DNA of 64,000 nucleotides from Paracoccus sp. MBLB3053 (GTDB lineage: Bacteria; Pseudomonadota; Alphaproteobacteria; Rhodobacterales; Rhodobacteraceae), in assembly GCF_031822435.1 (NCBI RefSeq), contig NZ_JAVQLW010000001.1, forward strand, positions 868,501 through 932,500. Reading direction: 5' to 3'. The notes below the pieces were generated by a model that saw only the letters and a list, made by a program, of their open reading frames with translations, had not been told where the DNA came from and did no database searches. This document shows positions 1 to 64,000 of the stretch, in pieces. Made by a program: the position numbers and the translations under genes. How positions within the stretch are numbered: position 1 is the first letter of the stretch; each line of letters opens with the position of its first letter.

Positions 1-993
1 CACTCCCTACGCACCGGCGACACGGTCGAGGGCGTCATCCGTGCTCCGGGGGAAAATGAACGCTATTTCGCGCTGACCAAGGTCGAGAAGATCAATTTCG
101 AAGATCCCGACAAGGCCCGCCACAAGGTTGCCTTCGACAACTTGACGCCGCTCTATCCCAATGAGCGGCTGAAGATGGAGATAGAGGATCCGACCATCAA
201 GGATCGGTCGGCGCGGATTATCGACCTCGTTGCGCCGATCGGGAAGGGCCAGCGTTCGCTGATCGTGGCTCCGCCGCGCACGGGTAAGACGGTTTTGCTG
301 CAGAACATCGCGCATTCGATCGAGAAGAATCACCCGGAGTGCTACCTGATCGTTCTGCTTATCGATGAGCGTCCCGAAGAGGTGACCGATATGCAACGTT
401 CGGTCAAAGGAGAGGTGATTTCCTCGACCTTTGACGAACCAGCAAGCCGTCACGTTGCGGTTTCCGAAATGGTGATCGAAAAGGCGAAACGCTTGGTCGA
501 GCATAAGCGAGATGTAGTTATTCTTCTCGATTCAATCACAAGACTTGGTAGGGCGTTCAATACTGTTGTGCCCAGCTCGGGCAAGGTGCTTACTGGTGGT
601 GTTGACGCCAATGCATTGCAGCGCCCGAAGCGCTTCTTCGGTGCAGCTCGAAATATCGAAGAGGGCGGGTCGCTTACCATTATCGCCACGGCACTGATCG
701 ATACAGGGTCGCGGATGGACGAGGTGATCTTTGAAGAGTTCAAAGGGACCGGCAACAGCGAAATCGTGCTTGATCGCAAGGTCGCCGACAAACGCGTCTT
801 CCCAGCGATGGACATCCTGAAGTCAGGCACTCGCAAGGAAGAGCTTCTGGTGGATGCGAAGGACCTGCAGAAAACCTATCTGCTGCGTCGCATTCTGAAC
901 CCCATGGGAACAACCGATGCCATCGAGTTCCTGATCTCGAAACTCAAGCAAACCAAGACGAACGGCGAATTCTTCGAATCCATGAACGCCTGA
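1..993 (+). CDS. rho: Transcription termination factor Rho (C-terminal part, truncated by window edge)
   Basis: Rho is the hexameric RNA-dependent ATPase that ends transcription at unstructured C-rich RNA. The reading frame is open from base 1, so the start lies outside the window; 330 codons are visible and an internal ATG at 142 should not be taken as the start. The P-loop APPRTGKT is encoded at about 268-291, followed by the Walker B region [10 protein letters not shown] and the conserved stretch [10 protein letters not shown]. The terminal helices match the family end ([14 protein letters not shown]). It lies 16 bases upstream of mnmE on the same strand, the usual order near the origin in Rhodobacterales. 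The family call is very secure. Confidence 0.98.
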
Positions 994-1009
994 CGCCGCG
1001 GAGGATGAG

Positions 1010-2269
1010 GTGGAAACGATCTTTGCCGAGGCAACACCCCCCGGTCGTGGGGGTGTAACCGTTGTCCGCTTGAGCGGACCGATGGCGCGCGAGGCGTTGG
1101 AATCGCTCGCCGGTTCGCTCTCTACTCCCAGACGCTCATATCTTCGTTCACTTCGGGATGGCCAGGACCTGATAGATCAGGCGCTCGTCATTTGGTTTGA
1201 GCAGGGGCAGAGCTTTACGGGGGAGGAAGTAGCCGAACTTCATCTGCATGGGGCACCGGTCATCGCAAACAGACTAGCCCAGGCGCTTCTCGTCCGAGGG
1301 CTTCGCAGAGCGGAGGCTGGCGAATTCACCCGGCGGGCCTTTCTCAATGGCCGTATCGATCTGGCTGAAGCTGAAGGGCTGGCCGACCTTCTTTCATCCG
1401 AAACAGAAGCCCAACGTAAACTGGCCATGCGGACGGCCGACGGTGAACTTGGCCGGAAGGTAGAGGCATTGCGTGCCAATCTCGTCCGTGCGGGCGCCTT
1501 GGTCGAAGCCTCTATTGACTTTGCCGATGAAGAAGTGCCCGAGGATGTTCCGCTTGAGGTATTCAATCTTCTCGATCTTGTCCGATCGGAAGTGGAAGCC
1601 ATGCTCAGAACCTATCCGGCAACGGAAAGATTGCGACAAGGTTATGAAGTCGCGATCATTGGCCCTCCAAACGCCGGAAAGTCCACACTTCTCAACAAAA
1701 TCGGACAACGAGAGATTGCCCTCGTTTCCGATATAGCAGGGACAACGAGAGATATTCTTGAGCTCCGAGCTGATCTGCGCGGGTTGCCGGTGGTTTTCCT
1801 CGATACTGCCGGGTTGCGTGACAGTGCCGACCCGATCGAAACAATGGGCGTGCAAAGAGCCATGGACAGGGCGAGAAACGCTGATCTCCGCATCCATCTT
1901 TCGGATCAAGGTGTGCGGATGGAACCGTTTTTTGACGGTGATCTGATTGTCCGATCCAAATCCGATCTTGGAACGGGCGACGGCCTGGCAATTTCGGCGC
2001 TTACAGGATCAGGCATCGAGGCACTGCTTGACCAAGTCTACGACAAACTGAGGGTTAGGGCAGCAAATTCAGGTCTTGTTGCCCATCGTCGACAAGCGGA
2101 AGCCTTGGAACGCGCACGATCTGCTCTAGATATAGATTCTTCGCTATCCCCTGAATTTCTGGCTGAAGCGATCAGACAGGCGGCGCAGGAACTGGCCACA
2201 ATGGTCGGGCGGGTAGGGGCAGAAGATTATCTGGACGAGATTTTTTCCTCGTTCTGCATCGGGAAGTAG
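1010..2269 (+). CDS. mnmE: tRNA uridine-5-carboxymethylaminomethyl(34) GTPase MnmE
   Basis: MnmE, with MnmG, modifies U34 of tRNAs at the wobble position. The start is GTG at 1010, giving METIFAEATPPGRGG, the conserved folate-binding N-terminus. The embedded G domain has the P-loop GPPNAGKST at residues 218-226, switch motif DIAGTTRD, and DTAGLR. The G4 motif reads SKSD rather than the textbook NKxD. The protein ends in CIGK, the catalytic C-terminal motif of the family. At 419 residues it is slightly shorter than enterobacterial MnmE. The stop is immediately followed by the GTG start of mnmG, so the two partner proteins are translationally linked. Confidence 0.97.
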   Translation: METIFAEATPPGRGGVTVVRLSGPMAREALESLAGSLSTPRRSYLRSLRDGQDLIDQALVIWFEQGQSFTGEEVAELHLHGAPVIANRLAQALLVRGLRRAEAGEFTRRAFLNGRIDLAEAEGLADLLSSETEAQRKLAMRTADGELGRKVEALRANLVRAGALVEASIDFADEEVPEDVPLEVFNLLDLVRSEVEAMLRTYPATERLRQGYEVAIIGPPNAGKSTLLNKIGQREIALVSDIAGTTRDILELRADLRGLPVVFLDTAGLRDSADPIETMGVQRAMDRARNADLRIHLSDQGVRMEPFFDGDLIVRSKSDLGTGDGLAISALTGSGIEALLDQVYDKLRVRAANSGLVAHRRQAEALERARSALDIDSSLSPEFLAEAIRQAAQELATMVGRVGAEDYLDEIFSSFCIGK

Positions 2270-4141
2270 GTGTTTCACGTGAAACAGTATGATGTGATTG
2301 TTGTTGGAGGTGGCCACGCGGGGGTGGAAGCTGCCATGGCTTCGGCGCGAATGGGCGCCGAGACCGCCCTGGTGACGCTTCATGTCGATGACATTGGCAC
2401 CATGTCCTGCAATCCGGCGATCGGAGGACTTGGAAAAGGGCATCTGGTGAGAGAGGTCGACGCGCTTGATGGCGTGATGGGCAAACTTGCGGATGCAGCT
2501 GGCATTCAATTCCGCCTATTGAACCGTAGAAAGGGCCCTGCAGTCCAAGGTCCGAGGGCTCAAGCTGATCGATCGCTTTATCGCGAAGCGGCTAAACTGG
2601 CGGTATCGGGACAGGATCTCTTGTCTGTGGTTATCGGCGAAGTGTCCGAAGTCGTGACGTCAGGAAAGGAGATTTGCGGCCTGCGTCTCCAAGACGGCAC
2701 CGAACTACAGTCGAAGCAGGTTATTCTTACCACTGGCACATTCCTTAACGGATTGATCCATATCGGAGAGGAAACCCGTCGCGCCGGGCGTTGGAACGGG
2801 GCGGCCTCTCTCAGTCTTGCAGACTCGCTAAGACCGTTCAACCTCCCCCTCGGGCGGCTGAAAACGGGCACCCCTCCGCGCATTCTGGGCAACAGCATCG
2901 ACTGGGAGCGCTTGGAGAAACAGCCGGGCGATGAGGAGCCGGTCCTTTTTTCCTATTTGAACCGCAGCGTTGTCGCGCCCCAAATCTGTTGCGCGATTAC
3001 ACATACGAATGAACGCACTCACAAGGTGATCCGGGATAATCTGGCACGATCTGCCATGTATGGCGGAAGGATTGACGGTGTTGGGCCGCGCTATTGTCCT
3101 TCGATCGAAGACAAAATTGTTCGTTTTTCGGATAAGGCCAGTCACCAGATCTTCCTCGAACCTGAGGGCATCGATTCGGAACTGGTTTATCCCAATGGGA
3201 TCTCGACTTCGCTCCCCCTCGAGGTGCAGATCGAATACGTCCGATCGATAAAGGGCCTGGAGGTCGCGGAGATCGCGCAGCCAGGCTATGCGGTTGAATA
3301 TGATTATGTCGATCCACGCGCATTGACCGCATCGCTTGAACTGAAAAGTGTGTCTGGATTGTTCTTGGCCGGGCAGATCAATGGGACGACTGGTTATGAG
3401 GAAGCAGCCGCACAAGGTATGGTTGCCGGATTAAACGCTGCTTTGAGATCTCAAGGCAGAGCCCTCCATCATTTTACTCGCTCGGGCAGTTATATTGGCG
3501 TGATGATCGATGATCTGATCACACGTGGTGTCAGCGAGCCCTACCGTATGTTCACATCGAGGGCCGAATTCCGCCTTTCGCTGCGTGCGGACAACGCCGA
3601 TCAGCGATTGACGCCCTTGGGCATCGAGTTAGGCGTCGTCAAGGATGAGCGCCGGAATCATTTCGAAGAGAAGGTAAGGCGATACAACCATGCGCGAAAA
3701 CGCGCAGAGGAGGTTAGCTTCACACCTTCTAGCTTGAGCCAGCTTGGAATTCCTGTCCGCCAGGATGGGAATCGACGCAGTATATTTGCGCTTCTTGGTC
3801 AACAGGATGTCGATCGCGAGCTCGTCATTGCGCTGGATCCCGACTTTATGGCGACGGATAGTGATACAATTCGGCAAATCGCGATCGACGCGCTCTACCA
3901 TCAGTATACGGAGAGACAAGGGAAGGATGCGGAACTTCTGCAGAAGGAGGAATCCGTCTTGATTCCGAACGGTTTCGATTATGATTCGCTTTCCGGGCTT
4001 TCGAACGAGTTGAAGGCGAAGCTGAAGTTGCACAGTCCATCGACCCTCGCAGCAGCATCTGCAATCGAGGGGATGACACCTGCGGCATTAACGCTGCTTC
4101 TCGCGGTAATCCGAACAGCTAGCCGGCGAAGTGTGTCATGA
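2270..4141 (+). CDS. mnmG: tRNA uridine-5-carboxymethylaminomethyl(34) synthesis enzyme MnmG (GidA)
   Basis: This is the FAD-dependent partner of MnmE in wobble-uridine modification. The GTG start at 2270 abuts the mnmE stop. The N-terminus [20 protein letters not shown] carries the dinucleotide-binding motif GGGHAG at about residues 12-17. Later family blocks are present: [31 protein letters not shown] and [17 protein letters not shown]. The length of 623 residues is normal. The first codons are formed by a perfect parS palindrome (2271-2286), so residues 2-6 are dictated by a ParB site. The stop overlaps the rsmG start by four bases (ATGA). Confidence 0.98.
2271..2286. promoter_or_regulatory. 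parS: parS site 1 (ParB-binding centromere)
   Basis: TGTTTCACGTGAAACA is a perfect 16-base palindrome identical to the widely conserved chromosomal parS consensus. It overlaps the GTG start of mnmG, where it is read GTG-TTT-CAC-GTG-AAA-CAG. The parA and parB genes lie 2.4-3.2 kb downstream. ParB nucleation here is inferred from known ParB-parS biology. Confidence 0.95.
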
Positions 4142-4719
4142 CTGTTTCACGTGAAACAGAGCGTCTAAACCAGTATGCTGGGCTCATGAGAAAGTGGAAC
4201 AAGGCGATTAACTTGGTAGCCCCATCCACACTGGACGCCTTAGAGGAACGCCATATTTCTGATAGTAGAAAATTGGCAGAGCTATCAAAAGCAACCGTGG
4301 GCGACTGGGTTGACCTGGGAAGCGGCGGTGGCCTTCCCGGCCTTGTCTTGGCAATCAACCAGCCCGATAGAAACATTTCCCTAGTCGAGAGTGACAAGCG
4401 AAAGTGCAGTTTCCTTCGAAATGTCTGCCGCGAAGTCGGGCTGATGAATGTAGCAATCCTCAATGAACGCATTGAGATGGTAGAGCCGTTAAGCGCTCAA
4501 AATATTAGTGCGAGAGCGCTTGCCCCTCTGCCTCTGCTGTTGTCTTATGTCGACAGGCACCTCGCCTCCGGGGGACGCGCTTGGCTCATGAAGGGCAGGA
4601 ATTGGCGGAACGAAGTCGATGAGGCGCGCAAAGATTGGAGTTTCAATCTGACCGCCCATCGAAGTGCTACCGATCCAGATTCTGCGATTTTGGAAATGAC
4701 GGATATTCGGCATGCCTGA
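4138..4719 (+). CDS. rsmG: 16S rRNA (guanine(527)-N(7))-methyltransferase RsmG (GidB)
   Basis: RsmG methylates N7 of G527 in 16S rRNA using S-adenosylmethionine. The family signature is visible: [14 protein letters not shown] near residue 17, RHISDS, and the SAM-binding loop [15 protein letters not shown] at about residues 58-72. The length of 193 residues is slightly short. The ATG at 4138 overlaps the mnmG stop, and the end overlaps parA by 8 bases, so the genes from mnmE to parB read as one transcription unit. Codons 2-7 come from the second parS palindrome, read in a different frame from the one in mnmG. Confidence 0.96.
4143..4158. promoter_or_regulatory. parS: parS site 2 (ParB-binding centromere)
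   Basis: A second perfect copy of TGTTTCACGTGAAACA lies over codons 2-7 of rsmG (ACT-GTT-TCA-CGT-GAA-ACA). It is 1,872 bases from site 1 and about 550 bases before parA. Two identical 16-mers, each at a gene start, are far beyond chance in 64 kb. Confidence 0.95.
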
Positions 4720-5488
4720 AACTCGAATAATTGCTGTCGCAAACCAGAAAGGTGGGGTTGGAAAAACCACCACGGCCATCAACCTGGCCGCCGCATTGGC
4801 TGAGGCCGGGCGCAAGGTCGCGATCATAGATCTTGACCCGCAGGGCAATGCGTCCACTGGACTTGGGGTAGGTGTCGAGGACCGATCTTTGACGTCCTAC
4901 GATCTACTTGCAGAGGAAGAGCAGCTCGAGGACTGCCTTGTTCCGACGCAGATCGAAAACCTGTCATTGGTCCCTGCGAGTCGCGATCTCGCCTCGGTAG
5001 ACCTGGACGTGGCGCAGCGCACCGGACGGGCACAATTGCTGCGAAGGAAGCTGAACCGAGATTCGTCTTTCGATTTTGTCCTTATCGATTGCCCACCTGC
5101 ATTGGGCATCCTGACGGTCAATGCGATGGTTGCTTCTGATAGCGTTCTTGTCCCTCTCCAGGCAGAATTCTATGCCCTTGAAGGTTTGTCGCAACTTCTG
5201 ATGACTGTGCGTGAGGTTCGACAGACTGCCAATTCGGATCTGCGCATTGAAGGGGTTCTCCTGACGATGTCGGATAATCGAAACAATCTTTCGCAGCAGG
5301 TCGAGGCTGATGCGCGGAACACGTTGTCCGGCTTGGTCTACCAAACGGTAATTCCGCGCAATGTTCGGCTTTCAGAGGCGCCCTCCCACGCGCTGCCTGT
5401 CTTGCATTACGATACGAACTCCAAGGGCAGCTTGGCCTATCGCGAACTTGCGCAGGAGTTTCTTGCCAGACAACTGATTAACGCCTGA
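4712..5488 (+). CDS. parA: Chromosome partitioning ATPase ParA (Soj)
   Basis: ParA is the Walker-type ATPase that binds nucleoid DNA and, driven by ParB-parS complexes, segregates origins. The deviant Walker A motif KGGVGKTTT is at residues 13-21, with the signature lysine at 13. Asp in DLDPQGNAST and the motif DCPPALG also fit. The length of 258 residues is that of the chromosomal, non-plasmid type without an N-terminal HTH domain. The start overlaps rsmG by 8 bases and parB follows after 11 bases. Confidence 0.97.
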   Translation: MPETRIIAVANQKGGVGKTTTAINLAAALAEAGRKVAIIDLDPQGNASTGLGVGVEDRSLTSYDLLAEEEQLEDCLVPTQIENLSLVPASRDLASVDLDVAQRTGRAQLLRRKLNRDSSFDFVLIDCPPALGILTVNAMVASDSVLVPLQAEFYALEGLSQLLMTVREVRQTANSDLRIEGVLLTMSDNRNNLSQQVEADARNTLSGLVYQTVIPRNVRLSEAPSHALPVLHYDTNSKGSLAYRELAQEFLARQLINA

Positions 5489-5499
5489 GGAGAATATTC

Positions 5500-6372
5500 A
5501 TGTCTGACAACAAGCTTGAAAAAAGGGGGTTGGGACGCGGTTTGTCAGCACTTATGGCGGATGTCGATCTTATTCCAAATGACCGGCCTGCGCCACGCCA
5601 GGTCATGCCGGTTGAGCAGATCACGCCGAATCCCGATCAGCCGCGTCGCAGCTTTGCGCCGGAAGCCTTGCAGGAACTTGCAGATTCGCTCAAGGGAAGG
5701 GGAATGTTGCAGCCCCTGATCGTGCGGCCTCACCCGAGCGACCGCGGCCTTTACCAGATCGTGGCAGGTGAGCGGCGGTGGCGCGCTGCCCAGATCGCGC
5801 AGTTGCACGAAGTTCCGGTAATCGTGAGAGACTTGACAGATACCGAAGTTCTTGAAGTCGCGATCGTCGAGAATATTCAGCGAGCCGACTTGAATGCGAT
5901 CGAAGAAGCTGCCTCGTACCGGCAACTCATGGATCGCTTTGGCCATACCCAGGAAAAAGTGGCGGAGGCTCTGAACAAAAGCAGAAGCCATATCGCGAAC
6001 CTTCTTCGCCTTCTCAATCTGCCCGAACAGGTTCAGGCGTGGCTGAAGGAAGGTAAGCTCACCGCAGGTCACGCACGCGCGTTGATTACTGCCCCCAACG
6101 CTGTCGAACTTGCCCGGAAGGTGATCGAGAAGAACCTGTCTGTGCGCGATACCGAAGAGCTTGTCCGGCGCCAGGCCGAAGGTGCGCGGCAGAAGTCGCG
6201 CTCAAAGGCCGAAAAGGATGCCGATACGCGCGCCCTGGAGGGCGATCTGACCGCGCATCTCAAGATGAAGGTCGTCATCAACCATTCAGGGCCGAATGGA
6301 GGGAACCTTGTCATCAATTACAAGGATCTTGACCAGCTCGATCGGCTATGCCAAATCCTGGCCTCCGAATAA
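5500..6372 (+). CDS. parB: Chromosome partitioning protein ParB (Spo0J)
   Basis: ParB binds parS, loads and spreads as a CTP-dependent clamp, and stimulates ParA. The family N-terminal peptide RGLGRGLSAL is at residues 9-18. The CTP-binding box GERRWRAA is at residues 90-97, preceded by NPDQPRR, and the ENIQRADLNAIEEA block follows. A helix-turn-helix (HTQEKVAEALNKSRSHIANLLRLLNLP) recognises parS. The C-terminus carries the dimerisation domain. A preceding ATTCATG context with GAGGAGA gives a good ribosome-binding site. It is the last gene of the run from mnmE and is followed by a strong hairpin. Confidence 0.97.
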   Translation: MSDNKLEKRGLGRGLSALMADVDLIPNDRPAPRQVMPVEQITPNPDQPRRSFAPEALQELADSLKGRGMLQPLIVRPHPSDRGLYQIVAGERRWRAAQIAQLHEVPVIVRDLTDTEVLEVAIVENIQRADLNAIEEAASYRQLMDRFGHTQEKVAEALNKSRSHIANLLRLLNLPEQVQAWLKEGKLTAGHARALITAPNAVELARKVIEKNLSVRDTEELVRRQAEGARQKSRSKAEKDADTRALEGDLTAHLKMKVVINHSGPNGGNLVINYKDLDQLDRLCQILASE

Positions 6373-6401
6373 ATCATAGATATTGTGTCGTCAAAAAAAA
6401 G

Positions 6402-6420
6402 TATCAACTATATGTTGATA
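6402..6420. repeat. AT-rich inverted repeat downstream of parB
   Basis: TATCAAC (6402-6408), a five-base AT spacer, and GTTGATA (6414-6420) form a perfect 7-bp inverted repeat directly before the G+C-rich terminator. It could extend a hairpin or be a protein site. No function can be assigned. Confidence 0.5.
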
Positions 6421-6421
6421 A

Positions 6422-6446
6422 AAACCCCCGGATTATCCGGGGGTTT
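6422..6446. terminator. Bidirectional rho-independent terminator between parB and grpE
   Basis: An 11-bp perfect stem (6422-6432 with 6436-6446) with a TTA loop is flanked by A-rich sequence on one side and T residues on the other. It can therefore end both the rightward parB transcript and the leftward hrcA-grpE transcript, which converge here. Confidence 0.85.
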
Positions 6447-6480
6447 CTCGTAACGCCATCTTGCTTACATCCCAGGGGGT

Positions 6481-7029
6481 TCAGCTTGCCGGGGTCGAAC
6501 TGACACCCACTTTCGCTGGCCGCAGCAAGCGATCGTGCAGCATGAAGCCGTTGCCCATGACCTGAATGATATTTCCGGAAATGGTTCCCGGGACGGGGGC
6601 CTCGAACATCGCTTCATGGTGCTGCGGGTCGAACTTCTCTCCGATCTCGGGAATGATGACGTTGATCCCGTGCTTGGCGAAGACATTGTTCAATTCGCGA
6701 AGCGTCAACTCGACGCCTTCGATCAGTGCTCCGGCTGCAGCCTTCTGTTCTTCATTTGCAGCTTCCAGCGCACGCGTCAGCGCGTCGTGGACGGGCAGCA
6801 AATCTCTTGCCAGGCGCGAGCCGCCGTATTGCTCGGCCTCACGACGCTCCTTGTCCGCCCGCTTCCGCGCATTTTCAGCGTCAGCCAGGGCGCGCATGAA
6901 CTTGTCGCGGAACTCGTCACGCTCGGCGATCAGCGCTTCGATCTCCGAATCCCCAGCGGCTTCCTCGGCCAGCGGATCGACAAGATCCTCGTCATCGAGG
7001 GGATTTCCGTTCGGGTAGTCGTTCGTCAT
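6481..7029 (-). CDS. grpE: Nucleotide exchange factor GrpE
   Basis: GrpE releases ADP from DnaK in the Hsp70 cycle. The 182-residue protein has an acidic, low-complexity N-terminus and a long helical segment (EIEALIAERDEFRDKFMRALADAENARKRADKE). The beta-domain then carries the signature GVELTLRELNNVFAKHGI. It lies 4 bases downstream of hrcA on the minus strand, so the repressor and the co-chaperone form an operon. dnaK and dnaJ are not in the window. Confidence 0.96.
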   Translation of the reverse strand: MTNDYPNGNPLDDEDLVDPLAEEAAGDSEIEALIAERDEFRDKFMRALADAENARKRADKERREAEQYGGSRLARDLLPVHDALTRALEAANEEQKAAAGALIEGVELTLRELNNVFAKHGINVIIPEIGEKFDPQHHEAMFEAPVPGTISGNIIQVMGNGFMLHDRLLRPAKVGVSSTPAS

Positions 7030-7033
7030 GTCC

Positions 7034-8089
7034 TTATCCTTTCCGGCCGGAGATCATCCGTCCGACGAGCTGCGCAGTGTAGTCGACGATTGGCACGATC
7101 CGGCCGTAATTCAGTCTCGTGGGACCGATTACCCCGACCGCGCCAACAATTCTTCGGTCGGCATTCATATAGGGTGAAACCACCAGAGATGAACCGGAAA
7201 GTGAAAAAAGCTTGTTCTCCGAGCCGATGAAAATGCGCACACCTTCGCCATGCTCCGCGAGTTCCAGGAATTCGGCAATGTCGCGCTTGCGTTCCAGGTC
7301 GTCAAAAAGCGTACGAATCCGGTCAAGATCGGCTTCTTCCTGTGCAAGAAGGTTTGCGCGGCCACGCACGATCAACCGTGGGTCCGTGCTGTCCCCATCC
7401 CACATTGCCAGTCCGGCCGAAATCAATTCTGCCGCGATCTGGTCAAGTTGCTGGCGACCGGACTCGATGTCTTTCGAAATGCCCTGCCGCAGATCTGCAA
7501 GTGTGCGGTCTTCTGCTACGGCATTGAGAAAGTTCGCGGCCTCGCGCATGGAACTCGCCGTGTGGCCCTTGGGCGGCGAGAAAACACGGTTTTCGACCCG
7601 TCCGTCGGCAAAAACCAGCACCACCAGGGCGCGGTCGGGGGCGAGGCTAACGAATTCGATATGTCGTAAGGGCGCTTCCTGTTTCGGCATGAGCACCAGT
7701 GAGGCTCCATGCGTCAGGGTCGAAAGTGCCATGCTCACACGATCCAGCATTATGCCCGTATCGCCGCTTTCGTCCCCCAGTGTCTCTTCGATCATCTCGC
7801 GATCGGTCGGGGAAACGGGGCCGGCCTCCATAAGGCCATCCACGAAAAGCCTCAGGCCCAGATGGGTGGGCATGCGCCCGGCCGACACATGAGGATGATC
7901 GAGCAGTCCGAGATGTTCCAGATCCTGCATGACATTGCGGATCGTCGCCGCGCTCACCTTTTCGGTCATGTCACGGGTAAGGGTACGGGATCCGACGGGC
8001 TCTCCGGTCGCCAGATAGGCTTCTACCACGCGACGAAAAACCTCGCGTGAACGGTCGTTCAGATCTGTAAGCAATGTGGTATCAGGCAT
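7034..8089 (-). CDS. hrcA: Heat-inducible transcriptional repressor HrcA
   Basis: HrcA is the winged-helix repressor that binds CIRCE elements of chaperonin operons. The N-terminal DNA-binding part reads LNDRSREVFRRVVEAYLATGEPVGSRTL, and VSAATIRNVMQDLEHLGLL is the recognition region. The C-terminal GAF-like domain ends in DYTAQLVGRMISG. I place the start at the ATG at 8089 (351 residues, MPDTTLL). An in-frame GTG at 8113 and an ATG at 8221 exist, but the extra residues do not look conserved. I found no convincing CIRCE repeat in the 86 bases shared with rph, so its targets probably lie elsewhere. Confidence 0.95.
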   Translation of the reverse strand: MPDTTLLTDLNDRSREVFRRVVEAYLATGEPVGSRTLTRDMTEKVSAATIRNVMQDLEHLGLLDHPHVSAGRMPTHLGLRLFVDGLMEAGPVSPTDREMIEETLGDESGDTGIMLDRVSMALSTLTHGASLVLMPKQEAPLRHIEFVSLAPDRALVVLVFADGRVENRVFSPPKGHTASSMREAANFLNAVAEDRTLADLRQGISKDIESGRQQLDQIAAELISAGLAMWDGDSTDPRLIVRGRANLLAQEEADLDRIRTLFDDLERKRDIAEFLELAEHGEGVRIFIGSENKLFSLSGSSLVVSPYMNADRRIVGAVGVIGPTRLNYGRIVPIVDYTAQLVGRMISGRKG

Positions 8090-8175
8090 GGTCTGTTGGG
8101 CTTGATCGTTCACGGGTTGCGGTCTGGGGCAGGCGACCTGTATTTGAACAGCAAAACCCCCGAAAGGAATGACTG

Positions 8176-8889
8176 ATGCGACCCTCTGGCCGGAATTTAA
8201 GTGATATGCGTCCGATTTCAATCGAAACGGGTGTGATGCGCCACGCTGAGGGCTCTTGCCTGATTTCCTGCGGCGATACGCGCGTGCTTTGTTCGGCCAC
8301 CATCGAGGAGAAGGCTCCGCCTTTCCTGAAGGGTTCGGGGCAGGGCTGGGTCACGGCGGAATATGGCATGCTGCCGCGTGCGACGAATTCCCGCAACCGC
8401 CGTGAGGCTGCATCAGGCAAGCAGTCCGGTCGCACGCAGGAAATCCAACGCCTGATCGGGCGCGCGCTACGTGCCGGCGTCGATCGCCGTGCGCTTGGCG
8501 AGCGTCAGATCGTCATCGACTGTGATGTCATCCAGGCGGATGGCGGGACGCGTTGTGCCTCCATTACCGGCGGATGGGTCGCGCTGCGACTGGCCGTCAA
8601 CAAGCTGCTCAAGGCGGGTCTTCTGACCACCGATCCGATCATGGACCATGTCGCCGCCGTTTCCTGCGGGATTTATGCCGGTCAGCCCGTGCTGGATCTT
8701 GATTACGCTGAGGACAGCGAGGCCGGCACAGACGGCAATTTCATCATGACCGGCGCGGGCCGACTGATCGAAATTCAGATGTCCGCCGAAGGTGCGACTT
8801 TCTCCCGCCCGGAAATGAACCAGCTTCTTGATTTGGCCGAATCCGGGATCGCCGAACTGGTCCGGGCGCAGAACGAGGCGCTCGTATGA
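8176..8889 (+). CDS. rph: Ribonuclease PH
   Basis: RNase PH is a phosphate-dependent 3'-to-5' exoribonuclease that trims tRNA 3' ends. The 237-residue sequence begins [19 protein letters not shown] and shows family blocks [33 protein letters not shown]-like [18 protein letters not shown] and [18 protein letters not shown]. It diverges from hrcA across an 86-base region and overlaps rdgB by four bases. Confidence 0.97.
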
Positions 8890-9491
8890 GAAAGCTGACC
8901 GAGCGGAAGCTTCTTCTTGCCACGCATAATGCAGGGAAACTCGAGGAAATCCGCGCCATGATGGCACCACATGGCATCGAGGTCACTTCGGCGGGCGAAA
9001 TGGGCCTTGCGGAGCCGGCCGAGACCGAAAGCAGCTTCATTGGCAATGCCCGGATCAAGGCGCGTGCCGCTGTCGAGGCAACAGGTCTTCCCGTCCTGGC
9101 CGATGACAGCGGAATTACCGTCGATGGTCTTGATGGCGCGCCGGGGGTCTATACGGCAGATTGGGCGGAAACACCGAATGGACGCGATTTCCTTCAGGCC
9201 ATGACCCGGACATGGAGAGAACTGGACGACCTCAACGTTCCCGAGCCGCGAACGGCACAGTTCCGCGCGACCCTGATCCTCATGTGGCCGGACGGGCATG
9301 AAGAGATCTTTGAAGGGATCGCGCCGGGTAGGCTTGTCTGGCCACCGCGGGGTGAACAAGGCCACGGCTACGACCCGATCTTCGTTCCGAATGGCCATGA
9401 TATGACCTTCGCGGAAATGGCACCCGAGGAAAAGAACCGGATCAGCCATCGCGCCGATGCCTTCCGCAAGCTGGAGGCGTCCCTTGCGTAG
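8886..9491 (+). CDS. rdgB: RdgB/HAM1 family non-canonical purine NTP pyrophosphatase
   Basis: The enzyme hydrolyses dITP and XTP to monophosphates, keeping deaminated purines out of nucleic acids. The N-terminal [15 protein letters not shown] is the characteristic nucleotide-binding loop (residues 13-27). [24 protein letters not shown] carries the catalytic Asp region, and [19 protein letters not shown] is the C-terminal substrate block. The length is 201 residues. The ATG overlaps the rph stop (ATGA), and the end overlaps the following RidA-like gene. Confidence 0.96.
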
Positions 9492-9858
9492 AATCTCCAG
9501 CGGCTCGCCCTTCGAGACGGCACTAGGCTATAGCCGGGCCGTCGTGAAGGGACCTTGGTGCTTCGTGTCCGGGACGACCGGTTACGACTACGCAGCGATG
9601 CAGATGCCTGAAAGCCCTGCCGAGCAGGCGCGCAATGCCTTCGCGACGATCTTTGCAGTGCTTGATGAGGCGGGCTTTTCCGCTGCCGATATCGTGCGCG
9701 TGCAATACACCATCGCCGACGCAGCTCTGCTGGACGAGATTGCTCCGGTTCTCGGTGACGCGATGAAGGATGCGTTACCTGCCGCCACGATGGTTGTCGC
9801 GGGACTAATCAGACCCGAAATGAAGATCGAGATTGAAGTGACCGCGTTTCGGGAATGA
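9484..9858 (+). CDS. RidA/YjgF/UK114-family protein
   Basis: RidA-type proteins form trimers, and many hydrolyse reactive enamine or imine intermediates. The fold is visible in WCFVSGTTGYD, the helix AEQARNAFATIFAVLDEAGFS, and VVAGLIRPEMKIEIEVTAF. The canonical catalytic Arg of RidA (R-P--KIE) is represented by RPEMKIEIE near the end. I take the TTG at 9484 (124 residues, starting [10 protein letters not shown]), overlapping rdgB by 8 bases. An ATG at 9457 would overlap more and adds a non-conserved extension. Substrate is unknown; subgroups of this family differ in activity. Confidence 0.85.
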   Translation: MRRISSGSPFETALGYSRAVVKGPWCFVSGTTGYDYAAMQMPESPAEQARNAFATIFAVLDEAGFSAADIVRVQYTIADAALLDEIAPVLGDAMKDALPAATMVVAGLIRPEMKIEIEVTAFRE

Positions 9859-11045
9859 CCGCCAGCACCCCAGCCCTTGATAACAGCCAGCTTGCCGATG
9901 ATTGGCGGGCCGGCGGATTCGCACTTTACGTCCATTGGCCGTTCTGCGCAGCGAAATGCCCCTATTGTGACTTCAACAGCCATGTCACCTCAGGGATCGA
10001 TCAAGCGCGCTGGCTCGACGCTTATCGCGCCGAGATTGCACGGCTGGGCACTGACGCTCCGGGGAGGGTGCTCAACAGCATCTTCTTCGGCGGTGGAACG
10101 CCAAGCCTCATGGCACCCGAAACCGTAAACGGCGTCATCGAGGCTGCGCGGGCGCAATGGGCCTTCGCCAATGACATCGAAATCACCCTCGAGGCAAATC
10201 CCACGAGCGTCGAGATGGGCCGCTTCAGGGCCTATGCCGATGGAGGGGTGAACCGTGTGTCGATGGGGGTTCAGGCGCTGAACGATGCCGATCTTCGCCG
10301 CCTTGGTCGGATGCATTCCGTTGCCGAGGCGCGGGCGGCTTTCGATATCGCTCGGGACTGTTTCTCGCGGGTCAGCTTTGATCTGATCTATGCCCGGCAG
10401 GATCAGGACCGCGCCCATTGGCGGCGCGAACTGAACGAGGCGCTTTCGATGGCGGTGGATCATCTCTCGGCCTACCAGCTTACGATCGAGCCCGGCACCG
10501 CCTTCGGAGCCCGTCACGCCAAAGGGGGCCTCAAAGGGTTGCCGGACGACGATCTATCGGCGGACATGTATCAGGACACGCAAGAAATCTGCGCCGCTGC
10601 CGGCATGCCCACATACGAGATATCGAACCATGCCCGGCCCGGCGCGGAAAGCCTGCACAATCTGGTCTACTGGCGTCAGGGCGATTGGGCGGCCGTAGGG
10701 CCCGGAGCGCATGGACGGCTGACCTTGACGGATGGTCGATGGGCGACCGAGGCCCATCGCGCCCCTGGCGCATGGCTTGAGGCCGTAGAGAATGGCGGAA
10801 ATGGTGACAGTCAGCGCGAGTTGCTGAGCCTTTCCGATCGCGCCGTGGAATATCTGCTGATGTCACTGCGCCTGACCGAAGGCATGGAAGTTTCGCGATA
10901 CCTGTCACATGGCGCGAAACTCTCCGAGGCCCGTCTCGCGGATCTGACGGCGCTTGGCCTTGTGGTCAGGCGTGACGATCGCCTTGCGGCAACCGAGGCA
11001 GGGCGGCCAGTTCTGAATGGAATTCTGCGGGAGCTTGCGGAATAG
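9855..11045 (+). CDS. hemW: Radical SAM heme chaperone HemW
   Basis: HemW binds heme and delivers it to respiratory enzymes; it was formerly annotated as oxygen-independent coproporphyrinogen oxidase. The radical SAM cluster motif is C31-x3-C35-x2-C38, within WPFCAAKCPYCDFNS. GGGTPSLM and the HNLVYW motif (family-specific, associated with heme binding) follow. The length of 396 residues is usual. The additional N-terminal cysteine typical of true HemN enzymes is absent, which supports HemW. The start overlaps the RidA-like stop by four bases. Confidence 0.94.
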   Translation: MTASTPALDNSQLADDWRAGGFALYVHWPFCAAKCPYCDFNSHVTSGIDQARWLDAYRAEIARLGTDAPGRVLNSIFFGGGTPSLMAPETVNGVIEAARAQWAFANDIEITLEANPTSVEMGRFRAYADGGVNRVSMGVQALNDADLRRLGRMHSVAEARAAFDIARDCFSRVSFDLIYARQDQDRAHWRRELNEALSMAVDHLSAYQLTIEPGTAFGARHAKGGLKGLPDDDLSADMYQDTQEICAAAGMPTYEISNHARPGAESLHNLVYWRQGDWAAVGPGAHGRLTLTDGRWATEAHRAPGAWLEAVENGGNGDSQRELLSLSDRAVEYLLMSLRLTEGMEVSRYLSHGAKLSEARLADLTALGLVVRRDDRLAATEAGRPVLNGILRELAE

Positions 11046-11046
11046 C

Positions 11047-11400
11047 ATGCGATATCTATGGCTTGCCTTCGGCTGGCTCGCTCTGACCGTCGGGTTGATC
11101 GGCATTCTCCTTCCGGTCATGCCCACGGTTCCCTTTCTGCTTGTCGCAGTCTGGGCCTTTGCCCGATCCTCTCCGCGGATCGGCGCGCGGATCATGCGTC
11201 ACCCCAGATTTGGTCCTCCGATCCGGGCATGGAGAAAGCGCGGCGTTGTCGGGCGGAACGCGAAGATCTGGGCAACAACTGCCATGACCTGCGGCGTAGC
11301 CTGGTCGCTCTGGCTTGGGCTTGATCCGAAAATTGTGGCCGTTCAGGCCCTGACATGCAGTGCAATCGCAGTTTGGCTTGTCACGCGACCGGAACGCTGA
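11047..11400 (+). CDS. DUF454 (YbaN-family) small inner-membrane protein
   Basis: This 117-residue protein has two or three hydrophobic segments, including WLAFGWLALTVGLIGILLPVMP and a C-terminal pair. It also has the family pattern PTVPFLLVAVWAFARSSPR followed by RHPRFGPPIRAWRKRG. DUF454 proteins have no established biochemical role. I use the ATG at 11047, just after the hemW stop, rather than the upstream ATG at 11017, which would extend into hemW. It appears to be the last gene of the rph-hemW run. Confidence 0.9.
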   Translation: MRYLWLAFGWLALTVGLIGILLPVMPTVPFLLVAVWAFARSSPRIGARIMRHPRFGPPIRAWRKRGVVGRNAKIWATTAMTCGVAWSLWLGLDPKIVAVQALTCSAIAVWLVTRPER

Positions 11401-11947
11401 TCGCAAAGATTACAACCTTTTGCCCACTTGCCTGCGAGGCGATGGGGCGCAAACTTTGCGCACTGGAATCTGGAAGTCCCGGCGTCTATCGGGAAGGAGG
11501 GACCATGAGCGACAGTTCCCGGGTAAATATCCATTTCGGGTTTCCGGGGATGAGATCCATTGCAAATGCTCGACAAGCCCGGTGCATGTCCCCAACCAGT
11601 CAAGAATCTCTGCGGCCTTGCCAAATTCCGGGATCCGGTAGGCGAGATCGGATCGCAGATTGAAATTGACAAATCCGGGATCGTTTCTGGCAGGTTGGTC
11701 GGTATATGGGCTCGGCTCAGCGAATTCGGGGTTCAATCTCATGATGCACATTCGCCATCCCTGATAGAGGCCATGGCGACGCATATTGCCAAGGAAACTG
11801 GCGCAGGACCGTCTTGACGATTCTCTTTTTGACCGCGAGCAGGGGGTCGGTCGTGCCGGCCCCCGAAGCAATGAAACGCTTTTGGACGGAACTGCCCAAG
11901 ACAAGACATTCAGCAGGCCAACTGGCCGACACGGAAGGAGAATACCG
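11401..11947. other. Intergenic region without a convincing gene, upstream of frmA
   Basis: This 547-base stretch has short open frames on both strands (for example 11560-11817 plus), none with recognisable domains or good start signals. A 12-base inverted repeat GGCCA-AC-TGGCC lies at 11916-11927, close to the frmA ribosome-binding site AAGGAG. The region probably holds the frmA promoter and regulator sites. A decayed gene on the minus strand is possible but unsupported. Confidence 0.5.
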
Positions 11948-13075
<1,128 letters not shown>

Positions 13076-13100
13076 TCGGTAAGGGCTGCTTAGTTAAAAG

Positions 13101-13127
13101 GACGGCGGGGCCGCTGGTCCCGCCGTC
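13101..13127 (+). other. Intercistronic hairpin after frmA
   Basis: A 12-bp stem (13101-13112 with 13116-13127, one G-T pair) with a three-base loop follows frmA by 25 bases. There is no T-run after it, so it is more likely an mRNA-stabilising or attenuating structure than a full terminator. The downstream ClpP-like gene starts 26 bases later. Confidence 0.6.
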
Positions 13128-13153
13128 GCCATGAGAAAAGAAGGAGCAGGCCG

Positions 13154-13792
13154 ATGCGTCACCAGTGGCTGGACAATGACGACGACGACGATGATGACGA
13201 CGATCGCCCGCAGAAAGGCGACAAGGACGAAGGCCTGGGCCTGCCCGAAGGCGACAAGATCGGAAAGCTCTATTTCAAGTCTCGGACGGTCATCGTTGCC
13301 GGGCCGATCAATGACAAGCTGGCCCAGCGTACGGTGGCACATCTTCTGGCCTTGGCCGAGGACAGCGACAAGCCGATCAACATGCTGATTTCCTCGCCCG
13401 GTGGGCATGTCGAATCGGGGGACATGATCCATGACGTGATCAAGTTCATCCGGCCGACCGTGCGCACCATCGGTTCGGGCTGGGTGGCTTCGGCCGGCGC
13501 GTTGATCTTCGTCGCGGCGAAGAAGGAAAACCGCTTCTGCCTGCCGAACACCCGTTTCCTGATCCACCAGCCCTCGGGCGGAATCGGTGGGACTTCGTCG
13601 GACATGATGATCCAGGCCGAGCAGGTGCGCCTGATGCGTGACCGCCTGAACCAGATCTTTGCCGATGCGACCGGCCAGCCGATCGAGAAGATCGAGCAGG
13701 ACACCCAGCGCGACTTCTGGCTGAACACGCAGGAAGCACTGGATTACGGCCTGCTGGGCAAGGTAATCCGTTCGGCAGACGAACTGAAATGA
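13154..13792 (+). CDS. ClpP-like serine protease with poly-aspartate N-terminus
   Basis: This protein has the crotonase-like ClpP fold, and its triad appears intact. The nucleophile is the Ser in GWVASAGALIF, the His is in RFLIHQPSGG, and the Asp is in QDTQRDFWL. The family C-terminus EALDYGLLGKVI follows. Compared with housekeeping ClpP, the nucleophile loop reads VASAG instead of AASMG, and the N-terminus has nine consecutive Asp codons (13178-13204) where ClpP normally has the axial-pore loop. No Clp ATPase is adjacent; clpB at 59.3 kb does not normally pair with ClpP. It is probably a paralogue of the housekeeping ClpP. It overlaps the next gene by four bases. Confidence 0.85.
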   Translation: MRHQWLDNDDDDDDDDDRPQKGDKDEGLGLPEGDKIGKLYFKSRTVIVAGPINDKLAQRTVAHLLALAEDSDKPINMLISSPGGHVESGDMIHDVIKFIRPTVRTIGSGWVASAGALIFVAAKKENRFCLPNTRFLIHQPSGGIGGTSSDMMIQAEQVRLMRDRLNQIFADATGQPIEKIEQDTQRDFWLNTQEALDYGLLGKVIRSADELK

Positions 13793-14301
13793 CCACAGGC
13801 GGGACAGAGATCTTCATCCGTCCCGCCACGCCAGATGACCGGGACGCGATCTGGACGATCCTGGAGCCGGTCTATCGGGCGGGTGAAACCTATTGTATTC
13901 CGACCGACATCACGCGGGACGATGCTCTGGCGGACTGGTTTGCCGCGCCTTTCACGGCATTCGTCGCTGAACTGGATGGCAAGGTGCTTGGGACCAGTCA
14001 TGTCGGCCGGAATCGTCCCGGTCCGGCCAGTCATGTCGCCAATGCAAGCTTTGCGACCCATGCCGAGGCAAGGGGGCGTGGCATTGCAAGGGCTCTTGTT
14101 ATCCACGCCAAGGATTGGGCGCGTCAGCAGGGGTTCAGGGCGATGCAGTTCAACTTTGTCGTCTCTACGAATGCAGACGCTGTCCATTCCTGGCAAAAGG
14201 CAGGTTTCAGCATCGTCGGACGGCTGCCGGGCGCGTTCCTGCATCCGCAGCAGGGATATGTCGACGCATTGGTGATGTTCAACGACCTGACTGCAGCGTG
14301 A
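13789..14301 (+). CDS. GNAT-family N-acetyltransferase
   Basis: This 170-residue protein has the GNAT fold: IFIRPATPDDRDAIWTI at the start, the core strand KVLGTSHVGRN, and the acetyl-CoA loop region AEARGRGIARALVIHAKDWARQQGF (Q/R-x-x-G-x-G/A). A final block, FNFVVSTNADAVHSWQKAGFSIVGRLPGAF, is typical of the YhhY/phosphinothricin-like group. The substrate cannot be read from sequence. The ATG at 13789 overlaps the stop of the ClpP-like gene, suggesting cotranscription. Confidence 0.85.
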   Translation: MTTGGTEIFIRPATPDDRDAIWTILEPVYRAGETYCIPTDITRDDALADWFAAPFTAFVAELDGKVLGTSHVGRNRPGPASHVANASFATHAEARGRGIARALVIHAKDWARQQGFRAMQFNFVVSTNADAVHSWQKAGFSIVGRLPGAFLHPQQGYVDALVMFNDLTAA

Positions 14302-14308
14302 TCTTCGG

Positions 14309-15466
14309 TCAGTCCATTTCCCGACCCCAAGCGTGGCCGAACTGAATGTAGAAGATCGAATCTTCTGGTCCCATGGCCAGGTCCAAGCCGACATCCAGGC
14401 CGATCTGGCGCGCAAGACGGTAGCGAACACCTGCGCCATAGGTCCAGATATCGTCTTCGGCTTCGTAAAGACGCGAATCCGTCACGCGCGTCTCGCCATA
14501 GCCTCCGAAGGCGACGGCAGCCCAGCGATCGGTGATCTGTTTTCTCAGCTGGATCTCGGTGGAATAGGCGGCGTCGCCTGCGTAACGCCCCGATTGCACG
14601 CCGCGCAGGTCGACCGAGGGCGAAGTGAAGAATGGATTGTCGCCGGAGGTCCATTTGTACTTGCTGAGTACGCCAAAGCTCCATTCGTCGCCGAATTCTG
14701 TGAAGCTGGCGACGGCGAACTGGCCGATCCCGAAATCGGCGTCACTGCCGAAAGCATCGTCGTAAAGGTCGTATTTGAAGACCGCGTTGATGCCATTCGT
14801 TGGTGAGATCGGGTTGTTGCGGGTGTCGTAATGAAGTGATGCCCCAAGAGCCACATATTGCTTGGAATCGAAAAGGTCGTTGATCACGTCGCGCACGCGT
14901 GAGGCAATCGGTCCCAACTCGGCATCCGCGCCCAGAGACAGGTCCGTCCGTCGATAGACCAGCCTTGGCCCGGCCCAGAAGTCGGAATCCCCCAGCCGCA
15001 TTCTCGCACTCGCAAATGTGGCAAGGTTCTTGTTCGAATAATCGATCGACTGATCTAGGCCAAAGGGAAAGATCGGAACGGTCATGTTGGCCTTGCCCAG
15101 CCCCATCTTGTAACGGACATCCCCTTCCCTGAGATTGCCGCTGCGCATGATGCCACCTGCGGTCGAGCCGTTGCCGGTGCGTGCAAGCCCGATCATGGTT
15201 CTGGGCGGTTGGTCGCCTGGACCCTGGGGCGTCCCGACAAACTGGCCAATGACGCCGAAGCCGCCGTCGACCGCGGGCTCCGTAATGATGACGGGTACCG
15301 GCACGAACCCGCCGCGGGCCAGAAACGCCGATGCGTCGATGTAATTGTCTTCCGGATCGACAAAGATCGAGAAATCGAACGCCTTTGCCGGCGCTGCGAA
15401 TGTCAGTTCGGAAATGAGCGCAATGGAAGCGATGGTGAAGCAGGCAAGTCCCCGGACGATGGACAT
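14309..15466 (-). CDS. BamA/TamA-like outer-membrane beta-barrel protein without POTRA domains
   Basis: A signal peptide is clear (about 25 residues ending APAKA). The rest of the 385-residue protein is rich in alternating aromatic and polar strands. It has the surface antigen (D15) barrel look: YVALGASLHYDTRNNPISPTNG is the typical BamA/TamA/FhaC-type strand-turn motif, and a VDLRGVQSGRYAGD segment resembles the conserved RGF-like turn. There is no room for POTRA repeats before the barrel, so it is not BamA or TamA itself. It converges with the acetyltransferase gene, separated by 7 bases. Cargo or function is unknown. Confidence 0.75.
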   Translation of the reverse strand: MSIVRGLACFTIASIALISELTFAAPAKAFDFSIFVDPEDNYIDASAFLARGGFVPVPVIITEPAVDGGFGVIGQFVGTPQGPGDQPPRTMIGLARTGNGSTAGGIMRSGNLREGDVRYKMGLGKANMTVPIFPFGLDQSIDYSNKNLATFASARMRLGDSDFWAGPRLVYRRTDLSLGADAELGPIASRVRDVINDLFDSKQYVALGASLHYDTRNNPISPTNGINAVFKYDLYDDAFGSDADFGIGQFAVASFTEFGDEWSFGVLSKYKWTSGDNPFFTSPSVDLRGVQSGRYAGDAAYSTEIQLRKQITDRWAAVAFGGYGETRVTDSRLYEAEDDIWTYGAGVRYRLARQIGLDVGLDLAMGPEDSIFYIQFGHAWGREMD

Positions 15467-15684
15467 GACATGATCCCCTCAATGTAAACTGCGCGACGAT
15501 AACACGATTCGGACGCTGCCATCGGCCTGCTGGTCATTTCCCTTTCGCGTGACATCGGTGCCACGGTCACGCGGAAGGCGCGGCGCCACCGGAAATTTGG
15601 TGCAGAGATGCGGATTTCAGGTTGCCCGTTCCCGGGCCATGAATTGGATTGGGCGCGCAAGGATTCCCCGGAAAGGAAAATCGG

Positions 15685-16518
15685 ATGAACTTCGAGACGA
15701 TCTCAGAAAATCGCAGTTTTGGAGGTACGCAGGGCGTCTATCGCCACAAGTCCGAGGCTACGGGAACGGACATGACCTTTGCAGTCTATCTTCCTCCTGC
15801 CGCGCGATACGGCAAGGTTCCCGTGCTTTGGTATCTCTCGGGGCTGACCTGCACACATGAGAACGCCATGACCAAGGCGGGCGCCCAGGAATGGGCATCT
15901 GAATATGGCATTGCGCTGATCTTTCCCGATACCAGCCCGCGTGGTGAGGGCGTTGCCAATGACGAAGCCTATGATCTTGGGCAGGGCGCCGGTTTCTATG
16001 TCGATGCGACGCAGGAGCCGTGGGCCCCGCATTTCAAGATGTGGCACTATGTGACCCATGAGCTTCCTGAACTGGTGTTCACGAACTTTCCCCTTGATCG
16101 CGATGCACAGGGCATCACCGGGCATTCGATGGGCGGCCATGGCGCACTGACGATCGCCATGACATTGCCCGAGCGTTACAAGTCGGTTTCCGCCTTTTCT
16201 CCCATCGCCCATCCCAGTGAATCGGATTGGGGTCGCAAGCAGCTCACTGCCTATCTCGGGAATGACAAGTCCGCTTGGGCCAAGCATGATGCGACGCTCT
16301 TGATGCGCGACAAGGGCTATCCGGGCGAAATCCTGATCGATCAGGGTGCGGCCGATCAGTTCCTGGAACTGCTGAAACCCGAGGCCCTGGCCCATGCCAT
16401 GGCGGAACGTCGACAACCCGGCGAGTTCCGCATGCAGCAGGGCTATGACCACAGCTATTTCTTCGTCCAGACATTCATGGCCGAGCATGTTCGCTGGCAC
16501 GCGGAACGCCTGGGCTGA
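15685..16518 (+). CDS. fghA: S-formylglutathione hydrolase
   Basis: The enzyme hydrolyses S-formylglutathione to formate and glutathione, completing glutathione-linked formaldehyde oxidation started by FrmA. The 277-residue esterase-D-type hydrolase has the nucleophile motif GHSMGGHG with Ser148. YLSGLTCTHENAMTKAGAQEWASEYGI and FPDTSPRG are oxyanion and family blocks, and GYDHSYFFVQTFMAEH carries the catalytic His. I choose the ATG at 15685 behind a purine-rich GGAAAGGAAAA; the upstream TTG at 15649 adds nothing conserved. It lies next to xoxF, matching the arrangement known in Paracoccus denitrificans. Confidence 0.96.
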   Translation: MNFETISENRSFGGTQGVYRHKSEATGTDMTFAVYLPPAARYGKVPVLWYLSGLTCTHENAMTKAGAQEWASEYGIALIFPDTSPRGEGVANDEAYDLGQGAGFYVDATQEPWAPHFKMWHYVTHELPELVFTNFPLDRDAQGITGHSMGGHGALTIAMTLPERYKSVSAFSPIAHPSESDWGRKQLTAYLGNDKSAWAKHDATLLMRDKGYPGEILIDQGAADQFLELLKPEALAHAMAERRQPGEFRMQQGYDHSYFFVQTFMAEHVRWHAERLG

Positions 16519-16714
16519 CAATCTGTCTTGCGCGAGGTTCCTCCCACCGACGGGGGTGGGGGGATATCCCGTGAAATCTGCCAAGTTTCCCTAAGACTTT
16601 GGTGCTACGGACCCGCCGCGTTCGTTGACGGATGGGTGTGACAGTACAAACACTTGTTGAGGATGGCCAACCCGCGAAGAGGAGTCGCGCTGGCCAGCAA
16701 GCGGAGGGAAATTA

Positions 16715-18517
16715 ATGAAAAGACTGATGAAGGGCGCCACTTTGGCGCTGCTGTTGTCCGGCTCTTCTGCGCTGGCCAACGACAGTGTGATGGCCGAGAT
16801 CGCCAAGCCGGAACAGTGGGCGATCCAGACCGGCGACTATGCCAATACCCGCTATTCGACGCTCGACAAGATCAACAAGGACAACGTCAAGGACCTGCGG
16901 GTGGCCTGGACGTTCTCGACCGGCGTTCTGCGCGGCCATGAAGGTTCGCCGCTGGTCATCGGGGATGTGATGTATGTCCATACACCTTTCCCCAACAACA
17001 TCTTCGCACTTGACCTCAACGACAATGGAAAGATCCTGTGGCGTTACGAACCACAGCAGGATCCGAATGTCATTGCCGTCATGTGCTGCGATACGGTCAG
17101 CCGTGGCCCTGCCTATGCCGACGGGATGATCCTGTTCCATCAGGCCGATACGACACTGATTGCGCTGGATGCCAAGACCGGCGAGCTCAAATGGTCGGTC
17201 CAGACCGGCGATCCCGCGATCGGGGAAACCAACACCGCGACCGTGCTTCCGGTCAAGGACAAGGTCATCGTTGGTGTTTCGGGCGGTGAATATGGCGTCC
17301 GTGGCCGCGTGACTGCATATAGCCTGGCCGATGGGTCCGAGGTCTGGAAAGCCTATTCGACCGGCCCAGACGAGGAAATGCTGGTCGACCCCGAAGCGAC
17401 GATGCATTTGGGCAAGCCAATCGGCAAGGACAGCTCGCTGAGCACCTGGGAAGGCGATCAGTGGAAGATCGGTGGCGGCACCACCTGGGGCTGGTACTCA
17501 TATGATCCGGAACTCAACCTGGTCTATTACGGCACCGGCAACCCATCGACCTGGAACCCTGCGCAGCGGCCGGGCGACAACAAATGGTCGATGACCATCA
17601 TGGCCCGCGATGCCGATACCGGCATGGCCAAGTGGTTCTACCAGATGACGCCGCATGACGAATGGGACTTCGACGGGGTCAACGAGATGATCCTGACGAA
17701 CCAGACCATCGATGGGACCGAGCGCAAGCTGCTGACCCATTTCGACCGCAACGGCCTTGGCTATACGCTGGATCGTGAAACCGGCGAGCTGCTCGTGGCC
17801 GAGAAATACGACCCGTCGGTGAACTGGACCACCGGCGTAGACATGGACGCCAATTCGGAAACCTATGGCCGTCCGGCCGTGGTTGCTGAATATTCGACCG
17901 AACAGAACGGCGAAGACACCAACTCGACCGGCATCTGCCCGGCCGCGCTTGGCTCCAAGGACCAGCAGCCTGCCTCCTTCTCGCCCAAGACGAACCTGTT
18001 CTACGTCCCGACGAACCATGTCTGCATGGATTACGAGCCGTTCCGCGTGGCCTATACTGCGGGGCAGCCCTATGTCGGTGCGACACTCTCGATGTATCCC
18101 GCGCCGGACAGCCATGGCGGCATGGGGAACTTCATCGCCTGGGACAATACAAAGGGTGAGATCAAGTGGTCTCTGCCCGAGCAGTTCTCGGTCTGGTCAG
18201 GTGCTCTGGCGACCGCGGGCGACATCGTCTTCTACGGGACGCTGGAAGGCTATCTGAAAGCCGTGAATGCCGAAACCGGCGAAGAACTCTACAAGTTCAA
18301 GACGCCTTCGGGCATCATTGGCAATGTCATGACCTATGAGCATGGTGGCAAACAGTATGTCGGCATCCTGTCAGGTGTCGGCGGCTGGGCGGGCATCGGT
18401 CTTGCGGCTGGTCTGACCAATCCCAATGAAGGCCTGGGTGCCGTGGGCGGATATGCGTCGCTGTCGCAATATACCGAACTCGGTGGACAGTTGACGGTGT
18501 TCGAACTGCCCGGCTGA
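16715..18517 (+). CDS. xoxF: Lanthanide-dependent PQQ methanol dehydrogenase XoxF
   Basis: XoxF is a periplasmic quinoprotein that oxidises methanol, passing electrons to a cytochrome c. The signal peptide is about 21 residues (ending SSALA). The tandem-cysteine ring is C124-C125. The catalytic segment is [10 protein letters not shown]: Asp318 is the catalytic base and Asp320 is the extra acid that distinguishes lanthanide-binding XoxF from calcium-type MxaF, which has Ala there. Repeated tryptophan-docking blades ([39 protein letters not shown]) form the eight-bladed propeller. The length is 600 residues. GGAGGG precedes the ATG. No mxaF is present in the window. Confidence 0.97.
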
Positions 18518-18558
18518 CATCATACTTTGGTGCCGGATCACAAACTGTGACTCGAATT

Positions 18559-18598
18559 GGGCCGCTCCAGGGGTAACTTGGGGCGGCCCGGTCATTTT
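18559..18598 (+). terminator. Hairpin between xoxF and xoxG (attenuator or stabiliser)
   Basis: A ten-base-pair stem (18559-18568 with 18580-18589, one G-T pair) with an 11-base loop is followed by GGTCATTTTG. It could partially terminate transcription after xoxF or protect its 3' end, giving more xoxF than xoxG message. This is an inference from structure only. Confidence 0.6.
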
Positions 18599-18622
18599 GT
18601 GCGGGTTAGGGAGGAAGCATTG

Positions 18623-19201
18623 ATGACGGACAGGACGACCGCCAGGCTGTTGGCGATCTGCATCGCGTGCGTTGGGGGCGTTACGGCCCAAACGACTGTT
18701 GCACAGGAAAGCACGACAACTACGCCAGTCGCCAATACCGAAGCGGTATTGCCCAACGGACAGGACATGACGCCCGACTACATGGAGAACGGGCGTTGGT
18801 ATACGGCCGACGGCATTCCGACTTACAAGATCGCGGAAGACGGCACTTTGGATTACGCAACCTTTTCCGGATACCGGCGCTATTCCGCAGAATGCCACGT
18901 CTGCCATGGCCCGGATGGCGAAGGCTCGACCTATGCGCCTGCGCTCAAGAATTCGGTGCTGAACATCGACTATTACGAGTTCCAGGAAGTAGTCGCCTCG
19001 GGCAAGCAGGATGTGAACAAGGCAGCCAACCTTGTCATGCCGGCATTCGGCACAAACAAGAATGTCTGGTGCTATATCGATGATATCTATGCCTATCTCA
19101 TCGCGCGTGGTGTCGGCGAACTGCCGCGCGGTCGCCCCGCGAAAAAGGAAGCCAAGTCGGATGAATTTGCCGCGCAGGAAGATTCCTGCATGAGCGGATG
19201 A
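18623..19201 (+). CDS. xoxG: Cytochrome c electron acceptor of XoxF (XoxG, c553i-like)
   Basis: This is a periplasmic c-type cytochrome, the expected electron acceptor of XoxF. After a signal peptide there is one heme site, C91-H-V-C94-H95 (AECHVCHGPDGEGS), and a candidate axial methionine in LVMPAFGTN. The C-terminal half has an extra Cys in VWCYIDD and another in EDSCMSG, which might pair. The length is 192 residues from the ATG at 18623 with GGGAGG upstream. The equivalent Paracoccus denitrificans gene is cycB, encoding cytochrome c553i. The stop overlaps xoxJ by four bases. Confidence 0.93.
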   Translation: MTDRTTARLLAICIACVGGVTAQTTVAQESTTTTPVANTEAVLPNGQDMTPDYMENGRWYTADGIPTYKIAEDGTLDYATFSGYRRYSAECHVCHGPDGEGSTYAPALKNSVLNIDYYEFQEVVASGKQDVNKAANLVMPAFGTNKNVWCYIDDIYAYLIARGVGELPRGRPAKKEAKSDEFAAQEDSCMSG

Positions 19202-20016
19202 TCAGCCGCCTCGCCATATTGGCCATCGCGGCGCTTGCTGCCCTTGGCGGTCCGGTCTTGGCGCAGGTTGCCGATCTGCGCTCGCATTCCGAATTTCGTG
19301 TCTGCGCCGATCCGGCGGCCGTTCCGATGTCCGCGCAGGATGGCTCGGGCTTCGAAAATCGGCTTGCCGAACTTTTCGGCGAAAAGCTTGGGCTTCCTGT
19401 GACCTATGCCTGGTTTCCGCAGGGCACGGGTTTCATCCGCAAGACGCTGAGGGCCGGGCTTTGCGACGTCGTGATCGGGTATGCCCAAGGCGATGAGATG
19501 GTTCTGAATACGAACCATTACTACACATCGGCCTATGGTATCGTGACCCGCAAGGACAGCCCGCTGGCCGATGTGGATATGCTTGAGGACGCCGCGCTGA
19601 AGGGGCAGCCGATAGGCGTCGTGGCAGGAACGCCTCCCGCTACGAACCTGGCACGGGCCGGTCTTGCCAAGGACATGCGCGGCTGGGACCTGTTCGTGGA
19701 CCGGCGGACCGAGAATCCTGTGGGCGATATGCTGTCCCAGGTCAAGTCCGGCGAATTGGCCGCCGCAGTGCTTTGGGGACCACTTGCAGGCCCTCTGGTC
19801 AAGCAGGACCCGGATCTGCAGTTCACGCCGCTCGTGAAGGAGACGACTGGGCCGAAGATGTTCTACCGCATCACGATGGGCGTCCGCTTGGGCGAGGATG
19901 CCTGGAAGCGCGAGCTGAACAGCCTCATTCGCCGCAATCAGGACGAGATCGACGCGATCCTGCGTGACGCGGGCGTTCCGATTCTGGACGATTATGGCAA
20001 GGCTTTGAAACAATGA
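19198..20016 (+). CDS. xoxJ: Periplasmic solute-binding-fold protein XoxJ (quinoprotein maturation)
   Basis: XoxJ has the fold of family 3 solute-binding proteins, and has been proposed to hold open apo-XoxF during cofactor insertion rather than to import a solute. A signal peptide (ending PVLA) precedes FRVCADPAAVPMSAQDGSGFENRLAELFG, the classic start of this fold. VTYAWFPQGTGFIRKTLRAGLCDVVIG follows, a strong match to MxaJ/XoxJ proteins. The length is 272 residues. It is coupled to xoxG and to the next gene by four-base overlaps. No permease or ATPase belongs to it. Confidence 0.9.
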   Translation: MISRLAILAIAALAALGGPVLAQVADLRSHSEFRVCADPAAVPMSAQDGSGFENRLAELFGEKLGLPVTYAWFPQGTGFIRKTLRAGLCDVVIGYAQGDEMVLNTNHYYTSAYGIVTRKDSPLADVDMLEDAALKGQPIGVVAGTPPATNLARAGLAKDMRGWDLFVDRRTENPVGDMLSQVKSGELAAAVLWGPLAGPLVKQDPDLQFTPLVKETTGPKMFYRITMGVRLGEDAWKRELNSLIRRNQDEIDAILRDAGVPILDDYGKALKQ

Positions 20017-20537
20017 GGTTCGGCGCCGTCATTTTCCTGATTTTGACGGCAGGCGGCGCGCTGGCCCAGGTGCCCGAGCCACAGAACTTTCATGGCGAGC
20101 CGTATCGTTCCGAAGTGCCCGCTACACTGAGCGGTGCGCGCGTTGTCGACACGGCTGAGGCGATCGAGCTGCATGACAGTGGCGTGCCGTTTGTCGACGT
20201 GATGCCGCGCAAGGCAAGGCCCGAGGGTTTGCCGGACGGAACGATCTGGGCCGCCCCTGCCCATATGACGATCACCGGGGCGACATGGCTTTTCGACACG
20301 GGATATGAACGGATATCCCCCATCGAAGAGCAGCGGCTTGCCGAAGGGCTCGCCGCAGCCACCAAGGGCGACAAGACTGCACAGTTTGTCATCTTCTGTC
20401 GCAGGGATTGCTGGATGAGCTGGAATGCCGGCAAGCGCGCCGTCGATCTGGGCTATACGGGCGTGATCTGGTTCCCTGACGGCAGCGATGGATGGCAGGA
20501 AGCGGGGCGCGACCTGGTCATTGCTGACGTCCCGTGA
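20013..20537 (+). CDS. PQQ-associated CxxxCW-motif rhodanese-like protein
   Basis: A signal peptide (ending GALA) precedes a 150-residue rhodanese-like domain. The active-site loop is IFCRRDCWMSWNAGKRA, giving the CxxxCW signature of a family repeatedly found beside PQQ-dependent dehydrogenases. A redox or sulfur-transfer role has been guessed in the family but not shown. The ATG overlaps the xoxJ stop, making it the fourth gene of the xox operon. Its 3' end overlaps the convergent beta-propeller gene by 20 bases. Confidence 0.85.
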   Translation: MRFGAVIFLILTAGGALAQVPEPQNFHGEPYRSEVPATLSGARVVDTAEAIELHDSGVPFVDVMPRKARPEGLPDGTIWAAPAHMTITGATWLFDTGYERISPIEEQRLAEGLAAATKGDKTAQFVIFCRRDCWMSWNAGKRAVDLGYTGVIWFPDGSDGWQEAGRDLVIADVP

Positions 20538-21444
20538 ATCTGCCGAAGGCGCGCGGACCATCGGGCAACTCGATTTCGCGCGTGATGGCAAGGCTCGTGG
20601 CATCGATCCAGACAAGGGTGTTGGAATCCCAATGCGCCACCACCACGCCCGACCCGTCTGGCAAGGGCGCGATGCCTTCCGGGTAGTCACCGGTTTCGAT
20701 CGTTCTCATCGGCTCGAGCGATCCTGCATCGAAGACGGTCACCGTCCCGGCATATTGGTCTGTGACGAAACCAAGCCCCTTTGCGAAGGCGATCCCGTAG
20801 GGATGACTTCCGGTCGGGATTTGCCCGATCAGCTTGCCCTCGGCCAGATCGATGACGCTGACCGTGTTGCTTTGCACGTCCGCGCTCCAGATCCTGCCGT
20901 CATGTATGACGACCGCATAGGGATGCTTGCCGACCGTGACCCGTGCCTTCAGCTTTCCTGACACCGCATCAAAGATCGAGATGCGGTCATCGTCCCGATC
21001 GGCGGTCGCCACCAGTTTTCCGTCCGTCGCCACGCCGGCTGGCGCATGGCCAGTTGGCACGGACCAGAGCACATTCAGTTCGGCGTCCAGTTTCATCAGC
21101 CGTCCCTGATACCATTCGGTCACGAACAGATAGCCATCAGGCGCGGTCGCGATGCCGAATGCGCCTGTTGGCAGATGCTTGCTGCGCAGAACCGTTCCCG
21201 CCTCATCGATGACGCTCAACACCCCGGTTTCGGCCGATATGGCATAGGCACGCGAATGCGACGGGTCATAGGCCACCGGAGCAGGTGCGCCGGGCAATTC
21301 GGTGCGTGCCAGAACATCCCCCGAGTCCAGATCGACGACGCTCAGCATCTGCGCGTTTTGCGAAGTCACGAATGCCAGATCTGCTGCCGACGCCGGGCCA
21401 GCCATCAGATGCCCAAACGCGATGGCTGCGAGCCCGCCTTTCAT
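20518..21444 (-). CDS. YVTN-family beta-propeller protein (periplasmic), xox-associated
   Basis: A signal peptide (ending GPASA) is followed by repeated blades of about 42 residues. Examples are LAFVTSQNAQMLSVVDLDSGDVLARTELPG, GRIWSADVQSNTVSVIDLAEGKLIGQIPTGSHPYGIAF, and YAGTVTVFDAGSLEPMRTIETG. About six or seven blades fit in 308 residues. It is one of two such proteins in the island. The gene is transcribed after the SRPBCC gene with an ATGA overlap, on the strand opposite the xox operon. Binding partner is unknown; maturation or redox-partner roles for quinoproteins are inference. Confidence 0.85.
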   Translation of the reverse strand: MKGGLAAIAFGHLMAGPASAADLAFVTSQNAQMLSVVDLDSGDVLARTELPGAPAPVAYDPSHSRAYAISAETGVLSVIDEAGTVLRSKHLPTGAFGIATAPDGYLFVTEWYQGRLMKLDAELNVLWSVPTGHAPAGVATDGKLVATADRDDDRISIFDAVSGKLKARVTVGKHPYAVVIHDGRIWSADVQSNTVSVIDLAEGKLIGQIPTGSHPYGIAFAKGLGFVTDQYAGTVTVFDAGSLEPMRTIETGDYPEGIAPLPDGSGVVVAHWDSNTLVWIDATSLAITREIELPDGPRAFGRFTGRQQ

Positions 21445-21992
21445 TCGGCCTTGCCAAACCTTTCGGCCAGCGCGTCCAGCCCGGCCTGATAGACCCCGTT
21501 CACGGCTGCCATCGCCGCCTCGTCGTTCAGTTCCGGCGGGGGCTCATTATTGGGATAGCCGCGATAGAACCCTGCCTTCCACTCAACCAACGCCTTGCCG
21601 CCATCATCCTTCACGCAGATCGTGGAGGCGTAGTTGGTCACCGGCAGAACCGTGACCTCGACCGCTTCGATACGATAGGCATAGCAGCGTTTTTCGGGCT
21701 GCCACTTCGACAGGATCTCGGTGATCGTCGGATCACCACCATCGGATTTGAGATGCAGGATCCGTTCGGATTTCTCGGGTTGATCGACCGAGCCATCCCC
21801 GCTCACCTCGACCGATGCGATCGCGGGATGCCAGCTCATGTCTTCGAATTTTCCGATCACGGACCATACCTCGTCCGGTGTCGCATTCAGTTTCTGATCC
21901 AGGCTCAGTTTGAGCCGAACCGGCCCATGGGCCTGCGCCCCAGTCGCAAGCACAATCGTGGCGCCCAAGGTCAGGGCCAGAAGTCGCTTCAT
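21441..21992 (-). CDS. Exported SRPBCC-family (START-like) protein
   Basis: A signal peptide (MKRLLALTLGATIVLATGAQA) precedes a polyketide cyclase/START-like domain. The opening LDQKLNATPDEVWSVIGKFEDMSWHPAIASVEVSGDG is diagnostic of this hydrophobic-cavity fold. The end, YRGYPNNEPPPELNDEAAMAAVNGVYQAGLDALAERF, is the long C-terminal helix. I set the start at the ATG at 21992, which has a strong GGAGGAG; a longer frame to 22172 lacks the signal. The protein has 183 residues. Such proteins recur beside PQQ dehydrogenase genes, but the ligand is not known. Confidence 0.8.
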   Translation of the reverse strand: MKRLLALTLGATIVLATGAQAHGPVRLKLSLDQKLNATPDEVWSVIGKFEDMSWHPAIASVEVSGDGSVDQPEKSERILHLKSDGGDPTITEILSKWQPEKRCYAYRIEAVEVTVLPVTNYASTICVKDDGGKALVEWKAGFYRGYPNNEPPPELNDEAAMAAVNGVYQAGLDALAERFGKAE

Positions 21993-22193
21993 CCAGTCTC
22001 TCCTCCGTGGGGCACGGTCCGACAGCCCAGGGACAGGCCGGAGGGAATGCCCGATGCGACGACCATGCCCGCTGCAATTGCCAAACGTCCATACGACTAA
22101 TGTATCGGGTGGTTTTCCCCGGATCGAACCGGGCGGCTTTCCCGGCTTGGCGCATGGGAACTTGCCCGCCATGATGGGCAGGGGAGGATGGGG

Positions 22194-23390
22194 ATGAATT
22201 GCAGAATCATCATACTTTTGGCGGGGTTGTGCAGCTCAAGCCCGGCCCTTGGCCAGTCTTCCGACGCCAGGCAGCCGGAGCAGACCATACGTGCGGCCGT
22301 GCTTCGCGTGGACACGCCGGACTTGCCGCCGATCTCGCGTCTGGACACGCCTCCGCTTGATCTTGGTTTTGCCGGGGCGCGGCTCGCGATCGAGGACAAC
22401 GATACCACTGGCCAGTTCATGGGTCAGGATTTCGAGGCGCTCGAAGTCACCGCCACGCCCGAAACTGCCGCGGCCGCATTGGAAAAATTGCTGGCAGAGG
22501 ATGTCGGTTTCATCGTGACGCTCGCGGATGAAGAGCAGACGCTCAAGCTCTCGGATCAGGCTGGCGACAAGGCGCTGCTGCTCAATGCCCGAGCAAGGGG
22601 TGACAATCTGCGTGGCGCGGATTGCCGCTTCAACATCATCCATACAGCGCCCAGTCACGCCATGCTGGCGGACGGTATTGCCCAGTTCCTGATGTGGAAG
22701 AAATGGACGCGCTGGTTCCTGATTTCAGGCAGCCATGCCGAGGATACGGCCCTTGCCGACGCCTATCGCCGCGCGGCCACCAAATTCGGTGCGAAGATCG
22801 TCGAGGAACGCATCTATGAAGATACGGGCGGCGGGCGAAGGACCGATAGCGGACATGTGCAAGTCCAGCAGCAGATGCCGGTCTTCACGCAACGCGCCAA
22901 AGAACATGATGTCGTTCTGGCGGCAGATGAGGCCGGGATCTTTGCGCCATGGCTGCCTTATCAGACCTGGGACCCACGCCCGGTCGCAGGTTCCGCCGGG
23001 CTGGTGCCGCGAAGCTGGCATCCCGCGCTTGAGGCCTGGGGGGCGACGCAGTTTCAGAACCGCTTCGAGAAACTGTCGATGCGGCGCATGTGGGACGAAG
23101 ATTATCAGACCTGGCTTGCATTGAGGATGATTGGCGAAGCGGCGACGCGAACTCAAAGCATCGATGCGGCCACCCTCAAGGAGTTCATGCTATCGGATCG
23201 GTTCGAGGTCGCGGGCTTCAAGGGACAAAAGCTGACCATCCGCGACTGGGACCACCAGTTGCGCCAGCCGATCCTGCTGACCACGGGCGATGTGACGGCA
23301 TCTGTCAGCCCACAGGATCAGTATCTGCATCAAAGCTCGGCGCTGGATACGCTGGGCATCGACAGGCCTGAAACCCAATGCAAATTCTGA
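22194..23390 (+). CDS. Periplasmic binding protein of the PQQ-associated ABC system
   Basis: After a signal peptide (ending SSSPALG), this 398-residue protein has a type I periplasmic-binding fold like branched-chain amino acid receptors: IRAAVLRVDTP, NIIHTAPSHAMLADGIAQFLMWKKWTRWFLISGSHAEDTALADAYRRAATKFG. It corresponds to the family described as the ABC substrate-binding component linked to PQQ-dependent alcohol dehydrogenases. I take the ATG at 22194, seven bases from GGGGAGG; the ATG at 22188 is too close to it. It heads a seven-gene operon, divergent from the SRPBCC gene. The ligand is unknown; rare-earth or alcohol-related uptake is inference. Confidence 0.85.
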   Translation: MNCRIIILLAGLCSSSPALGQSSDARQPEQTIRAAVLRVDTPDLPPISRLDTPPLDLGFAGARLAIEDNDTTGQFMGQDFEALEVTATPETAAAALEKLLAEDVGFIVTLADEEQTLKLSDQAGDKALLLNARARGDNLRGADCRFNIIHTAPSHAMLADGIAQFLMWKKWTRWFLISGSHAEDTALADAYRRAATKFGAKIVEERIYEDTGGGRRTDSGHVQVQQQMPVFTQRAKEHDVVLAADEAGIFAPWLPYQTWDPRPVAGSAGLVPRSWHPALEAWGATQFQNRFEKLSMRRMWDEDYQTWLALRMIGEAATRTQSIDAATLKEFMLSDRFEVAGFKGQKLTIRDWDHQLRQPILLTTGDVTASVSPQDQYLHQSSALDTLGIDRPETQCKF

Positions 23391-23398
23391 GGCTCAAG

Positions 23399-24373
23399 AT
23401 GAACCAACTCGTGACTGCCATCCTGACCTCGGCGATCTGCCTGGGGCTGGGAACCGCCGCTTTGGCGAACCGCGTCTTCGTGAGCAACGAAAAGGGGAAT
23501 GACGTGACCGTGCTCGACAGCGAGACGCTGGAGGTCATCGGACATTTCCCGGTCGGTGCCCGACCGCGCGGCATCACGATCAGCCCCGATGGCAAGGAGC
23601 TTTATGTCTGCGCATCGGATGACGATCTTGTGCGCGTCTTCAATCCCGAGACGATGGAGGAAACCCATACCCTCCCATCGGGTCCCGATCCCGAGCTTTT
23701 CGTGCTGCACCCATCTGGAAACCCGCTTTACATCGCGAATGAGGACGACAACCTCGTGACCGTTGTGGACACGCAGACACACAAGATGCTGGCGGAAATT
23801 CCGGTTGGAGTCGAACCCGAGGGAATGGGGATCAGTCCGGATGGCAAGGTTGTCATCAACACCTCGGAAACCACCAACATGGCGCATTTCATCGATTCCG
23901 AATCCTATGAGATCTTTGCCAACGTGCTGGTCGACTCGCGCCCCCGCTTTGCCCAGTATAACGATGCCGGCACCAAGCTATATGTGAGCGCCGAAATCGG
24001 CGGCACTGTCAGCGTGATCAATCCCGAGACGCAATCGATCGAGAAGAAGATCACCTTTGACATTCCCGGCGTGCTTCCTGAAGCGATTCAGCCCGTGGGG
24101 GTGCGCGTTACCAAAGACGGCAAGAAGGTGTTCGTCGCGCTGGGGCCCGCAAACCGGGTCGCCGTCATCAACGGTGAAACGGATGAGGTCGAGGAATATC
24201 TGCTTGTCGGCCAGCGCGTCTGGCAAATGGCCTTCACGCCCGACCAGAAATACCTCTTCACGACCAACGGGAATTCGAACGACGTCTCGGTGATCGACGT
24301 GGCTGCAGGCAAGGTCATCAAGTCGATCCAGGTCGGACAGCAGCCTTGGGGCGTGGTCGTCGCACCGAACTGA
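23399..24373 (+). CDS. YVTN beta-propeller protein of the PQQ-associated ABC system
   Basis: A signal peptide (ending TAALA) precedes regular blades of a periplasmic propeller: VFVSNEKGNDVTVLDSETLEVIGHFPVGARPRGITISPDG, LYIANEDDNLVTVVDTQTHKMLAEIPVG, and FTTNGNSNDVSVIDVAAGKVIKSIQVGQQPWGV. It has 324 residues. The ATG at 23399 follows GAGG and lies nine bases after the binding-protein gene. The family is known from conserved PQQ-ABC neighbourhoods. Its sequence differs from the other propeller here, so this is not a recent duplication. Confidence 0.88.
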   Translation: MNQLVTAILTSAICLGLGTAALANRVFVSNEKGNDVTVLDSETLEVIGHFPVGARPRGITISPDGKELYVCASDDDLVRVFNPETMEETHTLPSGPDPELFVLHPSGNPLYIANEDDNLVTVVDTQTHKMLAEIPVGVEPEGMGISPDGKVVINTSETTNMAHFIDSESYEIFANVLVDSRPRFAQYNDAGTKLYVSAEIGGTVSVINPETQSIEKKITFDIPGVLPEAIQPVGVRVTKDGKKVFVALGPANRVAVINGETDEVEEYLLVGQRVWQMAFTPDQKYLFTTNGNSNDVSVIDVAAGKVIKSIQVGQQPWGVVVAPN

Positions 24374-24399
24374 ACCCAAAATAACGGAGGAGGAAACAC

Positions 24400-24966
24400 A
24401 TGACACGATTGCTGACCGTCCTGATTCTGATGACGGGCCTAGCTGTCCCGGCAGCCGCGCAGGATGCCCCGCCTGAAAAACCCGCAGATGCGGCGGCCAA
24501 GGCCGAGGCTGCGCAAATGGAGGAAGGCGAAGACGACGATGGGGAAGAAGAAACTGGCGCGGCCGCCGAGGGCGTGCATGAGGCCGGCGCCAAGTTTGAT
24601 TATGGCTTTTCGGGGATGCTGGCGCGCGACAATCGTATGCAGCTTGCGCCGCTGACGCTTGCTTCGGGCAAGCCCGTTGCCGCAGCAGAATACAAGCTGA
24701 AATCGGGGGGCTATTACCGTATCGACATCAACGCCGACGGCAGCCAGGAACTGGCACTTTCCGGTGGCGATTTCTTCCGCGCCATCTGGGTCAACGAGAT
24801 CGTGGTGAACGATATCGAGATCCGACCCTTGGGCGTACATTCGCTTGAATTCGACGATGCCGGAACGGCGACGCTGAGCTTCATCGCGATCATGCCGGGA
24901 CGCTATACCTTGTCGATACCCGGCTCGCAGGGCGAAACCCAGCAGGCCGTCTTCAACATCCAGTAA
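24400..24966 (+). CDS. Exported protein with acidic linker, PQQ-ABC operon (unknown function)
   Basis: The protein has 188 residues. A signal peptide (ending AAA) is followed by a low-complexity segment rich in Ala, Glu and Asp (EEGEDDDGEEETG at about residues 46-58), then a beta-rich domain of about 120 residues. That domain (YKLKSGGYYRIDINADGSQELALSGGDFFRAIWVNEIVVNDIEIRPLG) resembles cupredoxin-like or plastocyanin-like sandwiches in pattern but shows no obvious copper ligand set. The acidic run could bind cations. A strong GGAGGAGG precedes the ATG. I do not recognise a characterised homologue. Confidence 0.7.
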   Translation: MTRLLTVLILMTGLAVPAAAQDAPPEKPADAAAKAEAAQMEEGEDDDGEEETGAAAEGVHEAGAKFDYGFSGMLARDNRMQLAPLTLASGKPVAAAEYKLKSGGYYRIDINADGSQELALSGGDFFRAIWVNEIVVNDIEIRPLGVHSLEFDDAGTATLSFIAIMPGRYTLSIPGSQGETQQAVFNIQ

Positions 24967-24999
24967 CCCCCAAGCGACGATTTCCCGGCTTCGAGGCAG

Positions 25000-25722
25000 A
25001 TGACACAGGACGCGCTTTCCATCCAGAATGTCAGCCACAGCTTCGGGCGCTTCGAGGCATTGAAGGATGTGTCGCTTACCGTGCCCCAAGGAGGCTTCAC
25101 CGCCCTTCTTGGGGTGAACGGAGCAGGCAAGACGACGCTTTTTTCCCTGATCACAAGGCTTTACGACAATTCATCGGGGCGGATCGAGGTCGCGGGGCAT
25201 GATCTGCGCCGGGAACCAGGTGCTGCGCTTGCGCGGCTTGGGGTCGTTTTCCAGTCCCGCTCGCTGGACCCGGATCTGACGGTTGCGCAAAACCTCCACT
25301 ACCACGCCGCATTGCATGGCATCGGAAGATCCGAGGCGCGGGTCCGTGCCCATGAAGTCCTGACGCAGGTCGGGCTTTCGGACCGCATGGGCGTGAAGGT
25401 GGCCGCGCTTTCGGGGGGACAGCAACGACGGGCCGAGATCGCCCGCGCGCTTATCCATCACCCCGAAATACTCTTGCTCGACGAAGCGACCGTGGGCCTC
25501 GATGTGAAGTCGCGCGCCGAGGTGTTGGCCCTGACCCGCGAATTGACGCGCCACGGCGTCTCGGCGCTTTGGGCGACCCATCTGATGGATGAGATCCGCC
25601 CCGAGGACGGGCTTGTCATTCTGCACCGGGGTCGGGTGCTCGCAAGTGGCGTGGCCAGAGAGATCGCTGGCAAAGACAGTCTGACCGAAGCTTTCCTGCA
25701 TCTGACCGGAGAAGGGGAATGA
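25000..25722 (+). CDS. ABC transporter ATP-binding protein, PQQ-associated system
   Basis: This is a 240-residue ABC ATPase: Walker A GVNGAGKTTL (about residues 39-48), Q-loop VVFQSRSLD, signature LSGGQQRRAEIARAL, and Walker B ILLLDEATVGLD. The sequence groups with ATPases of ABC-2-type (exporter-like) systems. The permease follows with an ATGA overlap. Together with the binding protein at 22194 it matches the PQQ-alcohol-dehydrogenase-associated ABC system. In Pseudomonas putida the related PedA1A2BC system was reported as needed for growth at low lanthanide (established knowledge, recalled and not checked here). Confidence 0.93.
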   Translation: MTQDALSIQNVSHSFGRFEALKDVSLTVPQGGFTALLGVNGAGKTTLFSLITRLYDNSSGRIEVAGHDLRREPGAALARLGVVFQSRSLDPDLTVAQNLHYHAALHGIGRSEARVRAHEVLTQVGLSDRMGVKVAALSGGQQRRAEIARALIHHPEILLLDEATVGLDVKSRAEVLALTRELTRHGVSALWATHLMDEIRPEDGLVILHRGRVLASGVAREIAGKDSLTEAFLHLTGEGE

Positions 25723-26537
25723 GCCAACGTCTGACCTCGCGCATGTGGCTGGTCGCGTTTCTGGGGATAGCCCGGCGCGAGACCCTTCGCTTTGTCAACC
25801 AGCGCGGACGCTTCCTGGCGGCGCTGGTCAGGCCGCTGGTCTGGCTGTTCATCTTTGCCGCCGGATTTCGAGCGGTGCTGGGGCTTTCGATCACGCCGCC
25901 CTACCAGACCTATGTCCTTTATGAGGTATACGTCACCCCAGGCCTTTGCGCGATGATCCAGCTTTTCAACGGCATGCAAAGCTCGCTCTCGATGGTCTAT
26001 GACCGCGAGACGGGTGCGATGCGCACGCTGCTTGTCAGCCCGTTTCCCCGCTGGTTCCTGCTGTTGTCGAAGCTGGTCGCAGGGGTGATCGTGTCGATCA
26101 TCCAGGTCTACACCTTTCTCGCGATCGCCTGGTTCTGGGATGTTCAGCCGCCTCGGCTGGGATATCTGACGGTGCTGCCCGCATTGATCCTGTCCGGGCT
26201 CATGCTGGGCGCGATGGGGCTGCTGCTGTCATCGGCGATACGGCAGCTTGAAAACTTCGCGGGCGTGATGAACTTCGTGATCTTCCCGATGTTTTTCGCC
26301 TCGACCGCGCTCTACCCGTTGTGGCGGATGCGCGAAAGTTCCACGCTCTTGCACGACATCTGTGCCGTCAATCCCTTCACCCATGCGGTTGAGTTGGTTC
26401 GCTTTGCCCTTTACGCGAAGTTCGATCTGATGTCCTTCTCGGTGGTGCTGGGTTGTCTCGTCCTGTTTTTCGCAGGGGCCGTGATCATGTATGATCCGTC
26501 AAAGGGGCTTTGGGCCCGGCGAAAGGGGGGAACATGA
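25719..26537 (+). CDS. ABC-2-type permease, PQQ-associated system
   Basis: This integral membrane protein of 272 residues has about six hydrophobic segments. They include LVRPLVWLFIFAAGFRAVLGLSI, a C-terminal VVLGCLVLFFAGAVIMY, and the ABC-2 core LVSPFPRWFLLLSKLVAGVIVSIIQVYTFLAIAWFW. The fold is that of polysaccharide, drug and Nod-factor exporters rather than importers. Its pairing with a periplasmic binding protein gene is a hallmark of this PQQ-linked system and leaves transport direction open. It overlaps both neighbours by four bases. Confidence 0.92.
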   Translation: MSQRLTSRMWLVAFLGIARRETLRFVNQRGRFLAALVRPLVWLFIFAAGFRAVLGLSITPPYQTYVLYEVYVTPGLCAMIQLFNGMQSSLSMVYDRETGAMRTLLVSPFPRWFLLLSKLVAGVIVSIIQVYTFLAIAWFWDVQPPRLGYLTVLPALILSGLMLGAMGLLLSSAIRQLENFAGVMNFVIFPMFFASTALYPLWRMRESSTLLHDICAVNPFTHAVELVRFALYAKFDLMSFSVVLGCLVLFFAGAVIMYDPSKGLWARRKGGT

Positions 26538-27130
26538 AACGGCTGGCTCTTGCGCTGGCGTTATTTGGCGTCACGTCGGCTGCCCAGGCAGAATCCAGCA
26601 CCGATCCGGATTGGCCCTGCATTCAGCGAAAACAGCCGCATTTGTCGCTGGGTCAAATGTGGTCCGGGCCCGAGCCCAATGACACGATCAGGGAGCTGGC
26701 CGTGTCGAAGCCGATTTCGGATCTGGCTGACCGGCTTGAGCAGCGCAGGCTCCCTCTCGAAGCGGCGGAAGCTGAAATCGCGGAATTCGCCAGGACAGCC
26801 GACAACGACCAGCTTACCGCCCTTCTGGTGGCCATTTTCAACCGGGTTGAGCCTCACAGGACGGCGGTGATCGCGGGGATTTCGCGCTATGGTCACAAAC
26901 AGGTGGACCTTGCCCAAAGGATCGAAGACCATCGCGCGAAGATGGCCCAGATGGAAAAGGTCGAGACGCCTGACTTCGATGCCATTGATGCAGAAGAAAA
27001 ACAGCTTGATTGGGATATGCGAATTTTTCAGGACCGACAGCAGGCATTGACCTATGTCTGCGAAACCCCCGTCATACTTGAGCAAAGGGTGTTCGCCTTG
27101 GCGCGGGCAATTCAGGCGGGGCTGAAATGA
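26534..27130 (+). CDS. Exported protein of unknown function, PQQ-ABC operon
   Basis: This 198-residue protein has a signal peptide (ending AAQA) and a mature start DPDWPCIQRKQPHLSLGQMWSGP. Long amphipathic helices follow, likely a helical bundle or coiled coil (LADRLEQRRLPLEAAEAEIAEFA and HRAKMAQMEKVETPDFDAIDAEEKQ). Two cysteines (in PCIQ and VCETP) may form a disulfide. It overlaps the permease stop and the mobA start, so it is an integral member of the operon. I do not recognise a characterised homologue. The choice of the ATG at 26534 rather than 26510 follows from the signal peptide. Confidence 0.75.
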   Translation: MKRLALALALFGVTSAAQAESSTDPDWPCIQRKQPHLSLGQMWSGPEPNDTIRELAVSKPISDLADRLEQRRLPLEAAEAEIAEFARTADNDQLTALLVAIFNRVEPHRTAVIAGISRYGHKQVDLAQRIEDHRAKMAQMEKVETPDFDAIDAEEKQLDWDMRIFQDRQQALTYVCETPVILEQRVFALARAIQAGLK

Positions 27131-27729
27131 ACGGTCCGCCGGCGGTGATCCTCGCGGGCGGGCTTTCAAGCCGCATGGGTGGGGGAAACAAGGGGCTGCG
27201 CCTGCTGGCCGGTGAAACCCTGCTTGCCCGCGTGATCACACGCCTGACCCCGCAATGCGGCCTGCTTGCAATCAACGCGAATGGCGAGCCCGAACAGTTC
27301 GAGGATTATGGCCTGCCCGTGATTGCCGACAGCTTTTCCGGCTTTGCCGGACCTCTGGCGGGCGTTCTGGCGGGGATGGAATGGGCGGCAGCGCAGAATC
27401 TGGACGAGGTCGTGAGCGTCAGCGTGGATACGCCCTTCCTGCCATGGGACCTCGTGCATCGCCTGGTCGAGGCGAGGGGGCGGTCCGGGTTGGCGCTGGC
27501 TGCCAGCCCTGGCGATGACGGCCTGCTTCGCGATCATCCCACTTGCGCGATATGGCCTGTCACGCTGGCAGACGAACTTCGGGCGGCACTTGAATCGGGG
27601 CTGCATCGGATCGGCCAGTTCGCCGCTGCCTATGATCCCGGACGGGCCGTCTTTGACAGCCATCCCGTGGATCCCTTCATGAACCTCAATACGCCAGAAG
27701 ACCTGGCCCTGGCCTCTCGCTACATCTGA
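27127..27729 (+). CDS. mobA: Molybdenum cofactor guanylyltransferase MobA
   Basis: MobA transfers GMP from GTP to molybdopterin cofactor, making the bis-MGD form used by formate dehydrogenases and nitrate reductases. The nucleotide-binding start VILAGGLSSRMGGGNKG covers about residues 7-23. SVDTPFLP and a C-terminal PFMNLNTPEDL also fit the family. The length is 200 residues. The ATG overlaps the preceding stop, so it is transcribed with the PQQ-ABC genes. A link to formate oxidation downstream of methanol and formaldehyde oxidation is plausible inference. Confidence 0.93.
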   Translation: MNGPPAVILAGGLSSRMGGGNKGLRLLAGETLLARVITRLTPQCGLLAINANGEPEQFEDYGLPVIADSFSGFAGPLAGVLAGMEWAAAQNLDEVVSVSVDTPFLPWDLVHRLVEARGRSGLALAASPGDDGLLRDHPTCAIWPVTLADELRAALESGLHRIGQFAAAYDPGRAVFDSHPVDPFMNLNTPEDLALASRYI

Positions 27730-27800
27730 CGGCTGCACAAAAGAGCGGGTTGCGGCTTCAACCTTCCCGCGTGGGGCTGTAACTGGTGCCCACGCCCCTT

Positions 27801-27820
27801 TCGGTATTCCTCGGTATACC
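27801..27820. repeat. Tandem 10-base near-repeat upstream of Nramp-like gene
   Basis: TCGGTATTCC is followed directly by TCGGTATACC, differing at one base, with exact 10-base spacing, about one DNA helical turn. The second copy contains the palindrome GGTATACC. It lies about 50 bases before the ATG of the Nramp-like gene and could be an operator. No regulator is identified. Confidence 0.5.
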
Positions 27821-27872
27821 TTCGTTCAACTGTCAGGGGTGCAAACCGGAACAGTTATGAGAGGAGGCAGGG

Positions 27873-29135
27873 ATGACGAACCGAAACGATCATCCGTCGG
27901 GCGTTGAGGCCAAGTGGAGCATCGTCGGCCCGGGTCTGGTTGTTGCGGCGACCGGTGTCGGCGCCGCAGACCTGATCGCGACCACAGTCGCCGGCAGCAA
28001 ATATGGCTATGCCCTGCTATGGGCTGTCATCGCGGGTTGCATCATGAAGGTGATCCTGGTCGAGGGCGCTGGCCGCTACAGCCTTGCGACCGGCAACACG
28101 ATCTTTGAAGGCTGGAGCAGCCTCGGCCGCTGGACCCATTGGTATTTCGGCCCCTATATCGTGATCTGGGGCTTCGTCTACGGTGCAGCGGCGATGGCGG
28201 GGACGGGCCTTGCGCTCTATTCCCTTTTCCCGTTCTTCAGCGTTGCCGTCTGGGGCATCCTGTGCGGACTTGCCGGTCTCGCGCTGGTCTGGTCGGGTCG
28301 CTACGACGTCTTCGAGAAGGTCCTGACCGTGATGGTCGGCCTGATGTTCGTCACGATGATCATCGCGGCTGCCTTCACCGTTCCGAACCTCGGGGAAATC
28401 GTCAAGGGCCTTGCTCCGGCCATTCCCCAAGGGGCGCTGATCAACGTGCTCAGCGTGGCTGGCGGTGTCGGCGGCACGATCACCCTTGCAGCCTATGGTT
28501 ACTGGCTGCGCGAGAAGGGGTGGACCACCCCACGGTTCATGCGAGTGATGCGGATGGACAACGGGATTGCCTATCTCGTCACCGGGATTTTCGTGATCGC
28601 CACCCTGATCGTCGGGGCCGAGCTTCTGCATTCGGCCAAAATCGCCATCGGCGGTGGAGATCAGGGCATGGTCGATCTGGCGGGTGTCCTGGGCGAACGC
28701 TATGGCGTGTGGATGAGCAAGTTGTTCCTGTTGGGCTTCTTCGCGGCCTCGATGAGCTCGCTGGTCGGGGTCTGGAACGGGGTCAGCCTGATGTTTGCGG
28801 ACTTCCTGGGCCATGTGCAGGGCAAGGCGCATGATCACCCGGATCGGCTGTCGGGCGGGCGTTACTACAAGTTCTACATCTTCTGGCTGACCTTCCCGCC
28901 GATGATCATGATGTTCCTGGGCAAGCCGGTCTACCTGATCCTCGCCTATGGCGTTCTGGGTTCGCTCTTCATGCCGTTCCTGGCCATCACGCTGCTGTGG
29001 ATACTCAACACCGACCGCGTGCCTGCCGAATGGCGCAACCGCCCGCTGACCAACCTCATGCTGCTGCTTTGTGCCGCCGCGTTCGTTTCCCTTGCCGCGA
29101 ACGAACTTTACACGCGCGTGTCGGCGTTCTTCTGA
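27873..29135 (+). CDS. Nramp-fold transporter lacking canonical metal-site motifs
   Basis: This 420-residue membrane protein has about eleven hydrophobic segments and the LeuT/Nramp fold. The first helix, GPGLVVAATGVGAADLIATTVAGSKYGYALLW (residues 19 to 50), aligns with MntH, but DPGN is replaced by GAAD. In helix 6 the MPH motif position reads TLA (GGTITLAAYGYW). These residues bind Mn/Fe in true Nramps, so the substrate should differ. An AGGAGG precedes the ATG. It lies after the PQQ-ABC operon, 143 bases from mobA, with a hairpin after its stop. The specificity is unknown. Confidence 0.85.
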   Translation: MTNRNDHPSGVEAKWSIVGPGLVVAATGVGAADLIATTVAGSKYGYALLWAVIAGCIMKVILVEGAGRYSLATGNTIFEGWSSLGRWTHWYFGPYIVIWGFVYGAAAMAGTGLALYSLFPFFSVAVWGILCGLAGLALVWSGRYDVFEKVLTVMVGLMFVTMIIAAAFTVPNLGEIVKGLAPAIPQGALINVLSVAGGVGGTITLAAYGYWLREKGWTTPRFMRVMRMDNGIAYLVTGIFVIATLIVGAELLHSAKIAIGGGDQGMVDLAGVLGERYGVWMSKLFLLGFFAASMSSLVGVWNGVSLMFADFLGHVQGKAHDHPDRLSGGRYYKFYIFWLTFPPMIMMFLGKPVYLILAYGVLGSLFMPFLAITLLWILNTDRVPAEWRNRPLTNLMLLLCAAAFVSLAANELYTRVSAFF

Positions 29136-29145
29136 TACTGCTTCC

Positions 29146-29171
29146 TGCGCCCCCTCCGCCGGGGGCGCAGA
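29146..29171. terminator. Hairpin between convergent Nramp-like gene and thiX
   Basis: A perfect 10-bp stem (29146-29155 with 29162-29171) with a six-base loop lies exactly between the two stops. There is no strong T-run, so a bidirectional terminator or transcription-insulating role is inferred from position. Confidence 0.65.
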
Positions 29172-29172
29172 C

Positions 29173-29904
29173 TTACACGCCGTAACGGCGCCACAGCCTT
29201 GCAAGCGCAATGGCGACCAGCCGCGCAAAGACGACCGTCATCACCGACAGGACCAGCAGGGCGGCGAAGACCAGATCGGTCTTCATCCTTCCGTTCGCGT
29301 GGATCATCAGCGCCCCCAGACCGCGCGCGCCCCCGACCCATTCGCCGATCACCGCCCCTATGGGCGCATATACCGCAGCCAGCCTGATGCCGGTTGCCAG
29401 TTGCGGCAGCGCTGCGGGAATGCGCAGGTGGCGCATGATCCGACCGCGGGACGCGCCCATGACTTGTGCGAGATCCAGCGCGGCCTGCGGGGTGCGCGCA
29501 AGCCCGTCGAGAAATGCCGATGCGACCGGGAAGAACACGATCAGCACGGTCACCGCAATCTTCGGAGCCATGCCGAATCCCAGCCAAAGCGTCAGGATGG
29601 GGGCAAGAGCAAAGACCGGGATTGTCTGCGAAAACGTCAGGATCGGCCGAAGGATCGAGGTGAGCCTTTGGGAAAAGCCCATCGCGACCGCCAATGCCGC
29701 ACCCAATGCCGATCCGATCACGAATCCAAGGATCACTTCGGTCAGGGTGAAGCCGGCATACTGGACAATCTGGACCCGATTGAGCCAAAGCGCCTCGGCC
29801 ACTGCTGCGGGTGAGGGGAGCAGGAAATGCGGCATCCCGGCAAGCCAGATTATGCCCTGCCAAATCGCCAGAACCGTGATGATCAACGCGGTGACGGTTC
29901 TCAT
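29173..29904 (-). CDS. thiX: ABC transporter permease, pyrimidine precursor uptake (ThiX-like)
   Basis: This 243-residue permease has about six membrane helices and the binding-protein-dependent transport (EAA) motif EVILGFVIGSALGAALAVAMG...QTIPVFALAPILTLWLGFGMAPK. It is of the nitrate/taurine/thiamin-precursor class. It is the distal gene of the thiamin operon and overlaps thiZ by four bases. With ThiY and ThiZ it should import a thiamin pyrimidine precursor such as N-formyl-aminopyrimidine; the exact substrate is inferred from neighbours. Confidence 0.88.
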   Translation of the reverse strand: MRTVTALIITVLAIWQGIIWLAGMPHFLLPSPAAVAEALWLNRVQIVQYAGFTLTEVILGFVIGSALGAALAVAMGFSQRLTSILRPILTFSQTIPVFALAPILTLWLGFGMAPKIAVTVLIVFFPVASAFLDGLARTPQAALDLAQVMGASRGRIMRHLRIPAALPQLATGIRLAAVYAPIGAVIGEWVGGARGLGALMIHANGRMKTDLVFAALLVLSVMTVVFARLVAIALARLWRRYGV

Positions 29905-30602
29905 GCCATCATTCCCCGCATGAGCCGGGCTTGAAACGACAGCACTTCGGGCGCGTCATAGGGGCGCGCCGCACCAATCGGTCTTGCTGTCGGCACGGGC
30001 CATTCGCTGAGCCCCTCTTCGCGCAAAAGCAGAATGCGATCGCCCAGTCGCGCAGCCTCCGCCGGGTCATGCGTGACCAGTAGAACCGTCCGACCGGCCA
30101 GCAGTCGGGCCGCCAGATCCTGCATCTGCGCGCGGGTCCGGGCATCCAGCGCCGAAAACGGTTCATCCAGCAGGACGATCGGCCTGTCCTCAAACAGGGT
30201 TCGGGCCAGCGCAACGCGCTGGCGCTGGCCGCCCGAGAGATTTTCCGGCAAGTGGTGTGCCCGATCCGTCAGCCCCACCGCGGCGATGAGTTCCGCTGCG
30301 CGCGACAGGTCCGGATGTTCGCCGCGAAGCCGCGCACCAAGGGTCACATTGCCCGTCACATCAAGCCAGGTTATCAGCCCCGGATCCTGTGACATCAGAG
30401 CGACGGGCCGATCGGTCGCAACTTCGCCCTCGAAGCGGGCGCCGGTTTCCAGCCCCGCGATAAGTCGCAGGATGGTTGACTTGCCCACCCCCGACGGACC
30501 CAGAAGGCAGGTCCAGCCGCCCTGATCCAGACGCAGGTCGACCGGGGCAAAAAGCGCTGCCTCGCCGACCCATGCCCGGCCATGGACCCGTGCCACGCTC
30601 AT
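29901..30602 (-). CDS. thiZ: ABC transporter ATP-binding protein, pyrimidine precursor uptake (ThiZ-like)
   Basis: This 233-residue ATPase has Walker A GPSGVGKSTILR (about residues 36-47), signature LSGGQRQRVALARTL, Walker B IVLLDEPFSALD and the switch His in VTHDPAEA. It belongs to the SsuB/TauB/ThiZ class that pairs with the downstream permease. Overlaps with tenA and thiX place it in the thiamin operon, which is what assigns the pyrimidine-precursor role. Confidence 0.9.
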   Translation of the reverse strand: MSVARVHGRAWVGEAALFAPVDLRLDQGGWTCLLGPSGVGKSTILRLIAGLETGARFEGEVATDRPVALMSQDPGLITWLDVTGNVTLGARLRGEHPDLSRAAELIAAVGLTDRAHHLPENLSGGQRQRVALARTLFEDRPIVLLDEPFSALDARTRAQMQDLAARLLAGRTVLLVTHDPAEAARLGDRILLLREEGLSEWPVPTARPIGAARPYDAPEVLSFQARLMRGMMA

Positions 30603-31270
30603 GCCCGGCCCAGATCCCAGAAGGCGACCTCAAGGCGCGTCGCAGTCGCAAAGCGATGCGCAAGTTCGGCCCAGCGGGGGCTTTCCTCGGGCCTGTCGCC
30701 CAACCTCTTGCGGATCGCGCTGTCCAGAAGCTGGCCAGCCTGTCGGCAGGCTTGCTGATAGTCTTCGCCAGAATAAGTCGCGATCCAATCTTGATAGGGC
30801 GTGTCGGGCGCGCATTCACGCGCAAGCCGCAAACCGATCTCGCCATAGCCCAGCACGCAGGGCATGAGTGCGGCGAGCAGGTCCAGGAAATCCCCCGAAA
30901 GCCCCGCATCCATGACGTAGCGCGTATAGGCGATATTTGTCATCGCCTCGGGGGTGCTGGTCATCTTCTCGACGTCGATACCGGCAGCGGCGCAGGTCTG
31001 GACATGCAGGCTCATCTCGTGGTCGAGAAGCGCATGCACCGTGGCCGAGCAGGCGCGCATTTCCTCAAGGTCGCCCGCCTTCACCACAGCCAGCGCCCAT
31101 GCGCGCGAGAAGTGGATGAGAAACAGGTAATCCTGCACCAGATAGGTCAGGAAATCCGCGCGGGGCAGCGAGCCGTCGCTCATCCCCTCGACGAAGGAAT
31201 GTCGGGTATAGGCATCCCAATCGGGTCGAGATGCTTGCCGCCACTGTCCGAATGCATTGCCGTAGGTCAT
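30599..31270 (-). CDS. tenA: TenA-family thiaminase II / aminopyrimidine aminohydrolase
   Basis: TenA hydrolyses aminopyrimidine products of thiamin breakdown to the hydroxymethylpyrimidine (HMP) used by ThiD. The 223-residue all-helical protein has the catalytic cysteine of the TenA-C class, Cys138 in AALMPCVLGYGEIG. It also has conserved DYLFLIHFSRAWALAV and an EAMTNIAYTRYV segment. It sits between the ThiY-like binding protein and the transporter ATPase. This matches the known salvage route in which imported formyl-aminopyrimidine is processed to HMP. Confidence 0.92.
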   Translation of the reverse strand: MTYGNAFGQWRQASRPDWDAYTRHSFVEGMSDGSLPRADFLTYLVQDYLFLIHFSRAWALAVVKAGDLEEMRACSATVHALLDHEMSLHVQTCAAAGIDVEKMTSTPEAMTNIAYTRYVMDAGLSGDFLDLLAALMPCVLGYGEIGLRLARECAPDTPYQDWIATYSGEDYQQACRQAGQLLDSAIRKRLGDRPEESPRWAELAHRFATATRLEVAFWDLGRA

Positions 31271-32205
31271 TGCGCACCCAGATCGACGGCCAGTTCCGAG
31301 ACCGGAAGAACGCTGTCAACCAGCCCGGCCTCGTGCAGGAACACCTCGAACCGGGCATAGCGGCCCTGATCAAGCGCCGCCGGGCTTTGCGAGAAGCGGG
31401 GCAGCGTGTCCTTCCAGGCTTCGCTGTTCAATTCGTCCTTGAGATCCGGCGCGGTTCCCGAAAACAGTTCCCATGCCTCATCGGGATGGTTCACCAGGTA
31501 TTGCGCGCCGCGTTCGACCGCGTGCAGGAAGCGGCGCGAACGATCGGCGTCGAGCGTTTCGGGATTGGCGACGAAGATCAGTTCGTCATAGGTCGGCACC
31601 CCCTGTTCCTCGACGAAGAAGCAGCGCCCCTCGGCGCCTTCCAGACGCATCTGGGTCAGTTCGAAATTGCGATAGGCCCCGATCGTGGCATCGACCTGGC
31701 CTGCGATCAGCGCGGGTGACAGCGACCAGTTCACGTTGACCATCTCGACGTCATTCATGGAAAGGCCCGCGGTCTTCAGGATCTGGCCGACCAGCGCGTC
31801 CTCGACGCCGGAAACCGAATAGCCGATCTTCTTGCCCTTCAGGTCACCGATGGACTGGACGGGTCCGTCGGCCTTCACCATGAGGCAGTTCAGCGGGGTC
31901 GCGATCAGCGTGCCGATCCGCGTAAGCGGCAGGCCCTCATGGACCTGAAGATGCAATTGGGGCTGGTAGCTGATCGCGTAATCCGCCTTGCCCGCGGCCA
32001 CCAGTTTCGGCGGGTCCGCCGGGTCCGCCGGAGCCACGATTTCGACATCAAGATCTTCCTCGGCGAAGAAGCCCTTTTCTTGCGCGACGATGATCGGGGC
32101 ATGGTCGGGGTTCACGAACCAGTCGAGCATCAGCGTCACCTTGTCGGCAGCAAGGGCAGGCTGGGCCAGAAAAGCCAGCGTGGCGGTCAGGGCAAAATGC
32201 TTCAT
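31267..32205 (-). CDS. thiY: ABC substrate-binding protein for thiamin pyrimidine precursor (ThiY, NMT1/THI5-like)
   Basis: A 19-residue signal peptide (ending PALA) precedes an NMT1/THI5-type solute-binding domain: VTLMLDWFVNPDHAPIIVAQEKGFFAEEDLDVEIV is the family opening. GKADYAISYQPQL and GAYRNFEL are ligand-pocket blocks. The length is 312 residues. It overlaps tenA and thiF by four bases. In known systems ThiY binds N-formyl-4-amino-5-aminomethyl-2-methylpyrimidine; the same ligand is likely here. Confidence 0.9.
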   Translation of the reverse strand: MKHFALTATLAFLAQPALAADKVTLMLDWFVNPDHAPIIVAQEKGFFAEEDLDVEIVAPADPADPPKLVAAGKADYAISYQPQLHLQVHEGLPLTRIGTLIATPLNCLMVKADGPVQSIGDLKGKKIGYSVSGVEDALVGQILKTAGLSMNDVEMVNVNWSLSPALIAGQVDATIGAYRNFELTQMRLEGAEGRCFFVEEQGVPTYDELIFVANPETLDADRSRRFLHAVERGAQYLVNHPDEAWELFSGTAPDLKDELNSEAWKDTLPRFSQSPAALDQGRYARFEVFLHEAGLVDSVLPVSELAVDLGAQ

Positions 32206-33161
32206 ATGTCTTCTCCAAGGGCAAGCAGGGTGATCTCGCCGCTCCAGCGACGGGAAAGTTCGTCGGCCGCGCGCCAGGATCGCAATCCGGATCGGCAGGC
32301 CAGAACGACCCGCTGTCCGGGATCGGGCAGGGGGCCGGTCGCGCCGTAGCCGGGATGGCGCAGCGCATCCGGGGTCGCCTTGCGGGGGGCTTCGTCTTCG
32401 GGGCGCAGGTCGATGACCAGATCGCTTTCGCGGATGTCGTCTCTCGCGATGAAACGGGGCCCGTCGCCTTCAGCCGCGCCATCGAAACGGAACTGGGTGA
32501 AGCGCCCATTGTCGAGCCGCGTGAACTGGCCCAGTGGCGAGGGCGCAAGGCCAAGGATGACGCCAAGCGTCATCTGCGCTTGCAGAGAGCCCAGCATGCC
32601 GACCACCGGCCCCAGCACGCCAGCGGTCGCACAGGTCTGGCCGCTGTCGGGCGGTTCGGGGAAAAGTGCCCGAAGGCTGGGCGCCGTCCCGCAGAAGCCG
32701 CCGACATAGCCCGAAAGCCCAAGCGCCGAGGCCGAGATCAGGGGCTTGCCCGCAGCCAGGCAGGCATCGGACAAGGTGTAGCTGGCGGCGTAGCTGTCCG
32801 CGCAATCCAGAACGATATCCGCACCCGCGACCAGCCCCGGCGCATTCGCCGGGGTCAGGACATCGACAAGTGCCTGAACTTCGACCGAGGGGTTCAAACG
32901 CGCCACGGCCTGAGCCGCCGCCCTGACCTTGGGCTGGCCGATATCCTTCATGCGATAGATCGGCTGGCGATGAAGATTGGTTTCCTCGACCTTGTCCGGG
33001 TCGATCAGCGTGATCGCTTCGATCCCCGCGCCGGCAAGATATTGCAGGGCCGGGACACCCAGACCGCCGGCGCCGACGATCAGCACATGGGCCGCGGCAA
33101 TCCGCGCCTGACCTTCAGCCGCGACCTCGGGCAGCACCATCTGGCGGGCATAGCGGTTCAT
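32202..33161 (-). CDS. thiF: ThiF/MoeB-family adenylyltransferase with C-terminal rhodanese-like domain
   Basis: ThiF adenylates the ThiS C-terminus before sulfur transfer. The 319-residue protein begins [18 protein letters not shown]. It has the ATP-binding loop VLIVGAGGLGVPALQYLAGAG, LIDPDKVEETNLHRQ, and the cysteine block TCATAGVLGPVVGMLGS. The two CxxC zinc pairs of typical MoeB and ThiF are missing (SLRALFPEPP where CxxC is expected). The last 90 residues are rhodanese-like with an active loop ACRSGLRSW. The ATG at 33161 overlaps the thiE stop. The fused domain could supply sulfur to ThiS. Confidence 0.9.
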   Translation of the reverse strand: MNRYARQMVLPEVAAEGQARIAAAHVLIVGAGGLGVPALQYLAGAGIEAITLIDPDKVEETNLHRQPIYRMKDIGQPKVRAAAQAVARLNPSVEVQALVDVLTPANAPGLVAGADIVLDCADSYAASYTLSDACLAAGKPLISASALGLSGYVGGFCGTAPSLRALFPEPPDSGQTCATAGVLGPVVGMLGSLQAQMTLGVILGLAPSPLGQFTRLDNGRFTQFRFDGAAEGDGPRFIARDDIRESDLVIDLRPEDEAPRKATPDALRHPGYGATGPLPDPGQRVVLACRSGLRSWRAADELSRRWSGEITLLALGEDI

Positions 33162-33754
33162 GCGGTTACCCTGAGCCATTCGCGAATGCGGCCTTCGGGG
33201 TCGGCATTCAGCGTGATGTCGGTAACGGCCGAGGCGATGTCGGCACCCGCCTCGAAGGCCTGCACGGCGCGTTCGGGCGTCACACCCCCGATGGCGACCA
33301 GAGGCGTATCCCCGATCAGCCTGCGCCATTCGCTGACGCGTTCGAGTCCCTGCTGTTCCCACTTCATCTTCTTCAGGATGGTGGGCCAGACCGGTCCCAA
33401 CGCGATGTAATCCGGCGCCAGCGCCAGGGCGCGGTCGAGTTCGGCACGGTCGTGCGTCGAGATGCCCATTCGCAGACCGGCCTTGCGGATTGCCGCGATG
33501 TCGGCGGTGTCCAGATCCTCCTGGCCCAGGTGAATGAAGCTGCAGCCAAGATCGATCGCGGCTTGCCAGTGATCGTTCACGACCAGCGTCGCACCGTGCT
33601 CACGACAAAGCTCCTGACACAGGGCCAGTTCCCCCAACAGCGCGTCCTTGGGCAGGTCCTTGATACGCGCCTGCACCAGCTTCACGCCAAGAGGCAGGGC
33701 GCGGCGAAGCCATTCTGCGCTGTCGAAGATCGGATAGAAACGGGGAAGGCTCAT
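33158..33754 (-). CDS. thiE: Thiamine-phosphate synthase
   Basis: ThiE joins HMP pyrophosphate and thiazole phosphate to thiamin phosphate. The 198-residue TIM-barrel shows [57 protein letters not shown] and [26 protein letters not shown]. These are the family substrate and phosphate loops. The length is slightly short of classical ThiE (about 210), and a TenI-type role is conceivable, but the operon contains no other candidate synthase. It overlaps thiG and thiF. Confidence 0.9.
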
Positions 33755-34515
33755 CCCAGCACCGCCATTCCGAAGACCGGGGTCGAGGGCGCAGCCATGT
33801 CACGGGCCTCGATCGGGTTCGCCGCATGCGCCAGTTTGCCTGCATCGATTGCAAGGGCCATCGCACGGGCCATGGCGACCGGATCACCCGCCTTGGCGAC
33901 GGCGGTGTTCAAGAGCACGGCATCGTAACCCAGTTCCATGGCCTGAGCGGCATGGCTGGGCAGGCCGATCCCGGCATCGACGACCAGCGGAACATCGGGG
34001 AAATGGGCGCGCAGGCTGCGCAGGCCATAGGGGTTGTTCAGCCCCCGGCCCGATCCGATCGGCGCGCCCCAGGGCATCAGCACCTCGCAGCCTTCATCCA
34101 GAAGCCGGCCGCAGACGGAAAGGTCCTCGGTGCAATAGGGAAAGACCTGGAACCCATCATCTGTGAGAATGCGCGCCGCCTCGACCAGCGCGATGACGTC
34201 CGGGCAAAGCGTGTCGTCGTCGCGGATCACCTCAAGCTTGATCCAGGGCGTCTCGAAGAGCTCACGCGCCATCTGGGCGGTCGTGACGGCCTCGCGGACC
34301 GAATGGCAGCCGGCGGTATTGGGCAGGACGGGCACGCCAAGTTCCTTGATCAGGTCGTGGAATGCCTGTCCCGCTCCGCCCTCCCGCCGCAACGAGACGG
34401 TAGCGATGCCGGCGCCCGAGGCGCGGAAGGCATCGGCCATGATCGTCGGCGAGGGATATTGCGCCGTGCCCAGCATCAGCGGGCTATCGACATGCGTCCC
34501 ATAGAATTGTGGCAT
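33751..34515 (-). CDS. thiG: Thiazole synthase
   Basis: ThiG builds the thiazole phosphate ring from deoxyxylulose phosphate, dehydroglycine and ThiS thiocarboxylate. The 254-residue barrel has the family opening [47 protein letters not shown] with the Schiff-base lysine, and [29 protein letters not shown]. The ATG at 34515 lies one base after the thiS stop, and an upstream start at 34554 would overlap thiS. Confidence 0.95.
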
Positions 34516-34516
34516 C

Positions 34517-34714
34517 TCAGCCCCCTTGCATTGGCGCGACGACTTCCAGCGCATCGCCGTCTTTCAACGTGGTCGAGCCTCGGCGGCCCGCAGGCAGGAA
34601 GGTGCCGTTCAAGGCGGTAGCCACCTTGGCGGCGCCCAGCCCGATTTCGGCAAGCAGGTCCTGCACGGTCGGTCCGTCCAGGTCTCGCGGCTCTCCGTTA
34701 AGGGTGATCTTCAT
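34517..34714 (-). CDS. thiS: Sulfur carrier protein ThiS
   Basis: ThiS is the ubiquitin-fold carrier whose C-terminal Gly-Gly is thiocarboxylated. The 65-residue protein begins MKITLNGEP, has [19 protein letters not shown], and ends MQGG with the obligatory Gly-Gly. The start overlaps thiO by 17 bases, which implies coupled translation. Confidence 0.95.
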
Positions 34715-35675
34715 CCATGAACTCCGGTCTTTGGCCTGTCGTGATGTAATCGGCGGCCATGCGCGCTACGGCGGGGGCCAGAAGATAGCCGTGGCGATAA
34801 AGGCCGTTTGCATAAAGCGTATTCCCGCGCCGCCGCAGCCGGGGCAGGTTGTCGGGAAAGGCGGGGCGCGCATCGGCGCCCAGCTCAAGCACCTCCGCCT
34901 CGGCGAAAGCCGGGTGCAGGGCATAGGCGGCGCTCAGCATCTCGACCGCCGAGCGGGCGGTGACATTATGCTTTCCCCCGGTTTCCAGCATGGTCGCGCC
35001 GACCATGTAGACCCCCTCACCGCGCGGGACGATGTAAAGCGGAATGCGCGGATGCAGCATCCTGACCGTTCGGGTCAGCGTGACCTCCGGGCAGCGCAGC
35101 ACCAGCATTTCACCTCGCACGCCGCGCAGGTCGGAAAGCTGGTCCCGGGCAGAAAGGCCCCGTGCGTCAACGGTCAGGCCGTTCGGGGTTCCGTCGGTCT
35201 CGATGTCGATGCCCTGCTGGGCCAGACGGTCGCGAAGCTGGCCAAGGGCTTCGCGCGGGTTCAAATGGGATTCGGTGTCGAAGAACAGGCCGCGCGCGAA
35301 ACGGCCCTGCAATTCCGGCTCAAGTGTCACGATATCTTCGGCACTGACGCTGCGATGGCTTTCGGTCATCCGGGCAAAGCGGTCCAGCTCGGCGCGGTCG
35401 CGCGACGGTGCAAGAACCAGCGTTCCACGATGCGTGACCTCGACGCCCTGTGCCTGCCACCAATCGGCGGCATCCAGCCCGTGACGGACCACGACCGGCT
35501 CGGCGCTTTCCGCCTCGCACCAGGGCGCGAGCATGCCGCCGGCCCGCCAACTGCATCCATGCGCGCCCGGTCCGCCCGCCGGATCGATGATGCGGGGCCG
35601 TATCCCGCGTGAGGCAAGCTCGGTCGCGATCGAGAGACCCATCACCCCGGCGCCGAGAATGGTGATCTGGCTCAT
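34698..35675 (-). CDS. thiO: Glycine oxidase ThiO
   Basis: ThiO is a FAD enzyme that oxidises glycine to the imine used by ThiG, the aerobic alternative to ThiH. The FAD motif is ITILGAGVMGLSIATELASRG near residue 4. CSWRAGGMLAPWCE and the C-terminal GLYRHGYLLAPAVARMAADYITTG, typical of ThiO and DAAO folds, are present. The length is 325 residues from the ATG at 35675, which overlaps the thiD stop; the longer frame to 35687 is less likely. Use of ThiO fits an aerobic organism. Confidence 0.93.
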   Translation of the reverse strand: MSQITILGAGVMGLSIATELASRGIRPRIIDPAGGPGAHGCSWRAGGMLAPWCEAESAEPVVVRHGLDAADWWQAQGVEVTHRGTLVLAPSRDRAELDRFARMTESHRSVSAEDIVTLEPELQGRFARGLFFDTESHLNPREALGQLRDRLAQQGIDIETDGTPNGLTVDARGLSARDQLSDLRGVRGEMLVLRCPEVTLTRTVRMLHPRIPLYIVPRGEGVYMVGATMLETGGKHNVTARSAVEMLSAAYALHPAFAEAEVLELGADARPAFPDNLPRLRRRGNTLYANGLYRHGYLLAPAVARMAADYITTGQRPEFMDEDHP

Positions 35676-36487
35676 TTCCGCCCCCATTGTTCATGGAAGT
35701 GGTGGACCGGCCCATGTCCCAGTCCGATCGAAAGATCGTCCGCCGCAGCGATCGCCCCCTGAAGCCAGCCATGCGCGCGAGTCACCGCATCGGGCACGCT
35801 CATGCCCTGGGCAAGCCCCGCAGCGATGGCCGAGGAAAGCGAACAGCCGGTGCCGTGGGTATTCCGCGTGTCCTGGCGCGGCGCCGATAGCATCAGCGGA
35901 GCCGGCCCGATCAGCAGATCGGTACAGGTTTCCCCTTCGGCATGGCCGCCCTTCATCAGCACATGGGCCGCGCCCATGGCGCGCAGGGCCCCGCCTTGAT
36001 CCGCCATTTCCTCGACGGATTGCGCGGGGGTCCTGTCCAGCAGCCGCGCGGCTTCGGGCAGGTTCGGCGTCAGCACCGTGGCCAGCGGCAGAAGCCGCTC
36101 GCGCATTGCCGATACCGCAGCATCGGGAAGCAGGGTATCGCCCGACTTGGCGATCATGACGGGGTCCAGCACGACCGGAATCGGATCGGTGTCGAGAAAG
36201 GCGCGCAAACGGTCCGCCACGGCTGCGATCACGTCGGGGCCGCCGACCATGCCGATCTTGACGGCCCGAATGTCCAGATCTCCGAAGACGGCATCAATCT
36301 GCGCCGCGATCATCTTGGGGCTGACCGACTCGACCGCCGCGACGGTGCGGGTGTTCTGTGCCGTGATCGCGGTGATCACCGACGCGCCATAGACCCGCAA
36401 TGCGGAAAAGCTTTTCAGATCCGCCTGAATGCCCGCGCCGCCGCCGCTATCCGAGCCGGCGATCGTCAGGGCGATGGGATATGACAT
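35672..36487 (-). CDS. thiD: Bifunctional hydroxymethylpyrimidine/phosphomethylpyrimidine kinase
   Basis: ThiD phosphorylates HMP twice. The 271-residue ribokinase-fold protein starts ALTIAGSDSGGGAGIQADLKSFSALRVYGASVITAITAQNT, the family signature. It has VVLDPVMIAKSGDTLL and the catalytic HGTGCSLSSAIAAGLAQG with the anion-hole Gly-x-Gly. It is the first gene of the ten-gene thi operon, about 85 bases after the end of a TPP riboswitch. Confidence 0.96.
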   Translation of the reverse strand: MSYPIALTIAGSDSGGGAGIQADLKSFSALRVYGASVITAITAQNTRTVAAVESVSPKMIAAQIDAVFGDLDIRAVKIGMVGGPDVIAAVADRLRAFLDTDPIPVVLDPVMIAKSGDTLLPDAAVSAMRERLLPLATVLTPNLPEAARLLDRTPAQSVEEMADQGGALRAMGAAHVLMKGGHAEGETCTDLLIGPAPLMLSAPRQDTRNTHGTGCSLSSAIAAGLAQGMSVPDAVTRAHGWLQGAIAAADDLSIGLGHGPVHHFHEQWGRK

Positions 36488-36572
36488 GGCCCGCCTTTCG
36501 TTTCGGCCGGGTCATGGGGTTCGGGGGATATGCGCGCGCATGGCCGGGATGCCCGGCAATGGCGCTCTACCC

Positions 36573-36652
36573 TTCCCTACGCCGGCATGACCCGGATCAG
36601 GTTCGATGGGTCGATGCCTGGCACCTCTCAGCCCCGTTGCGGGACTCCCCAA
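36573..36652 (-). promoter_or_regulatory. TPP riboswitch (THI element) upstream of thiD
   Basis: On the minus strand the conserved TPP aptamer is clear. GGGGAGTCC starts at 36650, GGCTGAGAGG follows (pyrimidine-binding helix), then ACCTGATC at 36602-36595 and GGGTCATGCCGGCGTAGGGA to 36574. Paired stems GGGG/CCCC and GACCC/GGGTC are intact. TPP binding should repress the thi operon, probably at translation or through the G+C-rich hairpin at 36543-36557; the mechanism is inferred. Confidence 0.96.
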
Positions 36653-36706
36653 GTGTAGAATTTCGATATGACAGACTAGGGCCGAAGGGGTCGGCCCGCA
36701 AGGGCC

Positions 36707-37702
36707 TTACGGATAGTAGCTGCGGAACCACTCGACATAGGCTTCGACGCCGTCCCCGATCGCCGTCTGCGGGGCGTAACCGGTCAGCTGGCGCAGCAAG
36801 GTGGTGTCGGCCCAGGTTGCCGGAACGTCGCCCGGCTGCATGGGCATGAAATGTCGGATCGCCGTCTTGCCGGTGGCGGCCTCGATTGCGGCAATGAAGT
36901 CCAGAAGTTCGACCGGTGCGCCATTGCCGATATTGACCACGCGGAATGGGGCGACGGGCGACAGGCTGTCTTCGGCGCCGACCGGGGTGGCACCGGGGAT
37001 GGCGTCCATGAGCAGCCGGATCGCCCGGACAAGGTCGGTCACATAGGTAAAATCGCGCCGCATGTCGCCGTGGTTGAAGACCTTGATCGGCCTTCCTTCC
37101 AGAATCGCACTGGTGAACAGCCACGGCGCCATGTCGGGTCGCCCCCATGGGCCATAGACGGTGAAAAACCGGAACATCGTCACCGGCAGGCCGAACAGAT
37201 GGGCGTAGCTATGCGCCATTGCCTCGGTCGACTTCTTGCTGGCGGCGTAGAAGGACATCTGGCTGTCGACCTTGTCACCCTCGCGGTAGGGCATCTGCGT
37301 ATTCGCGCCATAGACCGAACTGGTCGAGGCCAGCAGCAGATGTCTTGGGGGGTGGGCCCGGGCCGCCTCCAGCAGTTCGAACGTCCCGATGATGTTCGAT
37401 TGCAGATAGGCGCGCGGATTGTCGATCGAGTTGCGCACGCCCGCCTGGGCGGCAAGATGCACGATCATGTCCGGCTTGTGCTGTTCGAACAGCGACGCGA
37501 GCAAGCCGGGCTCTTCGACGCGAGCCCTGATCGTCACAAAGCGCGGCGAGCGGAGAAGCAGATTTTCGCGCGCCTGCTTCAGGGCTGGATCGTAATAGGC
37601 GTCATGGGCGTCAAGCCCGATGACCTCAACGCCCTCGGCCAACAGCCGCTCGCACAGATGATATCCGATGAAACCGGCGGAGCCGGTGACCAGAGCCCGC
37701 AT
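36707..37702 (-). CDS. NAD-dependent sugar-nucleotide epimerase (UDP-glucuronate 4-epimerase-like)
   Basis: This is a short-chain dehydrogenase of the extended family: ALVTGSAGFIGYHLCERLLAEGVEVIGLD binds NAD, VHLAAQAGVRNSIDNPRAYLQSNIIGTFELLEAAR is family-typical, and YAASKKSTEAMAHSYAHLFGLPVTMFRFFTVYGPWGRPDMA holds the YxxxK pair. This last block closely matches UDP-glucuronate 4-epimerases. The length is 331 residues. The ATG at 37702 overlaps the stop of ugd (TGATG), fitting a path UDP-glucose, UDP-glucuronate, UDP-galacturonate. Whether the product feeds capsule or lipopolysaccharide is unknown. Confidence 0.88.
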   Translation of the reverse strand: MRALVTGSAGFIGYHLCERLLAEGVEVIGLDAHDAYYDPALKQARENLLLRSPRFVTIRARVEEPGLLASLFEQHKPDMIVHLAAQAGVRNSIDNPRAYLQSNIIGTFELLEAARAHPPRHLLLASTSSVYGANTQMPYREGDKVDSQMSFYAASKKSTEAMAHSYAHLFGLPVTMFRFFTVYGPWGRPDMAPWLFTSAILEGRPIKVFNHGDMRRDFTYVTDLVRAIRLLMDAIPGATPVGAEDSLSPVAPFRVVNIGNGAPVELLDFIAAIEAATGKTAIRHFMPMQPGDVPATWADTTLLRQLTGYAPQTAIGDGVEAYVEWFRSYYP

Positions 37703-38868
37703 CAATCCACCCCGTAGAGGTCTCGGGTGTAAAGCTTGTCACCGACATCCGAGAGTTCCGGCGTCAGGCGATTTGCGATGATCAGGTCGGATTGCTGCTT
37801 GAATTGGGCAAGATCGTTGATGACGGGGCTGTGGAAGAAATGCGGCTCATCCAGAACGGGCTCATAGACGATGCAAGGGATGCCCTTTGCCTTGATCCGC
37901 TTCATGATGCCCTGGATCGAGCTGTCGCGGAAATTGTCCGATCCGGCCTTCATCACCAGCCGATAGACGCCCACCAGTTTCGGTTTGCGGGCAATGATCT
38001 GGTCGGCAATGAAGTCCTTGCGGGTGCGGTTTGATTCCACCACCGCCGCGATCAATTGCTGCGGCACCTGGTCATAGTTCGCCAGAAGCTGCTTGGTGTC
38101 CTTTGGAAGGCAATAGCCGCCATAACCGAAGCTGGGATTGTTGTAATGGTTGCCGATGCGCGGATCCAACCCGACGCCTTCGATGATCTCGCGCGTGTTC
38201 AGGCCGCGCGAAATCGAATAGCTGTCGAGTTCGTTGAAATAGGCCACCCGCAGGGCAAGATAGGTGTTCGAGAAAAGCTTGATCGCCTCGGCCTCGACCG
38301 CGCCGGTGAACTGCACGGGCATGTCCTTGCGGATCGCGCCCTGGACCAGCAACTCGGCCAGTTCATGCGCCTCGGGGCTATGGGCGCCCACAACGATGCG
38401 CGACGGGTGCAGGTTGTCGTATAGCGCGCGGCCTTCGCGCAGGAATTCGGGTGAAAAGATGATCCCGTCGAAACCCGTGCGTTCGCGCATCTCGGTCGCG
38501 AAACCGACCGGGACGGTGGATTTCACGACGATGGTGGCTTCGGGGGCGTGTTCGCGCGCAAGCGCAATGACCTGCTCGACGCTCGACGTGTCGAAATGAT
38601 GGGTGCGCGTATCGTAATTCGTGGGCGTCGCGATGATGACAAATCGCGCACCTTCCAGCGCCTCGGCCGCGTCCGTGGTCGCCCTGAGGTCGAGCGGCTT
38701 CGTCGCCAGCCAGTCGGAGATTTCCGCGTCTTCGATGGGGGATCGCCGGGCGTTGACCTGGTCGACACGACCCCGGTTGATATCCAGCGCCATGACGCTG
38801 TTGTGCTGGGACAGAAGCACGGCGATCGACATGCCGACGTAACCCAGACCCGCTACGGTGATTTTCAT
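37702..38868 (-). CDS. ugd: UDP-glucose 6-dehydrogenase
   Basis: Ugd oxidises UDP-glucose to UDP-glucuronate in two NAD-dependent steps. The 388-residue protein has the Rossmann start [50 protein letters not shown], and the catalytic Cys253 in [15 protein letters not shown]. The length and cysteine position equal those of E. coli Ugd. I place the start at the ATG at 38868; a longer frame to 39012 runs into the divergent promoter region. Confidence 0.95.
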
Positions 38869-38957
38869 TCGCGGCTTCCGCACAATTGTTTCGGCCAGAC
38901 CTAACACAGCAGGCTCGGAGGCTGAAGAAGGCAGTTTGCGCGCCATGACCTTGCAGC

Positions 38958-38967
38958 TGGTATACCA
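38958..38967. promoter_or_regulatory. Possible GntR-family operator (TGGTATACCA)
   Basis: A perfect 10-bp palindrome lies in the 143-base divergent region, 45 bases before the dehydrogenase ATG. It resembles sites of FadR-type GntR regulators such as UxuR/ExuR (TTGGTATACCAA). Sugar-acid control of the dehydrogenase gene is plausible, but no regulator gene is adjacent. Confidence 0.45.
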
Positions 38968-39011
38968 AGATGCCAAATAGAAGCCGACCTTAAGGAGAGA
39001 GGACCTCCCCA

Positions 39012-40526
39012 ATGACCTTCACCCCTCATGGCAAACATCTGATCGCTGGCGAATGGGTCGCGACCGAGCAGAGCTTCCAGTCCGAACCGGCGACCGGCCC
39101 GGCGCATTCGTTCAGCGTCGGCACGGTCGAGCTGGTGAACCGGGCCTGCGAAGCGGCCGAGGATGCGTTCTGGAGCTATGGCTATTCCTCGCGCGAAGAG
39201 CGTGCGGCCTTCCTTGACGCCATCGCCGACGAGATCGAGGCCCGCGCCGAGGCCATCACCCAGATCGGCAGCCAGGAAACCGGCCTGCCGGAAGCCCGCC
39301 TGCAAGGCGAGCGCGGCCGCACCACCGGCCAGCTGCGTCTCTTTGCCGAGCATATCCGCAAGGGCGAATATCTTGACCGCCGCTTCGACGCCGCCCTGCC
39401 GGATCGCAAGCCGGCACCGCGTCCCGAGATTCGCCTGGTCGAGCGTCCGATCGGCCCGGTCGCGGTGTTCGGCGCCTCGAACTTCCCGCTGGCCTTCTCG
39501 ACCGCTGGCGGCGACACCGCCGCCGCGCTGGCCGCAGGCTGCCCGGTCGTCGTGAAGGGCCACTCGGCCCATCCCGGCACCGGCGAGATCGTCGCCGAGT
39601 CCGTCGCCGCCGCGATCGCGAAATGCGGCGTCCATCCCGGCGTCTTCAGCCTGATCCAGGGCGGCCGCCGCGATGTCGGCACCGCGCTCGTCCAGCATCC
39701 GCGCATCAAGGCCGTGGGCTTCACCGGCAGCCTTGCCGGTGGCCGCGCGCTGTTCGACCTTTGCGCGCAGCGCCCCGAGCCGATCCCCTTCTTCGGCGAG
39801 CTGGGCTCGGTCAACCCGATGTTCCTGCTGCCCGAGGCCATGTCCGCCCGGGCCGATGAGCTGGGCGCAGGCTGGGCCGGGTCGCTGACCATGGGCGCGG
39901 GCCAGTTCTGCACCAATCCGGGCATTTCCGTGGTGATCGACGGGCCGGATGCCGACCGCTACACCGCCGCCGCCAGGGCCGGGCTGGAAAAAGTCGGCCC
40001 GCAGACCATGCTGACCGACGGCATCGCGAAAGCCTATCGCGATGGCAAGGAGCGTTTTGAGACCCGCAACTCGGTCACCCCGGTCTATGCGACCGACTCG
40101 GCCGACCGCCAGGCCAACCCGAACCTCTACGAGACCACCGCCGAGGCCTATCTGCAGGACCACGCGCTGGGTGAAGAGGTCTTCGGCCCGCTCGGCCTGA
40201 TCGTCCGCGTGAAATCCGTCGACGAGATGGTGACGCTGGCCAAGGGCTTCGAGGGCCAGCTGACCGCGACGCTGCACATGGACGAAGGCGACCTGGCCGA
40301 TGCCCAGAAGCTGCGCCCGATCCTTGAACGCAAGGCCGGCCGCGTGCTGGTCAACGGCTTCCCGACCGGCGTCGAGGTGGTCGATTCCATGGTCCATGGC
40401 GGACCTTACCCGGCCTCGACCAATTTCGGCGCAACCTCGGTCGGAACCCTCTCCATCCGCCGCTTCCTGCGCCCCGTCAGCTACCAGAACTTCCCGGAAG
40501 AACTGCTGCCGGAAGACCTGCGCTGA
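39012..40526 (+). CDS. Aldehyde dehydrogenase (NADP+), 2,5-dioxovalerate dehydrogenase type
   Basis: This 504-residue ALDH has catalytic Cys300 ([10 protein letters not shown]) and Glu263 ([10 protein letters not shown]), with the substrate and cofactor block [44 protein letters not shown]. The Gly-His-Ser-Ala-His element marks the alpha-ketoglutarate-semialdehyde (2,5-dioxovalerate) dehydrogenase group. These enzymes complete oxidative glucarate, galacturonate or hydroxyproline catabolism. A strong AGGAGAG precedes the ATG, and a terminator follows. No other genes of such a pathway are near, so the exact pathway is open. Confidence 0.87.
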
Positions 40527-40574
40527 GATCGGACCGTGACTGGTCGCGGCATGATGCGGCGACCCTGAAACAAG

Positions 40575-40603
40575 AGCCGCGACCCAGCAGGGTCGCGGCT
40601 TTC
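40575..40603 (+). terminator. Rho-independent terminator after aldehyde dehydrogenase
   Basis: An 11-bp perfect stem (40575-40585 with 40590-40600), AGCA loop and following TTTCCTCT lie 49 bases after the stop. It should end the dehydrogenase transcript before the HAD gene. Confidence 0.85.
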
Positions 40604-40692
40604 CTCTGCCTCGTATCCCGGGGACTTGACCCCCATCAGGGCCTGCCCCACGATCGCGGCCGATTTGGTCGAGACCCTGGCGGAGAACGGGA

Positions 40693-41307
40693 ATGGACGC
40701 GAAGAAGAACATTATTTTCGATCTGGGCGCGGTGCTGATCGAATGGGACCCTGCGCTTGCTTTTGCCGATGTGTTTACGACAAGGGACGCCGCCGAGGCT
40801 TGGCTGCGTGAGATCGATTTCGCGACATGGAACCGGCTCCAGGATGGGGGACGCAGCTTTGCCGATGGGATTGCTGCGGCGCGCGCCCAGCACGGCAACC
40901 GCGCCGATCCGCTTGAGGGGTATCTGGCCGCCTTCCCGGTCACCATCGAAAAGCCAATAGATGGCAGTTGGGACATTCTCGAGAAGCTGGCCTCGACCGG
41001 CATGCCGCTTTTTGCGATCACCAACTGGTCCGCAGAGACCTGGCCTGCGGCGCTCGAGCTTTATCCAAGGCTTTCGACCGTGTTTCGCGACATTGTCGTG
41101 TCCGGAGAGGTAGCGCGCCTGAAGCCTGAGCCGGAAATCTACCGGCTGCTGATGGAACGCAACAACCTGGTGGCCGAGGACTGCATCTTTATCGACGACA
41201 GCGCCGCCAATGTGGCTGGGGCAAGGGCGCTTGGGATCGACGCGATTCGCTTCACGGATGCCGATTCCCTTGCCGAAGAACTGTCCAGACGCGGAATTTT
41301 TGCCTGA
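40693..41307 (+). CDS. HAD-superfamily hydrolase, subfamily IA
   Basis: This 204-residue phosphatase-like protein has motif I IIFDLGAVLIEWDP. The second Asp of DxD is replaced by Gly, as in YihX/haloacid-dehalogenase-like members. Motif II is AITNWSAETW, the lysine motif III is ARLKPEPEIYRLL, and motif IV is CIFIDDSAANVAGA. Alpha-D-glucose-1-phosphatase-type YihX relatives share this pattern, but substrate cannot be deduced. The gene stands alone between a terminator and a long 3' region. Confidence 0.88.
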   Translation: MDAKKNIIFDLGAVLIEWDPALAFADVFTTRDAAEAWLREIDFATWNRLQDGGRSFADGIAAARAQHGNRADPLEGYLAAFPVTIEKPIDGSWDILEKLASTGMPLFAITNWSAETWPAALELYPRLSTVFRDIVVSGEVARLKPEPEIYRLLMERNNLVAEDCIFIDDSAANVAGARALGIDAIRFTDADSLAEELSRRGIFA

Positions 41308-41541
41308 AAGCTGGTTTTTTACCCGCCATGGCAGGTTTTTTCACGCGGCAATCACGGGCTCATCACATCTCATGGGGCAATATGAGCTTGTCCGGAGAGG
41401 CAGAGATGCACCAGCGGCAGACAAGGCAACCGGGCAATTGAAGAACCAAAACATTTGATTTTCGCCGGCGGCAGAGCGGCGATGCTGATTTAACGGCTGT
41501 TTTCGAGTATGATGTTTCAATGACCCTTCGCTGCACTGGAA

Positions 41542-41578
41542 GCGCGCCCGCCATCTCCCTGGCGGGCGCGCGGCTTTT
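41542..41578 (+). terminator. Strong plus-strand terminator 235 bases after the HAD gene
   Basis: A 12-bp perfect stem (41542-41553 with 41560-41571), six-base loop and TTTT at 41575-41578 form a good plus-strand terminator. It is just past the convergent aroQ stop. The stretch 41308-41541 before it has no convincing gene and could be a long 3' untranslated region or hold a small RNA. Confidence 0.8.
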
Positions 41579-41596
41579 CAGCTTGGGGCCTGCGTT

Positions 41597-42037
41597 TCAG
41601 CGTGCACCGATCAGCGGAGCGAGATGGCGCAGCGCCATCAGATAGCCGTTGACGCCAAGTCCCGCGATGACGCCCTCGGCCCTGAGGCTGACATAGGAAT
41701 GATGCCGGAAGCTTTCGCGCTTGTGGATGTTCGAGATGTGAACCTCGATCACGGGCGCGTCGAACGTGTTCAGCGCATCGAGAATCGCGACCGAGGTATG
41801 GGTCAGGGCGCCGGGATTGATGATGATCGCATTCGCCTCGTGACGGGCTTCGTGGATCGTGTCGACGACGACGCCTTCGTGATTCGACTGGAAGAACCTG
41901 ATCTCGACGCCCAGGTCGCGGCCAAGCTCGATGCAGGCCTGTTCGACATCGGCCAGCGTCGTGCTGCCATAGATTTCTGGTTGGCGCTGGCCCAGCAGGT
42001 TCAGGTTCGGGCCGTTCAGGACATAGACGGTGGGCAT
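41597..42037 (-). CDS. aroQ: Type II 3-dehydroquinate dehydratase
   Basis: AroQ catalyses the third step of the shikimate pathway. The 146-residue protein has [22 protein letters not shown] at the start (catalytic Tyr region), [36 protein letters not shown] and the lid/His block [22 protein letters not shown]. The ATG at 42037 is chosen from the conserved start; upstream codons to 42112 are not conserved. Confidence 0.96.
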
Positions 42038-42118
42038 GGCTTCCTCGTATCGCGGGCGGGGCAGGGCCCGCCGGTTTGCGCCGCAGGATAGTCCGCACCC
42101 GCCATACCGCAAGCGCGT

Positions 42119-42820
42119 TCAGGCGGGCTCGGCCAGGAAGATATAGCCTGCGCCGTAGATCGTCTTGATCAGTTGGGGGTTCTTGGGGTCTTCGCCCAGC
42201 TTCGTGCGCAGGCGCGAGATCCGCACATCCATTGCCCGGTCGAAGCTTTCCCCTGCCGCGCCGCCAAGTGTCTCGAGCATTTGCGCGCGCGAGATGAGGC
42301 GTCTGGGATTGTCCAGAAAAAGACGAAGAACCTCGGCCTCGGCATGGCTGAGGGGGGTTTCCGAGCCCTGGGGCGAGGTCAGCATGTAGCGGTCGAAATC
42401 GGCGGACCAGCCGGCGAAGCTGATCAACTGGCGGCCATTTCCCGGATCACGCTGCGGCTTTCGCAAGCGGGCACGAATGCGGGCCACGACCTCGGCCGGC
42501 TCGAACGGCTTGATGATATAGTCGTCCGCGCCAAGCTCCAGCCCGGTGATCCTGTCCTGCACCTGCGCGCGGCCCGAAATGATGATGATCGCGGCGCCCG
42601 ATTCCCTTGCCAGCCGGTGGACCAGCGCGAGCCCGTCGCGATCCGGCAGGCCAAGGTCGATGAGGCAGGCATCGGGTTGGATCCGCCGCAGCGCCGCCTC
42701 GAACTCGGTGGCGCGGGCAAAGCATTGCGTGCGAAAGCCCGCTTCTTCAAGCGCGGAGGCCAGCAGACGTCGGATTTCCGCCTCATCGTCCAGAATCGCG
42801 ATCAATGGAGCGTCAGTCAT
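42119..42820 (-). CDS. OmpR/PhoB-family response regulator
   Basis: This 233-residue protein has an N-terminal receiver domain (acidic pair D11-D12, phosphoacceptor Asp55 in CLIDLGLPD, and KPF). A C-terminal winged helix follows (LSHAEAEVLRLFLDNPRRLISRAQML...FDRAMDVRISRLRTKLGED). It is downstream of, and overlaps by 8 bases, the hybrid kinase gene, its obvious partner. The divergent acyl-CoA synthetase and Liv-type transporter operon is the nearest candidate target. Confidence 0.93.
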   Translation of the reverse strand: MTDAPLIAILDDEAEIRRLLASALEEAGFRTQCFARATEFEAALRRIQPDACLIDLGLPDRDGLALVHRLARESGAAIIIISGRAQVQDRITGLELGADDYIIKPFEPAEVVARIRARLRKPQRDPGNGRQLISFAGWSADFDRYMLTSPQGSETPLSHAEAEVLRLFLDNPRRLISRAQMLETLGGAAGESFDRAMDVRISRLRTKLGEDPKNPQLIKTIYGAGYIFLAEPA

Positions 42821-44675
42821 CCGTTACCTGCATCATTGCGGCGGCCAGTTCGGCATCATCGAAGGGCTTGGTCAAGACCGGAACTCCGATCTTGGGTCGT
42901 CGTGGGTCTCCGGGCGGTAGCGCCGTCATCAGGACAAGGGGCAGTCCGGGCCCTGCCAGTTCGGTTCCCATTCCGTCGCCCAGCTGCAGGTCGGACAGGA
43001 TCAGGGAAAGACCGGGCAGGTCGGTCAGGTTGCGCGCTTCGGACAAGCTTTCCGCCTCGATCACCGAATGGCCCTGTGCCGTCAGCATCTCGCGGGTCGT
43101 GGCGCGAATATCGGGGTCGTCTTCGACCAGAAGCACCATCTGGGGGCGTTCCGAGCGCCAGGGCAGGCGGATCGTGATCTGCGCACCGCCTGCATTGCCA
43201 AGGCGCAGGGTGCCACCCGCAAGCTTGATCTGGTCATAGACCATCGAAAGTCCGAGCCCGGAGCCCTGACGGCCTTTCGTCGTGAAGAAAGGCTCGGTCG
43301 CACGTTCCAGGGCCTGCGGAGAAAACCCGGGCCCGGTATCCGAGACCATGAGTTCAAGCCAGCGTCCCGCTGACCTGGCGGTGATGCAGATCCGACCCTG
43401 GCCTTTCATCGCGTCCCGCGCATTCAGGATGAGATTGAGAAGCGCATCCTGCAAGGCGCCGGGGTCGAGCATCAGTCGCCTGTCGGGCAAGTCGGCCGTG
43501 ACCTCAAGCCCGACGCCGCTGCCCAGCGTGGGGCGGGTCATCGCGGCGAGGTCGTCGAGTAGGGCCGGCAGATCGACCGGTTTCGGGTGGTAATCACGCT
43601 GCCCGGTCAGGGTCGCAATCCCCTCGAGAAGCGTCACGCCGCGCCGTGCCGCAGCCAAGGTCGCCTGCACATCCTCGGCCTGGCTGGACATGAGATCCGA
43701 GCGCGCCAATCGCGACTGCAGCCCCAGGATGATGGTCAGCAGATTGCCGAAATCATGCGCCATGCCCGAGGTGACCTGGGCCGCGATCGCGCGCTTTGCA
43801 GCATGGGCCAGCGCCTCGCGCGACTGGACTTCGGCCGTGACGTCGGTTGACAGGATATAGGCGCCGCGCCCCGTCTGATCCGGCGTAAGCGCGATGCGGA
43901 TGCGCCGCCCCGAGGGTGGGTGGGTGATTTCGAAGACCTGGGGCTGGCCCGAAATGGCCCGGTCCATATGCGGGCGGATGCGATCGAAGGTGTCGGGCCC
44001 AAGCACCTCGTCCCCGTCACGCCCGATGATCCCGATCTCGGAACCGGGAAAGACAGCGGCGATCTGATTGTTCGAGAAGGTGTAGCGGTAGTCGCGATCC
44101 ATATGCGCGATATGGGCTGGCACCATGGCCGTGACTTGCCGGGTGCGGGCCTCGGATTCGGTCAGGATCCGCTTGGCCTCTTCCAGCGCGGCATTCGTCG
44201 CGGCAAGGGCGCGGTTTGCCGCCGAAAGACGCTCGGCATTCTCCAGAACCAGCTCGGATAGTTCTTCCGAGCGGGCACGCAGCAGTTCCTCTTGCTGCTT
44301 GATCTGGGTGATGTCGGTATAGACCGCGACCCAGCCGCCCTGCGACAAGGGCGCGCCTTCGACCGAGATCCATCGACCGTCGGCGCGCTTTCTCTCCATG
44401 TAATGCGGCTGAAAGGTTCGTGCCTGATCGACCCGTTCGCGAATTGCCGCCTCGGTGTCGACCTGCGGGCCGTATTCGCCGCGACCGACAAGGTAGCGGA
44501 TCGTGTCCTCGAAGCTTGTACCGATCCGCGTCAACTCGTCTGGCAGACCGAACATGGCCTGATAGGGTCGGTTCGATACAGCCAGCCTCAGATCCGCGTC
44601 AAATATCGAGATCGCCTGTTGAATCAGGTTCAATCCCGACCGGGTCAGTTCGGCGTGCCGATCCTGCGGTAACAT
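42813..44675 (-). CDS. Hybrid sensor histidine kinase with PAS domains and C-terminal receiver
   Basis: This 620-residue cytoplasmic-looking protein shows no membrane helix. The N-terminal PAS-like domain (LNLIQQAISIFDADLRLAVSNRPYQAMFGLP) is followed by a coiled segment (about residues 140-180), a second PAS domain (TAMVPAHIAHMDRDYRYTFSNN), an H-box with His307 (SGMAHDFGNLLTIIL), an ATPase domain (LNLILNARDAM, DTGPGF, GSGLGLSMVYD), and a receiver with Asp562 (LSLILSDLQ). The ATG at 44675 has GGGAGG; the frame to 44852 is non-coding. It diverges from the synthetase operon. Confidence 0.92.
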   Translation of the reverse strand: MLPQDRHAELTRSGLNLIQQAISIFDADLRLAVSNRPYQAMFGLPDELTRIGTSFEDTIRYLVGRGEYGPQVDTEAAIRERVDQARTFQPHYMERKRADGRWISVEGAPLSQGGWVAVYTDITQIKQQEELLRARSEELSELVLENAERLSAANRALAATNAALEEAKRILTESEARTRQVTAMVPAHIAHMDRDYRYTFSNNQIAAVFPGSEIGIIGRDGDEVLGPDTFDRIRPHMDRAISGQPQVFEITHPPSGRRIRIALTPDQTGRGAYILSTDVTAEVQSREALAHAAKRAIAAQVTSGMAHDFGNLLTIILGLQSRLARSDLMSSQAEDVQATLAAARRGVTLLEGIATLTGQRDYHPKPVDLPALLDDLAAMTRPTLGSGVGLEVTADLPDRRLMLDPGALQDALLNLILNARDAMKGQGRICITARSAGRWLELMVSDTGPGFSPQALERATEPFFTTKGRQGSGLGLSMVYDQIKLAGGTLRLGNAGGAQITIRLPWRSERPQMVLLVEDDPDIRATTREMLTAQGHSVIEAESLSEARNLTDLPGLSLILSDLQLGDGMGTELAGPGLPLVLMTALPPGDPRRPKIGVPVLTKPFDDAELAAAMMQVTDD

Positions 44676-44803
44676 GATCCTCCCTCGGGAATTGCCTCGC
44701 TCCTGTAACAATTCGTAGGATTCCCGAAAAATTGGCGCAAGGATTGCCATCGTAATCTGATCACGTCCGATGGGAGGGGAGCCCGGAGGACAAGGGAGGA
44801 ACC

Positions 44804-46789
44804 ATGCAGAAGACGCAGGCGGCCGAGGCCGGTTTGCAGTCCATTCCCGCATTGCTGGCGCGAAATGCCCGGCAGTACGCGAAGCGGACCGCTTATCGGG
44901 AAAAGGAATTCGGGATCTGGCAATGCTGGACCTGGGCCGAAGCCGCGCGCGAGATTCGCGATCTGGCGCTTGGCTTTCGGGTGCTTGGGCTCGAACGCGG
45001 CGACCATGTCGCGATCATCGGGCGAAACCGTCCCATGCATTACTGGGCGATGGTTGCGGCGCAGATGTGCGGGGCGGTGCCCGTGCCCCTGTATCAGGAC
45101 GCCGTCGCGGACGAGATGGCCTATGTCCTGGGAAATTGCGGCGCAAAATTCGTGGTCTGTGGCGATCAGGAACAGGTCGACAAGGTGCTTGAGGTCGGTG
45201 AACGCGCGCCTTCGGTCGGCCATATCGTCTATACCGACAAGCGCGGGATGCGGAAATACGACCATTCGCAGATGAACGCGCTGTCCGACGTCCAGGCCGA
45301 GGGCAGGGCGGCCGAGCAGCGGCTTGGCCCTGATCTGGACGCACGCATCGCCTCTCTGGGATACGATGACACCTGCGTCATGCTTTACACCTCGGGAACG
45401 ACCGGAAAGCCCAAAGGGGTGGTCCTGTCGAACCGCAACATCATCGAGACGGCCAAGAACAGTGCCGCATTCGATCACCTGACCGAGCGAGAAGAGGTGC
45501 TGGCCTATCTGCCCATGGCATGGGTCGGGGATTTCATCTTTTCTGTCGGGCAGGCCTATTCGGCGGGTTTCACCGTCAACTGCCCCGAGGGCGCCCATAC
45601 GATGATGACCGACCTGCGCGAAATCGGTCCCAGCTATTTCTTTGCCCCGCCGCGCGTCTTCGAGGGGCAACTGACCAGCGTCATGATCCGCATGGAGGAT
45701 GCAGGTCGCGTCAAGCGCTGGCTGTTTCGGCATTACATGGATCTGGCACGCCGGGTCGGTCCGGCCATCCTTGAGGGCAAGACCGTCGGCCCGATCGACC
45801 GGCTGCGCTATGCGCTTGGAAACGTGCTGATCTATGGCCCGCTCAAGAACACGCTGGGTTATTCCCGGATTCGGGTCGGATATACCGCCGGTGAGGCGAT
45901 CGGGCCCGAGATCTTCGATTTCTATCGCAGCCTCGGGATCAACCTGAAGCAGCTCTATGGCCAGACCGAGGCATCGGTCTTCATCACCCAGCAGCCGGAT
46001 GGCGAGGTGCGGGCGGATACGGTTGGCGTTCCCTCGCCCGGCGTCGAACTGAAGATCGCCGAGAACGGAGAGGTCTATTACCGCTCACCCGGCACCTTCG
46101 TGGAATATTTCAACAATCCCGAAAGCACGGCCTCGACCAAGGATGCAGAGGGCTGGGTGGCGACGGGCGACGCGGGCTTCTTCGACGAAGATTCGGGGCA
46201 TCTTCGGATCATCGACCGGGCCAAGGATGTGGCCAAGATGGCCGATGGCCGGATGTTCGCGCCCAAATATGTCGAGAACAAGCTGAAGTTCTATCCCAAC
46301 ATCCTTGAAGCCGTCGTGTTCGGCGCGGACCGCGACATGTGCACCGCGTTCATCAACATCGATCTGTCCGCCGTGGGCAACTGGGCTGAACGCAACAACA
46401 TCGCCTATGCGAGCTACCAGGAGCTGGCCGGACATCCCCAAGTCTACGCCATGATCCGGCAGCATGTCGCAGAGGTGAACGCCTCCATCGCTCAGGACCC
46501 GATGCTTTCGGGCTGCCAGATCCACCGCTTCCTTGTTCTGCACAAGGAGCTAGACCCGGATGACGGTGAAATGACCCGTACCCGCAAGGTGCGCAGGGGC
46601 ATCATTGCCGACAAATATGCCGATCTCATCGAGGCTCTCTACGATGGGTCGGAAAACGTCTTTACCGAAACGGAAGTCACCTACGAAGATGGCCGCAAGG
46701 GCCGGATCAGGGCGACCTTGAAGATCGAAGATGTCGAGGTCCTTCCCCCCGCCCGAGAAAGCGTGAAACCAAAGGGAATCGCAGCATGA
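44804..46789 (+). CDS. AMP-dependent acyl-CoA synthetase (long-chain fatty acid ligase family)
   Basis: This 661-residue adenylate-forming enzyme has the phosphate loop CVMLYTSGTTGKPKGVVLSN, a YGQTEASVFI motif (A5), TGDAGFFDEDSGHLRIIDRAKDVAKMADGRM (A7-A8), and a C-terminal catalytic region with TRTRKVRRG. It resembles FadD15-type long-chain ligases. It is the first gene of an operon with a Liv-type importer and a PaaK-like ligase. The operon suggests uptake and CoA activation of a carboxylate whose identity is unknown. The following gene overlaps by four bases. Confidence 0.9.
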   Translation: MQKTQAAEAGLQSIPALLARNARQYAKRTAYREKEFGIWQCWTWAEAAREIRDLALGFRVLGLERGDHVAIIGRNRPMHYWAMVAAQMCGAVPVPLYQDAVADEMAYVLGNCGAKFVVCGDQEQVDKVLEVGERAPSVGHIVYTDKRGMRKYDHSQMNALSDVQAEGRAAEQRLGPDLDARIASLGYDDTCVMLYTSGTTGKPKGVVLSNRNIIETAKNSAAFDHLTEREEVLAYLPMAWVGDFIFSVGQAYSAGFTVNCPEGAHTMMTDLREIGPSYFFAPPRVFEGQLTSVMIRMEDAGRVKRWLFRHYMDLARRVGPAILEGKTVGPIDRLRYALGNVLIYGPLKNTLGYSRIRVGYTAGEAIGPEIFDFYRSLGINLKQLYGQTEASVFITQQPDGEVRADTVGVPSPGVELKIAENGEVYYRSPGTFVEYFNNPESTASTKDAEGWVATGDAGFFDEDSGHLRIIDRAKDVAKMADGRMFAPKYVENKLKFYPNILEAVVFGADRDMCTAFINIDLSAVGNWAERNNIAYASYQELAGHPQVYAMIRQHVAEVNASIAQDPMLSGCQIHRFLVLHKELDPDDGEMTRTRKVRRGIIADKYADLIEALYDGSENVFTETEVTYEDGRKGRIRATLKIEDVEVLPPARESVKPKGIAA

Positions 46790-47046
46790 CCATCGAAAAA
46801 CCTGCCTATGTCACCGCCATCGCATTCGGGATCGCCGGACTTGTCCTGGCATGGATCCTGTCGGCGATCCTGCCGCCGAATGTCTATCACGTCTTTTCTG
46901 GCGCGGTCGGCGCCATCTTCGGGGTCCTGATGATCTCGCGTCTGTGGCCGGCCTTGCCTTTTGGCAAGGCGCATATGTGGGGGGCCGCATTGATCGCCTA
47001 CAACATCGGTCTTTCGCTTCTGGAAAAGGTCTGGCTGGCATCATGA
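46786..47046 (+). CDS. Small membrane protein of the synthetase-Liv operon (unknown)
   Basis: This 86-residue protein has two clear hydrophobic helices (residues 7-29 YVTAIAFGIAGLVLAWILSAILP and about 40-54) and a third weaker one near the end (AALIAYNIGLSLLEKVW). It overlaps both the synthetase stop and the start of the ABC ATPase gene by four bases. It is thus an integral operon member and may be an accessory membrane subunit. I recognise no characterised family. Confidence 0.75.
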   Translation: MTIEKPAYVTAIAFGIAGLVLAWILSAILPPNVYHVFSGAVGAIFGVLMISRLWPALPFGKAHMWGAALIAYNIGLSLLEKVWLAS

Positions 47047-47861
47047 ACGCAGCGCCCGCAGCCGAACTCACGACCGAAGACCGCCGGATCGGTCCGGTCA
47101 TGATGGACCTCAAGAACATCACCCTGCGCTTCGGCGGGGTGGTCGCGATCAAGGATATCAGCTTCGACATACGCGAAGGCGAAATCCGTGCGATCATCGG
47201 TCCGAACGGCGCGGGCAAATCCTCGATGCTGAACGTGATCTCGGGCTTCTATGTCCCGCAGGAAGGCGAGATCTGGTTCGAGGGCAAGAAGCGCGGCCCG
47301 ATGAAACCTTACGAGGTCGCGCGGCTTGGCCTTGCACGGACATTCCAGAACATCGCCCTGTTCGACGGCATGAGCGTGCTCGACAATATCATGACCGGGC
47401 GGCTCAACCGGATGAAGGCCCCGATCTGGAGCCAGGCCCTGTGGTGGGGCCGGGCTGAACGCGAAGAGGACGAGAACCGCGAGCAGGTCGAAAAGATCAT
47501 CGACTTCCTGGAAATCCAGAACATTCGCAAGACCCCTGTCGGCCGGCTGCCTTACGGCCTGAAGAAGCGGGTTGAGCTGGCCCGAGCGCTCGCGGCCGAG
47601 CCACGCATCCTGCTTCTCGATGAGCCAATGGCCGGAATGAACGTCGAAGAGAAAGAGGACATGTGCCGCTTCATTCTCGATGTGAATGACGAGTTCGGCA
47701 CAACGATCGCGCTGATCGAACACGACATGGGCGTGGTGATGGATCTGAGCGATCGTGTCGTGGTGATGGATTACGGCCGCAAGATCGGTGACGGCACGCC
47801 CGACGAGGTGCGCGGAAATCCTGAAGTTATCAGCGCCTATCTGGGCGTGGCGCACGAGTAA
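47043..47861 (+). CDS. Branched-chain amino acid-type ABC transporter ATP-binding protein (LivG-like)
   Basis: This 272-residue ATPase has GPNGAGKSSMLNVISG (Walker A, near residue 54), the LivG-type LARTFQNIALFDGMSVLDNIMTGR, an atypical signature LPYGLKKRVELARALA (GLKKR in place of SGGQ), and Walker B ILLLDEPMAGMN. It is longer than E. coli LivG (255) because of an insert WSQALWWGRAEREEDENREQ. The ATG at 47043 overlaps the small membrane protein gene. The system resembles Liv importers adjacent to acyl-CoA ligases, where the cargo need not be an amino acid. Confidence 0.92.
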   Translation: MNAAPAAELTTEDRRIGPVMMDLKNITLRFGGVVAIKDISFDIREGEIRAIIGPNGAGKSSMLNVISGFYVPQEGEIWFEGKKRGPMKPYEVARLGLARTFQNIALFDGMSVLDNIMTGRLNRMKAPIWSQALWWGRAEREEDENREQVEKIIDFLEIQNIRKTPVGRLPYGLKKRVELARALAAEPRILLLDEPMAGMNVEEKEDMCRFILDVNDEFGTTIALIEHDMGVVMDLSDRVVVMDYGRKIGDGTPDEVRGNPEVISAYLGVAHE

Positions 47862-47871
47862 GGGGGCGGGA

Positions 47872-48852
47872 ATGGAATTCCTCTACGCAAGCGAGGTTCT
47901 GATCAACGGCCTGATGGCCGGTGTGATGTATGCGCTGGTCGCCTTGGGCTTCGTGCTCATCTACAAGGCCTCGGGCGTCTTCAACTATGCTCAGGGCGTG
48001 ATGGCCCTGTTTGCGGCGATGACGCTTGTCGGCATCATGGAGGGCCGCGTGCCCTTCGCGCATCTGCTGAACGCGGTGTTCGGAATGCATGTCAGCACAT
48101 TGGGCTGGACCGTACCGGCGGCTTTCGCGATCCTTCTGACGGCGCTTGTCATGGTGGGCCTGGCCATCGCGATCGAGAAGCTGGTCCTGAAGCACCTCGT
48201 CGGGCAGGAACCGATCATCCTTTTCATGGCCACCATCGGTCTTGCCTGGTTCCTCGAGGGGCTCGGCGACGTGATGTGGGGGGCCGATGTCAAGGTGCTG
48301 GATGTGGGCCTGCCGCAGGGCATCTCGGATACGGTCGAAACGGTGACGAATGACCTTCTGGGCTATGGTTTCTTCATCGACCGGCTGGACATCTGGGCCT
48401 CGGTTATCGCCGCGCTGCTGGTGGCGGCACTGGTCGGGTTTTCGCAATACACCAAGCAAGGCCGCGCAATGCGCGCCGTGGCGGATGACCATCAGGCGGC
48501 GCTGTCGGTGGGGATCAGCCTGCAATTCATCTGGATCATGGTCTGGTCCATCGCCGGTTTCGTGGCGCTGGTCGCGGGCATCATGTGGGGAACCAAGGCG
48601 GGGGTGCAGTTCAGCCTGTCGCTGATCGCGCTGAAGGCGCTGCCGGTCCTGATGCTGGGCGGTTTTACTTCAATCCCCGGTGCCATTGTCGGGGGGCTCA
48701 TCATCGGTATGGGCGAGAAACTTTTCGAATATTTCGTCGGACCGCTGGTCGGCGGCGCGACCGAAAACTGGTTCGCCTATGTGCTGGCGCTGATCTTCCT
48801 CGTCTTCCGGCCCCAGGGGCTGTTTGGCGAGCGGATCATCGAGCGGGTCTGA
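47872..48852 (+). CDS. Branched-chain amino acid-type ABC transporter permease (LivH-like)
   Basis: This 326-residue membrane protein has eight or more hydrophobic segments, starting NGLMAGVMYALVALGFVLIYKASGVFNYAQG, the LivH opening. The C-terminus, GGFTSIPGAIVGGLIIGMGEKLFEYFVGPL, is family-typical. GGGGCGGG lies before the ATG at 47872. It follows the ATPase gene by 10 bases. Confidence 0.93.
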   Translation: MEFLYASEVLINGLMAGVMYALVALGFVLIYKASGVFNYAQGVMALFAAMTLVGIMEGRVPFAHLLNAVFGMHVSTLGWTVPAAFAILLTALVMVGLAIAIEKLVLKHLVGQEPIILFMATIGLAWFLEGLGDVMWGADVKVLDVGLPQGISDTVETVTNDLLGYGFFIDRLDIWASVIAALLVAALVGFSQYTKQGRAMRAVADDHQAALSVGISLQFIWIMVWSIAGFVALVAGIMWGTKAGVQFSLSLIALKALPVLMLGGFTSIPGAIVGGLIIGMGEKLFEYFVGPLVGGATENWFAYVLALIFLVFRPQGLFGERIIERV

Positions 48853-48876
48853 CCGAAGGGGAATGGGAGGCGGAAA

Positions 48877-49953
48877 ATGTTCTATCGCGAGGCGGGTGAT
48901 TTCAAGACAAGCTATCGCGACGATGGCCAGACCTTTCCGATCCGGCTCGACCGCTGGGGCTATTATGCCCTGCTGGCCGTCGCCTTCCTGGTCGTGCCTT
49001 TCGTCATCGACAGCTACTGGGCCAACGCGGTTCTCGTGCCCTTCCTGATCTATGCGATCGCGGCGATCGGACTGAACATCCTGACCGGATATGCCGGGCA
49101 GGTCAGCTTGGGCACGGGGGGGTTCATGGCCGTCGGAGCCTATGCGGTCTACAAGCTGATGACCGCCTTTCCGGGCGTGCCGATCTTCATCCATATCCTG
49201 CTCGCAGGTGGGGTGACCGCGATCGTGGGAATGCTCTTCGGTTTGCCAAGCCTGCGCATCAAGGGTTTCTACCTTGCCGTGGCGACGCTTGCGGCACAGT
49301 TCTTCCTTGTCTGGCTCTTCAACAAGGTGCCGTGGTTTTACAACTATTCCGCCTCGGGTCAGATCAACGCGCCCGAACGCACCTTTTTCGGCTGGGCGAT
49401 CACCGGGCCTGCCACCTCTGCTTCTGCGAAATACCTGACCTGTCTGGTCTTTGCGGTCGGTCTGGCATGGGTCGCCCGGAACCTGACGCGTGGCACGATC
49501 GGTCGCAAATGGATGGCGATCCGCGACATGGACATCGCGGCAGAGATCATCGGGGTGAACCCGCTGACCGCCAAGCTGTCGGCCTTTGCCGTGTCCAGCT
49601 TCTTTGTCGGGGTCTCGGGGGCGCTGCTTTTCTCGGTCTATCTCGGCGCGGCCGAGGCGAGCGAGGCCTTCGGCATCAACAAGAGCTTCCTTGTGCTGTT
49701 CATGATCATCATCGGCGGCCTCGGCAGCATCTTCGGCAGTTTCGCTGGCGCGGCCTTCCTGGTCCTGCTGCCGGTGTTTCTCAAGAACGTGCTGGTAGCT
49801 CGCCTTGGCTGGCCCACCGATCTTGCCGCCCATATCGAACTGATGATCGTCGGCGGCCTCATCATCTTCTTCCTGATCGTCGAACCGCATGGGCTTGCCC
49901 GGCTTTGGGCGCTGACGAAGGAGAAGCTGCGGCTCTGGCCGTTCCCGCATTAA
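48877..49953 (+). CDS. Branched-chain amino acid-type ABC transporter permease (LivM-like)
   Basis: This 358-residue permease has about nine membrane helices and the LivM blocks AIAAIGLNILTGYAGQVSLGTGGFMAVGAYAV, LPSLRIKGFYLAVATLAAQF and GRKWMAIRDMDIAAEIIGVN. A hydrophilic N-terminal stretch of about 25 residues (MFYREAGDFKTSYRDDGQTF) precedes the first helix and is longer than usual. GGGAGG lies before the ATG. Confidence 0.93.
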   Translation: MFYREAGDFKTSYRDDGQTFPIRLDRWGYYALLAVAFLVVPFVIDSYWANAVLVPFLIYAIAAIGLNILTGYAGQVSLGTGGFMAVGAYAVYKLMTAFPGVPIFIHILLAGGVTAIVGMLFGLPSLRIKGFYLAVATLAAQFFLVWLFNKVPWFYNYSASGQINAPERTFFGWAITGPATSASAKYLTCLVFAVGLAWVARNLTRGTIGRKWMAIRDMDIAAEIIGVNPLTAKLSAFAVSSFFVGVSGALLFSVYLGAAEASEAFGINKSFLVLFMIIIGGLGSIFGSFAGAAFLVLLPVFLKNVLVARLGWPTDLAAHIELMIVGGLIIFFLIVEPHGLARLWALTKEKLRLWPFPH

Positions 49954-49997
49954 CGACCGGCAATCCGGCGAAGGCAAACCTTGGGGAGGAGACCAAG

Positions 49998-51278
49998 ATG
50001 AGACTGAGACTTGCGAGCGTCGCGCTTGGCGCGATCATGGCGGCGGCTCCGGCGATGGCCGATCTGGTCGTGCCGAACCTGAGCTACCGCACCGGACCCT
50101 ATGGCGCGAGCGGGACGCAATATGCGGACGGGTTCAACGACTATTTCACGCTCCTGAACGAACGCGACGGCGGCATCGGCGGCGAAATGGTCCAGACGCC
50201 AGAATGCGAGACGGCCTACAACACCGAAAAGGGCGTCGAATGCTACGAGGCGACCAAGGGTTCTGGCGCGCTCGTCTACAATCCGCTTTCGACCGGCATT
50301 ACCTATCAGCTCATCCCCAAGGTGTCGGCCGACAAGATCCCGCTTTACACGCCCGGTTATGGCCGCACATCGGCCAAGAACGGCAAGGTCTTCGAATGGG
50401 TCTTCAACGCGCCCGCGAACTACTGGGATGGCGCGTCGGTCGTCGTCAAATACCTGCTGGATCAGAATGGCGGTGATCTGAACGGCAAGAAGATCGCGCT
50501 CGTCTATCATAACTCGGCCTATGGGAAGGAACCGATCCGCACCTTGCAGGAACTGTCGAAAAAGCACGGCTTCACATTGAGCGAATTGCCGATCGACCCT
50601 CCGGGCCAGGAACAGAAAAGCCAATGGCTTCAGATCCGTCGCGACAAGCCCGATTACGTCGTGATGTGGGGCTGGGGCGTCATGAACCAGACCGCGATCC
50701 AGGAGGCTGCGAATATCCGCTTCCCGATGGAAAACTTCATCGGGATCTGGTGGGCCGGCTCCGAGATCGACGTGCTGCCGGTGGGCGAAGCGGCCAATGG
50801 CTACAAGTCGCTGACCTTCAACGGCGTGGGGATGGACTATCCGCTTTACGACGACATGAAGAAATTCGTCATCGAGCCCGGCAAGGCGTCACAAGGTGGC
50901 CAATTCGTGGGCTCTGCGCTTTATTCTCGCGGCATGTATGCGGCGGTCGTCATTGCCGAGGCGATCAGGAAGGCCCAGGAACTTGCAGGCACATCCGCGA
51001 TCTCAGCCGAGCAGCTTCGTGATGGCTTCGAGGCGCTCGACATCACGCCCGAGCGACTGACCGAGATCGGCCTTCCCGACTTCGGGCCCGAGCTCAAGAT
51101 GAGCTGCGAGAACCACGGCGGCAGCGGTATGGCGCGACTTCAGCAATGGGACGCCGCAGCGAAGAAGTGGAGCCTGATCACCGAGTTCACCGAGCCGGAT
51201 CAGGACATCCTGAACCCGCTGATCGCCGAGGACAGCGAAGCCTATGCCAAGGAAGCGGGCATCACGCCCCGCTGTTGA
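49998..51278 (+). CDS. ABC transporter substrate-binding protein (Liv-type, type I fold)
   Basis: The 21-residue signal peptide (ending PAMA) starts a 426-residue periplasmic binding protein: LSYRTGPYGASGTQYADGFNDYFTLLNERDGGIGG is the type I opening, and KKIALVYHNSAYGKEPIRTLQELSKKHGF the second lobe. Two Cys in the first lobe (PECETAYNTEKGVECYE) and two near the C-terminus may form disulfides. At 426 residues it is longer than LivK (369), similar to receptors for aromatic or fatty acids. Ligand unknown. Confidence 0.92.
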   Translation: MRLRLASVALGAIMAAAPAMADLVVPNLSYRTGPYGASGTQYADGFNDYFTLLNERDGGIGGEMVQTPECETAYNTEKGVECYEATKGSGALVYNPLSTGITYQLIPKVSADKIPLYTPGYGRTSAKNGKVFEWVFNAPANYWDGASVVVKYLLDQNGGDLNGKKIALVYHNSAYGKEPIRTLQELSKKHGFTLSELPIDPPGQEQKSQWLQIRRDKPDYVVMWGWGVMNQTAIQEAANIRFPMENFIGIWWAGSEIDVLPVGEAANGYKSLTFNGVGMDYPLYDDMKKFVIEPGKASQGGQFVGSALYSRGMYAAVVIAEAIRKAQELAGTSAISAEQLRDGFEALDITPERLTEIGLPDFGPELKMSCENHGGSGMARLQQWDAAAKKWSLITEFTEPDQDILNPLIAEDSEAYAKEAGITPRC

Positions 51279-51336
51279 TCCCGCGCGCGCGCCCCGGCGG
51301 AAGAAACCGCCGGGGCATTCCATGAAGGGGGGAGCC

Positions 51337-52161
51337 ATGCTCGACGCCACCGAGACCCGCGAGACGCTGCTCGAGGTCAACAATATCGAGGTGATCTACA
51401 ACCACGTCATCCTGGTGCTGAAGGGCGTGAGCCTTTCTGTTCCCAAGGGCGGGATCACGGCCCTGCTTGGCGGGAATGGTGCCGGCAAGACCACGACGCT
51501 CAAGGCAATCTCGAACCTTCTGCATTCCGAACGGGGCGAGGTCACCAAGGGCGCCATCTCCTATCGCGGCGAGCGGGTTCAGGACATGGACCCGGCAAGC
51601 CTCGTGAAGAAGGGCGTGATCCAGGTGATGGAAGGACGGCATTGCTTCGAGCACCTCACGATCGAGGAGAACCTCTTGACCGGGGCTTACACCCGGAGCG
51701 ACGGGCGGGCCGAAATCGCAAGGGATCTCGAGATGGTCTACACCTATTTCCCGCGGCTCAAGGAAAGGCGCAAAAGTCAGGCCGGATACACTTCGGGTGG
51801 TGAACAGCAGATGTGTGCCATGGGCCGTGCCCTGATGTCGCGCCCCGAAACCATTCTGCTGGACGAGCCCTCGATGGGTCTCGCGCCGCAACTGGTCGAG
51901 CAGATCTTCGAGATCGTGAAGGCCGTCAACGAGGGGGAAGGCGTGACCTTCCTGCTCGCCGAACAGAATACCAACATCGCCCTGCGCTATGCCCATTACG
52001 GCTATATTCTTGAAAGCGGCAGGGTCGTGATGGATGGCCCCGCCGAGGCGCTTCGCGAAAATCCAGACGTCAAGGAATTCTATCTCGGGATGTCCGAGCA
52101 AGGCCGCAAGAGCTTTCGCGACGTGCGTTCCTATCGTCGCCGCAAGCGGTGGCTGGCGTGA
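51337..52161 (+). CDS. Branched-chain amino acid-type ABC transporter ATP-binding protein (LivF-like)
   Basis: This 274-residue ATPase has LLGGNGAGKTTTLKAISNLL (Walker A), VIQVMEGRHCFEHLTIEENLLTGAYTR, signature TSGGEQQMCAMGRALM and Walker B TILLDEPSMGLAP, the LivF pattern. A basic C-terminal tail (SYRRRKRWLA) extends beyond E. coli LivF. I use the ATG at 51337, preceded by GGGGGGAG; upstream in-frame starts are weaker. Confidence 0.92.
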   Translation: MLDATETRETLLEVNNIEVIYNHVILVLKGVSLSVPKGGITALLGGNGAGKTTTLKAISNLLHSERGEVTKGAISYRGERVQDMDPASLVKKGVIQVMEGRHCFEHLTIEENLLTGAYTRSDGRAEIARDLEMVYTYFPRLKERRKSQAGYTSGGEQQMCAMGRALMSRPETILLDEPSMGLAPQLVEQIFEIVKAVNEGEGVTFLLAEQNTNIALRYAHYGYILESGRVVMDGPAEALRENPDVKEFYLGMSEQGRKSFRDVRSYRRRKRWLA

Positions 52162-52195
52162 TCCGTCCGCAGGCGCGTGGCAGAAAGGCAATCCC

Positions 52196-53410
52196 ATGAC
52201 ATTTTACGATGAGTTCGAGCAGCGCAGCGCGGATGAACGCGCAGCCTGGCAGGCGCGCGAATTGACGGCGGCGATCAAGCTTGCGCGAACCACGCCCGCC
52301 ATGGCCTCGATCCTTCAGGAATTCGGGCAAGACGGCATGACGCTGGATCTTCTGGCCGCGCTGCCCGTGATCCGAAAATCCGAACTTTCGACGGCTCAGC
52401 GAAAGTTTCCGCCCTTCGGCGGGTTCACGACGCGGCCCCCGCATGAATTCGAGAACGTGTTCCAGAGCCCGGGCCCGATCTATGAACCTGGGCGCCGAGG
52501 CAATGACTGGTGGCGGCTCGGGCGCTTCCTGTTCGCGGCCGGGGTGGGGTCGGGGGACATCGTCCAGAATTGTTTCGGCTATCACCTGACACCTGCGGGG
52601 ATGATGTTCGAAAGCGCGGCACGCGCCGTGCGCGCGGCGGTGCTTCCGGCGGGAACAGGGCAGACCGAATTGCAGGTCCGCGCTGCGGCCGATATCGGCT
52701 CGACCGTCTTTGCCGGGACACCCGATTACCTGAAGGTGATCCTGGACAAGGCCGATGAAATGGGCGAGCGGCTCGCGCTGTCGCGTGCCACGGTATCGGG
52801 TGGCGCGCTGTTTCCAAGCTTGCGGCAATCCTATGCGGATCGCGGAATTGCCACGACGCAATGCTATGCCACCGCTGATCTGGGGCTGATCGCATACGAA
52901 TCCCAGGCGATGGAAGGCATGATCGTGGACGAGCGCGTCATCGTCGAGATCGTGCGACCGGGCACCGGAGATCCCGTGCCCGAGGGAGAGGTGGGCGAAG
53001 TTGTCGTGACGACGTTCAACCCCGACTATCCGCTGATCCGATTCGCGACCGGGGATTTGTCGGCGGTCCTGCCCGGTATCAGCCCCTGCGGCCGCACCAA
53101 CATGCGTATCAAGGGTTGGATGGGGCGCGCGGACCAGACCACGAAAATCAAGGGAATGTTCGTCCGGCCCGAGCAGGTCGCGGCATTGGTGGCCCGTCAT
53201 CCCGAGATTTCGCGCGCAAGAATCGTCGCCGATCGTTCGGGCGAAATGGATTTGATGACAGTGCAACTGGAAACCGACAGCGAAGATGCGGCAAGATATG
53301 AAGGAACGGTGCTGGACACCCTGAAACTTCGCGGCCGGATCGAGCTGGTTGCGCCCGGTTCTCTTCCGAATGACGGTATGGTCATCGAGGACCGGCGCAT
53401 CTACGAATGA
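52196..53410 (+). CDS. PaaK-like AMP-binding protein (phenylacetate-CoA ligase family)
   Basis: This 404-residue protein belongs to the PaaK (COG1541) group: LARTTPAMASILQEFG, LPVIRKSEL, and the C-terminal LIRFATGDLSAVLPG, KIKGMFVRPEQV. The usual Ser/Thr/Gly phosphate loop (SSGTTG) is replaced by FQSPGPIYEPG, and the family A5 motif reads QCYATADLGLIAYE. Ligase activity with this altered loop is uncertain. It is the last gene of the synthetase-Liv operon, 34 bases after the LivF-like gene. Substrate unknown. Confidence 0.83.
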   Translation: MTFYDEFEQRSADERAAWQARELTAAIKLARTTPAMASILQEFGQDGMTLDLLAALPVIRKSELSTAQRKFPPFGGFTTRPPHEFENVFQSPGPIYEPGRRGNDWWRLGRFLFAAGVGSGDIVQNCFGYHLTPAGMMFESAARAVRAAVLPAGTGQTELQVRAAADIGSTVFAGTPDYLKVILDKADEMGERLALSRATVSGGALFPSLRQSYADRGIATTQCYATADLGLIAYESQAMEGMIVDERVIVEIVRPGTGDPVPEGEVGEVVVTTFNPDYPLIRFATGDLSAVLPGISPCGRTNMRIKGWMGRADQTTKIKGMFVRPEQVAALVARHPEISRARIVADRSGEMDLMTVQLETDSEDAARYEGTVLDTLKLRGRIELVAPGSLPNDGMVIEDRRIYE

Positions 53411-53442
53411 GCCTTGGTCGCTCAAGGCCATGAGGTTCGTCG

Positions 53443-55032
53443 ATGCGCTATCCCCTGTTTCTGCTGGCCGCCCTTGCGGGCGCGGCACCGGCCCTGGCCG
53501 AGAGTCGCGCGGTGGTCATCGGAAACGCGGATTATCTGACCGCCCCTGATCTTGCCGGATCAGATACCGACACCCTCGCGCGGATCATGCGCGAGGCGGG
53601 TTTTGTGACAGCACAGGGCATCGACCAACCTACCGCGGAATTGCGGCGCAGCCTCGATCTGCTTGCCCGCAACGATGATGCCCCCGGCGGACGTATCGTC
53701 AGCCTGAGTGGCCGTTTCCTGCATGATGCGGAAGAGACCTGGTTCCTGGGCACCGAGGCAAGCAAGCCCGGTCCAGAAGACCTGCCCGCCATGGGCGTCC
53801 CGCTTTCACTGATCCTGCAAACCATGTCCGGGGCAAAACCGGGCGCGATCCTTCTGTTGGGCAGCGACCGACAGGAGATGCCCCATCAGGGTGATCTGGC
53901 GAACGGTATCGGCGATCTGGCGCAGGTCGAGGGCGTCACGGTTGTCTTTGGCGCCCCCGAAGCGACGGCGCAGGCGTTGAGGGAGCTTGCGGCCGGCCAC
54001 AATCTCGGGCGGGCATTGGCCGCTGGCGATGGGCTGAAGCTGCTGACTGCGGGAGAGATGAACCTTGCGCCCGCCAAGCGCAGACCGCGCACAAGCCTGA
54101 AACCGGCCGATCTTGCCGAAAGCGAACGGCAGGCCTGGGCAGTTGCGGTCGCGACCGACAGCCCTGTGGGTTACGCGGACTATCTGCGCCGTTTTCCGAC
54201 CGGGGCGTTTTCCCGTGCGGCGCTCGATCGGATGGAATTCCACACGCGCAAGCTTCTGCCTGCCGAAACTGCGCCGCCGGGGAATGACATCGCCGCCGAA
54301 AGCGGTCTTGGCCTGAACCGAAGCGACCGCCGCACGATCCAGCTGCTGCTGGCGAAGCTCGGACATGATCCCGGAGAGCTGGACGGATATTTCGGCCCGC
54401 GCACGCGCCGATCGCTGGGCGAATGGCAGTCGGAAAGCGGCCTTCCCGTCACGGGTCATCTTTCGGCTTCCCAGCTTGCCCTGATGCAACAGCAGAACGT
54501 CACGGCCGAGGGCCGCACGCCGACCGACCAACCGTTCTGGAAGAAGCTCGGCGAGAAGGGGGCCGAAAGCAAGCTTTGGGTCTATCTCAGGGGAGGCAGA
54601 CCCGCGACAGAGCCCGCGCCGAAACCTGCCCCCATCCTGAACGGTGAGCCGGCGGTGTGGCGTTGGGCAAGACGTCAGGACACTTGGGCGGGCTATGACC
54701 TATATCTCGGGCGCTTCCCCGATGGCGAACATGCAAGCGAAGCCCGTCTGAGGCGCGACAACATGAGAGCCGCGAACGAAGCCGCCCGCCGCGAGGAGCT
54801 TGCGCTGGGGCTGACCCCAGCGATGAGGATGCAGATCGAGACGCGCCTCAAGCTTTCAGGCTGGGAGGTTGGCCAGGCCGATGGCGAGTTCGGTGAGGAA
54901 ACGCGTGAGGCGTTGAGGCTTTATCAAGCGTCGCGAAACCTGCGAGTGACCGGCTACCTGTCGTCACAGACAATCTCGAGCCTGATGGCCGATGTCCCGG
55001 ACGATTCGGACCGATTCGAGGATAGAAAATGA
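53443..55032 (+). CDS. Exported caspase-fold pseudoenzyme with two peptidoglycan-binding repeats
   Basis: This 529-residue protein has a signal peptide (ending PALA) and a caspase-like p20 domain (ESRAVVIGNADYLTAPDLAGSDTDTLARIMREAGF). The expected catalytic His is Arg91 in SLSGRFLHDAEETWFLG, and the catalytic Cys strand reads LLLGSDRQ. The whole protein contains no cysteine, so it cannot be a caspase-type protease. Two peptidoglycan_binding_1-like repeats follow: about residues 290-350 (DRRTIQLLLAKLGHDPGELDGYFGPRTRRSL) and 455-520 (MQIETRLKLSGWEVGQADGEFGEETREAL). A periplasmic scaffold role is inferred. Confidence 0.78.
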   Translation: MRYPLFLLAALAGAAPALAESRAVVIGNADYLTAPDLAGSDTDTLARIMREAGFVTAQGIDQPTAELRRSLDLLARNDDAPGGRIVSLSGRFLHDAEETWFLGTEASKPGPEDLPAMGVPLSLILQTMSGAKPGAILLLGSDRQEMPHQGDLANGIGDLAQVEGVTVVFGAPEATAQALRELAAGHNLGRALAAGDGLKLLTAGEMNLAPAKRRPRTSLKPADLAESERQAWAVAVATDSPVGYADYLRRFPTGAFSRAALDRMEFHTRKLLPAETAPPGNDIAAESGLGLNRSDRRTIQLLLAKLGHDPGELDGYFGPRTRRSLGEWQSESGLPVTGHLSASQLALMQQQNVTAEGRTPTDQPFWKKLGEKGAESKLWVYLRGGRPATEPAPKPAPILNGEPAVWRWARRQDTWAGYDLYLGRFPDGEHASEARLRRDNMRAANEAARREELALGLTPAMRMQIETRLKLSGWEVGQADGEFGEETREALRLYQASRNLRVTGYLSSQTISSLMADVPDDSDRFEDRK

Positions 55033-55472
55033 GCAATGCCATCCTTCCGGCCATCCTGATCGTACTGGGTGGCATCTGTCTTGCGATTCAGGCACCGGTG
55101 AACGCCGCCTTGGCACGCCAGTTGCAAAGCCCGATCCTTGCAGCGGCGATTTCCTTCGGCATCGGCTTCGTGATGCTCGGCGCGCTTTCGTTCAGTCTTG
55201 GGCATGGGCGCGGGCTGGTACGTGCCTTGGGGGCCGAATGGTGGATGTGGCTCGGCGGGCTTCTGGGCGCATTCTATGTCTGGGCTGTAGTCTTTTCACT
55301 GCCCCGGCTTGGCACATTGACCGCGCTTTGCGCCCTTGCCCTTGGGCAGATTCTGTCGGCCCTCGTGCTGGACCGGATCGGAGCGTTCGGACTGCCGATC
55401 CGCGAGATCTCGCTGCCCCGTGTCATCGCCGCACTCATGGTCGGCGGCGGCCTGATCCTGTCTCGATTCTAG
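55029..55472 (+). CDS. DUF606/YdcZ-family (DMT-like) membrane protein
   Basis: This 147-residue protein has five hydrophobic segments and the YdcZ pattern AIQAPVNAALARQLQSPILAAAISFGIGFVML, WMWLGGLLGAFYVWAVVFSLPRLG, and QILSALVLDRIGAFG. This family is half the size of EamA transporters and may dimerise; substrates are unknown. It overlaps the previous gene by four bases and is followed by a hairpin. Confidence 0.88.
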   Translation: MSNAILPAILIVLGGICLAIQAPVNAALARQLQSPILAAAISFGIGFVMLGALSFSLGHGRGLVRALGAEWWMWLGGLLGAFYVWAVVFSLPRLGTLTALCALALGQILSALVLDRIGAFGLPIREISLPRVIAALMVGGGLILSRF

Positions 55473-55484
55473 CAGGGAACGAAA

Positions 55485-55516
55485 AAAGCCCGCTGTGCAG
55501 AAGCACAACGGGCTTT
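55485..55516. terminator. Bidirectional terminator between YdcZ-like gene and rpmJ
   Basis: A long imperfect stem AAAGCCCG..CGGGCTTT (55485-55516) with an inner TGTGC/GCACA pairing has A-rich and T-rich flanks. It serves both convergent transcripts. Confidence 0.8.
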
Positions 55517-55543
55517 CGAATTCGGCAACAAGTGCCGCGAAAC

Positions 55544-55669
55544 TCAGCCTTGGCGGGCCTTGAAGCGCGGGTTGGTCTTGTTGATCACGTAGATGCGGCC
55601 CTTACGGCGCACTACTTGGCAATCGCGGTGGCGGCTCTTGAGCGAGCGGAGCGAATTGCGAACCTTCAT
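55544..55669 (-). CDS. rpmJ: 50S ribosomal protein L36
   Basis: Reading the minus strand gives 41 residues: [20 protein letters not shown] followed by [21 protein letters not shown]. This is L36 of the long alphaproteobacterial type, with only one cysteine and so no zinc-binding CCCH set. A GAGAAGACC-type region precedes the ATG. It is encoded alone, outside the ribosomal operons, as is common for this form. Confidence 0.95.
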
Positions 55670-55749
55670 CGGTCTTCTCCTATCGCGGCGCATCGCAAGG
55701 CGCCATGGAATTGAAATGCCCCGGTCAATGCCCGGGGCTCGGAATTAGA

Positions 55750-55824
55750 TGGTGGGCGGTACTGGGATCGAACCAGTGGCCACTACGATGTCAACGTAGT
55801 GCTCTACCGCTGAGCTAACCGCCC
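55750..55824 (-). tRNA. tRNA-Val (anticodon GAC), CCA encoded
   Basis: The minus strand folds as a complete tRNA. The acceptor GGGCGGT pairs with ACCGCCC, the D arm is GCTCAGCGGTAGAGC, and the anticodon arm is CTACG-TTGACAT-CGTAG with anticodon GAC. The T arm is CTGG-TTCGATC-CCAG, then discriminator A and an encoded CCA. GAC reads valine codons GUC and GUU. Confidence 0.97.
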
Positions 55825-56023
55825 ACACCCGGTGATACTGTCTGCGTTTGCTTCCGTATCCTCTCGGTCTGCGGCTCTATATAGACGCCCGACGGGGGTT
55901 TCAACCCCCTCTTTCGCATCTCGGTTTGTTCATATTGGCCTGACGGTGGTTTGAGCTATAACCGAATGGATCAAAGCCCGGCAAAACCTGCCCAGCCCTC
56001 CGACTTCATGGGGAAATCCGGAT

Positions 56024-56887
56024 ATGACCCTGGATCAGACGACTTTCGATCTGCTGCGGCCCGAGGCTTGGCAGGGCGGGGTTATCTTTGCATCGCCCCA
56101 TTCAGGACGTTGCTATCCCGAGTGGTTCTTGGCCGAATCGCGGCTTGATTCGCATCTGTTGCGTTCGTCCGAAGATGCTTTCGTCGATCGCTTGATCGCG
56201 CCGGCGCTGGATCACGGCGCCGTGGTCCTGACGGCAAGGGTCCCGCGATGCGTCGTCGATCTGAACCGCGGCCCGGACGAAATCGACCCCCTGGTTGTCG
56301 CAGGAGCGGTGCCGCGCGTGATGAGCCCGCGAATCATGGCGGGGCTTGGGGTGATTCCTCGCGTCGTGTCGCAGGGCAGGGTGATTCACGACCGACCGAT
56401 CGCCCGAGAAGAGGCGGATCATCGAATCGCCCGGCTGTGGCACCCCTACCATCAGGCCCTTTCTGCCCTGATCGACGAGGCGATCGGCAGATTCGGCGGC
56501 GCGGTCCTGATCGACGTCCATTCGATGCCGCGAGACGCCCTGTCGCACTTGCCGCGTCCCCGCCCGGATTTCGTCCTGGGGGACCGAAATGGGGTTTCTG
56601 CGGCGCCGAAGATCACGGCGGCGGTTGTCGATGCCGTCGGCGCGGAGGGTTTTCGCCTGCGCAAGAACTCCCCCTTTGCCGGGGCCTATATCACTGCGGC
56701 CTATGGCAAACCGACCCGAAACGTGCACGTGATACAGCTTGAGATGGACCGGTCGCTTTACATGGATGAGCAAAAGATCGTCCCGCGCCCGGATTTCGGG
56801 GTCTTTGCGGAACGTTTCGGACGCATCGTCGGAAAGCTGTCCCGGTTGCGACCTGATGGGAGCGAAACGGCCATTGCTGCCGAATAG
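56024..56887 (+). CDS. N-formylglutamate amidohydrolase-family protein
   Basis: This 287-residue protein has the HutG2-like pattern IFASPHSGRCYPEWFL, VVDLNRGPDEID, LWHPYHQALSALIDEA, LIDVHSMPRDA and QLEMDRSLYMDEQ. These contain the presumed metal-binding His, Asp and Glu. The family hydrolyses N-formylglutamate in histidine breakdown, but no other hut gene is in the window, so the substrate is not certain. It stands 12 bases before the SPFH gene. Confidence 0.9.
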   Translation: MTLDQTTFDLLRPEAWQGGVIFASPHSGRCYPEWFLAESRLDSHLLRSSEDAFVDRLIAPALDHGAVVLTARVPRCVVDLNRGPDEIDPLVVAGAVPRVMSPRIMAGLGVIPRVVSQGRVIHDRPIAREEADHRIARLWHPYHQALSALIDEAIGRFGGAVLIDVHSMPRDALSHLPRPRPDFVLGDRNGVSAAPKITAAVVDAVGAEGFRLRKNSPFAGAYITAAYGKPTRNVHVIQLEMDRSLYMDEQKIVPRPDFGVFAERFGRIVGKLSRLRPDGSETAIAAE

Positions 56888-56899
56888 AAGGAGCGCGCG

Positions 56900-57790
56900 A
56901 TGGAGGACCAGATTACCGACCTGATCGGGCAGAATATCGCCCTGATCGGTCTCGCGATCGTCATCTTTTTCGCGGTCAGTTCGGCTGTCCGAATCGTTCC
57001 CCAATCCGAGAAGTTCGTGGTCGAGCGTTTCGGGCGCCTGCGGGCGGTGTTGGGTCCCGGCATCAATTTCATCGTCCCTTTTCTCGACCGGGTGGCGCAC
57101 AAGATTTCGGTTCTCGAACGCCAGCTTCCCACGAACAGCCAGGATGCAATCACCGCCGACAACGTGCTGGTCGAGGTCGAAACCTCGGTTTTCTATCGCA
57201 TCATCGAGCCGGAAAAGACGGTCTATCGGATCAGGGACATTGACGCGGCCATTGCCACAACGGTCGCAGGCATCGTCCGCTCGGAAATCGGCACGATGGA
57301 ATTGGATCAGGTCCAGTCAAACCGTGCCTCGCTGATCCAGCGCATCCGGGAATCGCTTGCCAATGTCGTCGATGATTGGGGCATCGAGGTGACGCGGGCG
57401 GAAATTCTGGACGTGAACCTGGATGATGCGACACGCGCCGCGATGCTGCAGCAGCTGAATGCCGAACGTGCCCGCCGCGCCCAGGTGACCGAGGCCGAAG
57501 GCAAGCGCCGCGCCGTCGAGCTGGCGGCGGATGGCGAGCTTTACGCTGCCGAGCAGCTTGCCAAGGCCAAGCGCGTGCTGGCCGAAGCCGAGGCTTTTGC
57601 CACCAGCGCCATTGCAAGCGCGATCCGCGACGGGGGCCTTGAGGCTGCGCAATATCAGGTCGCCATGCGGCAGGTGGAAACCCTGACCGAGCTCGGCAAA
57701 GGGCAGGGCAAGCAAACCGTGATCGTCCCCGCCTCTGCGCTTGAGGCTATGGGGGACGCGTTCAAGCTGTTCAAGGACGCGGCGAAGTGA
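56900..57790 (+). CDS. SPFH/Band 7 (stomatin-like) membrane protein
   Basis: This 296-residue protein has an N-terminal membrane anchor (IALIGLAIVIFFAVSSAVRIVP) and the stomatin-type core: SEKFVVERFGRLRAVLGPGINFIVPFLDRVAHKISVLERQL, VEVETSVFYRIIEPEKTVYRI, and an Ala/Glu-rich coiled coil (AERARRAQVTEAEGKRRAVELAADGELYAAEQLAKAKR). It pairs with the NfeD-like gene that follows, as in QmcA-type systems. Likely role is membrane microdomain scaffolding or protease control, from family knowledge. Confidence 0.93.
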   Translation: MEDQITDLIGQNIALIGLAIVIFFAVSSAVRIVPQSEKFVVERFGRLRAVLGPGINFIVPFLDRVAHKISVLERQLPTNSQDAITADNVLVEVETSVFYRIIEPEKTVYRIRDIDAAIATTVAGIVRSEIGTMELDQVQSNRASLIQRIRESLANVVDDWGIEVTRAEILDVNLDDATRAAMLQQLNAERARRAQVTEAEGKRRAVELAADGELYAAEQLAKAKRVLAEAEAFATSAIASAIRDGGLEAAQYQVAMRQVETLTELGKGQGKQTVIVPASALEAMGDAFKLFKDAAK

Positions 57791-58056
57791 TGAACGGCTG
57801 GCTCTGGGTTATCGCGGCCTTGCTTCTGGGCGGGCTTGAAATGGCACTGCCGGGCTGGTTCTTTCTGGGCATTGCCTTGGCGACCGGGCTGATGGGATTG
57901 GCGATCCTGGCAGGATTGTGGACTGCGGCCTTGCCCTGGGCGCTGGTCGTGACCGCGGTGCTCAGCGGGGGGATCTGGCTCTTGCTGCGCCGGATCTTCG
58001 GATCGAGCCGCGGCGATGTGCGGATCTGGACCCGCGACATCAACGACGACGAATGA
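57790..58056 (+). CDS. NfeD-family membrane protein (short form)
   Basis: This 88-residue protein has two or three hydrophobic helices (WVIAALLLGGLEMALPGWFFLGIALATGLMG) and a polar end with an acidic tail. The classic NfeD1b-type proteins are partners of SPFH proteins such as the one encoded just upstream; the TGATG overlap supports coupling. A GTG at 57787 is an alternative start. The C-terminal OB-fold domain is not present. Confidence 0.87.
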   Translation: MNGWLWVIAALLLGGLEMALPGWFFLGIALATGLMGLAILAGLWTAALPWALVVTAVLSGGIWLLLRRIFGSSRGDVRIWTRDINDDE

Positions 58057-58457
58057 GCTTTGTGGGCGCCAAGCTGATCCTGACCCAGGGCGACAGCCTG
58101 CTGGTCTGCCTGCGCGACGATTTCGACTGGCTTCCCTTTCCCGGACATTGGGACCTGCCCGGCGGCAAGGCGGAGGAGGGCGAGACGCCGATCGAATGTG
58201 CGCTGCGTGAGCTGGATGAGGAGTTCGGCCTGCGCCTTGAGCCAACTCGGCTTTCGGGTCGGAGCATCCCCTCGGCCACGAGGCCCGGACGGGAATCCTG
58301 GCTGTTCGTCGGGACGCTGACAGCGGGTGAGATAGCCTCGATCCGCTTTGGCGACGAAGGCCAGGAATGGCGCATGATGCCCATCGCCCAATTCATCGCG
58401 CACCCGCGCGCCGTGCCGCATTTTCGCGAAGCGGTGGCGCAGGTGCTGCGATCCTAG
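58053..58457 (+). CDS. NUDIX hydrolase
   Basis: This 134-residue protein has the NUDIX box GGKAEEGETPIECALRELDEEFGL (Gx5Ex7REUxEExGU), so it is a pyrophosphohydrolase of nucleoside-diphosphate-linked or related substrates. The start WDLPGGKAEEG is typical of 8-oxo-dGTPase-like members, but specificity cannot be read. The ATG overlaps the NfeD-like stop, placing it third in this operon. Convergent pyrF starts 13 bases after. Confidence 0.92.
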   Translation: MSFVGAKLILTQGDSLLVCLRDDFDWLPFPGHWDLPGGKAEEGETPIECALRELDEEFGLRLEPTRLSGRSIPSATRPGRESWLFVGTLTAGEIASIRFGDEGQEWRMMPIAQFIAHPRAVPHFREAVAQVLRS

Positions 58458-58470
58458 CGCCTGACCTGCG

Positions 58471-59157
58471 TCAGGGCAGTTCCGCCACGATCGCTTGCGC
58501 AGCAGCACGGGGATCGGTGGCTTTCCAGATCGGGCGCCCGACGACGATGTGATCGGCACCATTGGCAATGGCGGTGGCAGGCGTCTCGATCCGCTTCTGA
58601 TCACCCGCGTCCGAACCGGCAGGCCGCACGCCCGGCGTGACGATCAGGCGGCCCGCGGATTCCGGCAGGGCACGGATCAGCGCGGCTTCGCGCGGGCTTG
58701 CGATGACGCCATCGGCGCCGGCCTCAAAGGCGCGGGCGGCTCGGGTGGTCACGATCTCGGTCACATCGCCGGGCCGGATCAACCCGGCATCGAGGTCGGC
58801 GCGGTCGAGCGAGGTCAGGATGGTGACGGCGAGGATCTTGAGATTCGATCCGGCCGCGCCCTGTTTCGCGGCGCGCACAACATGGGGGTCGCCATGCACG
58901 GTCAGGAAGTCCAGATCGTATTGCGCGATGCCCCTCACCGCAGCCTCGACCGTCGCGCCGATGTCGAAGAACTTCATGTCGAGGAAGATGCGCTTGCCAT
59001 GTTCCTGCTTGAGTTCGTTGGCCAGCGCGAGGCCGCCCCCGGTCAGCATGCCAAGCCCGATCTTGTAGAAGATGGCGGCATCCCCGATCTTTTCGGCCAG
59101 TTCCAGCCCGGCCAGCGCGTTCGGCACGTCCAGTGCCACGATCAGACGATCATCCAT
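58471..59157 (-). CDS. pyrF: Orotidine 5'-phosphate decarboxylase
   Basis: PyrF performs the last step of UMP synthesis. The 228-residue barrel has RLIVALDVPN, FYKIGLGMLTGGG, and the catalytic FLDMKFFDIGATVEAAVR (Lys-Asp-x-x-Lys-like DxKxxD). FLTVHGDPHVV and IVTPGVRP also fit, as does a C-terminal GADHIVVGRPIWKATDP. The start is ATG at 59157. The frame stays open far upstream across clpB on the minus strand, which is a coding artefact. Confidence 0.95.
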   Translation of the reverse strand: MDDRLIVALDVPNALAGLELAEKIGDAAIFYKIGLGMLTGGGLALANELKQEHGKRIFLDMKFFDIGATVEAAVRGIAQYDLDFLTVHGDPHVVRAAKQGAAGSNLKILAVTILTSLDRADLDAGLIRPGDVTEIVTTRAARAFEAGADGVIASPREAALIRALPESAGRLIVTPGVRPAGSDAGDQKRIETPATAIANGADHIVVGRPIWKATDPRAAAQAIVAELP

Positions 59158-59222
59158 TCCACACCTCGATTTTCCAGCAGACCATGCGACAAACGGCGCG
59201 GTTATAGGGGGGAACCGGGCGT

Positions 59223-59251
59223 CTTGAAACCCCGTTTGTTCCTGCCCATGT
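59223..59251 (+). promoter_or_regulatory. RpoH (sigma-32)-type heat-shock promoter of clpB
   Basis: CTTGAAA at 59223-59229 and GCCCATGT at 59244-59251 are separated by 14 bases, matching the sigma-32 consensus CTTGAAA-N13-15-CCCCATNT in all but one -10 base. It lies 72 bases before the clpB ATG, in the right direction. Confidence 0.88.
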
Positions 59252-59322
59252 CCTAGGCAGGACCCGAAGGGATCGTGCCAATGCGGGCGGTCCAAGGCGG
59301 GGGCTGAGGAAAGGAATTTCAT

Positions 59323-61953
<2,631 letters not shown>

Positions 61954-61970
61954 ACCCCTGCCTCAGGAAC

Positions 61971-61997
61971 AGGCGGCCGTTCATCGGCCGCCTTTTT
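61971..61997 (+). terminator. Rho-independent terminator after clpB
   Basis: A 9-bp perfect stem AGGCGGCCG/CGGCCGCCT (61971-61979 with 61985-61993), five-base loop, and a run of T residues (TTTTCTTTT) lie 18 bases after the clpB stop. Confidence 0.93.
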
Positions 61998-62052
61998 CTT
62001 TTGCCGAGGCCATAGGCGGGCCTTTACCTGTGCGTCACAGCAGCCATGGTAA

Positions 62053-63744
<1,692 letters not shown>

Positions 63745-63820
63745 CCTCACCAAGAAGTTCATCGGCGGTTGGGCCAAGTGATGGCATTCTAGGTCATCGA
63801 AGACTGCAGGGAGGCTGCCG

Positions 63821-64000
63821 ATGAAACTGAAATGGTCCGACATCACCCCCGAGGCGACCTATCTGAGCCGCCGGGTGTTCATCGCGGCGGGGGCTGCCAG
63901 CATTGCCGGCCCCGCCCTTGGCCTGACGGGCAAATCATCGGCATTCTCGACGGATGAAAAACCGAACAGCTTCGACGAAATCACGAATTACAACAATTTC
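63821..64000 (+). CDS. msrP: Protein-methionine-sulfoxide reductase catalytic subunit MsrP (N-terminal part)
   Basis: The first 60 codons are visible: MKLKWSDITPEATYLSRRVF, then a Tat-type hydrophobic stretch IAAGAASIAGPALGL and SFDEITNYNNF. The SRRVF element is a twin-arginine signal, and YNNF precedes the YEF of YedY/MsrP, a periplasmic molybdoenzyme repairing oxidised methionine. GGGAGG lies nine bases before the ATG. The gene runs off the window, so the active-site cysteine is not visible. Confidence 0.85.
   Translation, partial: MKLKWSDITPEATYLSRRVFIAAGAASIAGPALGLTGKSSAFSTDEKPNSFDEITNYNNF

Follow-up and report, generated by a model that had tools for sequence, protein, structure and literature searches.

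The locus very probably encodes XoxF5-type methanol oxidation in Paracoccus, together with an ABC system of its own for handling lanthanides, which is of the PedA1A2BC/LutAEF kind, and is followed by a separately acquired Nramp gene. In a genome survey the occurrence of the Ped/Lut transporter tracks that of the lanthanide enzyme rather than that of PQQ; this comparative support is the new element. Two conserved proteins encoded with the transporter, u188 and u206, are candidate periplasmic parts in the choice, movement and insertion of lanthanides in bacteria. Position alone is no ground for assigning lanthanide transport to the adjacent Nramp gene.

The window is the whole 64-kb stretch of DNA analysed. 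The genes named in the original prediction are open reading frames at the predicted places; 12 genes, including two on the minus strand, match curated families. The genes of the locus are as follows.

15649..16518, plus strand: fghA, S-formylglutathione hydrolase (formaldehyde oxidation), upstream neighbour; TIGR02821, 434.6 bits.
16715..18517, plus strand: xoxF, lanthanide-type methanol dehydrogenase; TIGR03075, 767 bits; D-x-D motif at D318 and D320.
18557..19201, plus strand: xoxG, c-type cytochrome; TIGR03874, 227.5 bits.
19198..20016, plus strand: xoxJ, periplasmic binding-protein-like; TIGR03871, 289.3 bits.
20013..20537, plus strand: PQQ-dependent catabolism-associated CXXCW protein (rhodanese-like); TIGR03865, 184.2 bits.
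20518..21444, minus strand: second beta-propeller protein (YncE-like), absent from the original prediction; TIGR02276 repeats, PF21783; under the TIGR03866 cut-off.
21441..22172, minus strand: SRPBCC protein (Polyketide_cyc2), presumably MxaD-like, absent from the original prediction; PF10604, 103.7 bits.
22188..23390, plus strand: pedA1 (LutA-type), periplasmic binding protein; TIGR03863, 470.9 bits (cut-off 413.6).
23378..24373, plus strand: pedA2, periplasmic beta-propeller; TIGR03866, 519.5 bits (cut-off 287.3).
24400..24966, plus strand: u188, exported, with a cupredoxin-like domain (low-confidence model) and an acidic N-terminal tail; no family.
25000..25722, plus strand: pedB (LutE-type), ABC ATPase; TIGR03864, 328.7 bits, over cut-off.
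25719..26537, plus strand: pedC (LutF-type), ABC-2 permease; TIGR03861, 402.6 bits, over cut-off; PF01061.
26534..27130, plus strand: u206, exported, modelled as a helical hairpin (pLDDT 88.6), with C29 and C176 conserved; no family.
27127..27729, plus strand: mobA, overlapping u206 by 4 bases; TIGR02665, 180.9 bits.
27873..29135, plus strand: transporter of the Nramp fold that lacks the canonical metal site; NF037982; PF01566, 136.1 bits (cut-off 29.8).

XoxF is a close relative of the solved lanthanide XoxF of M. extorquens (PDB 6oc5; 1093.9 bits across residues 12-599). The catalytic Asp, D318, lies within the segment HDEWDFDG, and two residues on is D320, which aligns with the lanthanide Asp of 6oc5, as had been predicted. 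Among the candidates scored (five of six), XoxF is the only TIGR03075 match in the genome at E <= 1e-60. The succession of xoxF, xoxG, xoxJ and a CXXCW protein is borne out by family matches. The region at 20518-22172, described earlier as short and divergent, is occupied by the two minus-strand genes and is not short. The SRPBCC protein encoded there matches PDB 3cnw ('Protein XoxI', E 5.1e-12) and probably has a signal-peptide start near 21992.

The operon order is pedA1-pedA2-u188-pedB-pedC-u206-mobA. PedA1, PedA2, PedB and PedC all score over their curated family cut-offs, and on these family matches the ABC part is an additional member of the known PedA1A2BC/LutAEF lanthanide system. The claimed relation to PedA1A2BC of Pseudomonas putida thus agrees with the matches of all four subunits; in the accessible text of PMC6839425 that system is needed for La-dependent growth of strain KT2440. 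The unusual pairing of an exporter-type permease with a periplasmic binding protein is also real (ABC-2 families TIGR03861 and PF01061, TIGR03863 partner). Signal peptides, judged by eye, are present in PedA1, PedA2, u188 and u206, which are predicted to be periplasmic. To call the module complete is too strong, because no TonB-dependent receptor is present in the 64-kb window; six PF00593 places occur elsewhere in the genome.

mobA may be a housekeeping gene, since it is the only match in the genome over the TIGR02665 cut-off (two others fall below it, at 35.1 and 23.6 bits). That it is the only MobA is not proven by this count, because the cut-off was reached in just 1 of 14 control genomes. 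As the single match over cut-off, mobA was dropped as a sign of a dedicated role.

XoxF would oxidise methanol in the periplasm and, to judge from its family, XoxG would receive the electrons. PedA1, the PedA2 propeller, u188 and u206 may supply the PedB/PedC ATPase-permease with lanthanide, either free or bound to a chelator, and the ATPase-permease would move the metal into the cytoplasm or drive its release towards XoxF. Import is not obvious, because the permease is of the ABC-2 (exporter) type. Such a permease, surrounded by several periplasmic partners, would also suit a complex that is no importer: ATP use by PedBC could act across the membrane on PedA1, PedA2, u188 and u206, loading lanthanide into XoxF or detaching it from a periplasmic chelator. 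The action of NosDFY on nitrous oxide reductase is a parallel. The cupredoxin-like u188 (a weak model) and the helical u206, both conserved with the complex, are consistent with such action. It is nevertheless considered unlikely. PedC has no PDB sequence match at E <= 0.1, hence no structural tie to NosDFY by sequence. In M. extorquens, according to the accessible part of PMC7391723, La deposits lie in the cytoplasm of the wild type but in the periplasm of lutA/E/F mutants, which favours import. In one particular form of periplasmic action PedBC would be a delivery machine: driven by it, PedA1, the propeller, u188 and u206 would take lanthanide off a chelator and pass it to XoxF, and in Paracoccus the acidic tail of u188 would catch the metal. 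This proposal is similarly doubtful.

No Pfam or NCBIfam model matches u188 (24400-24966) or u206 (26534-27130). Both are real genes, since 1900 and 980 database homologues, respectively, were found at E <= 0.001. The two family-less subunits of the original prediction emerge, by distribution and gene order, as conserved companions of PedA1. In a sample of 240 alphaproteobacterial genomes they were detected only in genomes with PedA1 (u188 in 12/12, u206 in 11/11), where apparent absence may be missed homology only, because both proteins diverge fast. The low-confidence structure model of u188 resembles cupredoxins, and some homologues are annotated as cupredoxin; no conserved Cys/His set of copper ligands was found in the homologue alignment. 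Homologues of the Paracoccus type have an acidic N-terminal tail. Of 43 homologues used for the count, taken from 120 listed relatives out of the 1900, 42 have a 12-residue stretch with seven or more acidic residues. u206 is predicted to be a helical hairpin (pLDDT 88.6), and C29 and C176 are conserved among its homologues.

The order pedA1-A2-B-C-u188-u206-pqqB-C-E-xoxJ-G-F is conserved in three other loci (L116, L119, L123). A fourth (L134) has the same order from pedA1 to xoxF, and u188 was not detected in it. On Sinorhizobium pSymB and in Haematobacter the same gene set adjoins xoxF. The operon adjoins pqqB-C-E in the first four loci, and in L145 u206 precedes pqqB. Because of this neighbourhood it was considered whether the operon supplies PQQ to any quinoprotein, for example by export to the periplasm, with the lanthanide link secondary. 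The families are named PQQ-dependent, and an ABC-2 permease fits export. The distribution of PqqC and PedA1 makes a PQQ exporter very unlikely: PedA1 is lacking in 16 of the 40 genomes whose PqqC scores over cut-off, 6 of 30 PedA1 genomes have no such PqqC, and PedA1 is absent from all six PqqC genomes in which only non-DxD dehydrogenases occur.

PedA1 goes with the lanthanide type of dehydrogenase rather than with the capacity to make PQQ. PedA1, called at E < 1e-100, is present in 30 of the 240 genomes, in 22 of them over the curated cut-off; TIGR03863 matches occur in 57 genomes, and 27 of these (E 9.5e-20 or weaker) were not counted as PedA1. The operon is not found mostly in genomes without a PQQ dehydrogenase, as 26 of the 30 PedA1 genomes have one (E <= 1e-60). 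The remaining four (G130, G155, G181, G191), two of them less than 90% complete, have no match at this threshold and were excluded from the 2x2 tables. Among genomes with a typed dehydrogenase, a DxD-type PQQ alcohol dehydrogenase (DxD being a sequence motif, not a measured metal) is present in 26/26 with PedA1 versus 10/30 without (Fisher p 6.4e-8), and DxD genes may have been overlooked because five candidates at most were scored per genome. The predicted tie between the ABC operon and the lanthanide dehydrogenase is thereby upheld, with ten genomes carrying a DxD enzyme and no PedA1. With one genome per family the counts are 19/19 versus 7/21 (p 5.5e-6). Restricted to the 31 genomes that have both PqqC and a typed dehydrogenase, they are 23/23 versus 2/8 (p 3.8e-5); in the 25 typed genomes without PqqC, 3/3 versus 8/22, not significant (p 0.07). 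An XoxF at least 61% identical occurs in 12 genomes, all with PedA1. The stricter motif D[YF]DG is absent from 5 of the 26 PedA1 genomes.

The last gene of the locus encodes a protein of the Nramp fold family that lacks the canonical Nramp/MntH metal-site motifs (DPGN in TM1, MPH in TM6), as predicted: GAAD (residues 30-33) stands in place of DPGN, and GGVGGTITLAA (197-207) has no M, P or H. G30 and D33 are shared by 76 of 77 aligned proteins, the remaining one having a gap, and residues 200-211 are invariant in 77/77. None of the proteins covered (76/77 at TM1, 77/77 at TM6) has the metal ligands D, N and M.

It was also predicted that the whole block, Nramp gene included, is one lanthanide supply module, in which this protein would be a second lanthanide importer. 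The gene follows the operon in three loci (L003, L008, L011) and lies 4.5 kb after pedA1 in two genomes (G248, G270), as here. NRAMP genes near xoxF in XoxF3 regions of Acidobacteria and Gemmatimonadetes are proposed for Ln transport in the accessible part of PMC10875860; these regions belong to other phyla and another XoxF clade. A single module is nevertheless highly improbable, and the gene was rejected as a member on its distribution and its metal-site residues. It is present in 2/240 genomes of the class and, in the genus sample, in 12/111 genomes, against 89/111 for pedA1; among the 89 genomes with PedA1, 78 are without a match to it at E <= 1e-100. Only three of the 12 genus copies lie within 10 kb of pedA1; five are on the same contig at least 120 kb away, three are on other contigs and one is in a genome without PedA1. 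In Haematobacter massiliensis the Nramp and ped genes are on separate plasmids. Of 80 relatives examined, 68 are actinobacterial by title and none of these adjoins xox genes; no xox or ped genes are near the relative in 77/80 loci, some with flanks partly missing because 12/80 loci are shorter than 19 kb. Outside the four Paracoccus loci described below, the relatives' neighbours share no family, the largest cluster after Nramp itself spanning 11 loci. The gene is thus most likely an unrelated, separately acquired neighbour.

In the window the Nramp gene is flanked by mobA and a thi-type ABC cluster, with no pxp genes. In four Paracoccus loci (L005, L006, L009, L024) it lies beside a set on the other strand, presumably for 5-oxoprolinase (pxp/YcsG/LamB). 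A second Nramp-family copy in the genome (L002), about 20% identical to the window protein, is near a LamB/YcsF-like gene and is itself presumably YcsG-like. The 143-base gap after mobA is the sole indication that the Nramp gene may be its own transcription unit: a terminator in the gap is not supported (z = +1.11), and neither promoter-like sites (2, against 2.5 expected) nor terminator-like sites (9, against 7.3 expected) are in excess over chance.

PxpT/YcsG, Nramp-family relatives of the window protein, are reported in the accessible part of PMC13274462 as required for 5-oxoproline use; the window copy has no pxpABC alongside. P. putida KT2440 PedA1A2BC, as described in the available parts of PMC6839425 and PMC12997753, likewise comprises a binding protein, a YVTN beta-propeller, an ABC ATPase and a permease linked to a lanthanide-type PQQ dehydrogenase. 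That unit, as published there, has four genes, without the u188, u206 and mobA of the Paracoccus locus, and serves the ethanol dehydrogenase PedH instead of XoxF. In S. meliloti 2011, homologues of lutA, B, E, F and G are reported in the accessible text of PMC12628762. S. meliloti pSymB (L241) shares xoxF-G-J-CXXCW, pedA1-A2-u188, pedB-C and u206 with the window (43-77% identical). There, unlike in the window, the binding-protein, permease and ATPase genes of a further ABC transporter separate u188 from pedB, and u206 is not adjacent to the others but near a SoxYZ-like carrier gene. In Methylorubrum extorquens AM1 the genes for LanM and for LutH, a TonB receptor, accompany the lut cluster (accessible parts of PMC7391723 and PMC9260416), in contrast to the Paracoccus window, which has no TonB receptor. 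The AM1 cluster (lutA-H), as described in the same part of PMC7391723, shares with the Paracoccus locus the binding protein, ATPase, membrane subunit, exported proteins (LutB, LutG) and the link to XoxF; u206, placed after the permease, corresponds to LutG by position alone.

The genome is Paracoccus-like: XoxF is 95% identical to that of P. aestuariivivens over the part of xoxF present in locus L003, the DNA of which begins inside the gene. On the plus strand, open frames and family matches give fghA, xoxF, xoxG, xoxJ and the gene of a CXXCW protein. Two minus-strand genes follow, for a YncE-like propeller and an MxaD-like SRPBCC protein, in the stretch originally read as a short divergent region. 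The plus strand then carries pedA1 (binding protein), pedA2 (beta-propeller), u188, pedB (ABC ATPase), pedC (ABC-2 permease), u206 and mobA, with small gaps or overlaps; mobA may have a housekeeping role. An Nramp-fold gene lies 143 bases past mobA.

14309-15466, minus strand: Omp85-like outer membrane protein, upstream of fghA; family match weak
22188..26537, plus strand: pedA1, pedA2, pedB and pedC
24400..24966, plus strand: u188, exported protein without named family
26534..27130, plus strand: u206, exported protein without named family
29173-32205: thi-type ABC transporter with TenA, downstream of the Nramp gene
36557-36661: TPP riboswitch, downstream of the Nramp gene

D320, predicted to be the lanthanide Asp of XoxF, is confirmed: D318 and D320 have their counterparts in PDB 6oc5, a lanthanide XoxF. 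XoxF is the sole methanol/ethanol-family PQQ dehydrogenase detected in the genome at E ≤ 1e-60 (five of six candidates scored).

An even draw of 240 genomes from the class Alphaproteobacteria was surveyed. PedA1 is found at E < 1e-100 in 30 genomes, in 22 of them above the curated cut-off; 27 further genomes have weak matches only. PqqC exceeds its cut-off in 40. PQQ alcohol dehydrogenases (E ≤ 1e-60, up to five candidates scored per genome) occur in 56, and 105 aligned sequences from these were typed by the residue two past the catalytic Asp, DxD being a sequence motif of the lanthanide type and not a measured metal. At least one DxD enzyme is present in 26/26 genomes with PedA1 versus 10/30 without (Fisher p = 6.4e-8), four PedA1 genomes without a dehydrogenase match standing outside the 2x2 tables; the proposed tie of the ABC operon to lanthanide use is thereby supported. 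The remaining 20 of the 30 have DxT or DxE enzymes only. With one genome per family, the only count that allows for kinship, DxD occurs in 19/19 versus 7/21 (p = 5.5e-6). The stricter motif D[YF]DG gives 21/26 versus 4/30 (p = 4.6e-7). Among the 31 genomes with PqqC and a typed dehydrogenase, DxD is found in 23/23 with PedA1 and 2/8 without (p = 3.8e-5); among the 25 typed genomes lacking PqqC the difference (3/3 versus 8/22) is not significant (p = 0.07). PedA1 is present in 12/12 genomes whose XoxF is at least 61% identical. Given the association in the whole set, in the PqqC subset and among XoxF relatives, the operon tracks with the lanthanide-type enzyme rather than with PQQ synthesis in itself.

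Five genomes (L130, L136, L139, L140, L141) have another arrangement, in which a pedC of lower similarity (49-53% identity) comes after pedA2 and pedA1, possibly a paralogous system; PedA1 is under the curated cut-off in four of them.

u188 occurs in 12/240 genomes and u206 in 11/240, each a PedA1 genome. Loci L116, L119 and L123 have the order pedA1-A2-B-C-u188-u206-pqqB-pqqC-pqqE, then xoxJ, xoxG and xoxF on the opposite strand; L134 has the same order, with u188 not detected. Both genes are also present at the xoxF locus on Sinorhizobium pSymB (L241) and on plasmid pOT1-3 of Haematobacter massiliensis (L242). The S. meliloti pSymB locus has an additional ABC transporter, with binding protein, permease and ATPase, between u188 and pedB (L241 5456-7801). 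Directly after u206, H. massiliensis encodes a histidine kinase with a response regulator, a candidate lanthanide-responsive pair (L242 12591-14782).

The u188 model is poor (pLDDT 56.5). Its beta part resembles cupredoxin-kind copper proteins, and some homologues carry the source name cupredoxin; a cysteine protease inhibitor, though, fills the two highest VIA rows, and copper ligands are not conserved. A 12-residue stretch near the N-terminus with at least seven acidic residues is found in 42 of 43 Paracoccus-type homologues, these being 43 of the 120 listed, the window's own included. The three named relatives outside Paracoccus (L241, L242, L245) and ten distant homologues in the alignment have at most five.

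The u206 model is confident (pLDDT 88.6), a long helical hairpin. Residues W27, P28, C29, W160 and C176 are invariant. In two loci, L145 (G233) and L144 (G131), u206 is detached from pedABC and located next to pqqB or close to xoxG; its target may therefore be PQQ or XoxF instead of the transporter itself. In L149 the protein after the genome's pqqBCDE (11436-12212) matches (49%) the S. meliloti protein near u206 that bears the annotation SoxYZ-like carrier.

The Nramp-fold protein keeps its family match and not the metal ligands. GAAD stands at the DPGN position, with G30 and D33 in 76 of 77 aligned proteins (one gap) and positions 31 and 32 variable; the MPH region is GGVGGTITLAA, without M, P or H. 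The gene is present in 2/240 class genomes and, in the genus sample, in 12/111 versus 89/111 for PedA1. It lies within 10 kb of pedA1 in three of the 12 (G000, G248, G270), at least 120 kb away on one contig in five and on a different contig in three; PedA1 is absent from one. Of 248 relatives found 80 were fetched (12 loci shorter than 19 kb): three, all Paracoccus, adjoin xox/ped genes, and seven further rhodobacterial loci have the gene elsewhere. By title 68 of the 80 are actinobacterial and two betaproteobacterial. In H. massiliensis the Nramp and ped genes are on different plasmids. Its proposed membership of the lanthanide module is thus not supported. In C. glutamicum and B. subtilis the use of 5-oxoproline is reported to depend on Nramp-family proteins (PMC13274462), which makes a non-metal substrate plausible here. 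An NRAMP adjoining XoxF3 has been described in other phyla (PMC10875860), so the idea of an Nramp-xoxF link is not new.

Gene content, gene order and the associations of PedA1 with DxD and of u188 and u206 with PedA1 were observed directly; in the most likely mechanism, PedA1 would bind lanthanide or a chelate and PedBC would carry it inward, with help from u188, u206 and the propeller. ATP use driving periplasmic delivery, a mode that the ABC-2 class of the permease allows, is considered unlikely. As to inward transport, lut ABC mutants of M. extorquens are described as keeping La in the periplasm, the wild type storing it in the cytoplasm (PMC7391723). For a P. putida pedE mutant, La-dependent growth is reported to need PedA1A2BC (PMC6839425, PMC12997753). 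Judged by where it lies, after the permease gene, u206 may correspond to LutG of M. extorquens, loss of which slows lanthanide-dependent growth according to PMC7391723; homologues of lutA, B, E, F and G are reported in S. meliloti (PMC12628762). The ABC part is a further example of the known PedA1A2BC/LutAEF system, with two unnamed conserved partners.
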